Below are positions 1-64,000 of a stretch of DNA of 64,000 nt, piece after piece. The notes beneath the pieces are model-generated. The model did no database searches. It had not been told where the DNA came from and saw only the letters and a list, made by a program, of their open reading frames with translations. How positions within the stretch are numbered: position 1 is the stretch's first letter; each line of letters starts with the position of its first letter. The position numbers and the translations under genes were made by a program. This DNA comes from Saprospiraceae bacterium (GTDB taxonomy: Bacteria > Bacteroidota > Bacteroidia > Chitinophagales > Saprospiraceae). The stretch covers positions 127,228-191,227 of the forward strand of contig JAHDEC010000002.1 of NCBI GenBank assembly GCA_020629035.1. The letters are read 5' to 3'.

Positions 1-1449
1 CTTTGCCTGGTCAATTTTTTTAACCAGTTTAGACTCGTGATCTCTAAGATCTGCAGCTTTTTCGTATTGCTGATTTTTAACAGCCGCATTTTTTAAATTC
101 CTAACACTTTCAATTTCTTTTTCTAAATCTTCAATGTATTTAGGAACATGGATGTTTTTAAGGTGGGTTCTAGCTCCAACCTCATCCATAACATCAATAG
201 CTTTATCTGGTAAAAACCGATCAGTGATGTACCTATCGCTCATTTTAACGCACGCTTTTATTGCATCATCTGAATAGGATACCTGATGAAATTCTTCGTA
301 TTTAGGTTTTATATTTTGCAAGATATGTACAGCTTCTTCGGCTGTCGGTGGCTCCACCACAACTTTCTGAAATCGTCTATCTAAAGCTCCATCTTTTTCT
401 ATGTATTGTCGATATTCGTCTAAGGTTGATGCACCAATCGTTTGTAATTCACCTCTCGCTAGAGCCGGCTTAAAGATGTTACTTGCATCTAAGCTACCTG
501 TTGCTCCACCTGCACCAACAATAGTATGAATTTCATCAATAAATAAAATTACATCCCTGGTCTTTTGAAGCTCATTCATTATTGCCTTCATTCGCTCCTC
601 AAACTGTCCTCTATATTTAGTACCTGCTACTAAAGCTGCTAAATCTAACATCACTATCCTTTTATTAAACAAGGTTCTTGAAACCTTCTTTTGTTGGATT
701 CTCAAAGCTAGACCTTCTACTATAGCTGTTTTACCTACACCTGGTTCTCCAATTAATATCGGATTGTTTTTCTTTCTCCTACTTAATATCTGAGATACTC
801 GCTCTATTTCCGTTGCACGACCTATGATAGGGTCTAATTTGCCTTCTTCAGCTAGCTTAGTTATATCACGACCAAAATTGTCAAGAACAGGAGTTCTAGA
901 TTTTGTATTTCCTGGTTTTTTACTAAATTCTGATGGCTCATCCTCAATAGGAATGTCTGAGTCTCCAGCAGATGCACTGAATGTATCGCCAAAAGATTCT
1001 CCCTCTTCTTGTTTTACAAATTCAAGCTCGCTCTTGAAAATGTCATAATCAATGTCGTACTCGTTTAAAATTCTAGAAGCTTCGTTATCAGCATGCTTCA
1101 AAATTGACAAAACTAAATGCTCTGGGTATATTTCTTCATTCTTAAATAACTTGGCTTCAAGAAAAGTAACCTTTAGTACTTTTTCTGCATGCTTATTTAA
1201 CGGAATGTTACCTACACTTACATTCGTCTTGGAAGTTTTATTTTGTTTAGATATTTTTTCAATTTCAAATTGAAGTTCTTCTAAATCAATCTCTAAACCA
1301 TCAAACACCTTGAGCGCGATATTCTCTTTATCTTGCAGTATACCTAGCAAAAAATGCTCGGTTCCTATAAAATCATTACCTAACCTCACAGCCTCATCTT
1401 TGCTAAGCGAAATGATTCTTTTTACCTGAGGAGAAAAACGTCGATTCAT
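1..1449 (-). CDS. clpC: ATP-dependent Clp protease ATP-binding subunit ClpC (3' end outside window)
   Basis: Hsp100/AAA+ unfoldase that feeds substrates to the ClpP protease in the cytoplasm. The frame is open from the ATG at 1449 to the left edge, giving 483 residues of a protein usually near 840. The start reads [20 protein letters not shown], followed by two Clp-N repeats with the [10 protein letters not shown] motif. The first AAA+ domain has Walker A GEPGVGKT and Walker [14 protein letters not shown]-type segment follows ([12 protein letters not shown]), which separates ClpC from ClpA and ClpB. The second ATPase domain and the ClpP-binding loop lie outside the window. It is transcribed divergently from the STAS gene, and a TATATTTG element on the minus strand at 1482-1489 is a plausible promoter. 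The family call is firm; completeness cannot be judged. Confidence 0.95.
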
Positions 1450-1481
1450 ATATTAAACTTTATTCTAATTTATATACTATT

Positions 1482-1489
1482 CAAATATA
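1482..1489 (-). promoter_or_regulatory. Candidate -7 element of clpC
   Basis: On the minus strand this reads TATATTTG, a full match to the Bacteroidota -7 consensus TAnnTTTG, 32 nt before the clpC ATG. No convincing -33 TTTG is seen at the usual spacing, and the region is very AT-rich, so a chance match is possible. Confidence 0.45.
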
Positions 1490-1641
1490 TAAAATAATGT
1501 ATCAATTACCGAATTCAATGTGTCATCACATCCATTCTGATATTAAACGATAATATTAATGATATTATGACATTTTTGTTTTTAAGATCGCAACTATTAT
1601 AATTTCTTTAACCACATAAAGCTCATAATCACAAAAAAAAA

Positions 1642-1649
1642 TAACTTTG
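1642..1649 (+). promoter_or_regulatory. Candidate -7 element of the STAS / RNase Z operon
   Basis: TAACTTTG matches TAnnTTTG. It lies 20 nt before the ATG at 1670, so the leader would be about 15 nt, with no Shine-Dalgarno sequence visible. This supports the ATG at 1670 over the in-frame TTG at 1661. Confidence 0.6.
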
Positions 1650-1669
1650 CAGTTCTACAATTGTATGCG

Positions 1670-2050
1670 ATGAAATATAGTGTTGATAAACAAGAGAAGT
1701 ATGCCTTATTGCAATTAGATGAACCTAACTTAAATTCATTGATTGCACCAGACTTAAAATCAGAGTTTGTATTCTTAAGAAACGAAGGTGTAAAAAATTT
1801 GATTTTAGACTTGGCAAGAGTCGATTATGTTGATTCTTCAGGCTTGTCTTCTATCTTGACCGCTAATAGGCTTTGGAAAGGATATGGTTCATTTATTCTT
1901 ACTGGTATTACATCACCACATGTGCAAAAGCTAATAGATATATCCAGGTTAGATAGCATTTTAAACATCAAATCAAATATGGAGGAGGCTATTAATTTCG
2001 TATTTAACGAAGAGATTGCCCGAGGAATGTTAGGATCTGAGCAAGAATGA
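1670..2050 (+). CDS. STAS-domain protein (anti-sigma factor antagonist-like)
   Basis: A single STAS domain of 126 residues, of the SpoIIAA/RsbV kind, which in other bacteria binds a partner switching kinase and is controlled by phosphorylation of a conserved serine. The segment DLARVDYVDSSGLSSILTAN is the signature loop, with the candidate phosphoserine in DSSG. The ATG at 1670 is preferred to the TTG three codons earlier because it is a better start and sits a normal distance behind the -7 element. The stop overlaps the ATG of the RNase Z gene (ATGA), so the two are translationally coupled. No kinase or phosphatase partner is encoded nearby, so the regulatory target is unknown. Confidence 0.85.
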   Translation: MKYSVDKQEKYALLQLDEPNLNSLIAPDLKSEFVFLRNEGVKNLILDLARVDYVDSSGLSSILTANRLWKGYGSFILTGITSPHVQKLIDISRLDSILNIKSNMEEAINFVFNEEIARGMLGSEQE

Positions 2051-2970
2051 AGCCTTTTAGGCTAACGATTCTAGGTTCCAATGCCGCTTTTCCTGCCCAT
2101 GGACGACTAACTAGTTCCATGTGTGTTCAATTTAATAATGACTATTATATTATAGATGCTTGCGAGGCTGTTCAGCTCCGTATACAAGAATACAAGATAC
2201 CCATACAAAAAATTAAAGCAATTTTGATAAGCCATCTACACGGCGATCATATTTTTGGACTGCCAGGTTTGATCAATTCGTTTAGTATGCATAATCGTAC
2301 AAAAGAATTATTGCTTATTGGACCTAGAGGAATCAAAGAATATGTGGAAACGGTCATGCGAATCTCTCAGGCCCATCTCTTTTATGATTTGAACATTATT
2401 GAAATAGATCCTTCAAATAGGGAAACTATCATTTCAAACCAGTCTTTAAATGTGCTTACATTTCCACTAAATCACAGAATAGAAACTTGTGGTTACCGCT
2501 TTAATGAACTAGTTCCTGAATACAATATTCGGAAAAATGTTATTGAAGAACTACAATTAAGTATCAACGAAATTAAGTCTATTAAAAAGGGTCAGCATAT
2601 TGTAAGAGGAGGTGAAACGATAGACAACACAACATTGGTCTATAAAAAAGAAAAACCTAGATCATTTGCCTATTGCAGTGATACCTCGTATGATGAGTCA
2701 ATAGTTAAAGACATACAAGATGTGCAGCTGCTATATCATGAAACTACCTACTTAAAAGATTTGGAAGATAAAGCGAAAGAACGGGGGCATAGTACGGCAG
2801 AGCAAGCAGCTAAGATGGCTAAATTAGCTAGGGCAAAGACCTTGATCACTGGCCATTATTCGCCGAGGTATAAATATGTGGATGAATTTATACAGGAAGC
2901 AAAAACTGTATTTGAAAATACATTAAAAGGATACGATGGATTTATTTTTGATCTAATACCAAGTACATGA
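2047..2970 (+). CDS. rnz: Ribonuclease Z
   Basis: tRNA 3'-processing endonuclease of the metallo-beta-lactamase fold, 307 residues, the usual length of the short bacterial form. The N-terminus TILGSNAAFPAHGRLTSS is typical. The zinc-binding motif is HLHGDH at residues 63-68. Further ligands are expected in NHRIETCGYRF, YCSDTSYDES and GHYSPRY. The GHSTAEQAA stretch before the last histidine is also characteristic. It acts in the cytoplasm on tRNA precursors that lack an encoded CCA; the tRNA-Lys at 41156 has no encoded CCA. The ATGA overlap on both sides places it between the STAS gene and the methyltransferase in one operon. Confidence 0.95.
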   Translation: MKPFRLTILGSNAAFPAHGRLTSSMCVQFNNDYYIIDACEAVQLRIQEYKIPIQKIKAILISHLHGDHIFGLPGLINSFSMHNRTKELLLIGPRGIKEYVETVMRISQAHLFYDLNIIEIDPSNRETIISNQSLNVLTFPLNHRIETCGYRFNELVPEYNIRKNVIEELQLSINEIKSIKKGQHIVRGGETIDNTTLVYKKEKPRSFAYCSDTSYDESIVKDIQDVQLLYHETTYLKDLEDKAKERGHSTAEQAAKMAKLARAKTLITGHYSPRYKYVDEFIQEAKTVFENTLKGYDGFIFDLIPST

Positions 2971-3770
2971 GTGACAACAAAAATTATTTAGCTGTAAACA
3001 AAGAGGGTTGGAATAAACGTACAGAAATGCACGTAAACACGGCCTTTTATGATATTGAAGGGTTCAAGAAAGGTAGGAATAGTTTGATGGATATTGAATT
3101 AGCTTTGTTGGATTCGATTCAGGGTCAATCTATCTTACATCTCCAATGTCATTTTGGGCAAGATACACTATCTCTTGCAAGGATGGGAGCAAAAGTTACA
3201 GGCTTAGATTTATCAGATAAGGCAATACTAGAAGCAGAAAAATTAAATAAAGCCTTAAATCTTGACGCAAAATTTGTTTGCTCAGATGTATTCAGCACCA
3301 GACAAGTTATCGAAGAAACTTTTGATAAAGTGTTTACAAGTTATGGAGTTTTAGGTTGGTTGCCCGATTTAGATAAGTGGGCTGAAGTGGTTGCCGCATC
3401 ATTAAATAAGGGTGGAGAGTTAGTACTCGTCGAATTCCATCCTGTTATGTGGATGTTTGATGATGATGTGGATTTTGTCAAATATAGGTATAGAGATGGG
3501 GAAGCTCTAGAGGAAACAGAAGAGGGTAGTTATGCCGATAAAGAATCAACAGAAAGTATCGATTTTGTTTTTTGGAACCATGGACTTTCTGATACTATCC
3601 AATCACTCATTAATCATGGCTTAACGATTACTCATTTAAGCGAATATGATTATTCTCCATATGATTGTTTCGGTAACAATACTATCGAAGTTTCTCCAGG
3701 CAAATATCAAATAAAAGGTAAGGAAGGATTACTGCCCATGGTTTTTGCTTTAAAAGCAGAAAAACGCTGA
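2967..3770 (+). CDS. Class I SAM-dependent methyltransferase
   Basis: A 267-residue soluble methyltransferase. Motif I is ILHLQCHFGQDTLSLARMGA near residues 55-74, followed by the acidic loop VTGLDLS that binds the ribose of SAM. The segment FDKVFTSYGVLGWLPDLDKW resembles the motif IV/V region of small-molecule methyltransferases. The start overlaps the rnz stop (ATGA), so it is the last gene of the three-gene operon. The substrate cannot be inferred: similar proteins are annotated only as class I methyltransferases, and linkage to tRNA processing may be incidental. Confidence 0.85.
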   Translation: MSDNKNYLAVNKEGWNKRTEMHVNTAFYDIEGFKKGRNSLMDIELALLDSIQGQSILHLQCHFGQDTLSLARMGAKVTGLDLSDKAILEAEKLNKALNLDAKFVCSDVFSTRQVIEETFDKVFTSYGVLGWLPDLDKWAEVVAASLNKGGELVLVEFHPVMWMFDDDVDFVKYRYRDGEALEETEEGSYADKESTESIDFVFWNHGLSDTIQSLINHGLTITHLSEYDYSPYDCFGNNTIEVSPGKYQIKGKEGLLPMVFALKAEKR

Positions 3771-3861
3771 TAAATGTTACCAGTTTCTTTTTTTGAAATA
3801 GCGAAAAACAAGGTAAAATAGGGCAGAGAAACCCAAGCAAATAGATGTAATTACAAGCATT

Positions 3862-4245
3862 TTATTCCGAATTAGCTAATAAATCTCGATCCTTCTTTGT
3901 TAGTTTTTTGACCACTAAATCATAGGACTGGTCTATCATTTCTTTTAGAAAAGTTTCTTCTACACCCTCTGTATAAACACTGTTCCAATGCTTTTTATTC
4001 ATATGATAACCAGGTTTAACAAAACTGTATTCTTCTCTTAATTCCACCGCTTTTTCAGGGTCACATTTCAGATTGATAAAGTAGAAAGAAGGCATAAGTT
4101 CGCCTTTAAATTCCACTGCATCTAAATTTGAAATAGCAAACAACTTTCCCACTACTTTCATCCAAGCATGTGTGCCTTCAAAAGGATAATCTTCGGTAAC
4201 TCCTTTTTTAGATAGACAATATGTTCTAAACTCTCCAAAATCCAT
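3862..4245 (-). CDS. MmcQ/YjbR family protein
   Basis: A 127-residue protein with the CyaY-like fold of the MmcQ/YjbR family, once described as DNA-binding. Signature pieces are KGVTEDYPFEGTHAWMKVVG, LMPSFYFINLKCDPEKA and PGYHMNKKHWNSVY. The reading frame extends 27 codons upstream, but the ATG at 4245 gives the standard N-terminus (MDFGEFRTYCLSKKG) and lies 1 nt after the rhomboid stop, so it is chosen. It is the last gene of a minus-strand operon. The molecular function of this family is not established. Confidence 0.85.
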   Translation of the reverse strand: MDFGEFRTYCLSKKGVTEDYPFEGTHAWMKVVGKLFAISNLDAVEFKGELMPSFYFINLKCDPEKAVELREEYSFVKPGYHMNKKHWNSVYTEGVEETFLKEMIDQSYDLVVKKLTKKDRDLLANSE

Positions 4246-4246
4246 A

Positions 4247-4873
4247 TTAAAAGAATGGTGGTGGAATGGGTGATAAAATTTTTGATAAGAAAATCGATCC
4301 AAGATCTGGTAATAAAAAGAGGCCAAGTCCGACTCCTGCTAAAGCACCCCAAAAGTGTGCACTGTGTCCAATGCCATCATTGCGATTGTTATTAGCCCAA
4401 CTACTATAAATTAAATATCCAACGCCCATTAGAATACCAGGTAATGGTGGAAAAATGAACCATTGCCAGGGATCATTCATGACATAGATAAACACAATTC
4501 CAGAAGTTGCACCTGATGCACCAATAGCGGCATATGTAGGATCGTTTTTCTTATTAATATGGGTTGGTAAATCTGATAATGCTAGAAGTAGTAGATAAAA
4601 AAGTAGATAAAAGAGTCTTCCCATATTACCATATTGATTTATGAAAAGATGCTCCACCACGGTACCGAATTGCCATAGAACAAACATGTTAATCAAGAGG
4701 TGATTCATATCACCATGCACAAAACCTGAAGACAACAAACGATAATATTGTTTTTCCCTATGTTCTATATAAGGGTAGTGCTTTAAAGTATCAAATAATT
4801 GTCGGTTACTAAACGCCTGATAAGAGATCAAACCCGTTACCGCAACAAGAATAATAGTTATGCTAATCGACAT
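4247..4873 (-). CDS. Rhomboid family intramembrane serine protease
   Basis: A 208-residue integral membrane protease that cleaves transmembrane substrates inside the bilayer. The GxSG motif is GASG with Ser120 as the nucleophile. The second catalytic residue is His173 in GHSAHFWGALAG. The HGDMNHLLINM segment near residues 53-63 is the conserved His-Asn region of TM2. Hydrophobic stretches at about 1-20, 56-76, 86-100, 115-135, 144-160 and 170-190 give the expected six-helix core. It follows rlmH by 20 nt and abuts the MmcQ-like gene. The substrate is unknown. Confidence 0.92.
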   Translation of the reverse strand: MSISITIILVAVTGLISYQAFSNRQLFDTLKHYPYIEHREKQYYRLLSSGFVHGDMNHLLINMFVLWQFGTVVEHLFINQYGNMGRLFYLLFYLLLLALSDLPTHINKKNDPTYAAIGASGATSGIVFIYVMNDPWQWFIFPPLPGILMGVGYLIYSSWANNNRNDGIGHSAHFWGALAGVGLGLFLLPDLGSIFLSKILSPIPPPFF

Positions 4874-4893
4874 GTAGTAAAATTAGGGAAATA

Positions 4894-5358
4894 TTACACA
4901 TTGTGATATTTTTCGCCACGAATGATAGTACAGGCTCTATACAATTGTTCGCAAAAAATTAGTCGTATTAATTGGTGTGAGAAGGTCATATCTGACAAAG
5001 AAATGCTTAAATCGGCACGGTCCTTAATACTAGCATCAAAGCCAAAGGCTCCACCAACGATAAAAATCAAATGCTTTTTTGACTGGTTTAATAACTGCTC
5101 TAGCTTATTTGCAAATGATATACTTCCGTACGATTTGCCATTTTCATCAAATAGAACTAGTATAGAATGATCCGGTATTTTTTGTAAGATACTTGTAGCT
5201 TCCTGTTTTTTAACTTGGGCGGATTCTTTCGATTTACCTGGTTTTAAAACGTGTTGTTTGAATGAATAATATCTATTTATTCTTTTTGAAAATTCATCAA
5301 CACCTTTTACCACAAATGGCATGGAAGTTTTGCCTATCACCCAAAGTTGGATATCCAT
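4894..5358 (-). CDS. rlmH: 23S rRNA (pseudouridine1915-N3)-methyltransferase RlmH
   Basis: SPOUT-class methyltransferase that modifies the pseudouridine at position 1915 in helix 69 of 23S rRNA. It has 154 residues, the standard family length. Diagnostic motifs are FIVGGAFGFD (SAM-binding knot), LSLSDMTFSHQLIRL and EQLYRACTIIRGEKYH at the C-terminus. Its ATG directly follows the stop of the GH13-like lipoprotein gene, with no intergenic base. It sits in the middle of a minus-strand operon of otherwise unrelated functions. Confidence 0.95.
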   Translation of the reverse strand: MDIQLWVIGKTSMPFVVKGVDEFSKRINRYYSFKQHVLKPGKSKESAQVKKQEATSILQKIPDHSILVLFDENGKSYGSISFANKLEQLLNQSKKHLIFIVGGAFGFDASIKDRADLSISLSDMTFSHQLIRLIFCEQLYRACTIIRGEKYHNV

Positions 5359-6747
5359 CTATCGATTGGTTACAACTCTAAAACTCCATGGGGCAAGATT
5401 TATTTTTTGTCCTTTTACTACATCAAATCTTCTTGCGGCTGCAACACTTTCCCACTGCATGTAATCTTTATGCATTTCGTATTCAGCAGCCTTATCGGAA
5501 AGGTTAAATAGACAGAAAACTTCATTGCCCTTATTGTTTTTCTCAAACGCAAAAATTTGATTGTCTGCATGTAAGATAGTTGGAGCAACACCGTATCGAC
5601 CATTCCAGAGCGCTGTATTTATATGCTTTACTTGTAGCATTCTTGTATAAAAATCTTCGTACTTATAGGAGTTAAATGGAATAGGGTCTTTTTCATTTGG
5701 TTTTAAGCCCTTTCTTAATGGCTCTTCTTGACCCCCGTAAATCAGAGGCATACCATCAAAGGTCATGGCAAGGGCGGCCATACATTTACTTGCATCTCCT
5801 AAATTGTCAAAAACGGATCCTTCAGTTGTATTTTTATCGTAATTGGACGTATAGTTGATTGGCCAGCCATTCTTGTATTGCTTTTGATTTTTTGCATACC
5901 AAGCTTCTATGTCCTTTGCACGTTTATTTCCTTTTGCAATGGCATTGCTCAACTGATAAAAACCTGCGTTGTAGCTTGCATGAAAATAATTGTTATTAAC
6001 ATGATCAGAGGTCTCAGCATCTGAAATCAACAGTACATTTTGCTTTTTGCTAAGTAATTGGGAAGAAGCCTGAGCCCAAAAGTCATTAGGGACTTTTCCT
6101 GCCTCATGCATTGTATAACCATCAATTTTAAATTGGTCTACCCAGTATTCCATGCAACTCATCATCTCACTATTCAAATCTTTATTCTTGTAATTTAAAG
6201 CAACTATATCTGAATCATTACCGTACTCTCTAGGGCTAAACCAATCGGCATGATCGCTTAGCCATTTACAATCACGACCTGTACTTGCCACAGGAAAATC
6301 TAACAAAACCTTCATGCGTAAGCTATGGATGGAATCGACCAATATTTTGAAATCTCGCTTAGTTCCCAAAGCTGGATTAACTGCTTTAAAGTCTGAAACT
6401 GCATATGGATTTCCAAGTGTTCCTTGCTTGTTTGTTTGACTGATTGGGAATATAGGTGTAAGACTGATGATGTCAATACCCATATTTCTTAATCGCTTCA
6501 AGTGCTGTAACACCCCAGTGAAGTTGCCTTCTTGAGAGTATTGTCTAGTATTTAGCTGATAGACGTTAGCATTTTTTAACCAACCATAATGGATCCCATT
6601 TTTTGTTGGTTCAGGAGGAAAAAGCATTGTTTTTTCTTGCTGTGGTGCTTTAGTTACAGCCTTTGGTTGAGTGTCGTTTTTACAAGAAATCAGGAAAAAG
6701 AAACAGCATAAACTGAGTGAAAGAATATTGGATATTTTCATAAACAA
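5359..6747 (-). CDS. GH13 alpha-amylase-family lipoprotein, probably catalytically inactive
   Basis: A 462-residue lipoprotein: the signal runs to LISC, with Cys22 as the likely lipidated residue. It has a GH13 (beta/alpha)8 barrel and a C-terminal beta domain ending at residue 462. The fold is recognisable from MGIDIISLTPIFPIS, GNPYAVSDFKAVNP, region II around DGYTMHEAGKVPNDFW (209-224) and GMPLIYGGQEEPL. The usual catalytic residues are mostly missing. The region II Arg and nucleophilic Asp are replaced (Thr212, His214). The region I His is replaced (Ser155). The acid/base Glu region reads ISDAET (241-246). Region IV is NYD (302-304), losing its His and keeping Asp304. It may bind rather than cleave alpha-glucans. 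A second in-frame ATG lies at 6741. The gene begins 6 nt after the SWIM gene. Confidence 0.85.
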   Translation of the reverse strand: MFMKISNILSLSLCCFFFLISCKNDTQPKAVTKAPQQEKTMLFPPEPTKNGIHYGWLKNANVYQLNTRQYSQEGNFTGVLQHLKRLRNMGIDIISLTPIFPISQTNKQGTLGNPYAVSDFKAVNPALGTKRDFKILVDSIHSLRMKVLLDFPVASTGRDCKWLSDHADWFSPREYGNDSDIVALNYKNKDLNSEMMSCMEYWVDQFKIDGYTMHEAGKVPNDFWAQASSQLLSKKQNVLLISDAETSDHVNNNYFHASYNAGFYQLSNAIAKGNKRAKDIEAWYAKNQKQYKNGWPINYTSNYDKNTTEGSVFDNLGDASKCMAALAMTFDGMPLIYGGQEEPLRKGLKPNEKDPIPFNSYKYEDFYTRMLQVKHINTALWNGRYGVAPTILHADNQIFAFEKNNKGNEVFCLFNLSDKAAEYEMHKDYMQWESVAAARRFDVVKGQKINLAPWSFRVVTNR

Positions 6748-6753
6748 TAAGAA

Positions 6754-8388
6754 TTAGTCAATGAGGATAACGTTTTTTCTGTGAGTGAAATTTAGATCAA
6801 TGGCTTTTTTGACATTACTGACAATTTTCTTAGCGCCAATTGTTTTCAAATGATTCTGAATTTCTTGGATACGCTCTTTACTTTTTGAACCAATGTGCTC
6901 TTTAAGATATTGCTGCGTCCATTGAACATAAAAATCATTTATTTCTTCTTCGTAGATATCGATTAAGTCATGATCTTGTTCCATCATTAATGTCATGTCA
7001 TTATGTTCTTTTATGACACGTATGATTTGTTCATGCTCATTATATTGTGAAAAGAATTTGACTTGTAGGCTACTTGGATACTTAGCTAATGCTTTAGCAA
7101 ACTTTTTGGTAGATTTATTTAATAAATCAGTTGGAACTAGGCTAAAGAAAGGAATCAATCTCTGTATTTGTTTTTGTTCTTTACATACATTTAAAAACTC
7201 CTTAAGGGCAATATCAAACCACTCATTACGAATGAGGTCTCTAATCTTGATAAAGCTAATCTCCGGAATGTTTGTGTATTCCGCTTCTAGTTTATTTAAA
7301 ATTTCGAAATAATTATTTATGTCAGCTTTGCCAATGTTGCTCATAGCTTTGATAATTCGCGTAACTGAATAATGCGCATTTATCCATTCGTATTTTGAGT
7401 CATTGTTTGCATAACCCGCAATTACTTTAGCTAAGATTTGATTTCCTCTGTAGTCTTCAAGTTTTAGCAACTTGATTTTAATATCATCTAAAAGAACATT
7501 AGTTTCTTCTTGAGTTAAATCCATACTTTGGAAAATTAAATCATGAACATGATTCTCTTCCATAGGAATTACAAAAGAATAAGTAGCAAAGTCTAAATAG
7601 TTTGTTTTGATTTTATCCCTAAATTCTGGAGCGAGTTCTTTAGTAAGAAGTTTACCCATTAATGACACAAAATTATTAATGTATTCATCAATGAAATCGT
7701 GTTCTAGTAGGTAAATATTCTTGCTGTAGTATAGTTTTTCAAGAGAAAATCGACAAGCGTAAAACACTTCATCAAACCTATCTAAGCTAAACATGTCATT
7801 GGATTGTGCCCAAAAATCAGACATAATCTTTTTGAAAGTTGTTAAGCTCGAACCAGAGAGTTTTGGATGAGAACTACTTTTCGCTTTCACCACTCGATTA
7901 AGTACACTCTTATATTTCGTTTCGTTGTCTTCAAAATCCACTTTGGATGCAAAATGAGCTTCAAGTTCAAGTTTAAAATTTAAATTTTTTCGAGCGTATA
8001 ATTTTATGAAGTTTTCAAGATCACTCTTAGATATTTCTTGAATAATACGTTGGAAATCGGTTGCTTTTGATTTTGTTGCTCTTGGTTTTGGAGCAGGTTT
8101 AGGTTTTGCTGCAAGCATTTTGCGAATAGCAAATAGTGAGGCCACTACATGCTTACAGTTTTTATCCTTCTTATGTGCTTTACAAACGCAATTTGATTTG
8201 ATGGATTTTTTGTTTATAAATTGAACCTCAATATCTAAGGTGTCTTTTCCATCGACCAGATTTATTAAGTACAGATTCGCCTTTTCCTTGACAATAGTGG
8301 GAGCAGCAATGCTATCATAGAGGCTTTCCCCTTCAAGATATAGCGATTCTGGAATTTGATTTTCGAATACAGATAAGTATGATAGCAT
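6754..8388 (-). CDS. SWIM zinc-finger protein
   Basis: A 544-residue cytoplasmic protein. Residues 67-80 form a SWIM zinc finger with ligands Cys67, Cys69, Cys78 and His80. It is followed by a basic, Pro/Ala/Lys-rich linker (about 94-112). The rest is a long, mostly helical region without a recognised catalytic motif. SWIM fingers bind DNA or proteins; in bacteria they often occur beside SNF2-type helicases, but none is encoded here. It is the first gene of the five-gene minus-strand operon, with a TAAGTTTG promoter candidate at 8466-8473. The role beyond nucleic-acid or protein binding is unknown. Confidence 0.75.
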   Translation of the reverse strand: MLSYLSVFENQIPESLYLEGESLYDSIAAPTIVKEKANLYLINLVDGKDTLDIEVQFINKKSIKSNCVCKAHKKDKNCKHVVASLFAIRKMLAAKPKPAPKPRATKSKATDFQRIIQEISKSDLENFIKLYARKNLNFKLELEAHFASKVDFEDNETKYKSVLNRVVKAKSSSHPKLSGSSLTTFKKIMSDFWAQSNDMFSLDRFDEVFYACRFSLEKLYYSKNIYLLEHDFIDEYINNFVSLMGKLLTKELAPEFRDKIKTNYLDFATYSFVIPMEENHVHDLIFQSMDLTQEETNVLLDDIKIKLLKLEDYRGNQILAKVIAGYANNDSKYEWINAHYSVTRIIKAMSNIGKADINNYFEILNKLEAEYTNIPEISFIKIRDLIRNEWFDIALKEFLNVCKEQKQIQRLIPFFSLVPTDLLNKSTKKFAKALAKYPSSLQVKFFSQYNEHEQIIRVIKEHNDMTLMMEQDHDLIDIYEEEINDFYVQWTQQYLKEHIGSKSKERIQEIQNHLKTIGAKKIVSNVKKAIDLNFTHRKNVILID

Positions 8389-8465
8389 TGGCTAGTTTTG
8401 AGACAATTGTCAGTTTGTAGTTTAGTCAAAAGTTATAATCTTTAAAGATAGTTTTTATCTTGTTA

Positions 8466-8473
8466 CAAACTTA
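8466..8473 (-). promoter_or_regulatory. Candidate -7 element of the SWIM-GH13-rlmH operon
   Basis: On the minus strand this reads TAAGTTTG, matching TAnnTTTG. It lies 77 nt before the ATG at 8388. It overlaps by 2 nt a plus-strand match, TACATTTG at 8472-8479, so the divergent promoters would share sequence. Confidence 0.45.
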
Positions 8474-8478
8474 CATTT

Positions 8479-8967
8479 GTGGCAAGCAAAATTTTAATTC
8501 TTACTAGACATGCTAAAGCAAGGGAGCGTGATTTTGTTACCAAGGATATAGAAAGACCGATTCGAGCTAAAGGTGTTCATCAAGCTTTATCTATCGGATT
8601 ACAACTAAAGGGGCTTGGTATTGTGCCAGATATCGTGATAAGTAGCCCATCCCTAAGGACTTTAGAGACTGCTAGATATATTAATTCACAACTTTCAAAG
8701 CCATGCGAGATTGCGATAGAAGATGAATTATATGATGCTTTTAAACATCAAATTATTGATAGCATACATATGTTAAATCCAAAGAATAATATTGTTCTTT
8801 ACGCTTTACACAATCCATCTATCACTGAATTAGTTTATGATTTGGATAGGAGTGAAGAGCGAATCTCACATTTAAGATGTGGTGAAACCATTATTGTCGA
8901 ACTAGGTCACGATTGGAAGGACTTTAATATTGCTCAAGATTATCCTATGAAACATTTAAAACCATGA
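8479..8967 (+). CDS. SixA-like histidine phosphatase
   Basis: A small protein of the histidine phosphatase (phosphoglycerate mutase-like) superfamily, 162 residues, closest in layout to the phosphohistidine phosphatase SixA. The catalytic RHA motif is at residues 10-12 (ILTRHAKARERD). The SSPSLRTLETA region and the second His in LHNPSITEL complete the active site. The start is GTG at 8479, because no ATG precedes the RH motif. A TACATTTG element overlaps this GTG, which is odd if it were the gene's own promoter. The stop overlaps the next ATG (ATGA), linking it to a small lipoprotein gene. Confidence 0.85.
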   Translation: MASKILILTRHAKARERDFVTKDIERPIRAKGVHQALSIGLQLKGLGIVPDIVISSPSLRTLETARYINSQLSKPCEIAIEDELYDAFKHQIIDSIHMLNPKNNIVLYALHNPSITELVYDLDRSEERISHLRCGETIIVELGHDWKDFNIAQDYPMKHLKP

Positions 8968-9302
8968 AGTATCATTTTTTAATCTATATAGCTGCCTTAT
9001 CCATGTTTACTTCATGTGCAACAAAGGATGATTTTGAATTTGATCGAGAGAAATACGTTGCAGTATTGGCAGACCTAACAGTACAAGGGCAGCTCACCAA
9101 GAAGTCAAGTGGTACAACAAAGGATAGTCTTGATTCTTTGTATCGAGCTCAAATAGAGGAGATTCATGACATTTCATTAATTAAATACGAAAGTGATATA
9201 AAGAAGATTCAACTGGATCCAGAAAGATATAAAGCCTTAGTAGAGGATGCATTTGATTTATTAAAGAGTCGAGAAAAAGAACTTGTAAAACAAAAAAAGT
9301 AA
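8964..9302 (+). CDS. Small lipoprotein, DUF4296-like
   Basis: A 112-residue putative lipoprotein with a short hydrophobic signal ending FTSC, Cys18 being the lipidation site. The mature part is charged and helical. The segments EKYVAVLADLTVQGQ and LIKYESDIKKIQLDPERYKALVEDAFDLL fit the pattern of DUF4296, a Bacteroidota-specific lipoprotein family of unknown function. It is translationally coupled to the SixA-like gene by an ATGA overlap. The two-component system follows after 77 nt. Confidence 0.65.
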   Translation: MKYHFLIYIAALSMFTSCATKDDFEFDREKYVAVLADLTVQGQLTKKSSGTTKDSLDSLYRAQIEEIHDISLIKYESDIKKIQLDPERYKALVEDAFDLLKSREKELVKQKK

Positions 9303-9353
9303 AACTTAATATTAATTTAATCTCAATCGACCCTTTGAAAATCGCAATTAGCA

Positions 9354-9361
9354 TTTCTTTG
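9354..9361 (+). promoter_or_regulatory. Candidate -7 element of the two-component operon
   Basis: TTTCTTTG, one mismatch from TAnnTTTG, lies 18 nt before the response-regulator ATG. A TTTG at 9334-9337 is 16 nt upstream, slightly short for a -33 element. Confidence 0.35.
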
Positions 9362-9379
9362 TGATAATAAATATGTAAA

Positions 9380-10066
9380 ATGACTCAGGAAGTTAAAATC
9401 ATGTTGGTTGATGATGAAGAAGATATTCTAGAATTCTTGGAATATAATCTAGTCAATGAGGGCTATGTAGTTGAAACAGCCATTAATGGAAATTTAGCTC
9501 TTGAGAAGTTGGAAAAATTTAATCCTCATTTAATGGTGCTCGATATTATGATGCCCGGACTTAATGGGATTGAGGTTTGTGAAAAGCTTAGACAAAATAA
9601 GCAGTGGGATGACATACTGATTGCTTTCCTAACGGCAAGATCAGAGTCATTTACCCATGTTTCTGCTCTAGATTCAGGAGGCGACGATTTTATCTCTAAA
9701 CCCGTCAAACCGAGTGTTTTTAAAAGTAGAATAAAAGCCATTTTACGGAGGCATCCATCACTCATGCAGGAGCAGAAAAATGAGATATTAGAACTTGATA
9801 AGCTCATTATTAATTTTGATCAATATAATGTTACCAAAGAAGGCAAGTCCATCAATTTAGCTAAGAAAGAATTTGAGTTGTTATCACTGCTAGTTTCAAA
9901 GCCGGGTAAAGTCTTTAAGCGAGCAGAAATTCTTAAAAAAGTTTGGGGGCAAGAAGTGATTGTGGGTGATAGGACTATAGATGTTCACATCAGAAAATTA
10001 AGAGAAAAAATAGGAAGTGCTTATATTCAAACAATTAAAGGCGTAGGATATAAATTCGATTTTTAA
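9380..10066 (+). CDS. OmpR/PhoB-family response regulator
   Basis: A 228-residue DNA-binding response regulator. The receiver domain (about 4-118) has acidic residues Asp11 and Asp12, the phosphoacceptor Asp55 (LMVLDIMMPG), the switch Thr in AFLTARSE and the Lys in ISKPVKPS. The C-terminal winged helix (about 130-226) shows INLAKKEFELLSLLVSKPGK and the typical end RTIDVHIRKLREKIG...TIKGVGYKF. The stop shares its last base with the kinase ATG (TAATG), so the pair is coupled. The arrangement resembles PhoB-PhoR, but no phosphate genes or clear Pho boxes are nearby, so the signal is left open. Confidence 0.93.
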   Translation: MTQEVKIMLVDDEEDILEFLEYNLVNEGYVVETAINGNLALEKLEKFNPHLMVLDIMMPGLNGIEVCEKLRQNKQWDDILIAFLTARSESFTHVSALDSGGDDFISKPVKPSVFKSRIKAILRRHPSLMQEQKNEILELDKLIINFDQYNVTKEGKSINLAKKEFELLSLLVSKPGKVFKRAEILKKVWGQEVIVGDRTIDVHIRKLREKIGSAYIQTIKGVGYKFDF

Positions 10067-11121
10067 TGTTTCAGCAAGTTTCGATTAAGAATTTCTCTAA
10101 TTACTTAGCATGTTTTATTGCTATTCTTAACACCGTATTATTAGTTGCTATTTCAGCTGGTTTGCAGCTTAAACTCTCCCTTGTTGCCTATCTCATTTTT
10201 TTGATAATTTCATTTGTGGGTTCCTATATATTGCTCAAGATATTTTTAGAGCAAGTGGTTTTAAAGAGAATAAGGCCAATTTATAAAATCATCAGGGATT
10301 CTAAACTTTCGCCTAAAGCTAAAGAACATGTAGACAATAAATCACTTAACAAATCAATGGCTACGGTTAATGATGAGGTAGTTAATTGGGCAGAATCTGC
10401 TCAACGAGAAATTAGTACTTTGAAATCCTTAGAAACCTACAGACAGAATTTTGTTGGGAATATCTCGCATGAATTGAAAACACCTATTTTTTCTATTCAA
10501 GGTTATATTCATACCTTATTAGATGGGGGAATAAATGATGATAAGATTAATATCAAATTTTTAGAAAAAGCTGCCGCAAACGCAACTCGTTTGCAAACGA
10601 TTGTTGAAGACCTAGAGTTGATAAATAAGCTTGAGTCCGACGAGTCTATTTTTCATATTACCACTTTTGACATTAAGGACTTAGTTAATGAAGTGATTTC
10701 AGACTTGGAGTCTCATTCCAAGGAAAATAATATCACCATAAGATGGAAAGAAAATGCTTCTGACCAGTTCCAGGTAAACGCTGATAAAGAATCGATTCGC
10801 CAAGTATTAATCAATTTAATCGTAAACTCCATCAAATATGGAAAGCATGGTGGGATTACGGAAATAGGCGCTTATGACCTATCAGAAGAAATATTAATTG
10901 AAGTTTCTGATAATGGAATTGGTATCAAAGAAGACCATATGAAACATCTTTTTGATAGGTTCTATAGGGTAGATAAAGGTAGATCTAGACAATCAGGAGG
11001 TAGTGGATTAGGTCTCTCTATCGTCAAGCACATTATAGAATCCCATGGACAAACCATAAATGTTAGAAGTACACTTGATATTGGATCTACCTTTGGATTT
11101 ACCTTAGATAAAAGCAAATAG
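10066..11121 (+). CDS. Sensor histidine kinase, PhoR-like
   Basis: A 351-residue inner-membrane histidine kinase. Two transmembrane helices at about 14-34 and 38-60 are separated by only a few residues, so there is almost no periplasmic sensor and it probably senses membrane or cytoplasmic signals. The HisKA box FVGNISHELKTPIFSIQGYI has His135 as the phosphorylated residue. The ATPase domain has an N box (LINLIVNSIKYG), G1 (DNGIGI), an F box (LFDRFYR) and G2 (GGSGLGLSIV). It is the partner of the preceding response regulator. Confidence 0.93.
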   Translation: MFQQVSIKNFSNYLACFIAILNTVLLVAISAGLQLKLSLVAYLIFLIISFVGSYILLKIFLEQVVLKRIRPIYKIIRDSKLSPKAKEHVDNKSLNKSMATVNDEVVNWAESAQREISTLKSLETYRQNFVGNISHELKTPIFSIQGYIHTLLDGGINDDKINIKFLEKAAANATRLQTIVEDLELINKLESDESIFHITTFDIKDLVNEVISDLESHSKENNITIRWKENASDQFQVNADKESIRQVLINLIVNSIKYGKHGGITEIGAYDLSEEILIEVSDNGIGIKEDHMKHLFDRFYRVDKGRSRQSGGSGLGLSIVKHIIESHGQTINVRSTLDIGSTFGFTLDKSK

Positions 11122-11135
11122 AACTCAAGCTAATC

Positions 11136-12428
11136 CTAATCTTCAGCAATAATAATTGGATCGATAGAATTTAATCTTTCAGTCAGCAGCTTAGCTTTTT
11201 GATTAAAACTTTCCATATCTGATTCAGGCAGCGGATCAGCAGGAGGAAAATTCTCCCTTAGGTGATTAATCTGTACTCCATTTTTCCAGAATCTAAAACA
11301 TACGTGCGGACCGGTTGCTAATCCTGTAGAACCGACATATCCAATGGTTTGTCCCTGATTAACTCTAGTACCTGTTTTAATTCCTTTTGCAAAACCACTC
11401 ATGTGTAGATATTGCGTTTCATAGGTCTTATCATGTCGGATTTTAACATACTTTCCGTTATTCCTAGTGTAAGACACTTTAGTGACAACACCATTAGCAA
11501 CCGAGAAAATAGGTGTTCCTCGTGAAGCAGCATAGTCAGTACCTAGATGAGGTATCTTTCGTTTCTTAATGGGATGAATTCTGTTTCTGTTATATCTAGA
11601 TGATATTCTAGAAAACTTAACTGGAGCTCTTAAAAAAGCACCTTTCGTTGGACGGCCTTCTAAATCATAAAATCCATCATAACGATCATTCTCAAAGTAA
11701 ACAGCATAATGCTCACCTTGACTATTTTTGAAATAAGCTCCCAATACTTCACCAAACATTGGCTCTTTATCTTCGATGTGTATTTCCTGATAGATCAGTT
11801 TAAATTCATCTCCCTTCTGAATGTGATAAAAATCAACGGATGAGGCTAAAGCATCTTCCATTTTCGAAATCAGTTCATAACCTAAACCTGCAGATTCCAT
11901 TGCTTGAGAAAGACTTGAAGTAATGACTCCGTGGGCTTCAGATTCACAAACCTCAAAAGGTCGTTCAACTGTTTCAACTTGGACATCTTTATCTTCACAA
12001 AAAGTATATTTTAAGTATTCCTTTTTTCCTAATTCATAAAACATGTAACAAGGAGCATCACATTCTTCCGTTCTTACAAAGGTTAAATCCTTTCCTGCTC
12101 TAAAAGATCTTACATTAAAAATGTCAGCGGTATTTTTTACGAAGGTGAGGGTTTGATCGAAATTGATCTCATTAAGATTTAAAATCTCACCCATAAACTG
12201 ATTAGGTTTTATGGTATGTGTGTGGAAGTGAAATTGGCTTGGACTCAAACCAAAAACTAATTTTTCTGCTTCTTTTTGTTCTCTCGTATCCTCAGCTGGT
12301 TTCTTACTTTTATCAAAAGTCAGAAATGATGATATAACAAAAAATGCACAAATCGAAAAAGCAATAATCAATAAAAATTCAATGCTTTTCTTCTCTCTCT
12401 TGAGCAGTTCGGGACTCTCTAAACTCAT
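11136..12428 (-). CDS. M23-family peptidoglycan DD-metallopeptidase
   Basis: A 430-residue envelope protein with one N-terminal membrane anchor (about 17-38) and the rest in the periplasm. The LytM/M23 domain starts at His294 of HLGTD (metal ligands His294 and Asp298), continues through His342 (YLHMSG) and ends at GPHVCFRFW. The usual HxH is HxC here, with His375 and Cys377, so the third zinc ligand would be a cysteine. The region before it (about 50-280) is a regulatory or docking part with two OapA-like segments. It is expected to cleave peptide cross-links in peptidoglycan or to activate an amidase. It is convergent with the kinase gene and divergent from folP. Confidence 0.88.
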   Translation of the reverse strand: MSLESPELLKREKKSIEFLLIIAFSICAFFVISSFLTFDKSKKPAEDTREQKEAEKLVFGLSPSQFHFHTHTIKPNQFMGEILNLNEINFDQTLTFVKNTADIFNVRSFRAGKDLTFVRTEECDAPCYMFYELGKKEYLKYTFCEDKDVQVETVERPFEVCESEAHGVITSSLSQAMESAGLGYELISKMEDALASSVDFYHIQKGDEFKLIYQEIHIEDKEPMFGEVLGAYFKNSQGEHYAVYFENDRYDGFYDLEGRPTKGAFLRAPVKFSRISSRYNRNRIHPIKKRKIPHLGTDYAASRGTPIFSVANGVVTKVSYTRNNGKYVKIRHDKTYETQYLHMSGFAKGIKTGTRVNQGQTIGYVGSTGLATGPHVCFRFWKNGVQINHLRENFPPADPLPESDMESFNQKAKLLTERLNSIDPIIIAED

Positions 12429-12594
12429 TATTAAACAGGTTGACGTTAATTTGCAAAAACGTTCGGATATTGTTCAATGATTGCCAAATTTAATAAAAAG
12501 CATTGGGAATAATAAAAGAATAGGCTCTCGATATTATTAATAACATGCTTTTAACGTATTACATTAATAATCATACAATTAATAGCAGAAAACC

Positions 12595-12602
12595 TACCTT
12601 TG
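12595..12602 (+). promoter_or_regulatory. Candidate -7 element of folP
   Basis: TACCTTTG matches TAnnTTTG and lies 22 nt before the folP ATG, giving a leader of about 18 nt. No clear -33 element is seen. Confidence 0.55.
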
Positions 12603-12624
12603 AGAAGCATAAACAAATGCCCCT

Positions 12625-13449
12625 ATGTTGTATAATCTTCAAGGTAAAATTGTCAATTTTAAGGAGACCAAAATAATGGGAATTCTGAACCTAAGTGCTG
12701 AGTCATTCTATAATCAGCAGGTATCAAGTAGCATTGACTCGTTGTTAAATCTAGCTGATAAACATGTACGAGATGGCGCGGATATTTTAGATCTTGGAGC
12801 TGTTTCTTCTAAACCGTTTGCTCCAAAAATTGATGAAGCAGAAGAGTGGAAAAGATTGAAGGAACCTCTACAACAGCTTCAATTAGCCTTTCCTAATGCT
12901 ATTTTTTCCATAGATACTAGTAGATCAAGCATTGCTGAGAAAACACTCAGTGCTGGAGTCCAGATCATTAATGACATTAGCCTGTTAAGTGATAGGAAAA
13001 TGTCAGCAGTAATTAGTCGTTATCAATGTGCTTATATTTTAATGCATACCCAAGGCACTCCAGAAACTATGCAATTGAATCCTAATTACAAACAAGTAAC
13101 GGCAGACATTATTAAAGGTCTTTCGAATCAAATAAAAAAACTCAAGGAAGTGGGATTCGATCAAGTTATCATTGATCCTGGTTTTGGCTTCGGAAAATCC
13201 ATTGATCATAATTATCAGATACTACGTGGAATGAAATCTTTTGGGTTTTTGAATGTTCCTTTATTAGCAGGCTTAAGTAGAAAATCAATGTTGTACAAAT
13301 TACTAAAAACGACACCAGAAGAAGCATTAAATGCTAGCACTGCTGCCCATATGTTATGCCTGTTAAATGGAGCAAATGTCCTACGCGTACATGATGTCAA
13401 GCAAGCAAAAGAAACAATAGAAATATATAATAAGTATTTAGATAATTAA
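12625..13449 (+). CDS. folP: Dihydropteroate synthase
   Basis: Joins p-aminobenzoate to the pterin pyrophosphate in folate synthesis, in the cytoplasm. 274 residues, normal length. Conserved stretches of the TIM barrel are IMGILNLSAESFYN (usually ILNVTPDSF), GADILDLGAVSSKP, FSIDTSR, IINDISLL, LMHTQGTP, IIDPGFGFGKS, AGLSRKSM and RVHDV near the C-terminus. The ATG at 12625 is chosen; a nearby ATG at 12617 is out of frame. Neighbouring genes do not belong to the folate pathway. Confidence 0.95.
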   Translation: MLYNLQGKIVNFKETKIMGILNLSAESFYNQQVSSSIDSLLNLADKHVRDGADILDLGAVSSKPFAPKIDEAEEWKRLKEPLQQLQLAFPNAIFSIDTSRSSIAEKTLSAGVQIINDISLLSDRKMSAVISRYQCAYILMHTQGTPETMQLNPNYKQVTADIIKGLSNQIKKLKEVGFDQVIIDPGFGFGKSIDHNYQILRGMKSFGFLNVPLLAGLSRKSMLYKLLKTTPEEALNASTAAHMLCLLNGANVLRVHDVKQAKETIEIYNKYLDN

Positions 13450-13466
13450 GCCAGAGAATCATTCGT

Positions 13467-13474
13467 TAAATTTG
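13467..13474 (+). promoter_or_regulatory. Candidate -7 element of tamB
   Basis: TAAATTTG matches TAnnTTTG, 29 nt before the ATG at 13504 and just after the folP stop. Confidence 0.5.
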
Positions 13475-13503
13475 TGTGTTAGTTAAAGTAGTGGATTGAA
13501 TTA

Positions 13504-16500
13504 ATGCCTAAGGAAAAAACAAATAATACAAAGGAGAAAAAATCAAGATCAAGCTTGTATTGGCTTTTGATGATCTTTTTATTATTGGTTGCGCTTTTCT
13601 TCTTGTTCTTATTCACATTTCCTCCATTACAACAAAAAGCTGTTGACCTAGCATTTAATCGTATAAATGATCGGATCGAGGGCGAATTTTCCGTAGAAAA
13701 GGTGGACTTCAATGTGTTTTCAGGCATTGAATTTAATGGCTTGCTTGTCAAAGATCATAAAGTGGATACACTGCTCTACATTGAATCCTTCACTACCGGC
13801 TTTGCACAAGGACTAAAATCTCTGTTTTCCAAAAAACTATTTCTCAATAAGTTAAATGTAGATCAGGCAAAACTAAACATCGTTACATATAAAGATGAAA
13901 GCTCTAACAATCTAAACCAACTTCTAAATTCTTTAGTCACTAAAAAAGAACAGGAAGTTGTGATAAGTCAGGACTCTTCAGAAGTATTTGATTTAACCAT
14001 CGAAAGACTAAAACTCACTGAATCGGAGGTAATCATTGAGGATAAAAACCAAGGAACTAAGCAGCACATAATGCTAGCAGATGCTAAAGCTAATATTGAG
14101 TCCTTCGATATTGAAACCAAATCACTAAGATTGTCCGATGTATTTATTGAACACCCTGAAGTCTTTATTTCTAAATTCTTAAATAGTAAAAACAACATTG
14201 AAAAAGATATAGCTGACGAAAGTACGACTACCGAAACTGAGGTGGCAAGTCAGGAAAACGACTGGGAAATTAGCATCGCCAAATTGGCCATAGAAAATGG
14301 GATGTTATCTAACATTGTTTTAAACCCAAGTCAAAAACATAATCCTATTTATTTTGATCCAAATAACTTCAATTTATCTTCCGTGGATATCACACTGGAT
14401 TCAGTTAAAACTAATTTTAAATTAGCTCATTCAACCAGTAGTTTTGATACTAAATTTATATTAAATAACCAGCAAAAGCCCTATAGTATTAAGGGCGAAT
14501 CATCCACTTTTAATGATCGGATATTAGCTGTGGAAGCATTAGATATAGAAACCACAAAAAGTAAGATTAAGCAAGATGTTAGTCTTAAATATTATGGCTT
14601 GGCAGATTTCAAAGAATTTACAAAATACGTAAACATTAAAGCAGATATAAGTCCTTCCGTGATAGATTTGTCTGACTTAATTTACTTTATTCCCAGCCTA
14701 GCAGAAAAATCATTCTTTAGTGATAACCAAACCGAAAAAATAAACATTGCCGGTAATTTCAAAGGAAGGATTGAAAGCTTTAATGTAAGTGATTTACAAC
14801 TAGCATTAGGATCTAAAATCACCTTGAGTAGCGATGTGTCCATTAAGAATATTACAGATATAGATAATGCTTTCCTAGTACTTAATATAAACGAAGGTAA
14901 GACAAGCATTTCTGAACTCAAAGAATTGATTCCAGGCTTTGTGCTGCCTCCTGAATTTGACAAGTTAGGCAGCTTAGATTATACTGGAAGGTTTAGTGGG
15001 TTTATTTATGATTTCGTTTCGTTTGGTCAGCTTGAAACCGAACTTGGCTATGCCGATCTAGATTTAAGGTTAGATACTAAAGGTGGAAGAAACAATGCGA
15101 AATATAGCGGAAGAATGGATTTGTTTGATTTCGATATGAAACGATGGACTGGAGATAAACGCTTTGGCAAATTAACGATGAATTCATCCATTAAGAATGG
15201 CCAAGGCTTAACCTTGGATTTGCTGAGGTCTGATCTTGAAGCCAATATCCTTAGTCTTGATTTTAATGACTACGTTTATCAAGATGTATCTTTAAACGGG
15301 ATTTTTGAGAAGCGTGCTTTTAATGGGGTTTTCAACATTGATAATGAAGCTATTTCAATGGATTTCGATGGCCAATTTTTAGTAACTGATAGTTTAAATT
15401 TTGTAACCGACTTAAATGCTCAAGTCAAGGAGATTGACTTGAGAAGACTCAACTTTTCAAAAGAACCCATCGTCCTGAAAGGTGCCTTTGATTTGGAAGT
15501 GGAAGGAAATAATATATTAAATATTGTGGGGACAGCTGATGTGGATAATCTCTACTTTCTATATAAAGATAAGGAGTACAAAACAGACAGTTTATTTCTA
15601 AGTTCATCACCAGGATTAGACGGAAGAAGATCTATCTTTTTTAGTTCTGATATTGCCAATTTTATACTAGAAGGAAAAATTAATTTCAATGATCTACCTC
15701 AACAGATAAACTACATAGTGAGAAAGAATTTTCCATCATGGGTAGATATTCTGCAACTGCCTAATCAAACTCCAGCAAAAGCTAAGCAAGACTTCAGTTA
15801 TAAATTGGAAATTAACGATTCGGAAGAGTTTTTAGACTTATTTGAAATTCCATGTTTGCACATTGAAGGCTTTACTTCCACTGGAACCTTTATTTCTGAA
15901 CAGGATGAATTGTTTTCGGAAAATTATTTTGATATAATCGAGTGCAATAACTTCAAAGCTGAAGGTATTGACTTTACAACTAATTACCTAAATGGCAGAC
16001 TTAAGTCATCGCTTCGATTAGATAAATACATCCTGGGAGAGAACGAATTTCCTACTTTGGATGCCTTTATTCGAACCGAAGATGAAATGGTCAATCTGCG
16101 AGTAAAAACAGCTAATGTGTTGGATGACCCAGGAAAAATTGATTTTGAAATTCTAGCTATCGCAGAAAACGACTCCATTAAGTTTAATATTGAAGAAAAC
16201 AATTGGAGCATGCTGGATGCAGATTGGTTCTTTAATAGTGGAAATGAAATAGTAGTTAGTAATGAGTTTATAGATGTAGAGAATTTCAACCTTTCAGATG
16301 GATACCGAAACATAAGCTTAAATGACATAAACAATAAAGGCTTAGCCCTTTCTGTAAAAAATGTTGATCTAGCATTGGTGAATCCAATCTTAGATTTGAA
16401 TGAGTTTGATTTTTCAGGTGAAATAGATGTGACAGCTCGAGTAAATGATGTATTTACAGAAAAAAGAACCTGGCTAGAGATTGAAACAGAAAGTCTATAT

Positions 16501-18345
16501 CTAAATGACTTTTATTATGGAAATTTAATCTTAAATACAGCCACTGATGACTTTAATACTTTTAATGGTAATATTATAAATGAGCGTAGTGAAGATGGCT
16601 TAGAAGTGGTGGGTAATTTCGATGTAGATATTGAGAAAAAATGGGTTGATGCCTATGTAAAGGCTAATGATTTTGATTTAAATTTCTTGGAATTTATCAT
16701 CAAGGAGGGTATTGAGGATACGTGGGGATTATGCAATATTGAGGGTTCTTTCTCTGGTAGTTTTGATGATCTAAGTATTAATGGCACCGTTAATGTACCC
16801 AATGGAGGGACCAAGGTTATCTACCTAAATAATGCCATTGTCATAAAAAATCAAACGGCTTACATCACCGAGAATCAAGTAAACTTAAATAATGCCGAAA
16901 TTATAGATGCTCAGGGTAATGTGGCGCTAATCCAAGGTGGATTAAAGCATAAATTTTTCAAAGAGTTTGAAGCAGACGTTCGATTAACTTCCGATCGATT
17001 TATTGGTTTAAATACAACCATCCAAGATAATCCTGACTATTACGGTTTTGCAATTGGAAAATTTGATGTTGATATTCAAGGGCCTTTTGAGCGGATTAAT
17101 ATGAACATTGAAGCTACGACTGCTTCTGGATCTGAACTTAATATTCCAGTTGATGCTTCGACATCTAATTACGAAGAGAGTTTTATAACTTTTATAGAAA
17201 AAGAAGATCTGATCCGAGGGCCTAAACAGTTGAATGTTCCATCAAGCTTTGAACTGGAGGGAATTAACCTAACCATGAATCTAAGTCTAACACCTGAAGC
17301 CAATGTAAACATCATTTTCGATCAGGAATTAAATGATGTCATAAAAGCTAATGGGAGAGGTGATTTAGCTATAACCATTCGGCGAACAGGAGAATTTGAC
17401 ATATTTGGTGGTTATGAAATTAATCGAGGGAATTACCTATTTACGGCACTTGGAGGTGCTGTATCTAAACCCTTTGTTGTGGAGCCCGGTAGTTTAATTT
17501 CATGGACTGGAGATCCCATTAATGCAGACTTAAATATCAAGGCAAATCTGGCTGGTTTAAGAACGCCCTTAACCATCTTTCTAGGAGATTATATTTCAGT
17601 AGCAGGAGAGGATATTCGAGCTGAAGCCAGTAAGTCAACAGATGTAGATTTAGGGATGCAATTGACAGGAACTTTATACAACCCAGAAGTTACTTTCGGT
17701 TTGAGCTTCCCTGAAGTTACTGGCGAACTAACAAATTATGTTTCTACCAGACTCAGAGCATTAGAAGAAAATGAGGCCGATCTAAATAATCAGGTAGCTG
17801 CTCTTTTGTTGTTTCAGGGCTTTGTTCCTGAGGAGAACTTGACGCAGCATATTAATCCAGTTAATTTAGCACAAACAGGGATTAACTCCCTGAGTGATTT
17901 TTTATCTGGACAATTATCTTATTATGTTTCAGGCTTCTTAAATGATATTTTGGCAGAAGATTCATACATTTCAGGTATAGACTTTCAGGTTGGTTTCAAT
18001 GATAATGTCCAAAATGGTGGAGTCTCGATTTTACCTGATGAAGTGGAGGTTCATGTAAATCCACAGTTTCAAGGAGGTAAATGGGGAATAGATGGTGGAG
18101 TTAATTATGTTCGTAATTCCCAATATTTTAATACAGATGGTTATGTGGTGGGCGATTTTACGGTAGATTATTATATCACCGATGATCGAAGACTAAAATT
18201 GCGAATCTACGGTAAATATGACCTCGATGCATTTGAAGATCCTACGAACCCTCAACGAGTCCAGAAGTATGGTCTAGGACTTACTTATAGGAGAGAGTTT
18301 GGCAATATGTTGGACTTGAGAAGAGACCTTAAAGCCTTAAATTAA
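13504..18345 (+). CDS. tamB: Translocation and assembly module protein TamB (DUF490/AsmA-like)
   Basis: A 1613-residue envelope protein. One transmembrane helix at about 17-40 anchors it in the inner membrane. The remainder is a very long, beta-strand-rich periplasmic region typical of TamB/AsmA-like lipid-transfer bridges. The C-terminal TamB domain is recognised in [59 protein letters not shown] and the final beta-rich segment. In proteobacteria TamB works with TamA in outer-membrane protein insertion or phospholipid transport. No TamA-like gene lies next to it here. It is monocistronic with its own promoter candidate, and its stop overlaps the convergent aroC stop by 4 nt. Confidence 0.9.
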
Positions 18346-19418
18346 ATTTTACTTGCCCTTGCTCTTAATAAGTGGTCAGCAAGGGTTAATGCAGCCATCG
18401 CTTCTACAATGGGTACTGCTCTTGGAACCACACATGGATCATGTCTCCCTTTTGCTTCTAATTGCACATTTTCTCCTTCAGTATTTATGGAGGATTGTGA
18501 TTGCATAATAGTTGATACGGGTTTAAAAGCTACCTTAAAATATATGGGCATTCCATTGCTGATGCCTCCTTGGATTCCTCCTGAATAATTAGTCTTAGTG
18601 ACTATCTTACCCTCATTCATTTCGAATACATCATTATGTTCAGAACCCATCATTCGAGTGGCTTCAAAACCTGAACCTAATTCAAAACCTTTTACGGCAT
18701 TGATACTCATCATAGCCTTAGCTAAATCAGCATTTAATCGATCAAAAACAGGTTCTCCCAATCCCACAGGAACTCCAGTTATCTCACATTTTACAATTCC
18801 TCCGACGGTATTTCCTGCTTTTTTAATTTGTCCAATGGCGCTTATCATAGATGTTGCAATATCCTTATTAGGACATCTGACAATATTTTGCTCTATTTCG
18901 GTATAATCTATTGCTGATGTTTCATTTAGAGAAATGCTGCCTACGGCATATACATATGCCTGAATAGTTACCTTATAGTGGTCTAGTAACATTTTGGCAA
19001 TTGCTCCTGCAGCTACCCGAGCGGCCGTCTCTCTTGCTGATGATCGACCACCGCCTTTATGGTCTCTGATACCATATTTTGCGTAATAACTATAGTCTGC
19101 ATGGCTTGGCCTGAAGGAATGTTCTAAATGCTTATAGTCTTTTGATTGCTGGTTAGTATTTGCAATCCATAAGGCGATTGGAGCGCCAGTAGTCTTATTA
19201 TTAAGGGTTCCAGATAGAATACTACAACTATCTGGCTCGTTTCTGGAAGTAGTCACCTTAGATTGTCCAGGTCTCCTTCTTTGCAAGTCTTGTTCTATTT
19301 TTTGAGGATCAATGTCGAGACCGGCAGGACAGCCGTCAATCACCACACCTATTCCTTCTCCATGTGACTCACCGAAAGTGGTGATGCTAAAGAGTTTTCC
19401 AAATGTATTTCCGCCCAT
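18342..19418 (-). CDS. aroC: Chorismate synthase
   Basis: Makes chorismate from 5-enolpyruvylshikimate 3-phosphate using reduced FMN, the last step of the shikimate pathway. 358 residues from the ATG at 19418, which gives the standard start [20 protein letters not shown]. The frame extends 11 codons further upstream, but those are non-homologous and would cover the promoter. Motifs: [66 protein letters not shown] and [26 protein letters not shown] element lies 4 nt upstream of this ATG, so the transcript may be leaderless. It is convergent with tamB and divergent from mutS2. Confidence 0.96.
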
Positions 19419-19422
19419 ATTG

Positions 19423-19430
19423 CAAAGAAA
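19423..19430 (-). promoter_or_regulatory. Candidate -7 element of aroC, 4 nt from the start codon
   Basis: On the minus strand: TTTCTTTG (one mismatch to TAnnTTTG), then CAAT, then the ATG. Transcription would start at or next to the ATG. Confidence 0.45.
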
Positions 19431-19492
19431 ATTAAATTGGACCATAAGCACATTATGTTTTAATAATTAATGCAAATCATTAAATATTTACC

Positions 19493-19523
19493 TTGTTGTC
19501 TTTTATGCAATAGTGTACTTTTG
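19493..19523 (+). promoter_or_regulatory. mutS2 promoter (-33 TTGTTG, -7 TACTTTTG)
   Basis: TTGTTG at 19493-19498 and TACTTTTG at 19516-19523 are 17 nt apart, a good match to the Bacteroidota promoter. The -7 element ends 4 nt before the ATG at 19528, implying a leaderless or nearly leaderless mRNA. Confidence 0.6.
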
Positions 19524-19527
19524 TGCC

Positions 19528-21906
19528 ATGCATTTATATCCTGAGGATATTGAAGAACGATTAGAATTTGACCGAGTCAAAGAGTTGCTTGCAAATTATT
19601 GCTTTGGTGAACAGGCTAAACAGCGCTGTTTTTCACTGCGTCAATTTAATCAAGTAGAACGAATTAGTTCTTTACTTGATGAAGTCGACGAATGTCAGCT
19701 AGCCATATTGCAAGGAGATAAACTACCGCTGTTACCTTATGAAAATATAACGGAGGATCTTTACTATCTCTCCAAAAACAACTACGTTCTTGAGATAGAA
19801 TCAATCGTTAGAATATTCGATCAAGTACATATCATTAAGGGGGTAGTGGATTTCTTCGCTTCGAAAAACAACCAACAACAGTATTCAATTCTTTACGAAA
19901 TAGCGACACAAATAATTTGGGCTCCTAACCTATTAAAATCATACACCCGAATATTTGACGAAGAGAAAAAAATAAAACCTAGTGCTTCACCAGCTTTAAG
20001 CGCGATATACAAAAAAATAAGAGCAAAAGAACGGCAAGTTACTAGGGTCTTTGACCAAATTGCCAATACATTCAAGAGCAAAGGACTGTTGAGTGATACC
20101 GTAGAAAGCTACCGGAGTGGAAGGAGAGTACTTACGGTGAATGCCGAGAAAAAGCGAAGTATTCCAGGCATAATCCATGATGAGTCAAGTACAGGAAAAA
20201 CGGTTTTTATAGAGCCTAATGAAGTGGTATCACTACAAAACGAATTGTACGAATTCGAATCAGATAAACGCCAAGAAATTTATAAAATACTTCAAGTGTT
20301 TTCTGCAGAATTAAGAGCGCACAAAGACGATTTTGAACTATGGCAAAAGATTATCATTAGACTAGATTTTATTGCAGCAAAAGCTAAGCTTGCGGTGGCC
20401 ATGAAAGCCAGTAAACCTCAACTGTCTCATGATCAAATAATACAGGTAAAAGAAGCATATCATCCCTACCTATTAATGGTAAATAATGAGGTAGATAAAG
20501 AAACTATTCCGTTTGATTTGCAACTGGATGTGGAACACCGAATTTTAGTAATCAGTGGGCCAAATGCTGGTGGAAAGTCAGTAACGATGAAGGCAGTAGG
20601 TTTAATCCAACTGATGTTGCAGTCAGGGATGTTAGTGCCTGTAAATCCTGATTCTCGCTTAGGTGTTTTTAATAAACTCTTGGCCGATATAGGAGACCAA
20701 CAATCCATTGAGGATGATCTTAGTACTTACAGTTCGCGGTTAAAAAACATGCAATATTTCCTGGCAAAGTCCGGGCATAAAACATTAATGCTCATGGATG
20801 AATTTGGTTCTGGTACAGATCCTAAGATAGGAGGTGCTTTAGCAGAATCGATTCTAAGCGAACTGAATAAAAAGAAAGCTTTTGGGGTAGTGACCACCCA
20901 CTATTCGAATATAAAAATGTATGCTCATCAAGCTAAGGGACTCATTAATGGTGCTATGCTGTTTGATCAAGAACATCTTTCGCCTACATACCGGCTAGAA
21001 GTCGGAAAACCTGGTAGCTCTTTTGCTTTCGAAATAGCACAAAAAATAGGCTTAAACCAGAAACTTATCCAATTAGCGAAGAAAAAAACTGGGAAAGCGA
21101 CAAAAGCTGTAGATGAGCTATTAGTAGATCTGCAAAACGAAAAATTAGCCCTAGAAAAAGAACTCTCAAAGGCGAATGACGAGAAACACCAATTAGCCAA
21201 ATTGATTCGAAAATATGAGGAGCTTAACAGCGATCTAAACTTCAAAAAGAAGAAGTTTAAAATGGAATCGAAAGAGCAAAAGTTTAAGGTGATGGCTGAT
21301 TCCGAACGCGAATTAAAGGAGGTAATTAAGGAGTTGAAAGAAGAAAAAGCATTGGCAAAAGCAGAAGCTCTACAACGTAAGCTCAAAGAAGAAAAGGAAA
21401 ACCTAGTAGATACTATTAAGGATTTGGAAGAAGTCGTTTACTATTCTAAAAACTATGACATTGGCAGTTTCAATGTGGGTGATTTTGTAAAACTTAAAAA
21501 AGGCGGAAATACAGCAGAGATTCTGGAAATCAAGAAAAATAAAATAGAGGTTGCTGTGGGCCTTTTAAGGATGAAAGTAGCCGCCCATGACATTGTCCCT
21601 GCTGACGAACCTATCGAAAGAAAGTCGAAGAAATCTATAAGTTTTGATTTAGATAAAAATATTTATGCCTTAGAAAGTGAGTTAGATATAAGAGGTTACC
21701 GCAAGGCTGAAGCAGAACTATTTATTACTGAATTTTTAGACAATGCTTTTTTAGGTCAGGCAAATGTTATCCGAGTTATACATGGAGTAGGCTCAGGTAT
21801 ATTGAGAAAAACATTGTTGGCCCAACTTAGAGAATATAAAGGAATTAAAAAAGTATATCAGGATGTTGAGCGATTTGGTGATGGCGTTACATTCATCGAA
21901 ATCTAA
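19528..21906 (+). CDS. mutS2: MutS2 family ATPase/endonuclease
   Basis: A 792-residue MutS2 protein, linked in other bacteria to suppression of recombination or to rescue of collided ribosomes. From the ATG at 19528 the N-terminus MHLYPEDIEERLEFDRVKEL is typical; a GTG five codons earlier would lie inside the promoter and is rejected. The core and clamp regions lead to the ATPase with Walker A (SGPNAGGKS) and Walker B (LMDEFGSGTDP). A long charged coiled coil follows, and then a C-terminal Smr domain (LDIRGYRKAEA, VIHGVGSGIL). There is no MutS mismatch-reading domain. A second, different MutS homologue is at 59816. Confidence 0.95.
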   Translation: MHLYPEDIEERLEFDRVKELLANYCFGEQAKQRCFSLRQFNQVERISSLLDEVDECQLAILQGDKLPLLPYENITEDLYYLSKNNYVLEIESIVRIFDQVHIIKGVVDFFASKNNQQQYSILYEIATQIIWAPNLLKSYTRIFDEEKKIKPSASPALSAIYKKIRAKERQVTRVFDQIANTFKSKGLLSDTVESYRSGRRVLTVNAEKKRSIPGIIHDESSTGKTVFIEPNEVVSLQNELYEFESDKRQEIYKILQVFSAELRAHKDDFELWQKIIIRLDFIAAKAKLAVAMKASKPQLSHDQIIQVKEAYHPYLLMVNNEVDKETIPFDLQLDVEHRILVISGPNAGGKSVTMKAVGLIQLMLQSGMLVPVNPDSRLGVFNKLLADIGDQQSIEDDLSTYSSRLKNMQYFLAKSGHKTLMLMDEFGSGTDPKIGGALAESILSELNKKKAFGVVTTHYSNIKMYAHQAKGLINGAMLFDQEHLSPTYRLEVGKPGSSFAFEIAQKIGLNQKLIQLAKKKTGKATKAVDELLVDLQNEKLALEKELSKANDEKHQLAKLIRKYEELNSDLNFKKKKFKMESKEQKFKVMADSERELKEVIKELKEEKALAKAEALQRKLKEEKENLVDTIKDLEEVVYYSKNYDIGSFNVGDFVKLKKGGNTAEILEIKKNKIEVAVGLLRMKVAAHDIVPADEPIERKSKKSISFDLDKNIYALESELDIRGYRKAEAELFITEFLDNAFLGQANVIRVIHGVGSGILRKTLLAQLREYKGIKKVYQDVERFGDGVTFIEI

Positions 21907-22039
21907 GCTTTACCACTCTCTTCTTTACGCATAAATGACCATTTAAACACAATTTGACCCGATTCTTGCAACGTTAATGATTAGATTATTAATATTAAAT
22001 TTACAGACACTTAACTTTCACTTAATACAGTAGCTATAA

Positions 22040-22738
22040 ATGTTCGATTTTTCATCGATTCAATATAATTCCGAAAACCCTTCTTTAGTCTATGTAGGCA
22101 TCACCATGCTTACGGCTTTGCTACTGGGCTTCATGATAGCATTTACTTATGAAAAAACGTCGCGTGATGTAAACCGACCTGATAGTTTTATTCAGGCTAT
22201 GATTTTAGTTACAGTTGTAGCAGCAACCATTATGCAAGCTATTGGAGATAGTGTGGCTAGAGGTTTAGGTATGCTAGGTGCACTTTCCATCATTCGATTT
22301 AGAACGACCATTCGAAATGCTCGAAATATCGTTTTTATGTTTGGCGCATTGGGGGCAGGTATTTCAGCTGGAGTATTTGGTCTTACAAGTGCTTTTGTAG
22401 GCGTTACTGTTTTTTGCTTAACAGCTTTCTTGCTTCGATTTTCTCACTTTAGCCCAGCCCATAATTTGCAAGGCAAGCTAACTTACGAAGTGCCCATTCA
22501 TTTTCAAGGTCAAAAAGACATTGAAAAACTAATTAAGAAACATGCACCTAGGCACACCCTGATAGGTTATAAAGTATATACAAGTTTAAAGAAGCATAAT
22601 TATGTTGAGTATCAATATCGGATAAAACTCGACGATGTGAAAGATGGAAATGCACTGGTTAATGCCATAAAAGGTTTATCTGAAGAAATCGATATGTCTA
22701 CGGTTAGTTTTAATCACTCAGATTTTGATGAAATATAA
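22040..22738 (+). CDS. DUF4956 membrane protein
   Basis: A 232-residue inner-membrane protein with about four helices (roughly 20-37, 49-70, 92-110 and 112-135) and a cytoplasmic C-terminal domain of about 90 residues. The block ARGLGMLGALSIIRFRTTIR followed by NARNIVFMFGALGAGISAG is the hallmark of DUF4956. In other bacteria this family is often encoded beside VTC-type polyphosphate polymerase domains and CotH proteins; that is known association, not function. Here no VTC gene is present. Instead an adaptor gene starts 2 nt downstream, then TolC-like and CotH genes. A weak -7 candidate (TAACTTTC, 22012-22019) precedes it. First gene of the operon. Confidence 0.85.
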   Translation: MFDFSSIQYNSENPSLVYVGITMLTALLLGFMIAFTYEKTSRDVNRPDSFIQAMILVTVVAATIMQAIGDSVARGLGMLGALSIIRFRTTIRNARNIVFMFGALGAGISAGVFGLTSAFVGVTVFCLTAFLLRFSHFSPAHNLQGKLTYEVPIHFQGQKDIEKLIKKHAPRHTLIGYKVYTSLKKHNYVEYQYRIKLDDVKDGNALVNAIKGLSEEIDMSTVSFNHSDFDEI

Positions 22739-22740
22739 GC

Positions 22741-23829
22741 ATGCGTAAATTTAAATTCATATATCTGCTCCTTATACCATTGATTTATGGCTTGTATGTT
22801 TTGACACAAAATGTTGGAGGTGAATCTGCCTTTTTTTACGGTTTTGCTGAGAACAAAGAAACTGAGCTTAGTCACACAGAAGATGTCGTCATAAAAGAAA
22901 TATTGGTGACACCTGGACAAACGGTGAAACAGGGAGATGTCATTATGATCGTAGAACGAAACGACATTGAACTACAAAAAATAACGGGGCAACTAGATAT
23001 CGACAAACTTCAAGTAGAACAGGCAATAGATAAAGAAAACATTTCGCAAGAAATACAGCTACTAGAGACAAGTTTTGTAACAAGTCAAGCAAAGTATGAT
23101 GCCGATATAAAACAACTGCAAGAACAAATTAAGTCGAAACAATCCGTTTTCAAAGGGCTGACTCACGTAGATGCAAGTCGAGTAGATGAGGTAGGAGCAG
23201 AAGAAAGAGCCGAAATCACCGCTTTATTAAACCAAAAAGAACTAGAGCGTAAGGAACATTCTATTAGGAAGGAAAGTCTAGAAACCAAAAAGAACCAGAT
23301 CGGTAAAAGTGAGTATTTAGTCAAGAAGAAAGTCAACGCTGAACTTGATCAATTAGAAGCAGAGGAGAAAAGCTTATCGATAAAAGCTCCATCAGATGGA
23401 ATCGTAGGGAATATCCAGGTGAGAGTGGGAGAAAACATTTCCTCATTTAATACCTTAATTAGCTTTTATGATAAAAATCCTACGGCAGTAAAAGGTTATG
23501 TCCACGAATCCATGATTTTGGAGGTTCAAGTTGGAGACAGTCTCCAAGTTTCATCGATAAATCAACCAAATCATATCATAGAAGGTCATGTTATTGGACT
23601 AGGAACTAGAATCGTAGAAATCCCCGAAAGATTAAGAAAAATGGCTGATTTTAAGACTTACGGAAGAGAGGTATTGATTTCGATTCCATCTAATAATCCT
23701 CTTCTCCAAAAAGAAAAAGTCTTGCTTAACCTTGGGGTAGTTGCACAAAGTGATAAAGAATCTTTAGCTGGATACAAAGCAGCAAAAAGAGAAAAAACAA
23801 TCTCCAAGCAGATTAAAAATATGCAATGA
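22741..23829 (+). CDS. HlyD-type periplasmic adaptor (membrane fusion protein)
   Basis: A 362-residue adaptor with one N-terminal membrane helix (about 5-22). It has a split biotinyl/lipoyl-like domain (VIKEILVTPGQTVKQGDVIM and LSIKAPSDGIVGNIQVRVGE), a long coiled-coil hairpin between the halves (about 75-210), and a beta-barrel part (VKGYVHESMILEVQVGDSLQ). Such proteins bridge an inner-membrane pump and an outer-membrane TolC channel. No ABC, RND or MFS pump is encoded here; the only membrane protein beside it is DUF4956, 2 nt upstream, which may be its partner (inference). The stop overlaps the TolC-like gene (ATGA). Confidence 0.85.
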   Translation: MRKFKFIYLLLIPLIYGLYVLTQNVGGESAFFYGFAENKETELSHTEDVVIKEILVTPGQTVKQGDVIMIVERNDIELQKITGQLDIDKLQVEQAIDKENISQEIQLLETSFVTSQAKYDADIKQLQEQIKSKQSVFKGLTHVDASRVDEVGAEERAEITALLNQKELERKEHSIRKESLETKKNQIGKSEYLVKKKVNAELDQLEAEEKSLSIKAPSDGIVGNIQVRVGENISSFNTLISFYDKNPTAVKGYVHESMILEVQVGDSLQVSSINQPNHIIEGHVIGLGTRIVEIPERLRKMADFKTYGREVLISIPSNNPLLQKEKVLLNLGVVAQSDKESLAGYKAAKREKTISKQIKNMQ

Positions 23830-25055
23830 GAAATAGCCTCTTTTGCATAGTATTTTTATTCATTGGGTTTGCTGGTGCCAGTCAATCAGTTAATTGGACT
23901 CAACTCCTTAATAATGCGGCTGAAGACCCAATTGCAGACAGATATTTAGATGCTTCTCAAGTCGATTATGGTGATATTTCTATCATCGATAAATTAGAAT
24001 TTAGAACTGAAACGGACGAATTTGATTTAGACCGACAGGAGTATACCTTTAGGTCAAGTTTTATTAACCCAGCACAAAGACGGATTTCCCGACAACTATC
24101 CAATAATCAAGGAGAAGAATACAACATAAAAGCTAAAGAAAGGATTACCGAAAATTACTTAGCATGCTATGAGTCTATCATAGATCTATACTTTCTAAGT
24201 GAAAAACAAAAGCTCCAAGAGGAGATCTTGTCAATATTATCTGATGAAAAGATTGTGCTAGATAAAGAAATCGTAACTGACCCAGCAGGAAAAGTCATGG
24301 AGCTATACGATTTAGAAGAAGAAATTAATGAAGAAACGTTTAAATTAAACAGACAAGCATTAGTATTGCAACAATTGAAAAAAGGTCTTTTCGTAGATGA
24401 AATAGAAGAAATAAATTGGTCAAACTTTATTTGCATTCCAAGTTTAATGGCTAGAATGCAAACTATGCAGGAAGCTATAAAATCACATCCAGATCTAGCT
24501 TTTGAAGAAAACCAGTTACAAGCCAATGAGATTAAGCTACAATTAGAAAAAGCAAGCCAAGATCAGTTAGTCGATTTCTTGCAATTAAAATATAACGGGC
24601 CACGAAATAATCTGACAACTGCTGAAACCTTTAGCATTGGAGCTGGCTTTATCATCCCAACAAAAAATAAAAACAGGGAGCGATTTAATCGTATTGAGCG
24701 AGATATGCTGGAAAATGAGATTGAATTGGAAGAAATTGTCGTGCTTATTAACAATGATATCCTTAGTATAATGAATAAGTTGTCTATTTTAGACGATGAA
24801 AGAACTTGGCTCATAGAGCGCATTGAAAATAATGACTTAGAAGAACAATTACTTGATAGCACTAAAGGTTTGCTTCAAAATCCATCTGATATTTTGAAAA
24901 TCAAAAAGAAGCAAATCGAGCGTCAAGAGGAATTACTTTCAGTCGAACATGAAATGCACAAATTGCACTTAGAATTACTCGAAACTACCGGTGCTATTTT
25001 TAATGATTCAAGCATTAATTATTTGCATGAGCTGCAGAGCTCAATAGACAACTAA
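23826..25055 (+). CDS. TolC-like outer-membrane efflux protein
   Basis: A 409-residue protein with a cleavable signal ending near residue 19 (FAGASQS) and long alpha-helical hairpins typical of TolC. The second repeat shows SHPDLAFEENQLQANEIKLQ, then the strand-helix part with FSIGAGFIIPTKNKNRERF, a common TolC-family pattern. It is slightly shorter than usual and the first repeat is weak, so sequence identity to model TolC proteins must be low. It is coupled to the adaptor gene by ATGA, making a tripartite-type envelope-spanning channel likely. The CotH gene follows after 11 nt. Confidence 0.8.
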   Translation: MRNSLFCIVFLFIGFAGASQSVNWTQLLNNAAEDPIADRYLDASQVDYGDISIIDKLEFRTETDEFDLDRQEYTFRSSFINPAQRRISRQLSNNQGEEYNIKAKERITENYLACYESIIDLYFLSEKQKLQEEILSILSDEKIVLDKEIVTDPAGKVMELYDLEEEINEETFKLNRQALVLQQLKKGLFVDEIEEINWSNFICIPSLMARMQTMQEAIKSHPDLAFEENQLQANEIKLQLEKASQDQLVDFLQLKYNGPRNNLTTAETFSIGAGFIIPTKNKNRERFNRIERDMLENEIELEEIVVLINNDILSIMNKLSILDDERTWLIERIENNDLEEQLLDSTKGLLQNPSDILKIKKKQIERQEELLSVEHEMHKLHLELLETTGAIFNDSSINYLHELQSSIDN

Positions 25056-25066
25056 AAAACACAACG

Positions 25067-27601
25067 ATGAAGCAAATTTTACTCTTCTTATTTATTTTTT
25101 GCCAAGCGCAACTTTTTGGACAATTAATGATTAACGAATATTCTGCATCCAATTTAGATCAGTTTATTGACGAACATGCAAAATTCGAAGATTGGATAGA
25201 GATTTATAATGCTAGCTCAGAAGCTATAGATATTTCAGGTTATTTTCTGTCTGATAAAATAGATAATGTGGACAAATATCCGATTCCAGAAGGAACTGTG
25301 ATTGCTGGAAATGATGTAATGCGATTTTGGTGTTCTGGAAGAGCAGAAGGTAAACATACAAGCTTTAAACTTACGCAAACGGAAGGTGAAGACTATGTCG
25401 TGATCTCTGACCCTGACAAAAATATCTTGGATAGTCATCCTTTAGCACTTACCTTAGAAGGTCACTCTAGGGCTAGATTAGAAGACGGATCAGATGAATG
25501 GAGGATTTGTTCGACACCTACACCTAACAATCCGAATAATGGAGAATTTTTTACACGATATGCAGAAACTCCATCAGTGGATGTTACAGCTGGATTTTTT
25601 ACAGATGAGGTAGTGGTAACAATCACTAACCCAGAACCTGAAGGCACGCTTAGATATACACTTGATGGTTTGTTGCCGACGGAAGAATCTGAAGAGTACA
25701 CCGGTCCAATTACCATTAATAGCACAACTGTCATAAAAGCTATGTCTTTTGTCGATGACCCAGAAGTGGCTGTTGGTAAAATGGTATTTGGAACCTATTT
25801 TATAAACGAAGACTTTTCCTTACCTGTGGTTTCAGTAGCTGGTAATCAAGTTCAAACATTGGCAAATGGTAACAATACACTTAGACCTACAGCTTCGGTA
25901 GAATATTTCAATGTTGATAAATTAAGAACCGCCACTTCATACGGTAAAATGAATAAACACGGACAGGATTCATGGGTCAATGATCATCGTAGCTTGGATG
26001 TTGTTTGTCGCGACGAGATGGGATATTCTAAGGCCATCAAGGAACGTTTATTTTCTTACTCTGATCGTGATGAGCACCAGCGATTGATGCTTCGAGCTTC
26101 CGGAGATGATAATTATCCAGCAACCGATATGCAGCAGCATGAGGGATCTTGCCATGTGAGAGATGAATATGTGCACACCTTGGCTTTAGAAGGAGGTATG
26201 AAATTAGATGTTCGTGCAGTAGAAAGAATCATTGTTTTTATTGATGGCATTTATTGGGGTGTCTATGGATTGAGAGAGCGTCCTGTCGATCATGATTACA
26301 CTAAATATTTCTATGATCAAGATAAGTTCAACTTACAATATTTAGCTACTTGGGGAAATACTTGGGCAGAATACGGTGGTGAACAGGCCTTTGAAGACTG
26401 GGGAGAGTTAAGAGACTTTATCATGAATAATGATATGGGTATTGCCGAAAATTACGAATATGTAAAAGATAATTTGCAGACTTTGAGCTTGATAGACTAT
26501 ATGATTGCCAACTTAAATTCTGTAGCATCTGACTGGTTAAACTATAACACTGGATGGTGGCGAGGAATAGATCCAGATGGAGATCACAAAAAGTGGGGTT
26601 ATATCCTATGGGATAATGATGCGACCTTTGATTATTATATTAACTATTCAGGGGTACCCAATACAGATCCTGATGCTGTACCTTGTGATATCGATGATAT
26701 TTCAGAATTTATGGATGAGTTCTTTAATGGCTGGTGGGGCGATGGAGATGTAGGGTTACATGAAAAAATATTTTTAAAGCTGCAGGAAGAAAACGATGAG
26801 TTTAGACAATTATATTATTCAAGACAGGCTGATTTAATGAACACTGTTTATACCTGTGAGAACATGTTAGGTACTTTAGATCGTATGATTGGGGTTATAG
26901 CGCCAGAAATGCCAAGACAAATTGAGCGATGGGGTGGTTCTATGGAAGAATGGGAATCTAACGTGGCAAGATTAAGAGGTTTCATTGAAGAACGTTGTAC
27001 CTTATTAGATGATGGGATGGTGGATTGTTTTGATGTAGAAGGACCTTATGAGATCACTTTGTTGATGGAGCCAGAAGGAGTAGGAGAGATTGACATTAAT
27101 ACTTTAGATATCGAGGAATTCCCTTGGACGGGTTCTTACTTTGGAAATATGGATAACCTTATTGAAGCAAACGGAAAAGACACTGATCTTGAGTTTTTGC
27201 ATTGGGAAAGCAAATCAGGCAATGAGATTTTCCCAAGTAAATTTTCAAAATCAGCTATTATCCATGTTAACCAGCCAGATACGCTGATTGCTGTGTTTGG
27301 TACACCTTCAGATGTACAAAATCTTAAAAACTCCATTCCTGGAAAAGTTTATCCTTCTCCTGCTAATGATTTTGTCAATGTTGATTATAGTTTGGTAACA
27401 GGAAGCCATGTAAATTTCAGTTTGAATGATTTAAGTGGAAGAAACATTGCACAGTTTAGAAGCGTTAGTGGTTTTAAAGCGGCAGGTGATCATACTGAAA
27501 GCATACATTTAGAACCTTATGGTTTAACGCCAGGTATGTATACTTTGGAGTTGCAATCAGATAGTAAATCATCGAATTTTAAACTGGTGATTGTGGAGTA
27601 G
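25067..27601 (+). CDS. Secreted CotH kinase-like protein with lamin-tail domain and T9SS sorting domain
   Basis: An 844-residue protein secreted through the type IX system. Order: signal peptide (1-19, ending FGQ); lamin-tail domain (about 20-135, LMINEYSASNLDQFIDEHAK); chitobiase C-terminal-like domain (about 165-255, GTLRYTLDGLLPTEESEEY with STTVIKAMSF); CotH domain (about 270-640) with LMLRASGDDNYPATD, YWGVYGLRERPVDHDYTK and WGYILWDNDATF, where Asp516 and Asp518 are candidate metal ligands; then a C-terminal type A sorting domain (about 764-844, KVYPSPANDFVNV to the end). CotH of Bacillus spores is an atypical protein kinase. It is the last gene of the DUF4956 operon, with a strong terminator after it. 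Kinase activity here is inference. Confidence 0.88.
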   Translation: MKQILLFLFIFCQAQLFGQLMINEYSASNLDQFIDEHAKFEDWIEIYNASSEAIDISGYFLSDKIDNVDKYPIPEGTVIAGNDVMRFWCSGRAEGKHTSFKLTQTEGEDYVVISDPDKNILDSHPLALTLEGHSRARLEDGSDEWRICSTPTPNNPNNGEFFTRYAETPSVDVTAGFFTDEVVVTITNPEPEGTLRYTLDGLLPTEESEEYTGPITINSTTVIKAMSFVDDPEVAVGKMVFGTYFINEDFSLPVVSVAGNQVQTLANGNNTLRPTASVEYFNVDKLRTATSYGKMNKHGQDSWVNDHRSLDVVCRDEMGYSKAIKERLFSYSDRDEHQRLMLRASGDDNYPATDMQQHEGSCHVRDEYVHTLALEGGMKLDVRAVERIIVFIDGIYWGVYGLRERPVDHDYTKYFYDQDKFNLQYLATWGNTWAEYGGEQAFEDWGELRDFIMNNDMGIAENYEYVKDNLQTLSLIDYMIANLNSVASDWLNYNTGWWRGIDPDGDHKKWGYILWDNDATFDYYINYSGVPNTDPDAVPCDIDDISEFMDEFFNGWWGDGDVGLHEKIFLKLQEENDEFRQLYYSRQADLMNTVYTCENMLGTLDRMIGVIAPEMPRQIERWGGSMEEWESNVARLRGFIEERCTLLDDGMVDCFDVEGPYEITLLMEPEGVGEIDINTLDIEEFPWTGSYFGNMDNLIEANGKDTDLEFLHWESKSGNEIFPSKFSKSAIIHVNQPDTLIAVFGTPSDVQNLKNSIPGKVYPSPANDFVNVDYSLVTGSHVNFSLNDLSGRNIAQFRSVSGFKAAGDHTESIHLEPYGLTPGMYTLELQSDSKSSNFKLVIVE

Positions 27602-27626
27602 AATTTATTTAATGATAAGATATTTT

Positions 27627-27662
27627 AAGAGTGCTAGGCTATGTCTGGTGCTCTTTTTTTTG
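27627..27662 (+). terminator. Rho-independent terminator after the CotH gene
   Basis: An 11-bp stem (27627-27637 with 27645-27655, including three G.U pairs) with a 7-nt loop, followed directly by a T run. It closes the DUF4956-to-CotH operon. Confidence 0.85.
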
Positions 27663-27843
27663 TTTTGATAGTTAACGGGTGTCTTATGCAATGTTCTTTT
27701 AATTTATTAACTTATGGGAGCAACTGGAGCAGCATTAAAAATAAGTGGCGGTTGATGACAATTTACTGTTTGATGCGGAGCGCTTCGATGATACATAGCA
27801 AATAATTCGCAATTTATATCGTAAGTCTAAACAATGATTTTTG

Positions 27844-27868
27844 TTTCTTTTGATCAAGGCAAAAGAAA
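27844..27868. repeat. Perfect 9-bp inverted repeat
   Basis: TTTCTTTTG at 27844-27852 and CAAAAGAAA at 27860-27868, with a 7-nt loop. No T tract follows on either strand, so it is probably not a terminator. It may be part of a dispersed intergenic element. Confidence 0.5.
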
Positions 27869-28092
27869 ATTGAATACAACTAATACTTAGCAATTCTACA
27901 TCGCGACTCCAAACCGCTAAGTGCGTAATAAAATATTACTGAAAACAAATTAACTATTAATAACCCAAAACAAACACATTAAACATTTTTATATATGTAA
28001 AACATTCCTTACCTTCGTAAACTAAGACCTGCCCATATTTCATTTGAGATGATCATAGTAACCTAGCTAGATTAAAAATGAAATAAGCAATC

Positions 28093-31000
28093 ATGATTAA
28101 ATACAATAATGGATTAACATCGCTAATTAGCTTAGCATTACTTTTTATATCCATAAACGGCATTGGCCAACAAGCACCTTGTGTGCCTGCACCAGCTGAT
28201 GTAACTTTAGAGGTAATAGGTGAACCCAATAATATAACGGCACCACAAGATCAGGCCGATGTCTACTCCAACGGAAGGGTAGTACCTACCATCCATGAAA
28301 TGCTTGGAGTTAACCTCTTAAAAGGAAATGAAAATAGTTTCCATCAGATGGAAAACTTAACGGATATGTTTTCTCATGCTCGTTTATTCCAGTTTCAAAA
28401 CAAAGATTATTGGGATGATGGGGTAGGCGAACCACATTCAGGAGATCCGTCTTCTTACCGGATATTTACCCCGTATAAAGATAGAAATAGACTTAAATTG
28501 GCAGTAGATGTAAATGGTGTGCCACTCGTAAGAAATGGAGTGCAACCAGGAGATAGAATGGTTTACTATGATTCACTGACGAATCAAATGATGGAAGAAC
28601 CCTTGCTATCAGTCTATAATGTATATACAAATTACTTAAATCAGAATTACCATCATGCAGTATCAGTATATAACGAGTTTCAAAATCCTTCGCATATTTC
28701 ATTAACGGTAGTTCCAGCTAACTTTCCGCAAGATATCCAGTCTGATTATGGTTTTCCTTCCCAATGGTGGACAGCTTCGGATTGGGGTGTAGATTATGCT
28801 CAGCGATTTGAGGCAGGACGTGCTTATGCCATGATGTTTGCTCGTACGTATGCTCCTAAAGCCAGCGATTGTGCCACTTGCATAAAGCTGGTAGAAGTAC
28901 TAGAGGTCGGAAACGAACCTTGGGCTTATGACCAAGATGTATATCATGCTGTAATAGATGGGATGATTCAAGGAATCGAAGAATATTATGCTGCTGATCC
29001 AACGAATAAATTATTACTTATTCCGGCAGCTTATCAAGCCAATCATGAAGAAAACAACAACCCAGTCAGCTTTAACTATTTAGACTGGAAAGATTATCAA
29101 GGAACTAGAATTCCACTAGATAAAAAATGCTACTTACATGGTACCAACTTACATCCATATTCTAATGATTTAGCAGACGAAGGAACTGGGTTTTATAATC
29201 AAAGACTGATTGCTCAACCAGAAAAAACCAGTGCTGCAAATGTGGGTGAATCAAAATACCTCTATGTAAAAAATGCTTGGAAGTGGAGTGAAGAGAATAT
29301 GCCAGTAGGTTCTCAACATCTATATGTCTCCGAGTTTGGCTGGGATTCTGAAGTGCCAGTTTGTGATGGACTCAATGTTACTGGAGTAGGAGAGGAAGCT
29401 CAGGGATTATACATAGTAAGGGCGACCTTAATGGCTGCACGGAATGGTGTCCACCGTGCTGAAGCCTATGAAGCTATTGATAATTATGCAAGTCCATGTG
29501 ATTTTGCCTACCATAGTAGTGGCTTATGGGATCGATTAAATGACGGTTCGGTTGCGCAAAAACAAAGTAAAGAAACCGTTCATAAATTTATCGAGCTCAC
29601 CGGAAATCTAAAATTTAATTACTCACTAGTAGAAACAGCTCAGGACGAATATGCTTATGCATTAGAAGATGCTAGCGGGACTCCTGTTTACCTTGTTGGC
29701 TGGTTAGCACGAAACGTAAATACATTAGATTGGACGACCATCGATGGGATTATAAAGTCTAACATTAGTCTTAACCTAAATTTTAATGGGAATAACTATG
29801 AAGTAGATCTTAGCAATGATTGGTATTATTTAGATAACAATATCACGACTGATGCAGGCGCTAATGTCACGGACCTTTTTCCAATCGCAGATATTACTGA
29901 AGTCTACGATGCAGGAAGCGAAACATTCAGGTTTAGACCTGTACCTGTATTGATACCTATCGGGAAAGTAAAAGATGACATCAGCTGCTCAGGAGAAATC
30001 ACAAATCCTAGTTGTTTTATGTCCAATGACGGGACCATTATGGTGGATGTATCAGCTGGTACAGCCCCATTTTCATATAATTGGTCACACGATGCCTTAG
30101 TTAATCAGTCAAACCTAAGCGATTTATCGCCGGGGACTTATGAGGTAGAAATCGAAGATGCAACAGGTTTAACTACTAGCTGTACGTTTGAGATCTTACC
30201 AACGGAGCAAGTAGAAATTGGAAATATTTTAGTGGATAATGCCACTTGTGGTCAAAACAATGGGACGCTTAGCATTATTGCAGAACCCAAGGACGGAAAC
30301 CCCAATAGCGTCTTAAGCTATAGCATAGATAATGGTACAAGCTTTCATGCTAGTTCAATGTTTACTGATCTATCAGCCGGTACTTATCAAGTCGTAGTGC
30401 AAGATGCAGATGGTTGTGGAGCAAAAGCCATGACACAAATTTCGGATGAAAGCGGCACAACTACGAGCATTGCAGCAGCCTGTAATGGCACAGCTACTAT
30501 AGATATTCTTTTAACTATTTCTGGAGGTACTGAGCCTTATGAAGTTCTATGGGAAGGACCAACTGGACTTATGTATACCACAGAGAATTTGATGGATGTA
30601 CCTGAGGGAATGTATATGTTGCAAGTAACTGATGCAAACGACTGTGTGACTATGGATGTGGTAAACTTAGAAGATTGTTGCTTAACGGCTAATTTTTGTA
30701 ATGTAGCAAGCATTGATCCTGTGTGTGAAGATGATTTAGGAGTGATCAGTTTAACATCTTATGGTGGCTTACCACCTTATGATTTTACTTGGAGTCATGA
30801 TATGAGCTTTGAAGGCCCGATTGCTACGAATCTTATGCCAGGGAATTATACAATAACCGTTGTAGATGACAACGAATGTCAGGCCATTTGCGAAGTAACA
30901 GTAGAACCTGGTGAAGCCATTACTATAGATGAAATCCAAATTACTGCTTCTACTTGTCAGGCAAGTAATGGAGCTATTAGAATTTCAGCGCTTCCTAAAA

Positions 31001-34000
31001 ATGGAAACCCAAGTAGTGCACTTCAATATAGTATCGATGGAGGAACTAATTTCCAGGCAGACGGCTTATTTGAAGATTTACCTGCTGGAAGTTACAATCT
31101 TGTAATCAGAGATTTAGATGGATGTTCGCTGACAGATATGCTCATGATTAATGATGAAGAAAGCCCGACTGTTCAGTTAGCAGCAGCCTGTAATGGTACA
31201 GCCATGATCGATATTGTATCTATTGTTTCTGGAGGAACTGCACCTTATGTTTTTGAATGGCTAGGCCCTGATGGAGCCATGTATGATTCGGAAAAACTAG
31301 ATGGTGTCCCAGAAGGTACTTATATGCTAAGCTTAAAGGATGCTAATGGTTGTCAAACAACAGCGATGGTAACAAGAGAAAATTGTTGTGGAATCATAAA
31401 TTATTGTAATAAAGCGGTGGGCCAATTAACATGCTCTGATGATACCGGTACGATCATTTATGGACCTGTAGGAGGCGTCTATCCTTTCTATTACGAATGG
31501 AGTCATGATCCTGATTTAAATGGTGACACAGCTCTCGATTTACCACCTGGCAATTATTTTGTCACGATGACTGATGCTAATGGATGTGTAGCAGAATGCA
31601 GCGCTTCTATTCTAAGCGTAAACCCAATAACTATAGATGAACTTGTTGTAACGAATGCCTCATGTGGACAAACAAATGGTAGCCTATTAATTAATGCAAG
31701 TCCAAAAGACTTAAACCCAAGTAGTACATTATCTTATAGTATCGATGGAGGTTTGAGTTTCTCAACGACTAACTTATTTGAAGATTTAGCGTCTGGAAAC
31801 TACACCATCATGATTCAAGATTCAGATGCTTGCATGACTTCTCAAATGGTGATGCTTTCTGATGAAGATGGCCCATCCATAGATCTGCAAGCTAAGTGTG
31901 ATGGTATGGGAATCATTATAGATGCAACGCTATCTGGCGGTATCGAACCGTATAGTTTCGAATGGACTGGACCAGGAGGGGCAAGCTACAGTACTAAAGA
32001 TCTGATGAATGTGCCGCCAGGTGAATATATGTTGATGGTTAAAGATGCAAATGGTTGTCAAGCTAGTGCCTCGATTATTAAAGATGATTGTTGTGATCCA
32101 AGTAAGTTTTGCGAGTTAGATATTACGCAGCCGACTTGTGCATCTGATCTAGGCTATGCTAGCTTTAATCCTGAAGGTGGAACTAGCCCATATACCTATG
32201 ATTGGAGTCATGATGCTACATTCACAAGTTCTTGGGCTGATAATTTAGCATCAGGTGATTACACAGTAACCATCAGTGATGAAAGCGGATGTATGTCTAT
32301 TTGCATGTTTAGCATAAACAACGGAGCTGACATCAGCATTGAACAAATAAATAATACTGCAGCTACTTGTGGTGCTTCTAATGCTAGCATCACTATCGAA
32401 GCTACTCCGAAAGATGCTAATCCTAATAGCCTATTATCATACAGTATAGACAACGGCTTAAGCTTTCAATCTAGTAATATGTTTGCCAATGTTGCAGCTG
32501 GTTCATATACCATTGTAGTTCAAGATATGGATGGATGTTCGGCTACAGAAATGGTATTAATTTCGAATGAAGATGGACCCATACTTCAAATGAATTCAAC
32601 TTGTAATGGGACTAACATAGATATTGATTTAGAAATAACGGGAGGAACGATGCCTTATCAAATCGAGTGGTCAGGTCCTAATGGAGCAACTTATAGTTCC
32701 GAAGATTTAATGGATGTCCCTGTCGGAGCGTACATGATTACGGTAAAAGACGCTAATAATTGTCAGGCAACTGAATTTATCATACAAGATAATTGCTGTG
32801 AGACTAGTAATTTCTGTAATATGATAGTAACTCAGCCTGTTTGTTTTACTGACCCTGGAAGCATAAGCCTTTCACCACTTGGTGGTGCAGCGCCTTTCGA
32901 TTATAGTTGGGATCATGATCCAGGCTTAAATGACATGATAGCAAGTAATTTAGTGGCTGGAAATTATCACTTTACGATCACTGATAACAAGGGTTGTATG
33001 GAAGCCTGTATGGCGACAATTGAGCCTGTTGCAAAGATCAATGTGGAAGATCCTATCATTACAGAGTCTTCTTGTGGAGAATCAAATGGTAGTCTTACTA
33101 TTGTTGCGATACCTAAAGATGGCACAAGTACTTTAAGCTATAGCATTGATGCTGGACTCAGTTTTCAGCCAAGCCCATTGTTTGAAAATCTATCAGCTGG
33201 AAATTATTCGGTGGTTATTCTAGATTCGGATGGATGTAGTTTAGCTAAAACAGTGATGATTTCAGATGCTGCCGGACCGTCGATTACCTTAAGTTCAGCA
33301 TGCAATGGAGCTAATATTGATATTGATGCAGCAATAGTAGGAGGAGTTGGACCTTACGACATTGAATGGATGGGACCAGATAATACGGTCTATAGTACTG
33401 AAGATTTAGTAGCTGTCCCTGCAGGAAATTATGTACTTAAAGTCGTAGATGCTAATGATTGCCAGGCGATGACAAGTATAACTAAAGATGATTGTTGCAA
33501 CCCTAGTAATTTCTGTATGCTTTCAGTTATTCAGCCAACATGTTTAAGTGATTTTGGGGCTATCAGTCTTAATCCAGCAGGTGGAGAAGCTCCATATAGT
33601 TATGATTGGAGCCATGATGGAAGTTTTACACAAGCATCCGCTACCAATCTATCAGCAGGTAATTATACCATTAGCATTACTGATAACATGGGTTGCATGA
33701 GCGTTTGTTCAGCGAGTATAAACTCCATATCGACAATCAACATTGAACAAATAAATACAACATCATCAAGTTGTGGTGCTTCGAATGGAAGTATATCGAT
33801 CCAAGCCACACCAAAAGACAGTGATATAAATAGTATGCTGACTTATAGTATTGATAACGGCGTAAACTTTCAGCTAAGTGGGATGTTTGCCAATGTTGCT
33901 CAAGGTTCATACAACATAATCGTTAGAGATAGTGATGCTTGTCAAGTTACAGAAATGGTTAGTGTGTCCAATGAAGATGGCCCGGTAATTAGTCTTGATG

Positions 34001-36906
34001 CTAATTGTTTAGCAGGTGGATTAATCGAGATAAACGCAAGCCTTAGCAATGGAGAAACTCCTTATCAATATGAATGGACTGGACCTGATGGGACAACCTT
34101 TAATACTGAAGATTTATCGAACGTAGTAGCAGGTCTTTATATGCTTCAAGTGACAGATAATAATGGTTGCTTGGCGATGAGCAGTATAAACAAAGATGAT
34201 TGTTGTGATCCTGCTAACTTCTGTACAGTGAGCCTGATTCAGCCAGATTGCGATGGTGGCTTAGGAAGCATTAGTTTTAGCCCAGAGGGTGGTACCGCTC
34301 CTTATGGATATGCTTGGAGTCACGATAATGCCATCACCTCTTCATCAGTTAGTGATTTAGATGCTGGAGAATACAATGTGACAGTCTCTGATTCGGATGG
34401 ATGCTTTTCTGTTTGCACGCTTATTATGGACCCAGCTGCTGGATTGACCATTGATGATATCGAAGTAAACCCATCAGTTTGTAATGAAGATAATGGAAGC
34501 ATAAACATTCTGGCAACGCCTAATAATGGGAATGATGTAAACACCTTATCATACAGTATAGATGGTGGTTTAAATTTTAGTGCAAGTCCGCTATTTAGCA
34601 ACTTGAGTGTAGGTACTTATGATATTGTGGTTCGAGATGGAAATGGCTGTGAAGAAAGAGATATGATATTGATTTCGGATGCAGAAGGTCCAAGTTTATC
34701 AGTAGCCCAAACTTGTGTGGGTATCGATCTGATTGATTTAAAAGTAGATATTTCAGGAGGTTTAACGCCTTATGAATATGCTTGGGAAGGACCTAATGGC
34801 TTTACTTCGGTTGAGAAAGATTTAGAAGAGGTAGCCGCAGGTAATTACGTACTAAAAGTCTGGGATTCTAATGATTGCGAAAGCATGGCGATGGTCGAAT
34901 TCATTGATTGTTGTATAGAAAGTGATTTTTGTAATTATTCGATTGGTGATTTAGTGTGGAAAGATGACAACGCTAATGGAGTTCAGGACCCAGGCGAGCA
35001 ACCTGTCGAGGGAGTAGAGGTACATCTGCATGACTGTACCTTAGGTTATTTATCATCTACTTTTACAGATACCAATGGAAATTTTAGCTTTGATGATTTG
35101 GCTCCTGCTTTATACAAATTACAATTCGAATTTGCCTTGCCAAATGTAGGTTTCACCTATAATAATCAGGGAATAGATACAGCGATTGATAGCGATGTAT
35201 CAGGAACTGGATGGACCTCTTGTTTTGCCATTGAACAAGAAAATAGATTAGATATTGATGCTGGTTTAATAGATTTAGGAGCACTGGGAGGCAATGTTTG
35301 GGAAGATATGAATGCTAATGGAGTACAAGATGGATCAGAACCCGCCATTGAAGGAATCCGTATAGAATTATATGATGATCAATCGATGTTTATTGGAACT
35401 GAGTACTCAGATGCGTTTGGAGCTTATTTGTTTGAAGATCTATATCCGGCTGGTTATTACCTGAAATTTTATCCTTCTAATTATGAGCTAACTTTCCCTA
35501 ACGAGGCTGGTGATGATGAACTGGATAGTGATGTTGATGATGCTAACGGCATTGGCACAACAGCAATAACTCAAGTGGTTGTCGGTTATACAGATTTATC
35601 ATGGGATGCAGGATTTTATGAGTGTGTGGAAATTGGTGATCAAGTTTGGTACGATCAAAACGGGAATAGTTTGTTGGAAGCCATTGAAAGTGGAATAAAT
35701 AATGTAAAAGTTGAAGTTTATTATTGGAAAGATGGTGTCTTCAGTCTTTGGGCCGATACCTTTTCTGATGTAAATCCTGAGACCGGGAAAGATGGTCATT
35801 GGACACTCTGTATTCCTCCTGGAGATTTTTATGTTCAATATAGTGCAATCCCAGATGGTATGGTTGCCGTAAAAGACCATTTTGGTAATGACGAATTAGA
35901 TTCTGATATCGACGAATTCAATGGTCAAAATACCACACAAACATATACTGTTACTAGCGGTCAAACGGATCTGAGCATAGATGCAGGATTCTTCGAAGAG
36001 GCGAGAATAGAAGGCAAGGTCTGGCTCGATGAAAATCTGAATGGTATCAGAGAAATAGACGAGCCATGCTTAAGTGATGTAGGTATAGAATTATACGATG
36101 TAGATGGTACTTGGTTAGCCAGCTTGGATACCGATGAAGATGGCAAATACAGCTTTGATAATCAGCGATGCAGAGAAGTATACATTAAGGTATTCCCGCC
36201 AGCAGGATATATGCTTACTGGACCCAATCAAGGATTAGAAGATACCGATAGTGACATAGATCAGAGCTATGGAGAAAATACTTCTAATAGTTTCACTTTA
36301 GAGTCTGGAGGTTTAGTGTCCAATGTCGATATAGGCTTATTAAATATTGTTGTTTCGACTGCATGGCAGTCAATAGAGGCAGAATATAACAATGAGGCTA
36401 TAGATATAAGATGGATGATGACGAACCAATTAGGCATTGTGAACTACTATGTAGAGCGCAGCCTCGATGGAATTAACTTTACTAGTTTATCCAGTATGGA
36501 CGTCACCGAATTAAAAGAATACCATTACAAAGATGGAGAGGTACTGATGGATAAAACGTACTATTATCGAGTAAAGTGTCTTAAACTGGATGGCACATTT
36601 AGTTATACAGACATAGTGAATGCAAAAACACCAGTAGGCACCTTGGCAGAGATGATTATTTATCCGAATCCATCAGATGGTGTAGTCATTTTAGCTTTCG
36701 AAACTAAAGTAGATGTAACAAACATTAATGTAGAAATCATAGATAACACAGGAAGCTTAGTTCAGCTTATTCAAGTTCAAGAAACCTTTAGAGCGGGTAA
36801 ACAAAAAATATCCCTTAAACTGGATGTTGCTCCAGGTGTTTATCAATGCTTAATAAAAGCTGGACAACAATCATTTATAGAATCATTAATTATTCAAAAT
36901 GAGTAG
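28093..36906 (+). CDS. Giant secreted protein: clan-A-like glycoside hydrolase, SprB-like super-repeats, SdrD-B-like domains, T9SS tail
   Basis: 2937 residues. A signal peptide (1-26, ending GIGQ) leads to a TIM-barrel-like domain (about 45-620). It has the acid/base motif EVGNEPW (Glu275) and the nucleophile motif YVSEFGW (Glu414), as in glycoside hydrolase clan A; the exact family is not recognised. Residues 641-2283 are seven tandem super-repeats of 233-237 residues. Each has three SprB-like modules, marked by WSHD, YSIDNG and EWxGPxG, and ends in a CC-x(4-5)-FC motif. Four SdrD-B-like domains follow (VWxDxNxNG at about 2285, 2397, 2515 and 2641), then a fibronectin-like part (about 2752-2840) and a type A sorting domain (2853-2937). 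It is expected to be displayed on the surface, acting on a polysaccharide or as an adhesin. Confidence 0.85.
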   Translation: MIKYNNGLTSLISLALLFISINGIGQQAPCVPAPADVTLEVIGEPNNITAPQDQADVYSNGRVVPTIHEMLGVNLLKGNENSFHQMENLTDMFSHARLFQFQNKDYWDDGVGEPHSGDPSSYRIFTPYKDRNRLKLAVDVNGVPLVRNGVQPGDRMVYYDSLTNQMMEEPLLSVYNVYTNYLNQNYHHAVSVYNEFQNPSHISLTVVPANFPQDIQSDYGFPSQWWTASDWGVDYAQRFEAGRAYAMMFARTYAPKASDCATCIKLVEVLEVGNEPWAYDQDVYHAVIDGMIQGIEEYYAADPTNKLLLIPAAYQANHEENNNPVSFNYLDWKDYQGTRIPLDKKCYLHGTNLHPYSNDLADEGTGFYNQRLIAQPEKTSAANVGESKYLYVKNAWKWSEENMPVGSQHLYVSEFGWDSEVPVCDGLNVTGVGEEAQGLYIVRATLMAARNGVHRAEAYEAIDNYASPCDFAYHSSGLWDRLNDGSVAQKQSKETVHKFIELTGNLKFNYSLVETAQDEYAYALEDASGTPVYLVGWLARNVNTLDWTTIDGIIKSNISLNLNFNGNNYEVDLSNDWYYLDNNITTDAGANVTDLFPIADITEVYDAGSETFRFRPVPVLIPIGKVKDDISCSGEITNPSCFMSNDGTIMVDVSAGTAPFSYNWSHDALVNQSNLSDLSPGTYEVEIEDATGLTTSCTFEILPTEQVEIGNILVDNATCGQNNGTLSIIAEPKDGNPNSVLSYSIDNGTSFHASSMFTDLSAGTYQVVVQDADGCGAKAMTQISDESGTTTSIAAACNGTATIDILLTISGGTEPYEVLWEGPTGLMYTTENLMDVPEGMYMLQVTDANDCVTMDVVNLEDCCLTANFCNVASIDPVCEDDLGVISLTSYGGLPPYDFTWSHDMSFEGPIATNLMPGNYTITVVDDNECQAICEVTVEPGEAITIDEIQITASTCQASNGAIRISALPKNGNPSSALQYSIDGGTNFQADGLFEDLPAGSYNLVIRDLDGCSLTDMLMINDEESPTVQLAAACNGTAMIDIVSIVSGGTAPYVFEWLGPDGAMYDSEKLDGVPEGTYMLSLKDANGCQTTAMVTRENCCGIINYCNKAVGQLTCSDDTGTIIYGPVGGVYPFYYEWSHDPDLNGDTALDLPPGNYFVTMTDANGCVAECSASILSVNPITIDELVVTNASCGQTNGSLLINASPKDLNPSSTLSYSIDGGLSFSTTNLFEDLASGNYTIMIQDSDACMTSQMVMLSDEDGPSIDLQAKCDGMGIIIDATLSGGIEPYSFEWTGPGGASYSTKDLMNVPPGEYMLMVKDANGCQASASIIKDDCCDPSKFCELDITQPTCASDLGYASFNPEGGTSPYTYDWSHDATFTSSWADNLASGDYTVTISDESGCMSICMFSINNGADISIEQINNTAATCGASNASITIEATPKDANPNSLLSYSIDNGLSFQSSNMFANVAAGSYTIVVQDMDGCSATEMVLISNEDGPILQMNSTCNGTNIDIDLEITGGTMPYQIEWSGPNGATYSSEDLMDVPVGAYMITVKDANNCQATEFIIQDNCCETSNFCNMIVTQPVCFTDPGSISLSPLGGAAPFDYSWDHDPGLNDMIASNLVAGNYHFTITDNKGCMEACMATIEPVAKINVEDPIITESSCGESNGSLTIVAIPKDGTSTLSYSIDAGLSFQPSPLFENLSAGNYSVVILDSDGCSLAKTVMISDAAGPSITLSSACNGANIDIDAAIVGGVGPYDIEWMGPDNTVYSTEDLVAVPAGNYVLKVVDANDCQAMTSITKDDCCNPSNFCMLSVIQPTCLSDFGAISLNPAGGEAPYSYDWSHDGSFTQASATNLSAGNYTISITDNMGCMSVCSASINSISTINIEQINTTSSSCGASNGSISIQATPKDSDINSMLTYSIDNGVNFQLSGMFANVAQGSYNIIVRDSDACQVTEMVSVSNEDGPVISLDANCLAGGLIEINASLSNGETPYQYEWTGPDGTTFNTEDLSNVVAGLYMLQVTDNNGCLAMSSINKDDCCDPANFCTVSLIQPDCDGGLGSISFSPEGGTAPYGYAWSHDNAITSSSVSDLDAGEYNVTVSDSDGCFSVCTLIMDPAAGLTIDDIEVNPSVCNEDNGSINILATPNNGNDVNTLSYSIDGGLNFSASPLFSNLSVGTYDIVVRDGNGCEERDMILISDAEGPSLSVAQTCVGIDLIDLKVDISGGLTPYEYAWEGPNGFTSVEKDLEEVAAGNYVLKVWDSNDCESMAMVEFIDCCIESDFCNYSIGDLVWKDDNANGVQDPGEQPVEGVEVHLHDCTLGYLSSTFTDTNGNFSFDDLAPALYKLQFEFALPNVGFTYNNQGIDTAIDSDVSGTGWTSCFAIEQENRLDIDAGLIDLGALGGNVWEDMNANGVQDGSEPAIEGIRIELYDDQSMFIGTEYSDAFGAYLFEDLYPAGYYLKFYPSNYELTFPNEAGDDELDSDVDDANGIGTTAITQVVVGYTDLSWDAGFYECVEIGDQVWYDQNGNSLLEAIESGINNVKVEVYYWKDGVFSLWADTFSDVNPETGKDGHWTLCIPPGDFYVQYSAIPDGMVAVKDHFGNDELDSDIDEFNGQNTTQTYTVTSGQTDLSIDAGFFEEARIEGKVWLDENLNGIREIDEPCLSDVGIELYDVDGTWLASLDTDEDGKYSFDNQRCREVYIKVFPPAGYMLTGPNQGLEDTDSDIDQSYGENTSNSFTLESGGLVSNVDIGLLNIVVSTAWQSIEAEYNNEAIDIRWMMTNQLGIVNYYVERSLDGINFTSLSSMDVTELKEYHYKDGEVLMDKTYYYRVKCLKLDGTFSYTDIVNAKTPVGTLAEMIIYPNPSDGVVILAFETKVDVTNINVEIIDNTGSLVQLIQVQETFRAGKQKISLKLDVAPGVYQCLIKAGQQSFIESLIIQNE
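30013..34945 (+). repeat. Seven tandem ~705-bp coding super-repeats
   Basis: The first conserved Cys codon of each unit is at 30013, 30724, 31432, 32137, 32842, 33541 and 34249, giving periods of 711, 708, 705, 705, 699 and 708 bp. Units are diverged at DNA level but keep the same three-module protein order. Confidence 0.85.
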
Positions 36907-36928
36907 ATTAAAATAGAAATTATATTGA

Positions 36929-36967
36929 AAACTGGTCGATATCCACCTTAAGAGTATCGACCAGTTT
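36929..36967. terminator. Strong hairpin after the giant GH/SprB gene
   Basis: A perfect 13-bp stem (36929-36941 with 36955-36967) and a 13-nt loop, 23 nt after the stop codon. The following sequence is AT-rich but has no clean T run, so termination may be weak, or the hairpin may protect the mRNA 3' end. Confidence 0.65.
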
Positions 36968-37018
36968 ATCTTATAAAGATTATTTGATGTGCCCTCAGTT
37001 AAATCTAATCCATTTCCA

Positions 37019-37699
37019 ATGAATCAAACCAAGGAAAAACTACTGGCTTCAGCTAAAGAATTATTAAAGAATGGATGGAGTCCCGGCGATATCTATAAGT
37101 GGATAAAAGAAAAAGCTGATACAGAAGAAGATCGGGCATGGATATCTAGTCAGGTCTTTAATAAAGCCAAGCTTACAAATACGCCCAAAGATCAGTCTGA
37201 AATTATCTTTAAGCGTGAAGTGGTGAATGCTCAATATCTAAAAAAGGAAGCTGAGACAAGCTTTGGTAATTTAAGTGTTGTGAGTTTAGGGTTTTTAATG
37301 CTGGGCTTATTGCTTTTAGTCCTTTCATTGTTATTCGAAGGACATAATTATTATCATGCTGTATTTTGTCTAGTCACTGGAATAGGAATGTTTGCTATTC
37401 TTAAGCTGGCTGATATTAAATTTAGCAATAGAGCATTGTATTTAATGATTGGCTTAGTAATTTTTATATTGTTAGAATTATTCTCCTTAGGTCTTCCCAA
37501 TGTTTTAATTCCTAATTTAGGAAGATTCGGAGATAAACAAATGGTAAATATTATCACCATTGTGAATGAGGTATTTCCATGGATCTATTATGCCATTAAA
37601 GTTGGATTACTAGTTGTGCCAGTAAAGTATTTTATCCAGCTTAAAAAACTAGAGGCACTTCCACAGAAAATTAAACAAGAAATAAGGTATAAACTATAA
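37019..37699 (+). CDS. Four-helix membrane protein of unknown function
   Basis: A 226-residue protein not recognised as any named family. The cytoplasmic N-terminal part (1-75) is charged and helical, with LLKNGWSPGDIYKWIKEK. Four hydrophobic helices follow (roughly 87-108, 116-137, 143-163 and 185-205), then a short basic tail. The ATG at 37019 is preferred; a GTG ten codons upstream is in frame but the added residues look non-coding. It stands alone after the strong hairpin and before the DUF3179 gene. Confidence 0.6.
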   Translation: MNQTKEKLLASAKELLKNGWSPGDIYKWIKEKADTEEDRAWISSQVFNKAKLTNTPKDQSEIIFKREVVNAQYLKKEAETSFGNLSVVSLGFLMLGLLLLVLSLLFEGHNYYHAVFCLVTGIGMFAILKLADIKFSNRALYLMIGLVIFILLELFSLGLPNVLIPNLGRFGDKQMVNIITIVNEVFPWIYYAIKVGLLVVPVKYFIQLKKLEALPQKIKQEIRYKL

Positions 37700-37774
37700 T
37701 TGGTTTTATTGTCTTTGTTTAGCAATTCTATTAAGCAATTTAGCATTATTAAGGTGAATTTTTTACCTTGAACT

Positions 37775-40213
37775 ATGGCCGCAAAGACATTTAATCTTTT
37801 AATTCGCTATACAAAGCATTTGAGTTTAGTTATGCTCAGCATGTTATGCTTTCATGCTGCATATACTCAAGAACTTTTGTATTCTTTCAAAATTGTAGAT
37901 GAGGAGAGTTCAGAAGCCATTGAAGATGTCCATATATTTTTAAGTAATTCTTCCATAGGTGTTTTTACAGATGCAAGTGGAGAAGCTGAGCTATTAATTC
38001 CAGATGAGCAACATAGTGAACTAGTCATAAGCCATCTAGCTTACGAATTACAGATTGTCCAAGCAAAAGACTTAGCAAGGAGTGATCAGCCCATAAAACT
38101 GACAAGGAATTCTAATACACTTCCAGCACTAACTATTTCGTCGCCCTCTCTAAAGCAATGGAAGAAAAACTACAAAAAATTCGAAAGAGCGTTTTTAGGG
38201 GACAACCAAGAAGCAAAAAAATGCAGTATTCTTAATCCTGAAGTACTACATTTCATAAGCAAGGATAAGGGATTTATAGCTATTGCTGAGGAACCTATTT
38301 TAATAGAAAACAATCATCTATTTTATCAAGTACGTTTTAATCTTAATCACTTCGAGTTGAAAAATGATGGTTCTAGTGAATATAAAGGTTATGCATATTT
38401 TGAAGATATTGCCAGCGATAAAACATTAGCAGAAAAAAAGCGAGAAGCTAGCCATCTGCAAAGCCCTAGGCATTTTTTCAAAGCCTTAGTTTCAGATGCT
38501 GTTATGGCCAACGGCTATAAAGTTAGTTTAGCCGCTTATCAAGATCAGAATTTTGTAGATATAGGTAAGCCCAAGCTCAGTTCTTTGGTGACTTATGATT
38601 CTATTCAAGATGTCTATCTGCTTGGGTTTAATGAATTCCTGGCCATAACAGACACAAAGCAAAGAAACACAGAGAGCAGTCAATCTTTAGGAGTTTCTTC
38701 AGGAAGAGAGGCGACCTTATATGCTAACTCGCAAGGTAATTCCTCATACAGCAAAAGAACTTATGCCAAGTCTTATCTATATAGCACCAAAAGTAAACTT
38801 CGAATAGATGCATACGGTCATGTTATCGATGCAGATGGTTTAAAAGAATATGGTGAATGGGCAAACTTAAGAATAGCCCATTTACTACCATGGGATTATG
38901 GGACTGATTGGAAAGCAGAATCATCATCGAATATTGATGACTTTGAACTGTTATCTGAATTGCTTTATGGAGATGAATCGAGCAAAGTCGAAGTGCTTAA
39001 GTATTTGGACCAACATTGGAAAACATCGTATATAGCTCCATTATTAGAGTTAGTCAGAATGAGCAGTGATCAGTCATTAATTAGCTCAATAAATAATCTC
39101 CTACAGAAACAAACACCAAGAAATAGTATTCCAAATTTTTATGAAGGTTTGCGATATCTCTGGAACCAGGAAATTGCCTATGATAGCTACTATCCTAATT
39201 TTAAAGCAGAAGTTTATCAGCATATAGATGCCAAATTTTACAAGTATTTTAAAGATCGAGAAGCACAAAGCAGCATTCGCTTTGATGAAGTACTTTGGGG
39301 TGGAGTAGTGCAGGATGGAATTCCGCCCTTAAGGTATCCAAACATGATTAGTGCAAAAGAAGCTGATTATTTAGATGATGAAGATGTGGTCTTTGGAGTA
39401 TCTATTAATGGACTAAATCGAGCTTATCCTAAACGGATTTTAGCATGGCATGAATTCTTTGTGGATAGATTTGAGGACCTAAAAATAGCAGGAGTCTACT
39501 GCACCTTATGTGGCACAGTCATTTTGTATGATATGACCTTTGATAATGTATTTCATGATCTTGGTACTAGTGGCTTTTTGTATCGTTCTAATAAACTTAT
39601 GTATGATCAGGCTAGCCAATCATTATGGAGCACATTAGAAGGAAAACCAGTTATTGGCCCTTTAGTTAACCAAGGCATTGAGTTAAATACATATCCCTCA
39701 GTAACCACAACCTGGGGTGAATGGAAAGCTTTGCATCCGGATACTGAAGTCTTATCCTTAGAGACAGGCCATAAACGTAATTATGATGAAGGCGTTGCAT
39801 ATAGTAATTATTATGCTACTGATGAACTCATGTTTCCTGTTCCGCTTAATGATAAATCATTAGCGAATAAAGCAGAAGTATTTGCTATTCGTATTCCAGA
39901 GAATGAACTCACACCAAAAGTTTTTGATGTCAAGTTTCTGCAAAAAAAGAAATTATTAAATGAGCTAATCGGTGGTGTCGAAGTGGTATTAATAGCTGAT
40001 AAATCTGGAGCTGTAAGAGCTTACCATCGAGACAAATCTTCATTTATCCTAAAGAAGGATAAACTCTATGATCAAGAAAATAGGGCTTGGGAAATCACAG
40101 AAGATTACCTTATATCTACAGATGGGTTGAAGTTAGAGCGACTTCCGGCGCACAAGGTTTTTTGGTTTGCTTGGATAAATGCTTTTCCTCACAGTGAGCT
40201 TGTAGATAAGTAA
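37775..40213 (+). CDS. DUF3179 protein with N-terminal carboxypeptidase-regulatory-like domain
   Basis: An 812-residue exported protein. A signal-like helix (about 12-31, ending AAYTQ) is followed by a carboxypeptidase-regulatory-like beta domain (about 34-115: FKIVDEESSEAIEDVHIFLS, GVFTDASGEAELLIP). A middle region (about 120-500) is unassigned. The C-terminal third is DUF3179 (about 510-770), with DEDVVFGVSINGLNRAYP, VYCTLCGTVILYDMTFDN (Cys576 and Cys579) and LGTSGFLYRSNKLMYD. DUF3179 proteins are periplasmic or extracytoplasmic and of unknown function; the CxxC pair suggests metal or redox chemistry (inference). The combination with a regulatory-like domain resembles TonB-receptor N-termini. 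Confidence 0.82.
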   Translation: MAAKTFNLLIRYTKHLSLVMLSMLCFHAAYTQELLYSFKIVDEESSEAIEDVHIFLSNSSIGVFTDASGEAELLIPDEQHSELVISHLAYELQIVQAKDLARSDQPIKLTRNSNTLPALTISSPSLKQWKKNYKKFERAFLGDNQEAKKCSILNPEVLHFISKDKGFIAIAEEPILIENNHLFYQVRFNLNHFELKNDGSSEYKGYAYFEDIASDKTLAEKKREASHLQSPRHFFKALVSDAVMANGYKVSLAAYQDQNFVDIGKPKLSSLVTYDSIQDVYLLGFNEFLAITDTKQRNTESSQSLGVSSGREATLYANSQGNSSYSKRTYAKSYLYSTKSKLRIDAYGHVIDADGLKEYGEWANLRIAHLLPWDYGTDWKAESSSNIDDFELLSELLYGDESSKVEVLKYLDQHWKTSYIAPLLELVRMSSDQSLISSINNLLQKQTPRNSIPNFYEGLRYLWNQEIAYDSYYPNFKAEVYQHIDAKFYKYFKDREAQSSIRFDEVLWGGVVQDGIPPLRYPNMISAKEADYLDDEDVVFGVSINGLNRAYPKRILAWHEFFVDRFEDLKIAGVYCTLCGTVILYDMTFDNVFHDLGTSGFLYRSNKLMYDQASQSLWSTLEGKPVIGPLVNQGIELNTYPSVTTTWGEWKALHPDTEVLSLETGHKRNYDEGVAYSNYYATDELMFPVPLNDKSLANKAEVFAIRIPENELTPKVFDVKFLQKKKLLNELIGGVEVVLIADKSGAVRAYHRDKSSFILKKDKLYDQENRAWEITEDYLISTDGLKLERLPAHKVFWFAWINAFPHSELVDK

Positions 40214-40314
40214 GCTGTTAAAACCCTATAGGATTCAATCAATTTTATGTAATTTATCCTGTAATCAACTAGTACAGATCTTCCAACCATTTTTCAACCC
40301 TTAATAATTTTAAT

Positions 40315-40740
40315 ATGTTTAAACAGTTATTTTATGGCTTTTGCATTATGATGCTGGTTGTTTCGTGTACTAAAGAAAATGATGCGGACTTAGGAGCTAG
40401 AACTGAAATTATTTCATTAGCAGATGTTCCAGTAGATTTATTACAAGACCTACTTGCTGATGAATCATTCCCTGAAACGCAAGTGAGTTTTGGGGGAGAA
40501 GGAATCATCATTGTGAATATGAACAGTGAAACCGGACTGTTTAGTGATGACGAACTCGAACTGCAATTTAAGCAGGACTTTGATGGGATAGACGCCGATG
40601 GCGAAGAAGAAGCAGAAGACCCTCCTAAATCTTGGGTACGCACAGATTTACAAGAAGCTATCTCAGAAGCTCAGGAGATAGAGCTTTTGAGTGTGAATTG
40701 TGCTTTTGCCTTTTCTATTGATGGGCAGGATCCGATATAA
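40315..40740 (+). CDS. Small acidic lipoprotein of unknown function
   Basis: A 141-residue putative lipoprotein. The signal ends VVSC, with Cys18 as the lipidation site. The mature protein is very acidic, with a Glu/Asp-rich run around residues 80-105 (DDELELQFKQDFDGIDADGE). No known domain is recognised. It has its own terminator (40767-40790) and is probably monocistronic. Confidence 0.65.
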   Translation: MFKQLFYGFCIMMLVVSCTKENDADLGARTEIISLADVPVDLLQDLLADESFPETQVSFGGEGIIIVNMNSETGLFSDDELELQFKQDFDGIDADGEEEAEDPPKSWVRTDLQEAISEAQEIELLSVNCAFAFSIDGQDPI

Positions 40741-40766
40741 AAGCATTTGCTTTATCTAAATATGAA

Positions 40767-40790
40767 AGCCACTTTTTGTGGCTATTTTTA
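40767..40790 (+). terminator. Terminator of the small acidic lipoprotein gene
   Basis: A 6-bp stem AGCCAC/GTGGCT (40767-40772 with 40778-40783), a 5-nt T loop, and a following T-rich tract. Confidence 0.75.
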
Positions 40791-40861
40791 TTTGCTCTAT
40801 GACACCAGTAATGCTTAGCTTGGGACTGAGTTATCGCCCTAATTTTTAGACTACATTAATC

Positions 40862-41150
40862 AATAAATAAAAAAAGCCCCTGCAAATAAATGCAAGAGCT
40901 TATAAGTGATCGCTCAGGGGCTTCATGATGTGCCTATGGCAATCAAAGACTGGCTTCTCGCCCCTTATTTCTACTCTACAATACTGAATAAATAAAAAAA
41001 GCCCTTGCAAATAAATGCAAGAGCTTATAAGTGATCGCTCAGGGGCTCCTTGATGTGCCTCTGGCAATCAAAGACAGGCTTCTCGCCCCTTATTTCTACT
41101 CTACAATACTGAATAAATAAAAAAAGCTCCTGCAAATAAATGCAAGAGCT
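40862..41150 (-). repeat. 125-bp tandem repeat of the tRNA-Lys 3' end plus terminator
   Basis: Units start at 40862, 40987 and 41112, an exact 125-bp period, with a degenerate partial copy before the first (about 40815-40861). On the minus strand, units 1 and 2 contain the last 15 nt of the tRNA-Lys gene, the trailing terminator hairpin and T run, and a shared 60-nt spacer not found in the tRNA. The third unit merges into the intact tRNA gene. Confidence 0.85.
41112..41150 (-). terminator. Terminator of tRNA-Lys
   Basis: Minus strand: a 10-bp stem (41141-41150 with 41125-41134, one G.U pair), a 6-nt loop and a T run. It starts 6 nt after the tRNA. Two further copies lie in the upstream-numbered repeat units. 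Confidence 0.8.
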
Positions 41151-41155
41151 ATAAG

Positions 41156-41228
41156 TGATCGCTCAGGGGCTCGAACCCTGGGCCCACGCCTTAAAAGGGC
41201 GTTGCTCTACCAACTGAGCTAAGCGATC
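41156..41228 (-). tRNA. tRNA-Lys (anticodon TTT)
   Basis: The minus strand folds into a full cloverleaf: acceptor GATCGCT with AGCGATC, a D arm with AGTTGGTA, anticodon stem ACGCC/GGCGT with loop CTTTTAA (anticodon TTT), variable loop GGGCC, and T arm CAGGG-TTCGAGC-CCCTG. The discriminator base is A. The CCA end is not encoded, so it must be added after 3' processing, consistent with an RNase Z gene in the window. Confidence 0.96.
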
Positions 41229-41465
41229 TCCTTTAAAATCGACTGCAAATATACAAAGCATTTTATCTTAACAAAGTATTCATACCTTTTTAGTAAAGAA
41301 TATTTTCACTTTTTTATAATTCTCAATCTACATTAAGTATTTGAGTAAAAAACATACTTTTATTCACCTCCTTTTTAAGCCCCATTTTTATTGAGCTTCT
41401 GATTTTTATCGGTGCTTTATCCACATTTGTTTGTAATTATTTCTTATTCCTAAAACTCGATTATG

Positions 41466-41473
41466 TACTTTTG
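41466..41473 (+). promoter_or_regulatory. Candidate -7 element of pyrG
   Basis: TACTTTTG matches TAnnTTTG, 31 nt before the pyrG ATG, giving a leader of about 27 nt. Confidence 0.55.
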
Positions 41474-41486
41474 AATCCCATAATGA

Positions 41487-43642
<2,156 letters not shown>

Positions 43643-43701
43643 TTGATTTAGATTACTTACCTTAGGAAAGTACCAGTATTCATTTTTATCAATTACTTCA
43701 T

Positions 43702-44445
43702 TTGAGCCATACTCCACAAAATCAGGCATATTTATACAAGATAGATTGGTCAACGACAAGGGCCATTTATAAAAAACTTAGTGAAGAATTTCATATGCTA
43801 ACGGGAGCTTATAGTATTGTTCTCGATGAGCGAACGAAGTTAATGCTTGATCACTTAATCCTAGGTATTGATGATATTGACCAAACCATCGATAATTTAC
43901 CCACAAAAGCAGCTAGAGATAGTATCACAAATTCCATCATTAACTTTCTGCAAAATGATCAATCTTCTTGGTTATATAGTGATGCAAATCATGCACTCAA
44001 ATTAAAAGTTCAGACACTAAAACTAATAGTTAAGGAGCTGAATATAGAGAAACGATTTTTGCAAGCCGCAACTAACATTTTTAATTTCACTGAAGAAAAA
44101 AGACACGTCGATAATAAAAATACCCTAATCAGTTTAGTCCTTAAGGAAGGCCAGGCAACAGGTGAACTGCCTCTCTCAGTTATGAATATCCCTGAAGATC
44201 ATGACTTTGGTATCTTCTTCACAAAATTATGCACCTTGATGGGTGTGGCCGATTTAATTGTTGATGCTAGAAGTGATTATAGAGCAAAACAAATAAGCCT
44301 AAAGCCAAACTTTGCTCTATATCTAAAGCTTATCAAAATATTGCTTGTTGAAGGTCTTTCACTCATTTGGCATTTTCCTAGGAAATGGAGCTTTTTTAAA
44401 TACTGTATTACCTTCGGTTTGGCCTTAATTCTGGAGAAGGATTAG
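43702..44445 (+). CDS. Protein of unknown function with aspartate-rich motifs
   Basis: A 247-residue, mostly helical protein not recognised as a named family. The start is TTG at 43702, since the next in-frame ATG is at codon 32 (MLTGAYS). Two acidic motifs stand out: ILGIDDIDQTID near residues 50-61 and DLIVDARSDY near 191-200 (DxxxDxxxD). Their spacing and form recall class I isoprenoid synthases, but neither is an exact family signature, so this is only a suggestion. The C-terminal 50 residues are hydrophobic and could attach to membranes. It follows the RNA methyltransferase gene by 59 nt. Confidence 0.5.
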   Translation: MSHTPQNQAYLYKIDWSTTRAIYKKLSEEFHMLTGAYSIVLDERTKLMLDHLILGIDDIDQTIDNLPTKAARDSITNSIINFLQNDQSSWLYSDANHALKLKVQTLKLIVKELNIEKRFLQAATNIFNFTEEKRHVDNKNTLISLVLKEGQATGELPLSVMNIPEDHDFGIFFTKLCTLMGVADLIVDARSDYRAKQISLKPNFALYLKLIKILLVEGLSLIWHFPRKWSFFKYCITFGLALILEKD

Positions 44446-44485
44446 CTAGTGTTGCTCTTTACATTAAGAACAGATTAACGGATGT

Positions 44486-45229
44486 TTATCTAAACATGCC
44501 TCGTCTCTCCTTTAAATAATCAGGTCTAAATGTCAATCTTAGAGCAGGCATAAACTGAGTATAGCTGTTGCTAGACTCAATTTCCATAACCGATGTTACT
44601 TGTGCATCTAAACCATCTAATAAATCCAATTGGACAGCCGTAGCATAAGCAAAGCCTACAGAAGGAGTTATCGTAAGTAAGTCTCCTAAACCTATGTCTA
44701 TTCCTACACCTACTGTACCTCGAAAATTAATAGCACTGTTATTGGTTTCCACAGTAAATGCATCTGTGCCAATAAAACTTCCAGACTCATAAGTGTTATC
44801 AAAAAGGTGGTAGCCTACGGCAGGTGCAGCGTACACAAAAACACCTTTCTCAAATACATTTCCATCTTTAGAAAAAGTCGGACAATTGCAATCACCATCA
44901 AAGTCCAATGGATAGATATGCACAGGTACTTCTAGATAAAAACTTTGCCAGTTGTAATCTTTTGATGGGCCATCAATGGTGGTAATAGCATCTTGATTAG
45001 TAGAGTAAACAATGGATGGATGAAATTCCACTCGACGTTCTTTTAACTTCATCCAATAGGCCAAACCAATTTCATGAGCAAGCTGCATTACTTGATTATC
45101 ATCGACAAGCAAACTATGTTCATCTTGCGCATTACTAGAAGTTATTCCATATTTATACTGAACTGAAAATTGGCCATTTGCACTAAACGCAAAGAATACC
45201 ATGGATAAGAACACAAAACAAAATCGCAT
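44486..45229 (-). CDS. Outer-membrane beta-barrel protein
   Basis: A 247-residue exported protein with a cleavable signal (1-19, ending ANGQ). The mature part has alternating hydrophobic and polar strands typical of small Bacteroidota outer-membrane barrels (PorT-like/OmpA-barrel group): VQYKYGITSSNAQ, VFVYAAPAVGYHLFD, GTVGVGIDIGLGDLLTITP, VGFAYATAVQLDL and ending FMPALRLTFRPDY. A Cys-Asn-Cys sits in FDGDCNCPTF. Function unknown. It is divergent from rimO. Confidence 0.72.
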   Translation of the reverse strand: MRFCFVFLSMVFFAFSANGQFSVQYKYGITSSNAQDEHSLLVDDNQVMQLAHEIGLAYWMKLKERRVEFHPSIVYSTNQDAITTIDGPSKDYNWQSFYLEVPVHIYPLDFDGDCNCPTFSKDGNVFEKGVFVYAAPAVGYHLFDNTYESGSFIGTDAFTVETNNSAINFRGTVGVGIDIGLGDLLTITPSVGFAYATAVQLDLLDGLDAQVTSVMEIESSNSYTQFMPALRLTFRPDYLKERRGMFR

Positions 45230-45301
45230 ATGATTACCTTTATAGCTTAACGTAAATATAATACTCTAAGTTATATACCGCGTCAAATAAAAAAAGTTCA
45301 A

Positions 45302-46615
45302 GTGAAAACGAAAAGAATCGATAAGGAAAAGGTAAATGTAATTACGCTCGGATGCTCTAAAAACTTAGTGGATTCAGAAAATCTCATAACCCAGTTAGCA
45401 GCTAATGAGATTGAAGTAGTGCATGATTCTAATGAAAAATCAGACGTAGTCATCATTAATACCTGTGGTTTTATTGATGTGGCCAAAGAAGAATCCGTAA
45501 ACACAATACTTCAATATGCGGCACTAAAGCGCGAAAAGGAATTAGAAAAACTCTACGTGACAGGTTGCTTATCGGAACGCTATAAATCGGATCTGGAAGT
45601 TGAAATACCAGAAGTTGATGCCTACTTCGGTACGATGGAGCTACCAGCGATCTTAGCTAAATTTGATATAGATTACAAGCACGAATTACTTGGCGAGCGT
45701 AAAATTACAACACCTGCTCATTACGCCTATGTGAAAATTTCAGAAGGCTGTAACCGTACATGCTCCTTTTGTGCAATACCTCTAATGCGTGGAAAACATA
45801 TCTCTAAACCAATAGAAGCTTTAGTTGATGAGGTAAAAGAATTGGTCAAATACGGAGTTAAAGAGATTATGCTCATCGCTCAAGAATTGACTTACTATGG
45901 GCTAGATATTTACAAAGAACGTAAACTACCGGCATTGCTTGATGCCCTTTGTGAAGTGGATGGCTTGGAATGGATACGCTTACATTATGCTTATCCATCG
46001 AAGTTTCCAAGAGAAATATTCGATGTGATGGCTAGACAGGAGAAAATTTGTAATTATCTAGACATGCCTCTACAGCATGCAAGCAATCAAGTACTGGCTA
46101 AGATGCGCCGTCAAATCACCATGGAAGAAACCATGGATTTAGTGGCTTATGCGCGAAAAGTGGTTCCAGAAATCACCATAAGGACTACGATGCTTATAGG
46201 TTTTCCTGGGGAAACAAATGAGGATTTTGAAATCCTTTGCAACTTCATAAAAGAGATGAGATTTGATCGTCTAGGTGTTTTTCAATATAGTCATGAAGAA
46301 GATACATCAGCGCACCAAATGGAAGATGATGTTCCCGCAGAAACTAAAGTGCAGCGAGCGAATGATCTTATGGAAATCCAACGCGAAATTGCAGCAGAGA
46401 AAAACGAATCTATGATAGGGAAGACCCTTAAAGTACTATTTGATAGGAAAGAAGGTGGATATTTTGTGGGTAGAACAGAATATGACTCTCCTGAAGTAGA
46501 TAATGAAGTCTTAGTTGATGCAAGTAAGTTCTACTTACGACTTGGAGATTTTAGTACGATTAAGATTACTGATGCAGAAGATTTTGATTTGTATGGAGAA
46601 GTCGTAAAAGGATAA
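45302..46615 (+). CDS. rimO: Ribosomal protein S12 methylthiotransferase RimO
   Basis: Radical-SAM methylthiotransferase that adds a thiomethyl group to the conserved aspartate of ribosomal protein S12. 437 residues, normal length. The N-terminal domain has LGCSKNLVDSENL, which distinguishes RimO from MiaB, and NTCGFIDVAKEES and VTGCLSERY, giving the three Cys of the auxiliary cluster. The radical-SAM motif is CNRTCSFCAIP. The TRAM domain occupies the C-terminus (about 370-437). The start is GTG at 45302. The stop is 1 nt from the stop of the convergent giant gene, with no room for a separate terminator. Confidence 0.95.
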   Translation: MKTKRIDKEKVNVITLGCSKNLVDSENLITQLAANEIEVVHDSNEKSDVVIINTCGFIDVAKEESVNTILQYAALKREKELEKLYVTGCLSERYKSDLEVEIPEVDAYFGTMELPAILAKFDIDYKHELLGERKITTPAHYAYVKISEGCNRTCSFCAIPLMRGKHISKPIEALVDEVKELVKYGVKEIMLIAQELTYYGLDIYKERKLPALLDALCEVDGLEWIRLHYAYPSKFPREIFDVMARQEKICNYLDMPLQHASNQVLAKMRRQITMEETMDLVAYARKVVPEITIRTTMLIGFPGETNEDFEILCNFIKEMRFDRLGVFQYSHEEDTSAHQMEDDVPAETKVQRANDLMEIQREIAAEKNESMIGKTLKVLFDRKEGGYFVGRTEYDSPEVDNEVLVDASKFYLRLGDFSTIKITDAEDFDLYGEVVKG

Positions 46616-46616
46616 T

Positions 46617-49600
46617 CTAATAATCGGTCTTCAGCACCTTATGCAGATAGTTGATTTCTTGGGATTGAATCTGTAGTAAATACATTTCAGCTGGAAGTCC
46701 CTGCAAATCGATTGTTAATTGATTCGATGGGAAAGTCATTTGCTCCTGGACTAAATTACCTTGTAGATCATAAATTCTAATTGCCATTTTATAGCTTAGG
46801 TCAATGTCGTGAATATCTACATTAATAAGACCTGTGGTAGGATTCGGATAAACATTGATAGAATAAGTCTCCTCGATATCCTCATTAGATGATATACCCA
46901 CGTAAAAACCATCTGTGACTATCGTACAACCTTTAGAGTCCAACATGCTTAATTGGTAGAGTCCTGCTGGGAGATTATATATGTCCTTATCATTCGAATA
47001 TAACAAGCCATCTTTAAGCCATTGGAATCCATAAGGTGAGGTTCCACCAAATAAATCTATTTCTATAAAACCTACATCAGGTTGATCATTAAAATCTACC
47101 ACCGTAAACTCCAATAATGGTGGTTCCACGACTTCAATTTCTACAATTCGTTCACAACCCGTTTTATCATTAATCGTAAAAGTATAAACTCCTTCTGTTA
47201 GTGCTTCTATGTCTATATCATCGTCATAGTTGACTTTAAATGGTTCGTTTGTTCCATCTGTCTCAAATACAATTTCACCATCGTTAAATCCAAAACAACT
47301 GGGTTCGAATAGGGTATAGTCAACATCCAAAATAACCTCATTAAGAATGATGATTTCTTTGGTGCTTATATTACCAAAATTGTCTTCTGCCATGACCATT
47401 AAGGAACTTGTGCCTTCGGCAAATGGACCTTTTGCTGCCTCGCTATCTTCCCAAGTAAAATTAACCACTTGGCAATTATCTCTAAAGTCTGTATCCACTA
47501 AGTGTAATGCTACCGAATCACAAGTTGAGATTCGAATAGTATCCATTAGGATTTCTGGAGACAAACTATCTTTTACAATAATATGCACATTACCTAGAGC
47601 TACATTACTATTTATATCTCTGCCAGCAATAACGAGTGCCACCGAATCCTTCAAGCTACAATCGAAATCTGTAGGTATTTCGTAATTAAAGTTCACTGAC
47701 GAACAATTATCGGAAGAACCATTATCAAATTCACCTGCGCTAGGCCACTCAAAGAGTCCATCTGAATCTAAGTATACCTCTCTATCTCTAAGCACTAGGG
47801 TAGGAAGCTCTAAATCCTCAAAACCTAACTCAATGGAACTTACGCTTGTGCATTGATTTTCATCTGTAATAGTTAGTTCATAAATCCCTGGTAAAACATT
47901 GCTTAAATCCGATTCCATGCTCCCGTTACTCCACACATAAGATTCAATGGTTTGGTTGCCAACATTGGATATAATATTACCATCTTCACTATCCTCACAA
48001 CTAGCAAAATTGCCAATAAAGAGATCTAGCTCTAAGGCCTCAGGCTCTAATAAGTTAAAGTCTATCGTTCGATTACAATTAGCCGCATCTAGAAACTCTA
48101 ATGAATAATCGCCCTCAGCCAAATCGTCAATAAAGAATACAGGATTATTAAAGGCAGTTGTTCCCATAGGGTCTGAATAGGCCGTACCATTTATAAATAC
48201 TCTATATGGCATAACCAGATTGCTTAGGCTCACATCGATGCCACCATCAGCAAACGCATGACAGCTTATGGCTCTAGTCTCAAATGTAACATCCATCATG
48301 CAATCTCCAGCACCAACAATATAACTGAGTTCCTTGGCACAATTAGCTTCATCTTGAATAGTTACTGTAAATTCACCCGGAGATAATCCGCTTATTGTAG
48401 AGGTATTATTGCCATTGCTCCATTCAATAGTATAGTCTGAACCTACACCGCCAAATATATTTATCGTTATACTGCCATCCATTGCACCAGTAATGGTCTC
48501 ATTAGTGATCATATCTTGGACAGTAATCTCGGAGTTTTGTTGAATCGTAAATGCTTCTTCAATAAGACATGTATTTTCATCACGTATTTCTACATTGTAT
48601 TCTCCAGCAGGAAGTTGCCCAATGTTGCTACCACTAGCCTCATTTGACCATTCATAATCAAGTGCTCCTGTGCCACCTTGTGCGACTAAATCAATTGAAC
48701 CAGATGCTTCACCAAAACAAATAACATTTTTAATACTCACATCTGCCACTTTTATAGTATCAGGTCCTTGGAAGATGATTGAAAAAGTATCGAGACATTC
48801 ATGCTGATCCATTACCTGAATTTGATAACTGCCATCTGGGATAGCATGTACTGAATCGCCTGGTAAAAACTGATCTTCTAGCTCAGCTTGTATTTCGGTA
48901 TCAAGCCAAGTATATCTAAAGTTACCTACTCCTCCTGCCGCTTCGAAATCCACAAAATTATCGTGGGTATAAAAACAAGATCTATTAATCAGGGTATTTA
49001 CCTCGAAAGTTATAGGTTCTGGTTCTACGGTCTGATAGCTTGCTACATTGGTACAGCCAAAGGCATCAGTGACAGTAATGTCATACTGGCCAGCAGCTAA
49101 GTTATTGATAAGTTGATTAGAAGAGCCAGTTGACCACTCATACATAAATTGGCCATCTTCATTATTGACTTCAGCTTCTACGGCTAGCAAACCATTAGAA
49201 CCACCATGACAAGATATATCGAGTGTATTTAGTAAGTTTATTTCAATGCTATCATGACATTGAACAAACAACTCAGTATAATACTCGCAGTTATTTAGAT
49301 CAGTATATGATAAATTATAATTTCTATCACACTCATTAATCGCGAGTGTGTTTTCCGTGCTTCCATCGTTCCAGGTCAAAGCACTGACATTGTTATTGTT
49401 AACTTCAAGAATTCCATTGCCGTCCGAACAAATCCGTGTATCACCTTCTATTTCAAGTTCGACTGAAGGATATTCAAATACTATAAAAGTGCTACTACCG
49501 ATACATCCTTTTTCATCTGTTGCATTTACCGTATACGTTCCCGCTTCATTTACGGTGATTTGGTCATTTTCCTCAAAGTTATTCCATATGATATCTGTGT

Positions 49601-51311
49601 AGCCTTGTCCTGCAATGCTTAAGCTTGTCTGACCTCCAAGGCATATAAATTCTTCCCCTTGAATAACAGGAGGTGTAAATTGGGCGACTTCCACCTCAAT
49701 AGCATTTATACCTATGCAACCATCTTCATCTGTCACAGTGACCGAGTAAAGGCCAGGTTCAGTAACTTGTATCACTCGAGTAGATTTCCCATTACTCCAC
49801 TCAACTAGTGTGTAACCAGGTGCAACCATCAGCGTGCTTACTTGGTTAAAGCAAATAGACTGATCACCTTCTATTTCCGGACTAAATGGTAAAGCTTCGT
49901 CAACTATAATACTGCCTTCCACTTCACAGCCATTGATATCCGTGGCAGTAATACCATACTCACCCGTAGAAACAATAAATAAGGAATCACTTTTGACTCC
50001 TGAATCCCATTCTATATTATCGTAGAGTGTGGGATCTATGTAGAGTACACCTATTTGATTAGGACATAAAGTTTGATCTCCGAGGATATTTACCGCACTG
50101 GTAGAGTAGTATTCGAGTATAGTACTCCCGCTGATTCGGCATCCATTAGCATCGGTCGCACTAACTGATATTTCGCCAATTTCATCTACCGTTATTGAAG
50201 ACTCGATAGATCCATTACTCCATAATATTTCTTTGAGAGCCGTGTCATTGATAAAAAGTTCAATAGACTGACCTTGACAAAATTGGCTTCCTCCGAGTAT
50301 AATAATTTCTTCGGTGTCAAAATAAGCAACCTCGGTGCTGCCATTAACTTGACACTGGTTTGTATCAACACCGCTAATCTCATAAATACCAGGCAAATCA
50401 ACAATGATAGAATCAGTTACAGAACCATTATTCCACTTTATATCTGATATACTTGAAGTTTCAGCTTTTATGGTGATTGTGCTCCCTTCGCAGAATAATG
50501 AATCACTGCTGACCAGAATTGGTGCTGTTTCAAACAAACTAACTTTTATCTCACCATCCACATGACAACCATACTTATTGATTCCGCGGACGGTATAAAT
50601 CCCTTCTTCTTCTATATTTTGATTAATATTGATACTATCTCCTGTACTCCAAATAAAAGAAATTAGATCAAGGGTGTCGATGTTTATTTCGTTTGATGAT
50701 CCGGGGCAAAAAATAGTATCTCCCTGGATAGATAAACCTAAGCTATCATAATAGCCAATATCCAAACTATCATAGGCAGAACAGCCTAATGAATCCAATA
50801 CGCGGATTGTATAGGTTCCTTTTTTTGCAATTTCTAATTGAGCTGTTGAATCTTTTTCATTCGGTGTTGTTTCATCAGGTCTAAACCACTGGTACCTTGC
50901 ATATAGTGTTTCGTCAACTCTTAGTATTTGAGTGTTTTCATCACACATTAATGGGTTTCCTTGGATTGCAGGCCCTGTAACGACAAAATCTTTTACTTCT
51001 TGGAAAGTTTCACCTGAATTTCCTTCCTCATCAAAAACAGTCACCTTGTAAATTCCAGGCGTGTATACATAAATAAGTGAGTCAGTTTCTTCGGTAGACC
51101 AAAGTATAGCAGCATAACTAGTATCTACAGCAATAGCTAGCGAATCAACCAAACAAAAATCATGTTTAGTTAATATTTGAGGAATTATGGTATCAACTGA
51201 ACTCGCTGTAAAAACGCTGTTGTTATCATTGGTTTCCGGAGAAAGGTTGGCTATTAGCGAGTTGCTCGCTAGACAAAATAATAAGAGATATATAATTTTT
51301 TTCAACTCCAT
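46617..51311 (-). CDS. Giant secreted repeat protein with Ig-like, SprB-like and HYR-like modules and T9SS tail
   Basis: 1564 residues. A signal peptide (1-22) is followed by about eight Ig-like or PKD-like repeats of roughly 75 residues (about 90-640). These share a pattern of I-x-G...C near the start, a WSNG-type core, and GxYxVTATDxNGC near the end. SprB-like repeats follow (about 690-1110, for example ISCHGGSNGLL and LAAGQYDITVTDAFGC), then a HYR-like region (about 1150-1290), more SprB-like modules, and a C-terminal type A sorting domain (about 1483-1564: INVYPNPTTGLINVDI). No enzymatic domain is seen. It is a likely surface adhesin or gliding-related protein. Confidence 0.85.
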   Translation of the reverse strand: MELKKIIYLLLFCLASNSLIANLSPETNDNNSVFTASSVDTIIPQILTKHDFCLVDSLAIAVDTSYAAILWSTEETDSLIYVYTPGIYKVTVFDEEGNSGETFQEVKDFVVTGPAIQGNPLMCDENTQILRVDETLYARYQWFRPDETTPNEKDSTAQLEIAKKGTYTIRVLDSLGCSAYDSLDIGYYDSLGLSIQGDTIFCPGSSNEINIDTLDLISFIWSTGDSININQNIEEEGIYTVRGINKYGCHVDGEIKVSLFETAPILVSSDSLFCEGSTITIKAETSSISDIKWNNGSVTDSIIVDLPGIYEISGVDTNQCQVNGSTEVAYFDTEEIIILGGSQFCQGQSIELFINDTALKEILWSNGSIESSITVDEIGEISVSATDANGCRISGSTILEYYSTSAVNILGDQTLCPNQIGVLYIDPTLYDNIEWDSGVKSDSLFIVSTGEYGITATDINGCEVEGSIIVDEALPFSPEIEGDQSICFNQVSTLMVAPGYTLVEWSNGKSTRVIQVTEPGLYSVTVTDEDGCIGINAIEVEVAQFTPPVIQGEEFICLGGQTSLSIAGQGYTDIIWNNFEENDQITVNEAGTYTVNATDEKGCIGSSTFIVFEYPSVELEIEGDTRICSDGNGILEVNNNNVSALTWNDGSTENTLAINECDRNYNLSYTDLNNCEYYTELFVQCHDSIEINLLNTLDISCHGGSNGLLAVEAEVNNEDGQFMYEWSTGSSNQLINNLAAGQYDITVTDAFGCTNVASYQTVEPEPITFEVNTLINRSCFYTHDNFVDFEAAGGVGNFRYTWLDTEIQAELEDQFLPGDSVHAIPDGSYQIQVMDQHECLDTFSIIFQGPDTIKVADVSIKNVICFGEASGSIDLVAQGGTGALDYEWSNEASGSNIGQLPAGEYNVEIRDENTCLIEEAFTIQQNSEITVQDMITNETITGAMDGSITINIFGGVGSDYTIEWSNGNNTSTISGLSPGEFTVTIQDEANCAKELSYIVGAGDCMMDVTFETRAISCHAFADGGIDVSLSNLVMPYRVFINGTAYSDPMGTTAFNNPVFFIDDLAEGDYSLEFLDAANCNRTIDFNLLEPEALELDLFIGNFASCEDSEDGNIISNVGNQTIESYVWSNGSMESDLSNVLPGIYELTITDENQCTSVSSIELGFEDLELPTLVLRDREVYLDSDGLFEWPSAGEFDNGSSDNCSSVNFNYEIPTDFDCSLKDSVALVIAGRDINSNVALGNVHIIVKDSLSPEILMDTIRISTCDSVALHLVDTDFRDNCQVVNFTWEDSEAAKGPFAEGTSSLMVMAEDNFGNISTKEIIILNEVILDVDYTLFEPSCFGFNDGEIVFETDGTNEPFKVNYDDDIDIEALTEGVYTFTINDKTGCERIVEIEVVEPPLLEFTVVDFNDQPDVGFIEIDLFGGTSPYGFQWLKDGLLYSNDKDIYNLPAGLYQLSMLDSKGCTIVTDGFYVGISSNEDIEETYSINVYPNPTTGLINVDIHDIDLSYKMAIRIYDLQGNLVQEQMTFPSNQLTIDLQGLPAEMYLLQIQSQEINYLHKVLKTDY

Positions 51312-51712
51312 TTTTATGTGGCAATATTTACTATTGCAAGACTTTGTTTGTTAATATTTTCAATTAAGTCCTGATTGCCATTGATTTTTGGGGATGATAA
51401 TCAATGTTTAAACGAATCGTTTGACCATTTTGTCTACTCTTTTGGCGATTATTTTAAAGATAAGACAAGTTATGGTGGATTTATCACTATTTGAATTGTA
51501 AAATTGATATTTAATTAACAAAAACTTTATGGCAGGAGCTACCTAGTTCTTGATAAATTTTGATTCATTGGTGTGTATCTCAATATAGAAGTTCATTTAT
51601 CAGATCTCTATATGGAACATAAATTTTCAACTAAATTTATTAAGCTTGAAATGATCTAAACAATATTACACTTAAACATTCACATTAAACATATATTATA
51701 TATTTTTGCAAC
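51312..51712. other. Intergenic region between the giant repeat gene and pyrR
   Basis: 401 nt between divergent genes. It contains the pyrR -7 element (51701-51708), a 7-bp inverted repeat at 51380-51405 without a T run, and a near-palindrome (AAACGA/TCGTTT) at 51410-51422 that could be a protein-binding site. No gene or RNA recognised. Confidence 0.5.
51701..51708 (+). promoter_or_regulatory. Candidate -7 element of pyrR, 4 nt from the start codon
   Basis: TATTTTTG matches TAnnTTTG and ends 4 nt before the ATG at 51713, so the mRNA would begin at the start codon. The region is AT-rich. Confidence 0.5.
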
Positions 51713-52267
51713 ATGCAAAAAGGCAGAGTCATATTAGATAGCCACATCTTCGGCATCACCTTAGCTCGACTGGCTCACCAATTAATTGAAAATTGTGAAT
51801 CCTTTGAAAATACCTGCATTGTAGGTATTCAGGAGAAAGGCGTGATCTTAGCCGAGCGCTTAATTTCTATTATCAAAAAGACTCATCCAAAACTCAACAT
51901 CGAGTATGGAAAACTGGATATTACTTTTTACAGAGATGATTTTAGAACGCGCAATCTTCCATTAAAAGCAAGTGCTACTGAGGTTGATTTTTTGGTGGAT
52001 GCTAAGCGAGTAATTCTTGTGGACGATGTGGTTTATACAGGGAGAACTATACATGCAGCTATGAGTGCCTTGCAGGATTTTGGAAGACCAGCTAAAGTGG
52101 AATTACTTTGCATGGTAGATCGGAGATACAACCGACATTTACCGATACAAACTGATTATTCAGGTATTAAAGTAGACTCTATAGATGAGTCTTATGTACG
52201 TGTCCAATGGGACAATATCGAAGGGACTGATCAGATTATATTATTCTCCGGAAAAAACGAAGATTAA
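51713..52267 (+). CDS. pyrR: PyrR-type phosphoribosyltransferase
   Basis: A 184-residue type I phosphoribosyltransferase closest to PyrR, the pyrimidine-operon attenuation protein and uracil phosphoribosyltransferase. The PRPP loop is VILVDDVVYTGRTIHAAMSA, followed by DFGRPAKVELLCMVDRRYNR and LPIQTDYSGI, as in PyrR. It sits directly before pyrB, the classical context. No obvious PyrR-binding anti-antiterminator is seen; with a leaderless-type start, leader attenuation would not be possible here, so its role may be enzymatic or regulatory elsewhere (inference). Confidence 0.9.
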   Translation: MQKGRVILDSHIFGITLARLAHQLIENCESFENTCIVGIQEKGVILAERLISIIKKTHPKLNIEYGKLDITFYRDDFRTRNLPLKASATEVDFLVDAKRVILVDDVVYTGRTIHAAMSALQDFGRPAKVELLCMVDRRYNRHLPIQTDYSGIKVDSIDESYVRVQWDNIEGTDQIILFSGKNED

Positions 52268-53221
52268 ATGAGTCCAAGTACTGAAGGATTTTTGTCGACG
52301 AAGCATTTACTGGGTATTAAATATCTTACAAGAGATGATTTAGATTTAATTTTTAGAACCACTAAGGAGTTTAAACAGGTTATAAATCGCCCGATTAAGA
52401 AAGTCCCTTCTCTTAGAGATATCACCATTGCTAATCTCTTTTTTGAAAACTCAACAAGAACCAAACTATCTTTTGAGCTTGCCGAGAAAAGACTAAGTGC
52501 TGATGTAATCAATTTTTCAGCAGCAAGTAGTTCAGTAAAAAAAGGGGAGACTTTATTAGATACTGTAAATAATATTCTATCGATGAAAGTCGATATGGTC
52601 GTGATGAGGCATCCAAGTCCAGGAGCCCATTTTTTCCTATCTAAGCATATCGATGCAAACATTATTAATGCAGGAGATGGCACCCATGAGCACCCAACAC
52701 AAGCATTATTAGATGCATTTTCAATGATGGAAAAAGTTGGTGATCTCAAAGGAAAAAAGATTGTGATCATTGGTGATATCATGCACTCTCGGGTAGCTTT
52801 AAGTAATATTTTTTGCCTTAAGAAATTAGGAGCTCAAATAAAAGTGTGCGGTCCACCAACACTTATTCCCAAAAATATTCAGCAGTTAGGAATCGATGTT
52901 GAGTACAATATAGACAAAGCTCTAGCTTGGTGTGACATTGCCAATGTCTTAAGAATCCAACTAGAAAGACAGGATATTAAATTTATTCCTTCATTAAGAG
53001 AGTATGCTCTATACTTTGGTATCAATTCAGAACGTTTGAACCGTTTAGATAAGGAAATCGTTATTATGCATCCAGGCCCTATTAATCGTGGAGTCGAGAT
53101 TACAACTGAAGTGGCTGATTCCGATCATTCTATCATCTTACAACAAGTAGAAAATGGAGTAGCTGTGAGAATGGCTGTTCTTTATTTATTAGCCAATAAA
53201 CGAGGTTTAAAACACTCATAG
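52268..53221 (+). CDS. pyrB: Aspartate carbamoyltransferase catalytic subunit
   Basis: Makes carbamoyl aspartate in de novo pyrimidine synthesis. 317 residues. Motifs: FFENSTRTKLSFELAEKRL (carbamoyl phosphate binding), GDGTHEHPTQALLDAF, VIIGDIMHSRVALSN and HPGPINRGVEI. The ATG directly follows the pyrR stop, so the two are coupled. No pyrI regulatory subunit is encoded next to it. Confidence 0.96.
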   Translation: MSPSTEGFLSTKHLLGIKYLTRDDLDLIFRTTKEFKQVINRPIKKVPSLRDITIANLFFENSTRTKLSFELAEKRLSADVINFSAASSSVKKGETLLDTVNNILSMKVDMVVMRHPSPGAHFFLSKHIDANIINAGDGTHEHPTQALLDAFSMMEKVGDLKGKKIVIIGDIMHSRVALSNIFCLKKLGAQIKVCGPPTLIPKNIQQLGIDVEYNIDKALAWCDIANVLRIQLERQDIKFIPSLREYALYFGINSERLNRLDKEIVIMHPGPINRGVEITTEVADSDHSIILQQVENGVAVRMAVLYLLANKRGLKHS

Positions 53222-53234
53222 AAAGTTATATTTT

Positions 53235-54659
53235 ATGTTCAGAAATATATTTATAGCAAGTATTTTTTTGCTTTTGTCCAATGTTGGATTTACTCAAGAC
53301 AAGCATGATATTCAGTTTAAGTTTGATAATTATCAAAACGACACGCTAATTGTTGGCTATTATTTTGGCGAACGGCAATTAGTCTTAGACACTTTATATT
53401 CAGAGAATACAGTTGGTCATTTTAGCCTTAAGGGAGATTCTTTGTTGCATCCCGGCGTCTATATCTTTTTGACTCATCCAGAAAATGGTTTTTATCAGTT
53501 TCTAATGCCTAGAGACGACCAAGAGTTTGAAGTCTTAAGTAGTAAAGAAGATTTCTCTGACTTGCACTACTCAGGTTCAGCTGATAATGAATTATTTAGC
53601 GAGTATGTTGATTTTTTAGCAGTAAAAAGACCAATAATCGAGCAGATTAAAACCAAAATGGAAGGTACAGAAGGTGCCTTGAAAAAGACCTTTGAGGACA
53701 AAATGAAAAAAATAGATGCGGAGGTAAAAGCCAAACAATCAGCTATTATCGAACAACATCCAGCGAGTCTAACTACTATGCTTTTAAAGGCAAATCAAGA
53801 AATTCATGTTCCAGAATTTCTAGATATACCAGAGGACGAACGAAAAGTAAAACGATACCAACACTATAAAGAACATTACTTTGATCACATTGACCTTACA
53901 GATTCGATTACTTTATATTCTCCATTTATAGATGAGCGTGTTAAATACTACTTAGAAAAATTAACTGTACAACTACCTGATTCGATTAACCCAACTATCG
54001 ATAAGTTATTTAGTATGATGGGAACAGAATCTAGTCTCTTTAAGTACTATTTAGGTTCATTATACAACCAATATGCAAAGTCAAAAGTGGTAGGCATGGA
54101 CGCCGTTATCGTACATCTTGTAGATAACTATTATATCAAAGGTCTTGCACCTTGGATGGATGCGGAAAATATGGCTAAAATTGCAGATAATGCAAATAAA
54201 ATAAGGCCAACACTTATGGGAAATATAGCACAGGACATTACTGTCTACAAAGAAGATGGTAGTCCGGTTTCTCTAGACTCGATAGATTACGAATATTTAG
54301 TACTATTATTTTGGGCTCCAGACTGCGGTCATTGCAAAAAGGTAATGCCAAACATTGTAGAGTTTGGAAAAGAATATAAATCTAAAGGCGTAGAGGTATT
54401 TGCTATTTGTACAAAGCATATGGATAAGGTATCAACTTGCTGGGAATCCATTGAAGAAAAAGAAATGCTAGGTTTTACAAATGCAGCAGATCAGTACCAC
54501 AAATCTTCATTTAAAACGAAATACGATATTCGTACAACACCTAAAATATTTATCCTCGATAAAGACAAAAAGATTCTAATTAAAGGGATAGGAGGGGAGC
54601 AACTCCCAGAGGTTATGGACGAAATTATTAAATCAGAAAACGCGGCAAACAATGGATAA
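53235..54659 (+). CDS. TlpA-like thioredoxin-fold protein with N-terminal DUF4369/DUF5106-like region
   Basis: A 474-residue exported protein. A signal peptide (1-20, ending GFTQ) is followed by a beta-rich domain (about 24-110) like DUF4369 and a helical middle region (about 125-320) like DUF5106. A thioredoxin domain (about 330-474) has the active site WAPDCGHCKK (Cys364 and Cys367) and the cis-Pro in RTTPKIFIL. This domain set is common in Bacteroidota periplasmic disulfide reductases. It starts 13 nt after pyrB and overlaps the next gene by 8 nt, so it likely shares the pyr transcript. Confidence 0.85.
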   Translation: MFRNIFIASIFLLLSNVGFTQDKHDIQFKFDNYQNDTLIVGYYFGERQLVLDTLYSENTVGHFSLKGDSLLHPGVYIFLTHPENGFYQFLMPRDDQEFEVLSSKEDFSDLHYSGSADNELFSEYVDFLAVKRPIIEQIKTKMEGTEGALKKTFEDKMKKIDAEVKAKQSAIIEQHPASLTTMLLKANQEIHVPEFLDIPEDERKVKRYQHYKEHYFDHIDLTDSITLYSPFIDERVKYYLEKLTVQLPDSINPTIDKLFSMMGTESSLFKYYLGSLYNQYAKSKVVGMDAVIVHLVDNYYIKGLAPWMDAENMAKIADNANKIRPTLMGNIAQDITVYKEDGSPVSLDSIDYEYLVLLFWAPDCGHCKKVMPNIVEFGKEYKSKGVEVFAICTKHMDKVSTCWESIEEKEMLGFTNAADQYHKSSFKTKYDIRTTPKIFILDKDKKILIKGIGGEQLPEVMDEIIKSENAANNG

Positions 54660-55146
54660 AAAGCAGAAATCTTTTCAAGAACCACAAGGCTTAAATGATG
54701 TGGCTAAATTTCACAATACATTTAATCTCCCGGTGTTAGAAACGCCTGTGATTCCTGCAAAAGAACGTTGTGAACTGCGTATTAATCTGATTGAGGAGGA
54801 ATTAAGGGAGCTTAAAGAAGCCATAGAAAACAATGATTTAGTCGAAGTGGCCGATGCTTTTTGCGACATCCAATACGTCCTTTCCGGGGCAATATTGGAA
54901 TTCGGACTAGCTGATAAATTCAAAGAATTATTTGACGAAGTTCAGCGTTCGAATATGAGTAAAACGTGCAAATCGATGGAAGAAGCTGAAGCAACATTAG
55001 AGCATTACAAATCAGCAAAAGACACTAACGGATATATTAAACAACAAGGTGATGAATTTCTAGTTTACCGTGATTATGATGGGAAAGTTTTAAAGTCCGT
55101 TAATTATTCTCCCGCAGATATAAAGGGAAAGCTCGCAGGCCATTAA
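54652..55146 (+). CDS. MazG-like nucleoside triphosphate pyrophosphohydrolase
   Basis: A 164-residue all-alpha NTP pyrophosphatase of the MazG/PRA-PH-like group. The metal-binding signature is EEELRELKEAI followed by EVADAFCDIQYVLSG (ExxE with DxxxD). The C-terminal third (about 105-164) is not part of the catalytic core. It is coupled to the thioredoxin gene by an 8-nt overlap. The substrate is unknown; such enzymes may clean non-canonical nucleotides, which would fit the pyrimidine context (inference). Confidence 0.82.
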   Translation: MDKKQKSFQEPQGLNDVAKFHNTFNLPVLETPVIPAKERCELRINLIEEELRELKEAIENNDLVEVADAFCDIQYVLSGAILEFGLADKFKELFDEVQRSNMSKTCKSMEEAEATLEHYKSAKDTNGYIKQQGDEFLVYRDYDGKVLKSVNYSPADIKGKLAGH

Positions 55147-55238
55147 TTAACAACAAATCCACAAGCAAAAGCTTCTCTATTAATATCAATCTTCACTAAC
55201 AAATAAATAGGGGATAGCGAAAGAACAAAAAGGCTTCA

Positions 55239-56960
55239 TCATTTTTCATACTGAATTTCACCATCAATAATAGTGTAAAGAATTTCAGTATTTAAAATTT
55301 CATCATCATGGCAGCTAAGTAAATCTTTGTTTAGAATCACAAAATCAGCCAACTTTCCAACTTCAATACTACCTTTTAAATCTTCTTCAAAAGCAGCATA
55401 AGCATTCCAGATAGTGTATGATTTTAAAGCTTCATTTCTGCTCATTGCTTGTTCTGGGAAAAAACTCATTCCATTGTCCGCTCTTTTTCGAGTGACCGTT
55501 GCGTAAAAGTTTTTAATGGGATCTACATCCTCTACAGGAGCATCGGTTCCGTTTGCGATTAATACTCCAGCATCCAATAAGGATCTCCAGGCATAGGCAC
55601 CTTCTTTAGCCCTTTGTGTTCCTAGTCTTTTCTCTACAAACGGAGCGTCTGAGGTACAGTGTATACCTTGCATAGAAGCTATAGCTCCCATCTCTTTAAA
55701 TCGCGGAATATCTGCAGTATTAAGATGTTGTGCATGTTCGATTCTCCACCTTGGATTCACAACATTAGAATCAATATCTGCTAACTTGGCTTCGAATATA
55801 TCTAAGACGACTCTATTGGCTCGATCACCAATAGCATGGACACACAATTGCATATTATTCTTTAGCGCGAGATCGGCAATCGCAGCCACTTCTTTTATAT
55901 CTGTAGTGTTCTGTCCTTTAAAGTCTGTTTTATCATGATACGGTTTTAGTAACCATGCTCCGAAGGCTCCTAATGCACCATCCACTTCTGATTTAATAGC
56001 ACGACAAGTATAGTGATGGTCTCCTAATCCTACAACTCGATGCTTACTAATGGATTTTTGCAAATTTTTCAGACTATCTCTTCCCATGACCCATAATCTA
56101 AGACGCAAAGAATCATCCTTTGCATATTGCTCCATATCATCTAAATATCGAATTTCAGTGCCAGCATCTTGGAAACTAGTTATGCCTTTTTCTATGCATT
56201 CTTTTTGCGCTAATGCCATGATTGCTAACCATTCATCTTTTAGTTCTTTTTCGCTTAAACTATTGCGGTAAGTCTCATAGGCATGTTCAATCGATTCCAT
56301 AGCTCTTTCCTCAAAAACACCAATGGCTTCACCCTGGGATGTACGAATAATTTGGCCTCCAACAGGATTGGGAGTTTCTAAATCTATGCCAGCTAGTTTC
56401 ATGGCCATGGCATTAGCAAATAAAGAGTGTCCACTTGCATGTTTTAAAAGTACTGGATGTTCCTTGGTAATATTGCTTATTGAATGATGAGTAGGGTAGC
56501 CGTAATGGGATTCTTCAGGTTGTCGATTCCATTTTTCCTGATGCCAGCCTCTGCCAACGATCCACGCACCTTTTTCTGTAGTTTTTACTTTCTCATCAAC
56601 TAAGGCAACTACTTCATCCCAATTGTTAGTTTGCATCAAATTTACATTAATGAGTTGTTGGCCTATTCCCATAAAATGACCATGCGCTTCTATAAACCCA
56701 GGCATGAGAAATTGACCATCAGCATCTAACACTTTGGTGTTTTCTCCTGCCATATTTTTTATGATATCAGACTCATCAATATTGGTAATTATTCCATCGT
56801 TTATGGCTATCCCAAATTCAGATCGAGTCTCAGGTATTTGTGCTGTGGCTGTATAAACATTTGCATTAACAATCACAAGCTCGGGATATTCACTTTGAGT
56901 ACAAGAAAATGTTATGGCAAGTATGCAGATTAAGGTGCTTAGTTTTTGTAGCTGAGTCAT
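55239..56960 (-). CDS. YtcJ-like amidohydrolase lipoprotein
   Basis: A 573-residue metal-dependent amidohydrolase of the amidohydrolase-3/YtcJ group. The ATG at 56960 is chosen because it starts a lipoprotein signal (MTQLQKLSTLICILAITFSC); the frame extends 10 codons more. Catalytic motifs: the metal-binding HxH in GFIEAHGHFMG, the His of LCVHAIGDRANR, RIEHAQHL, and the late Asp in ANGTDAPVEDVDP. The C-terminus returns to the small beta domain (GKLADFVIL). Substrates of YtcJ-type enzymes are mostly unknown. Being a lipoprotein, it would work in the periplasm or on the outer membrane. Confidence 0.88.
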   Translation of the reverse strand: MTQLQKLSTLICILAITFSCTQSEYPELVIVNANVYTATAQIPETRSEFGIAINDGIITNIDESDIIKNMAGENTKVLDADGQFLMPGFIEAHGHFMGIGQQLINVNLMQTNNWDEVVALVDEKVKTTEKGAWIVGRGWHQEKWNRQPEESHYGYPTHHSISNITKEHPVLLKHASGHSLFANAMAMKLAGIDLETPNPVGGQIIRTSQGEAIGVFEERAMESIEHAYETYRNSLSEKELKDEWLAIMALAQKECIEKGITSFQDAGTEIRYLDDMEQYAKDDSLRLRLWVMGRDSLKNLQKSISKHRVVGLGDHHYTCRAIKSEVDGALGAFGAWLLKPYHDKTDFKGQNTTDIKEVAAIADLALKNNMQLCVHAIGDRANRVVLDIFEAKLADIDSNVVNPRWRIEHAQHLNTADIPRFKEMGAIASMQGIHCTSDAPFVEKRLGTQRAKEGAYAWRSLLDAGVLIANGTDAPVEDVDPIKNFYATVTRKRADNGMSFFPEQAMSRNEALKSYTIWNAYAAFEEDLKGSIEVGKLADFVILNKDLLSCHDDEILNTEILYTIIDGEIQYEK

Positions 56961-57015
56961 AGGTACTAATTGATCAACTAAACTAAACATCTTATCCCTA
57001 ATTCTATCGGTATAA

Positions 57016-57050
57016 CAAAAAAAAGAGAAACGAACTGGGTCATTTCTCTT
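57016..57050 (-). terminator. Terminator on the minus strand between the META/HslJ gene and the amidohydrolase gene
   Basis: An 8-bp perfect stem (AAGAGAAA at 57023-57030 with 57043-57050), a 12-nt loop, and a T run on the minus strand. It lies about 150 nt beyond the stop of the 57203 gene. Confidence 0.75.
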
Positions 57051-57202
57051 GCCTAACTTAAGAGATTCATTACGGAAATAGTGTTATGCTGATATCATGT
57101 CACTATGTCCATTAGTTATGTTGTATTCTAAAAACAAAGATTGATCGTTATCAATAGCTTCTAATCATAAGTGTGTAAATACAAAATAGGTTATCAGTAA
57201 GC

Positions 57203-57646
57203 CTAAAGATTTTTCTTGGTAAATAACATTTCGATTCCGGTTATAGTGCTCAGCACGATGACTTTACCCTTGATTATTACATGATAATTATTTTGTAAGA
57301 GATCGAAGTATTGCTGTTCGATGTGTTTTACTGGACACCCAATTAGGGTAGTGTTAGATGCAGATAAATCAAAAATTAGATTTTGGTCATCGGTGATGGA
57401 TTTGGCTATCATTTGACTCATGGTGTTGCATCCTGAGTAAGCGGTAGCTAAAGTATCCTGAAACTGGAGAGTGGCCTCAAATTGGAAAACATTTCGGTTA
57501 TCTAATTCGATTAATTTCCAGGTGCCTTGTAGTTGGTCTATGATGCTTATTTCTTCTAAACTTGCGATACTATCCTTTGATTTTTTATTGCATCCCATGG
57601 ATAAAAAACATAAAGAAAAGCCAACAATGCAAAGGAAATATCTCAT
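57203..57646 (-). CDS. META/HslJ-domain lipoprotein
   Basis: A 147-residue putative lipoprotein. The signal ends LSMGC, with Cys19 as the lipidation site. The rest matches the META/HslJ fold: QLQGTWKLIELDN, the YSGCNTMSQMI segment that corresponds to the family's GCN motif, and LIGCPVKHIEQQYFDLL. HslJ-type proteins are outer-membrane or periplasmic and are linked to heat or antibiotic stress in E. coli; function is otherwise unknown. It is transcribed alone. Confidence 0.82.
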   Translation of the reverse strand: MRYFLCIVGFSLCFLSMGCNKKSKDSIASLEEISIIDQLQGTWKLIELDNRNVFQFEATLQFQDTLATAYSGCNTMSQMIAKSITDDQNLIFDLSASNTTLIGCPVKHIEQQYFDLLQNNYHVIIKGKVIVLSTITGIEMLFTKKNL

Positions 57647-57811
57647 GAGTTTCTTAATTTGTTAAAGTAGTTAAATGGCAATAGTGATAAGATTAAATGG
57701 GGCTATTATGCCTATATTCCCATTTAATTTAAGCTAAGTCAAAAATAGTAAAAGTTTGACGCAACGTTTTGGGCAATATTTTGATACTAATAATAGAACA
57801 AATAAACAACT

Positions 57812-59746
57812 ATGAAAAACATTTACACTTTCATTCTTTTTTTACTTTTCACTTTTGGCCTTTCAAGCACGGCTAAAGCTCAATTGGTAGCCCCTGATTT
57901 TTCGCTGGAAGATATTAATGGGGAAGTCCATAATTTATATGCTGATTACCTTGATCAAGGTAAAACTGTATTCATCATTTTTGGTGTTGCTTGGAGTCCT
58001 TTTGATGAGTTATGGATGGAAACTGGAGTTATGCAAGAATTCCATAATCTATATGCTGAGGCTGGAGAAGCAGTATTTCTATTTATTGAAGCAGATGAGT
58101 TTACAACACTGGATGATCTATATGGGACAGGTCCTAATTCTAATAGTGGTTATGACATGATAGGAGATAACCCTTTCCCAATAATCAATGCTCCTAGTAA
58201 TCAAATATGGGAAGATTTTGACATCACCTATTTTCCTACCTCAAGATTAATCTGTCCTGATGGTTCTGTTACAACAGATGATTTAGGTGGTCAATTAGAA
58301 AACGGAGATGAGCGTTTAGTGTATGCTAACCTAGTTTCATCTGATCATGTCGTTGATTTTATGATTGATATTTGCGGAACAGCATTCGAAGTGGATCAAT
58401 GCGAAGCTCACGTTTATCAAGATTTAAATGATAACTGCGAAGATGATGCTGAGGCAAGAGTTCCATTTGTTACCGCTGAAATATCAGGTCCTAATGGAGA
58501 TTTTGTAAGAATTTCGGATGATAATGGTGAATTTAGATTTTTAGCAACATCAGGAGAATATACCGTTGATATTGTGGCACCAAATGAATTATGGGAAGCC
58601 TGTGATGGTAACCAAACAGCTACATTTACAGGAACTAATGAAACCGTTAATTTGGATTTTGGTCTACAACCGGTGGAAGATTGCTTAAGTCCAGTGGCTG
58701 CTATTTCATCTAACTTACTAAGAAGATGTTTTGATTCTAATATATACGTCGATTATTGCAACGAAGGAACAGTTCCAACAGAAGGTACTGTAATTGAAGT
58801 TACCCTAGATGAATTCCTTGAGTATGTTTCTAGTAATGTCACTCCAGATCAAATAGACGGACAGACTTTGTACTTTAATATAGGAGATTTAGACGTTTGG
58901 GAATGTGGTAAAATTAAAATAACAGTCTTACCTGATTGTGAAATAGAGCTAGGGACGGAGCAATGTTATAGCGTTAATATTTACCCAACTGATCCTTGCA
59001 GTAACGATTCTTATGGATTACAGTACGAATGCCAAGAGGTTATTGGTTCTTATGATCCTAATGATAAGAGAGCTTTTCCTTTATCTGGTTCAGATGAATA
59101 TAGAATTAAGTCAAATACGCCAATTCACTATCAAATTAGGTTTCAAAACGTAGGTACAGATACAGCCTTTACCGTTGTTATAGATGATGTAATTTCAGAA
59201 AATTTGGATCTATCAACGCTAAGACCTGGTGTAGCTAGTCATGATGTAGATGTAGAAATTCTAGAAGATAGATTAGTGAAATTTACGTTCAATGATATCA
59301 ATTTAGTAGATAGTACCACCAACGAGTTAGGAAGTAATGGCTTTGTAAATTATACTATTGAACAAATTCAAGATTTGGTGGATGGCGATGTGATAGAAAA
59401 TCAGGGAGCTATCTTTTTTGATTTTAATGATCCTGTAATCACAAATGTAACCACTCATATTATTGATAACGCGATTGTAAATGTCGAAGACGATATATTA
59501 GCTCTTGAGGTCATGATATCGCCTAATCCAGTAAATGAAATTATGCAAGTAAGCATCTTAAGCGAATGGTCAAAAGAACATAAGCTTAGTATATTTTCTG
59601 GGCAAGGTCAGCTGATACACAGTGAAAACTTATTAGCAGAGACAAATGAAATAAATGTTTCAGCTTTAGCACAAGGTCTATACATTTTAAAACTTGAGGA
59701 TCTTGAAACAGGCATAAAATATAGCCAGAAATTTACGAAGCTATAA
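57812..59746 (+). CDS. T9SS-secreted protein with cysteine-less thioredoxin-like domain
   Basis: 644 residues. A signal peptide (1-24, ending AKAQ) is followed by a thioredoxin/AhpC-like domain (about 25-190: APDFSLEDINGEVH). Where WCxxC is expected it reads WSPFD (residues 61-65), so both redox cysteines are lost. A Cna-B/SdrD-like region comes next (about 194-290: VYQDLNDNCEDDAEARVPFV). It is followed by a conserved-repeat domain common in Bacteroidota secreted proteins (about 408-560: GSYDPNDKRAFP, IHYQIRFQNVGTDTAF). A type A sorting domain ends the protein (about 567-644: EVMISPNPVNEIMQ). It is probably displayed at the surface and not an oxidoreductase. Confidence 0.82.
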   Translation: MKNIYTFILFLLFTFGLSSTAKAQLVAPDFSLEDINGEVHNLYADYLDQGKTVFIIFGVAWSPFDELWMETGVMQEFHNLYAEAGEAVFLFIEADEFTTLDDLYGTGPNSNSGYDMIGDNPFPIINAPSNQIWEDFDITYFPTSRLICPDGSVTTDDLGGQLENGDERLVYANLVSSDHVVDFMIDICGTAFEVDQCEAHVYQDLNDNCEDDAEARVPFVTAEISGPNGDFVRISDDNGEFRFLATSGEYTVDIVAPNELWEACDGNQTATFTGTNETVNLDFGLQPVEDCLSPVAAISSNLLRRCFDSNIYVDYCNEGTVPTEGTVIEVTLDEFLEYVSSNVTPDQIDGQTLYFNIGDLDVWECGKIKITVLPDCEIELGTEQCYSVNIYPTDPCSNDSYGLQYECQEVIGSYDPNDKRAFPLSGSDEYRIKSNTPIHYQIRFQNVGTDTAFTVVIDDVISENLDLSTLRPGVASHDVDVEILEDRLVKFTFNDINLVDSTTNELGSNGFVNYTIEQIQDLVDGDVIENQGAIFFDFNDPVITNVTTHIIDNAIVNVEDDILALEVMISPNPVNEIMQVSILSEWSKEHKLSIFSGQGQLIHSENLLAETNEINVSALAQGLYILKLEDLETGIKYSQKFTKL

Positions 59747-59770
59747 AATAGACTAAATAGTAAATGATAG

Positions 59771-59802
59771 GAGGTTACAGTTGTCTGTAGCCTCTTTTTT
59801 TT
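59771..59802 (+). terminator. Terminator of the 57812 gene
   Basis: A 10-bp stem (59771-59780 with 59785-59794, one G.U pair), a 4-nt loop and an 8-nt T run. Confidence 0.9.
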
Positions 59803-59815
59803 GTTCAATATTGGT

Positions 59816-61585
59816 TTAAACGATATTCATCTTTTTTAGTAGAAAGGAAGCATTCATGTTTTGGCAGACCCCTTGTTTGAAGGTGTAGTCAAAATGCAAC
59901 TCATCATCAATTATAGAGGCATCGAAATAGTAATTTTTCACCTCAGGAAGACTGCCGGCGATCTCACACAGACTCAAATCGTGAGTAGCAATAATACCTG
60001 TGGCATCAGAAGCCACGAGTTTTTCAACAAATTTTTTCGACCCGATAGCTTTGTCCGTGCTGTTTGTGCCCTTTAGAATCTCATCTAAGACAATAAAGTA
60101 AGCCTCGGTTTCTATAGCATCAACAATGAATTTTAAGCGCTTAAGCTCTGAAAAGAAGTACGATGAGTCATCAGTTAATGAATCTGAAGTTCTCATGCTG
60201 GTGATTAACTTAACAGGGGAGTATTTACTGGAATGTGCACACACAGGTAGACCAACATTGGCCATTACAATATGCAAGGAAATAGTTCTTAAAAAAGTGC
60301 TTTTCCCAGCCATATTAGCACCAGTAACAATGAAAAACTCCTGATTATGAATACTTATATCACTATCCACTCTCTTTATTGGATCAAGTAAAGGATGTCC
60401 TAGTTGATTGATTTGTGTAGTACTATGTTCTTCTTCAATACTAGGAAACACGTAGTCAGGATGGTTGAAATAGTAATTGCCTAAAGAGTTGTAGGCATCG
60501 AAATAATTAACGGCTAAAAACCACTCATTTACTTTATTATGATACTTTGAAATCCACTTTTCTATTTTATAACTCTGAGCTATATCTGATAATGCAAGTC
60601 CATTTATGATAAGCGCCATGAGCAGGTTATTTCGGTTGTCAAGTGCATCAAGATGTTTAGAAAATTGTTTGAATATTGCTGAAGCTTTTAGCTGTTCTGA
60701 TTCAATGGATTTTTGCTTAGATACTAGCAGGGGAGAGGAAAATGATTCCTTTTCTATCTGTTCTAGAAGTTGGCCATATTGCCGAAAAGTATATTTCAGC
60801 TTGTCTGAATAACTAGAAAGATTGTTGATTTTATTAACGTAAATACCTGTAATAAATAAGCCAATAATCAGCCATAAACCAATCACAGAACCTGGAATAA
60901 ACCCTAACAAATACATACACACTACAATCGATGACAAACCAGTGAATATCTTGGGCAGCCATGACATCATGGCAGGAATAAAAGAAGTATAACGGTCTAA
61001 CCAATCTATAATGGCTGTTGCTGGTGTCTCCACCTTGACTAGGGTAGCTGTGGCATGGAAATGCTGCCGCCATCTAACTTTAGACGCCAGTTCCTTAATC
61101 GAGGCTTGTCTAGCAGGTATATGTTTAATCTCATTAGCTTTTAACAATGAAGCTAACAGTGCAGAACCTTCCTTAGTAGCTGTTCTATTTATATATTGAT
61201 AAAAACTTCCAATACCAAATAAATCAATATCTAAAGAATAAAAATGATGAGCGTCTTGAAATGTATCTCCAGTAGCTCTGTGATGAAAATCACGCTTGGC
61301 TATTCGCAGTTCTTCTTTATTTAAAAATATTTTTGCCTCGGCTAATTCTTTTGCGCGTGATAGTTTTAAATATTTTGAAACAAATAGAAAGAAAACAAAA
61401 AGGCCAAGTATAACAATTAAGAGAATTATACGTGAATTGCCCAATGCAAAATAAATCCCTAGAATGGCCGTAAAAACAATAAGAACCCTAAATAAACTAA
61501 TCTGAGCTAATCGCTTACCAATCAACTTACTTTCTTGGGTATATTTCTCCAGTTCCTTTTGATAAAATATTTTGGGCTTTTCCAT
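59816..61585 (-). CDS. Membrane-anchored MutS-family ATPase
   Basis: A 589-residue MutS homologue. Two helices lie at about 30-48 and 52-70 and two more at about 203-223 and 227-246, so it is an integral membrane protein, unlike MutS and MutS2. The lever/clamp-like region leads to the ATPase with Walker A (TGANMAGKSTFL), FSELKRLKFI, Walker B (YFIVLDEILKGTNS) and the ATHDLSL switch. There is no mismatch-reading domain and no Smr nuclease. Similar proteins occur in Bacteroidota without a known role. It is convergent with the preceding T9SS gene. A TTTCTTTG element (61602-61609, minus strand) lies 16 nt before the ATG. Confidence 0.85.
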   Translation of the reverse strand: MEKPKIFYQKELEKYTQESKLIGKRLAQISLFRVLIVFTAILGIYFALGNSRIILLIVILGLFVFFLFVSKYLKLSRAKELAEAKIFLNKEELRIAKRDFHHRATGDTFQDAHHFYSLDIDLFGIGSFYQYINRTATKEGSALLASLLKANEIKHIPARQASIKELASKVRWRQHFHATATLVKVETPATAIIDWLDRYTSFIPAMMSWLPKIFTGLSSIVVCMYLLGFIPGSVIGLWLIIGLFITGIYVNKINNLSSYSDKLKYTFRQYGQLLEQIEKESFSSPLLVSKQKSIESEQLKASAIFKQFSKHLDALDNRNNLLMALIINGLALSDIAQSYKIEKWISKYHNKVNEWFLAVNYFDAYNSLGNYYFNHPDYVFPSIEEEHSTTQINQLGHPLLDPIKRVDSDISIHNQEFFIVTGANMAGKSTFLRTISLHIVMANVGLPVCAHSSKYSPVKLITSMRTSDSLTDDSSYFFSELKRLKFIVDAIETEAYFIVLDEILKGTNSTDKAIGSKKFVEKLVASDATGIIATHDLSLCEIAGSLPEVKNYYFDASIIDDELHFDYTFKQGVCQNMNASFLLKKMNIV

Positions 61586-61601
61586 AGAGATAATTGATGC
61601 G

Positions 61602-61609
61602 CAAAGAAA
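61602..61609 (-). promoter_or_regulatory. Candidate -7 element of the membrane MutS gene
   Basis: On the minus strand: TTTCTTTG, one mismatch to TAnnTTTG, 16 nt before the ATG. Confidence 0.35.
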
Positions 61610-61771
61610 AGAAGATTAATGATTTATACAATCAACTATAGAAACAGAATTAAGGAAGAGTGAATACATTTTCTTGTATAACTTATATAATAGGGTCTAT
61701 TTCGCAAAGTCTTATTTAACATAATATTAATTATAGGGTCATTGTAGGGGAATTGGATCTAGAACCAATAA

Positions 61772-61804
61772 CAAAAAAAAGACTTGACAATAAGCCAAGT
61801 CTTT
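61772..61804 (-). terminator. Terminator of the small T9SS-tail gene
   Basis: Minus strand: a perfect 9-bp stem (61796-61804 with 61778-61786), a 9-nt loop and a T run, 33 nt after the stop at 61837. Confidence 0.88.
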
Positions 61805-61836
61805 AAACTCACAACAATTTTTAAAAACTCTATATC

Positions 61837-62175
61837 CTAAAGTCTTATTATTTTCTTTGAATATATTTTTCCTTCACTCTCTATCTTAATTAGATATGTT
61901 CCTTCTACTAAATGTTCAGTCCGAATGCTTGATTCCATAGCCTCGTATACTGTCGTAGAAATAATTTGTTCACCATCTTCACCAAGCTGAGTGAGAAAAT
62001 AAGCATCATTATTTGGAAATTCGATTCGCTCCCACTCATCCTGGACGGATTGCTTTACATATAAAGCTTTGCCTGAATTTAGGAATAATGTTTCGTCCAG
62101 CACATCGAAATTTATCATTGATGTACCATAGAGACCTGGTAAGGCTTCGAAACTGATTAGATAAACAATACTCAT
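61837..62175 (-). CDS. Small exported protein with T9SS-type C-terminus
   Basis: A 112-residue protein. The ATG at 62175 is chosen because the longer frame (from 62205) would translate the upstream gene's terminator hairpin. The N-terminus (MSIVYLISFEALPGLYGTS) is moderately hydrophobic and could be a signal, though no clear cleavage site is seen. The C-terminus (EHLVEGTYLIKIESEGKIYS to KKIIRL) matches the end of type A sorting domains. It could be a short T9SS cargo or a remnant of a larger one. It follows the TonB receptor gene and a terminator. Confidence 0.55.
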   Translation of the reverse strand: MSIVYLISFEALPGLYGTSMINFDVLDETLFLNSGKALYVKQSVQDEWERIEFPNNDAYFLTQLGEDGEQIISTTVYEAMESSIRTEHLVEGTYLIKIESEGKIYSKKIIRL

Positions 62176-62200
62176 TAAAAAAGGGGAGCACTGCTCCCCT
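62176..62200 (-). terminator. Terminator of the TonB-dependent receptor gene
   Basis: Minus strand: stem AGGGGAGCA with TGCTCCCCT (62192-62200 with 62182-62190) and a T run, 36 nt after the receptor stop. The start codon of the small T9SS-tail gene follows immediately. Confidence 0.85.
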
Positions 62201-62235
62201 ATCACTTGTCACTCTCTTAAATCAATAGATCAATT

Positions 62236-64000
62236 TTAAAATTCAATTCGATAATTTATAAATGGAAACAGACCAGTTTGGCTTATAATTTCTTTGTCAA
62301 GCGTTTCGTCATTATAATCGAAACCGAATACGTTTTGTCGATTAGTGGCATTCTGAACATCCAATCGTATCGAATGAGTTGTTTTTTCACGGTTAGTAGT
62401 CAAATTAATACCTAAATCGAGTCTTCCATAAGGCATTGCCTTTTCAGCGTATAATTGATCTGGGTCTTTCTTTGCTTCCCCTTCTAAAAGAGATCTTTCT
62501 AAATCTAAAGGTGTGTACCTTCTTCCTCCAGCTACAACAAATCTTCCATTCACACCAAGGGTTCTATCTTTTGTTCCTCTTAGTTGCCATTCTTTACCAG
62601 CTACTGTATTTAAAGTGAAATTGCCATTATATATAGTGTTGTATTTAGTCCCATTAGGGGCGACAAATTTAGAATCATAGAGTGAACCAGTTAACATATA
62701 ATAGTTGCCATTAGATAGAAATTTTTCAAAAGTTAGATCAATTCCTACGTTATAACCTTTGCCAGTTTCTTGAGCATTTTCAAGTCCAATATAGTCCCAG
62801 ATGGTTCCGGCGTTCAACATTGAAAAAGTGGAACTCTCGTCAGATGCTTCTGCAATATTGTATAAATATTGGTAATAGAGTTCTGTTTTAATCCGCATTT
62901 TGGGATTGATAAATACATCATATGCCAGCACATTATGCCAAGACTTTCTTAATCCTAATTGATCTTTGTTGTCAACAGGATTCCCGCCGTAAGATAGTCC
63001 CTCAAAAAAATAGAATCCCATATGTTCCATCTTACTATGCAAGCCTGTAGAAAAGGTTAAACTACTTTTTGGGGTCATTTGATATTGTGCTGATGCTCTT
63101 GGTTCAATGCTGTTTTTAGTATTAAAAATTAGTTGAGAGTAATGTAAGCCACTATTAAAACTAAATCTTTCATTGACTCTATGATTCAACTGGAAAAATG
63201 ATTGAAATAAACCACCTGTTGCCTTATTATCATAAAAGGTAAAAAGCGAATTAAGGCTATCTATTCTTTCAATACTACTGAACGAAAAGTCTTCTACACC
63301 ATAGACCATACCCGCTCTAAAATTGTTTTTAGCATTGATCTTTCGGCTATAGGTCATTGAACTTCTGATTGTATGCTGCTTTGATAAATCTTTAAATGCA
63401 TCTATACGCTGGTAGTTATTTAGGGTGTCAAGATAATATGCTTCGACATCATAATTCTGTCTTGCACCAAGCACCACAGTCCTTAAATAGCTTTTGTCAT
63501 CAAGTAGTATCTTATGGGAAATTCCCACGGTTTGCATTGCTGTATATTGACTGAAACCTTCATTATCGTCTTCTGACTCCCATTCTGAAGTGTCTGGAAC
63601 AATATCTCCAGTCGCAAGATTGGACCCTCCAAGGCCAAACACTGCAAAGTTTCCAAATTTCTGACTTGGAAAATTTAGTTTAAAGGATAAGTCGCTATAG
63701 CTCGGAAGGACATCACCTGTGGGACTAAGACCTATTTTTTGCAAGATTCCCAATGTCGCATACCTGTAATTTAACAAATAAGATGCTTTACCACCTTTTT
63801 TAAATGGACCTTCCGCCGCTGCTTCAATTCCCATAACGCCAGCCATAAAAGCATATTCACGCTGTTGATTATTTCCGGTCCTTAGATTTAAATCAAAGAC
63901 AGCTGCATTGGCATTTCCAAATTCCGCAGGAAAAGCTCCAGTGTAAAAATCAGAATTACTCAAAGTACTACTACTTAGCATACTAATTCCCCCTCCAGAA
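62236..64000 (-). CDS. TonB-dependent receptor (5' end outside window)
   Basis: Outer-membrane TonB-dependent receptor, 588 residues seen, open to the right edge. The first visible residues belong to the end of the plug domain (GGGISMLSSSTLSNSDFYTG, then AFPAEFGNANAAVFDLNLRTG). The rest is a beta-barrel with many strands ending in aromatic residues and the C-terminal strand LFPFINYRIEF. Features such as RLDVQNATNRQNVFGFDYND are typical of Bacteroidota TonB receptors. The N-terminal carboxypeptidase-regulatory-like domain and signal lie outside. The substrate is unknown. Confidence 0.9.
   Translation of the reverse strand, partial: SGGGISMLSSSTLSNSDFYTGAFPAEFGNANAAVFDLNLRTGNNQQREYAFMAGVMGIEAAAEGPFKKGGKASYLLNYRYATLGILQKIGLSPTGDVLPSYSDLSFKLNFPSQKFGNFAVFGLGGSNLATGDIVPDTSEWESEDDNEGFSQYTAMQTVGISHKILLDDKSYLRTVVLGARQNYDVEAYYLDTLNNYQRIDAFKDLSKQHTIRSSMTYSRKINAKNNFRAGMVYGVEDFSFSSIERIDSLNSLFTFYDNKATGGLFQSFFQLNHRVNERFSFNSGLHYSQLIFNTKNSIEPRASAQYQMTPKSSLTFSTGLHSKMEHMGFYFFEGLSYGGNPVDNKDQLGLRKSWHNVLAYDVFINPKMRIKTELYYQYLYNIAEASDESSTFSMLNAGTIWDYIGLENAQETGKGYNVGIDLTFEKFLSNGNYYMLTGSLYDSKFVAPNGTKYNTIYNGNFTLNTVAGKEWQLRGTKDRTLGVNGRFVVAGGRRYTPLDLERSLLEGEAKKDPDQLYAEKAMPYGRLDLGINLTTNREKTTHSIRLDVQNATNRQNVFGFDYNDETLDKEIISQTGLFPFINYRIEF

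Follow-up and report, generated by a model that had tools for sequence, protein, structure and literature searches.

A conserved DUF4956-HlyD-TolC gene cassette in Saprospiraceae and other bacteria as a probable pump-less conduit, with polyphosphate as a possible cargo

Where a periplasmic adaptor is paired with an outer-membrane channel, the two are generally regarded as components of an RND, ABC or MFS pump. MgtC-type proteins are regulators that consist of five transmembrane (TM) helices and an ACT-like C-terminal domain, and we know of no work by members of the MgtC/SapB family together with adaptors or channels. In yeast, the VTC complex is described as coupling polyphosphate synthesis to translocation through a basic channel, the polyphosphate path being lined by basic residues (PMC9911596). 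For the pel loci of Gram-positive bacteria, CotH, a polyphosphate polymerase and DUF4956 are named as accessories (PMC7112168, PMC12345266), and VTC and CotH genes are reported for the locus NELoc-2 of C. perfringens (PMC2879425). In S. intermedius, loss of SIR_1592, described as an MgtC + ACT protein, is reported to raise the Pel level and lower aggregation, and loss of the CotH gene SIR_1594 to lower both; no such change is reported for deletion of the polymerase gene SIR_1593 (PMC12345266). From the gene set named in PMC7112168 we infer that SIR_1592 is a DUF4956 homologue. These mutant effects, as reported, suggest a role in the extracellular matrix and leave room for a cargo other than polyphosphate. 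The same report states that the trio SIR_1592-1594 was not found together outside the Pel locus (PMC12345266); in our comparison of the gene run alone, locus L150 held DUF4956, VTC and CotH together. In Bacteroides thetaiotaomicron, the DUF4956 and DUF2490 genes BT3498-BT3499 are reported in an iron-dependent set (PMC10434189), and DUF2490 is a possible further envelope partner of DUF4956. In the literature searched, we saw no paper joining DUF4956 with an adaptor and a channel; DUF4956 is mentioned there in three papers, one of which, PMC10434189, also mentions HlyD.

The window, that is, the whole stretch of 64,000 nt analysed from Saprospiraceae bacterium GCA_020629035.1, carries four closely packed genes on the + strand. 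They code for a DUF4956 protein of 232 aa (22040-22738), an HlyD/EmrA-type periplasmic adaptor of 362 aa (22741-23829), a TolC/OprM-type outer-membrane channel of 409 aa (23826-25055), and a secreted CotH kinase-like protein of 844 aa (25067-27601). The first two genes are 2 nt apart, the second and third overlap by 4 nt, and the CotH gene starts 11 nt after the channel gene. A terminator-like stem-loop on the same strand (27627-27655; 13 pairs followed by a T run) marks the end of the unit, and a giant T9SS surface protein of 2937 aa is encoded behind it, also on the + strand (28093-36906), after a gap of 491 nt from the CotH gene. The tight packing and the terminator before the giant gene had both been noted in the first-pass annotation, and the coordinates agree with them. 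The terminator scan gave 5 terminator-like sites, fewer than the shuffled sequences (mean 10.0), and a scan for Bacteroidota-type promoter motifs gave no excess over shuffles. PADLOC returned 0 matches among five proteins tested, and an anti-phage system was rejected. The upstream mutS2 gene (19513-21906) was rejected as a member, its cluster comprising the window and two same-genus loci only. Downstream of the giant gene, 37775-40213 codes for a DUF3179 protein of 812 aa with an N-terminal carboxypeptidase-regulatory-like domain (below the Pfam cut-off), and 36989-37699 for a 236-aa protein that appears membrane-like and has a sub-threshold M50B hint, with no Pfam family at E<=0.001.

The first protein of the unit was assigned to DUF4956 (PF16316) with 48.5 bits against a curated cut-off of 30.6 (E 1.1e-12), and a profile search of the assembly found no other DUF4956 protein in its genome. 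In the AlphaFold2 model (pLDDT 82), five TM helices are predicted over residues 16-134. The C-terminal domain (residues 139-226), the part covered by VIA-align, resembles ferredoxin-like folds with Z up to 8.8 over ~80 residues; ACT and NikR domains ranked at the top and EF-G-type and snRNP domains were nearly equal, the ferredoxin-like arrangement being a common one. Foldseek gave no significant match of the model in the PDB, and the DUF4956 profile found nothing useful among PDB sequences. By our reading of the charges, the N-terminus lies outside and the C-terminal domain faces the cytoplasm. Two arginines at the predicted cytoplasmic end of TM3 (codons 22295-22303, + strand) form a conserved basic pair. 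In an alignment of 94 DUF4956 proteins from all lineages, R88 is invariant and R86 is retained in 91. Near the predicted periplasmic TM2-TM3 loop, G69 (87/87) and R74 (73/87) are kept in the two adaptor-linked lineages (the 87 rows include L056, with no adaptor seen nearby), and these positions are K/Q and L in seven DUF4956 proteins without an adaptor. This pattern would suit contact with the adaptor, but it could also reflect ancestry alone. DUF4956 of the HlyD-linked or sister type was present at E<=1e-30 in 199 of 398 genomes of the family sample, among the matches listed.

The adaptor matched the Pfam families HlyD_3 (E 2.7e-8) and HlyD_D23 (E 3.5e-7), its profile had EmrA as top match in the PDB (4tko, E 5.6e-10), and an N-terminal membrane anchor is predicted. 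A search of the genome for this adaptor subfamily scored 412 bits for the cassette protein and only 40 and 22 for the next two. The channel protein had no Pfam or NCBIfam match and its profile found nothing useful among PDB sequences, so that its earlier naming as TolC-like holds through its structure model and not through a family assignment. The AlphaFold2 model (mean pLDDT 91.7, alignment of 56 rows) gave 42 PDB matches at E<=1e-3 by Foldseek, all 42 of them outer-membrane factor channels (best E 6.9e-10), including TolC, OprM, and CusC. Sequence identities were 8-13%, and TM-scores normalised to the query were 0.44-0.59. Two other adaptors of the genome served as controls. One stands between a channel and an ACR_tran (RND) pump; the other lies behind a channel with a DUF2064 protein next, and no pump was seen within its short flank.

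The linkage of the three genes was strongly conserved. In a first sample of 100 relatives, 49 had a DUF4956 match, and among the 30 loci taken from them (L002-L031) an adaptor lay within the 1.5-kb flank in 25 (L002-L026, own genome included), the other five being distant or partial loci. A scan of named genomes, from which the best 80 of 572 relatives were kept, gave a called DUF4956 ORF in 79 loci (not in L156), and 77 remained after L093 and L140, which end at once. In all 77 the next gene codes for an HlyD adaptor. The channel was found within the next ORFs in 73 of the 77, and L154 and L155 were added by tblastn; L117 and L158 are truncated at the contig end before the channel, so that DUF4956-HlyD-TolC is complete in 75 of 75 loci with room for it. 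The channel frame is divided over two ORFs in L115 and L123, and one gene is inserted between adaptor and channel in L137 and L157. Among further regions picked by hand the cassette occurred in 20 of 20, at least 5 of which repeat loci of the 80-locus set. The DUF4956-HlyD-TolC linkage is thus a real cassette, far above chance. The first-pass annotation had named a lack of conserved linkage in related genomes as evidence against its proposal, and the linkage proved constant; when its four genes are considered together, the DUF4956, HlyD, and TolC genes are the constant part, and CotH is merely frequent (24 of 77 loci).

No pump gene was found among the ORFs and Pfam matches of the window's own operon, and no pump family held a steady position beside the cassette in 94 neighbourhoods, a set that contains some contigs twice. 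The main clusters there were DUF4956, adaptor, channel, CotH (36 loci, mostly on the same strand, upstream or downstream of the cassette), VTC (8), and an LTD protein behind VTC (7); representatives of 9 smaller clusters and of the ABC-ATPase cluster were annotated in addition. Among these, the ABC ATPases were the only pump-like cluster. They occurred in 10 of the 94 neighbourhoods, on both strands and with no position used more than twice; we judged them to be probable background and, within these annotations, rejected a hidden pump. Together with the conservation of the cassette, this supports the earlier proposal that DUF4956 may supply the inner-membrane component of a tripartite apparatus lacking a pump of its own. 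An ECF sigma factor cluster was seen in 8 of the 94 neighbourhoods. Clusters of histidine kinases and LytTR regulators were found in 8 loci each, mostly on the opposite strand behind the channel; the LytTR response regulator (L102, L103, L104, L108, L109, L115, L126, and L130), often accompanied by a Reg_prop histidine kinase, is a possible regulator of a subgroup, the Pfam assignment resting on one representative each.

In other phyla, VTC is a member of the operon as well. The set of 80 includes 13 loci from outside Bacteroidota (Fibrobacterota, Desulfobacteraceae, a deltaproteobacterium, Delongbacteria, and Planctomycetota), and in 11 of them VTC directly follows the channel, giving the order DUF4956-HlyD-TolC-VTC (8 by ORF; L152, L155, and L156 by tblastn); five of these 11 are from Fibrobacter, four being near-copies, and the remaining two loci, L140 and L158, end at a contig edge. 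The operon VTCs had yeast Vtc4 as top match in the PDB (3g3q, E 8.5e-14), and a single-sequence PDB search with VTC gave one chance match only. Their invariant residues R95, R97, and E232 (L124 numbering, 11-row alignment, matching counted by eye) align with R264, R266, and E426 of Vtc4, which are described as residues mutated to impair the enzyme (PMC9911596). A second lineage has the order HlyD-VTC-DUF4956 in six loci (L057, L059, and L061-L064), followed once, in L057, by a Pfam OEP channel. In the third lineage (L065-L071), VTC lies near DUF4956 in 5 of 7 loci and no adaptor was found; L065, L067, and L069 hold DUF4956, a protein of ~950-1000 aa (with a beta-helix match in L067), and then VTC, without adaptor or channel. 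Across 14 control genomes, DUF4956 and VTC matches occurred in the same three.

No VTC was found beside the cassette in the 67 Bacteroidota loci (ORFs and tblastn on the DNA around them), and VTC (PF09359) had no match in the window's own assembly, which is 96% complete, in agreement with the first reading that VTC is missing here. Its further suggestion that the adaptor-channel pair takes the place of VTC was ruled out, as VTC and the pair share one operon in those 11 of 13 non-Bacteroidota loci. Among 25 genomes with HlyD-type DUF4956, 14 do have VTC, always on a different contig from the cassette, and in 7 of the 14 it lies within ~5 kb of the other, distant DUF4956 type. In the DUF4956 tree of 94 rows (midpoint root), the VTC-less Bacteroidota were tolerated as one clade (p-AU 0.80), and the constrained search reached a log-likelihood 13.8 above the free search, so that a single loss of VTC would suffice. 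Since VTC is present in both outer lineages, loss is favoured over gain, and its absence from the Bacteroidota cassette, the window included, is probably due to loss.

Some further genes were observed around the VTC-bearing operons. Proteins with an LTD domain (510-707 aa; four identified by Pfam, the rest by phmmer) stand behind VTC in Fibrobacterota loci L124, L137, L151, L152, and L154-L157, and the CotH protein of the window likewise has LTD as its foremost domain. The inserted gene of the two Chitinispirillaceae loci (L137:11792-12748 and L157:11789-12709) codes for a phytase-like protein, PF13449 being above the cut-off in L157 and below it in L137. A 627-aa ORF behind DUF4956 in a Planctomycetota MAG (L158:10782-12665) has matches to the adaptor profile as well as to the L157 phytase-like protein, and is apparently a natural fusion of an adaptor with a phytase-like domain.

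In a few relatives, the slot behind the channel holds Ppk1 (genome handles in brackets). In L141 (G212) and L161 (G287), a same-strand ppk1 gene stands 12 nt behind the channel; in L115 (Neolewinella agarilytica; G156), the distance is 0.9 kb. All four Ppk domains were found by Pfam in L141 and L115, and the protein of L161 was named by phmmer. In a Ppk1 tree of 24 rows, the copies of L141 and L161 form their own clade, apart from the other ppk1 of those genomes; this clade is long-branched, as if specialised for the cassette. The L115 copy groups with second copies of another kind, relatives of which in G232, G280, G373, and G405 lie away from the cassette among the matches listed. A single clade for the three was rejected (p-AU 2.4e-7), so that Ppk1 was recruited behind the channel on two separate occasions. 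The DUF4956 proteins of the three loci fall within one starred clade of seven, and L162 of the same clade has downstream genes similar by size, without Ppk1. The linkage amounts to 3 of 41 genomes, a biased rate and a lower bound, as these genomes had been preselected for at least two ppk1 matches and a DUF4956 hit; by a rough estimate, the chance landing of a given gene at this slot would account for a few hundredths of a case over all loci. As a regular member of the cassette Ppk1 was rejected: ppk1 occurs in 368 of 398 genomes of the family, among the matches listed, and it lies behind the cassette in at least 3 of the 41 chosen genomes. In the window's genome a single ppk1 was found, and it is not on the contig of the cassette.

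The CotH protein of the window has an LTD domain, a chitobiase C-terminal-like domain, the CotH domain (PF08757, E 1.5e-23), and a Por_Secre_tail, and it keeps the conserved E404 and D516, the latter belonging to the WDxD motif and presumably being the catalytic residue. By PF08757 and this Asp it belongs to the CotH kinase family, and kinase activity is predicted; a single-sequence PDB search gave nothing useful. A CotH gene on the same strand near the cassette was detected by profiles (E<1e-5) in 24 of 77 loci and not in the other 53. The window's genome has ten CotH genes among ~3500 estimated genes, nine of the ten outside the window (the search gave 11 matches, two of which share an ORF); from these numbers we estimate that such proximity would arise by chance in about 1 in 100 cases. 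CotH, which the first-pass annotation took for a partner, is a frequent companion and not a constant one.

The giant protein carries SprB (6 stretches), SdrD_B (4), and Por_Secre_tail by Pfam, and it had no Pfam glycoside-hydrolase family, so that the glycoside-hydrolase label given to it earlier was not confirmed. For its N-terminal 632 residues, the ORFs of the loci gathered up to the 80-locus scan gave nothing related at E<1e-6. Behind the unit, the same-genus genome G001 carries a 497-aa gene followed by a SprB-repeat protein that differs from the giant, and G002, of the same genus too, a 576-aa gene followed by a MopE-repeat protein with a T9SS tail. With other genes at this place in same-genus genomes, and with 491 nt and a terminator between it and the unit, the giant was ruled out as a cassette member. 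The Por_Secre_tail, which bears out the earlier view of CotH as T9SS-secreted, marks both CotH and the giant as T9SS cargo by sorting domain, and the two thus have their own export route.

Building on the gene order, its conservation, the predicted folds, and the VTC and Ppk1 linkage in relatives, we infer a complex, a cargo, an energy source, and a role for CotH. The DUF4956, HlyD, and TolC proteins would assemble into one envelope-spanning conduit without a classical pump. DUF4956 would be its inner-membrane gate, with five TM helices and the arginine pair at the cytoplasmic mouth, and would hold the adaptor, while its ACT-like domain might act as a sensor reporting on a cytoplasmic ligand; HlyD would bridge the periplasm and TolC would cross the outer membrane. 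The cargo would most likely be polyphosphate or a similar phosphate-rich polyanion that is made in the cytoplasm, threaded out during synthesis, and pushed by its own synthesis, much as polyphosphate enters the yeast vacuole through VTC. The polymerase would be VTC in the sister operons and apparently Ppk1 in a few relatives, and in the window's genome the supply would fall to the ppk1 on another contig. Once outside, the phosphate would be encountered or used by secreted CotH proteins on the cell surface. A synthesis-coupled, pump-less tripartite conduit with an MgtC-like DUF4956 gate is, in our judgement, probable. Polyphosphate as its substrate falls a little short of an even chance, and is weakest for the VTC-less genome studied here, the cargo in VTC-less genomes being the weakest step of the explanation. 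The whole reading, a conduit that probably carries polyphosphate, with CotH using or contacting it outside, is our best explanation, and we regard it as evenly balanced between right and wrong.

The main rival view takes DUF4956 for a regulator of the MgtC kind whose ACT domain is a sensor. The co-transcribed adaptor and channel would belong to a housekeeping pump whose gene lies elsewhere, and DUF4956 would tune that pump or sense phosphate or Mg; VTC and Ppk1 would then be linked through phosphate homeostasis and not through export. The Pfam MgtC model (PF02308) matched the DUF4956 proteins of four relatives at E 1e-4 to 7e-4, all below the cut-off, and had 0 matches in the window's genome, and hhalign aligned DUF4956 and MgtC colinearly (E 0.0016) with a probability of only 16%. 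This recurrent though faint similarity is in line with the ferredoxin/ACT-like C-terminal domain and with the description of the putative homologue SIR_1592 as MgtC + ACT (PMC12345266). DUF4956 also occurs without HlyD (L065-L071 and Gram-positives), and may thus have a core function other than transport through the outer membrane. Against the regulator view stand the three genes, which stay together in all 75 loci with room and have no pump as a steady partner, the single strong adaptor of this subfamily in the window's genome, and an RND pump there that has its own adaptor and channel; a pump encoded at a distance may still take part. We consider the regulator view rather unlikely.

A real conduit with a cargo other than a polyphosphate chain is likewise unlikely in our estimation, though there are candidates, for example a nucleotide, phosphate or another small molecule from which extracellular CotH kinases would take phosphate, or else a glycopolymer carrying phosphate groups. 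This view is favoured by CotH, which among the extra partners occurs most often, and by VTC, which was found in none of the 67 Bacteroidota loci; the Ppk1 linkage, rare and 0.9 kb off in L115, counts against polyphosphate. Gram-positive homologues are also reported next to Pel polysaccharide genes (PMC7112168), and deletion of SIR_1592 or of the CotH gene is reported to alter the Pel level (PMC12345266). However, VTC and Ppk1, unrelated families both named for making polyphosphate, share the slot behind TolC, which argues for the polymer. The version of the first-pass annotation, an export apparatus with CotH and the giant SprB protein as its substrates or products, draws on the adjacency of CotH in part of the loci; it appears highly improbable given the T9SS tails on both proteins, the giant's unconserved place and N-terminal domain without relatives, and the 53 loci with no same-strand CotH detected nearby. 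A bolder form of the preferred conduit reading, which we offer tentatively and hold somewhat doubtful, is a fourth, pump-less class of TolC-linked exporters, in which an MgtC-like gate formed by DUF4956, an adaptor resembling EmrA, and a TolC-like channel would let a polymerase push cytoplasmic polyphosphate out of Gram-negative cells and so supply or scaffold the phosphate chemistry of secreted CotH kinases; the polymerase would be VTC, swapped at least twice for Ppk1.

If this were true, it would be the first dedicated bacterial polyphosphate secretion machine known to us. A conserved adaptor-channel pair whose sole steady inner-membrane partner is DUF4956 would represent a new mode of powering or gating. 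If the cargo is polyphosphate, the cassette would provide a defined machine, and strains in which to test it, for the problem of how polyphosphate gets outside bacterial cells, and a reason for the association of CotH kinase, DUF4956, and VTC in Gram-negatives and Gram-positives. The families are known singly, and their combination as a pump-less, polymerase-linked conduit is apparently new to us and to the literature searched.

Compared with the yeast VTC complex (Vtc1/Vtc3/Vtc4), the sister operons likewise hold a VTC with the catalytic residues of Vtc4 beside a small membrane protein with conserved basic residues, and synthesis would here too be coupled to passage through a membrane; however, the membrane part is DUF4956, the adaptor and outer-membrane channel are additional, and no VTC was detected in the window's genome. 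The Gram-positive pel loci also have DUF4956, a VTC-type polymerase, and CotH as adjacent families, whereas the published accounts, as far as consulted, name no adaptor or outer-membrane channel, which fits single-membrane cells, and link the genes to Pel polysaccharide (PMC7112168, PMC12345266). In C. perfringens NELoc-2, VTC and CotH again stand together, but DUF4956 is unnamed in the part of the account consulted (PMC2879425). DUF4956 possibly shares its membrane module and its ferredoxin/ACT-like C-terminal domain with MgtC/SapB proteins, though the profile similarity is weak and its scores stay below the Pfam MgtC cut-off. Finally, the cassette resembles the RND, ABC (MacAB, HlyBD), and MFS (EmrAB) exporters in combining an EmrA/MacA-like adaptor with a TolC/OprM-fold channel in one operon, and it differs from them in that the operon holds no pump and a DUF4956 protein stands at the pump's place.
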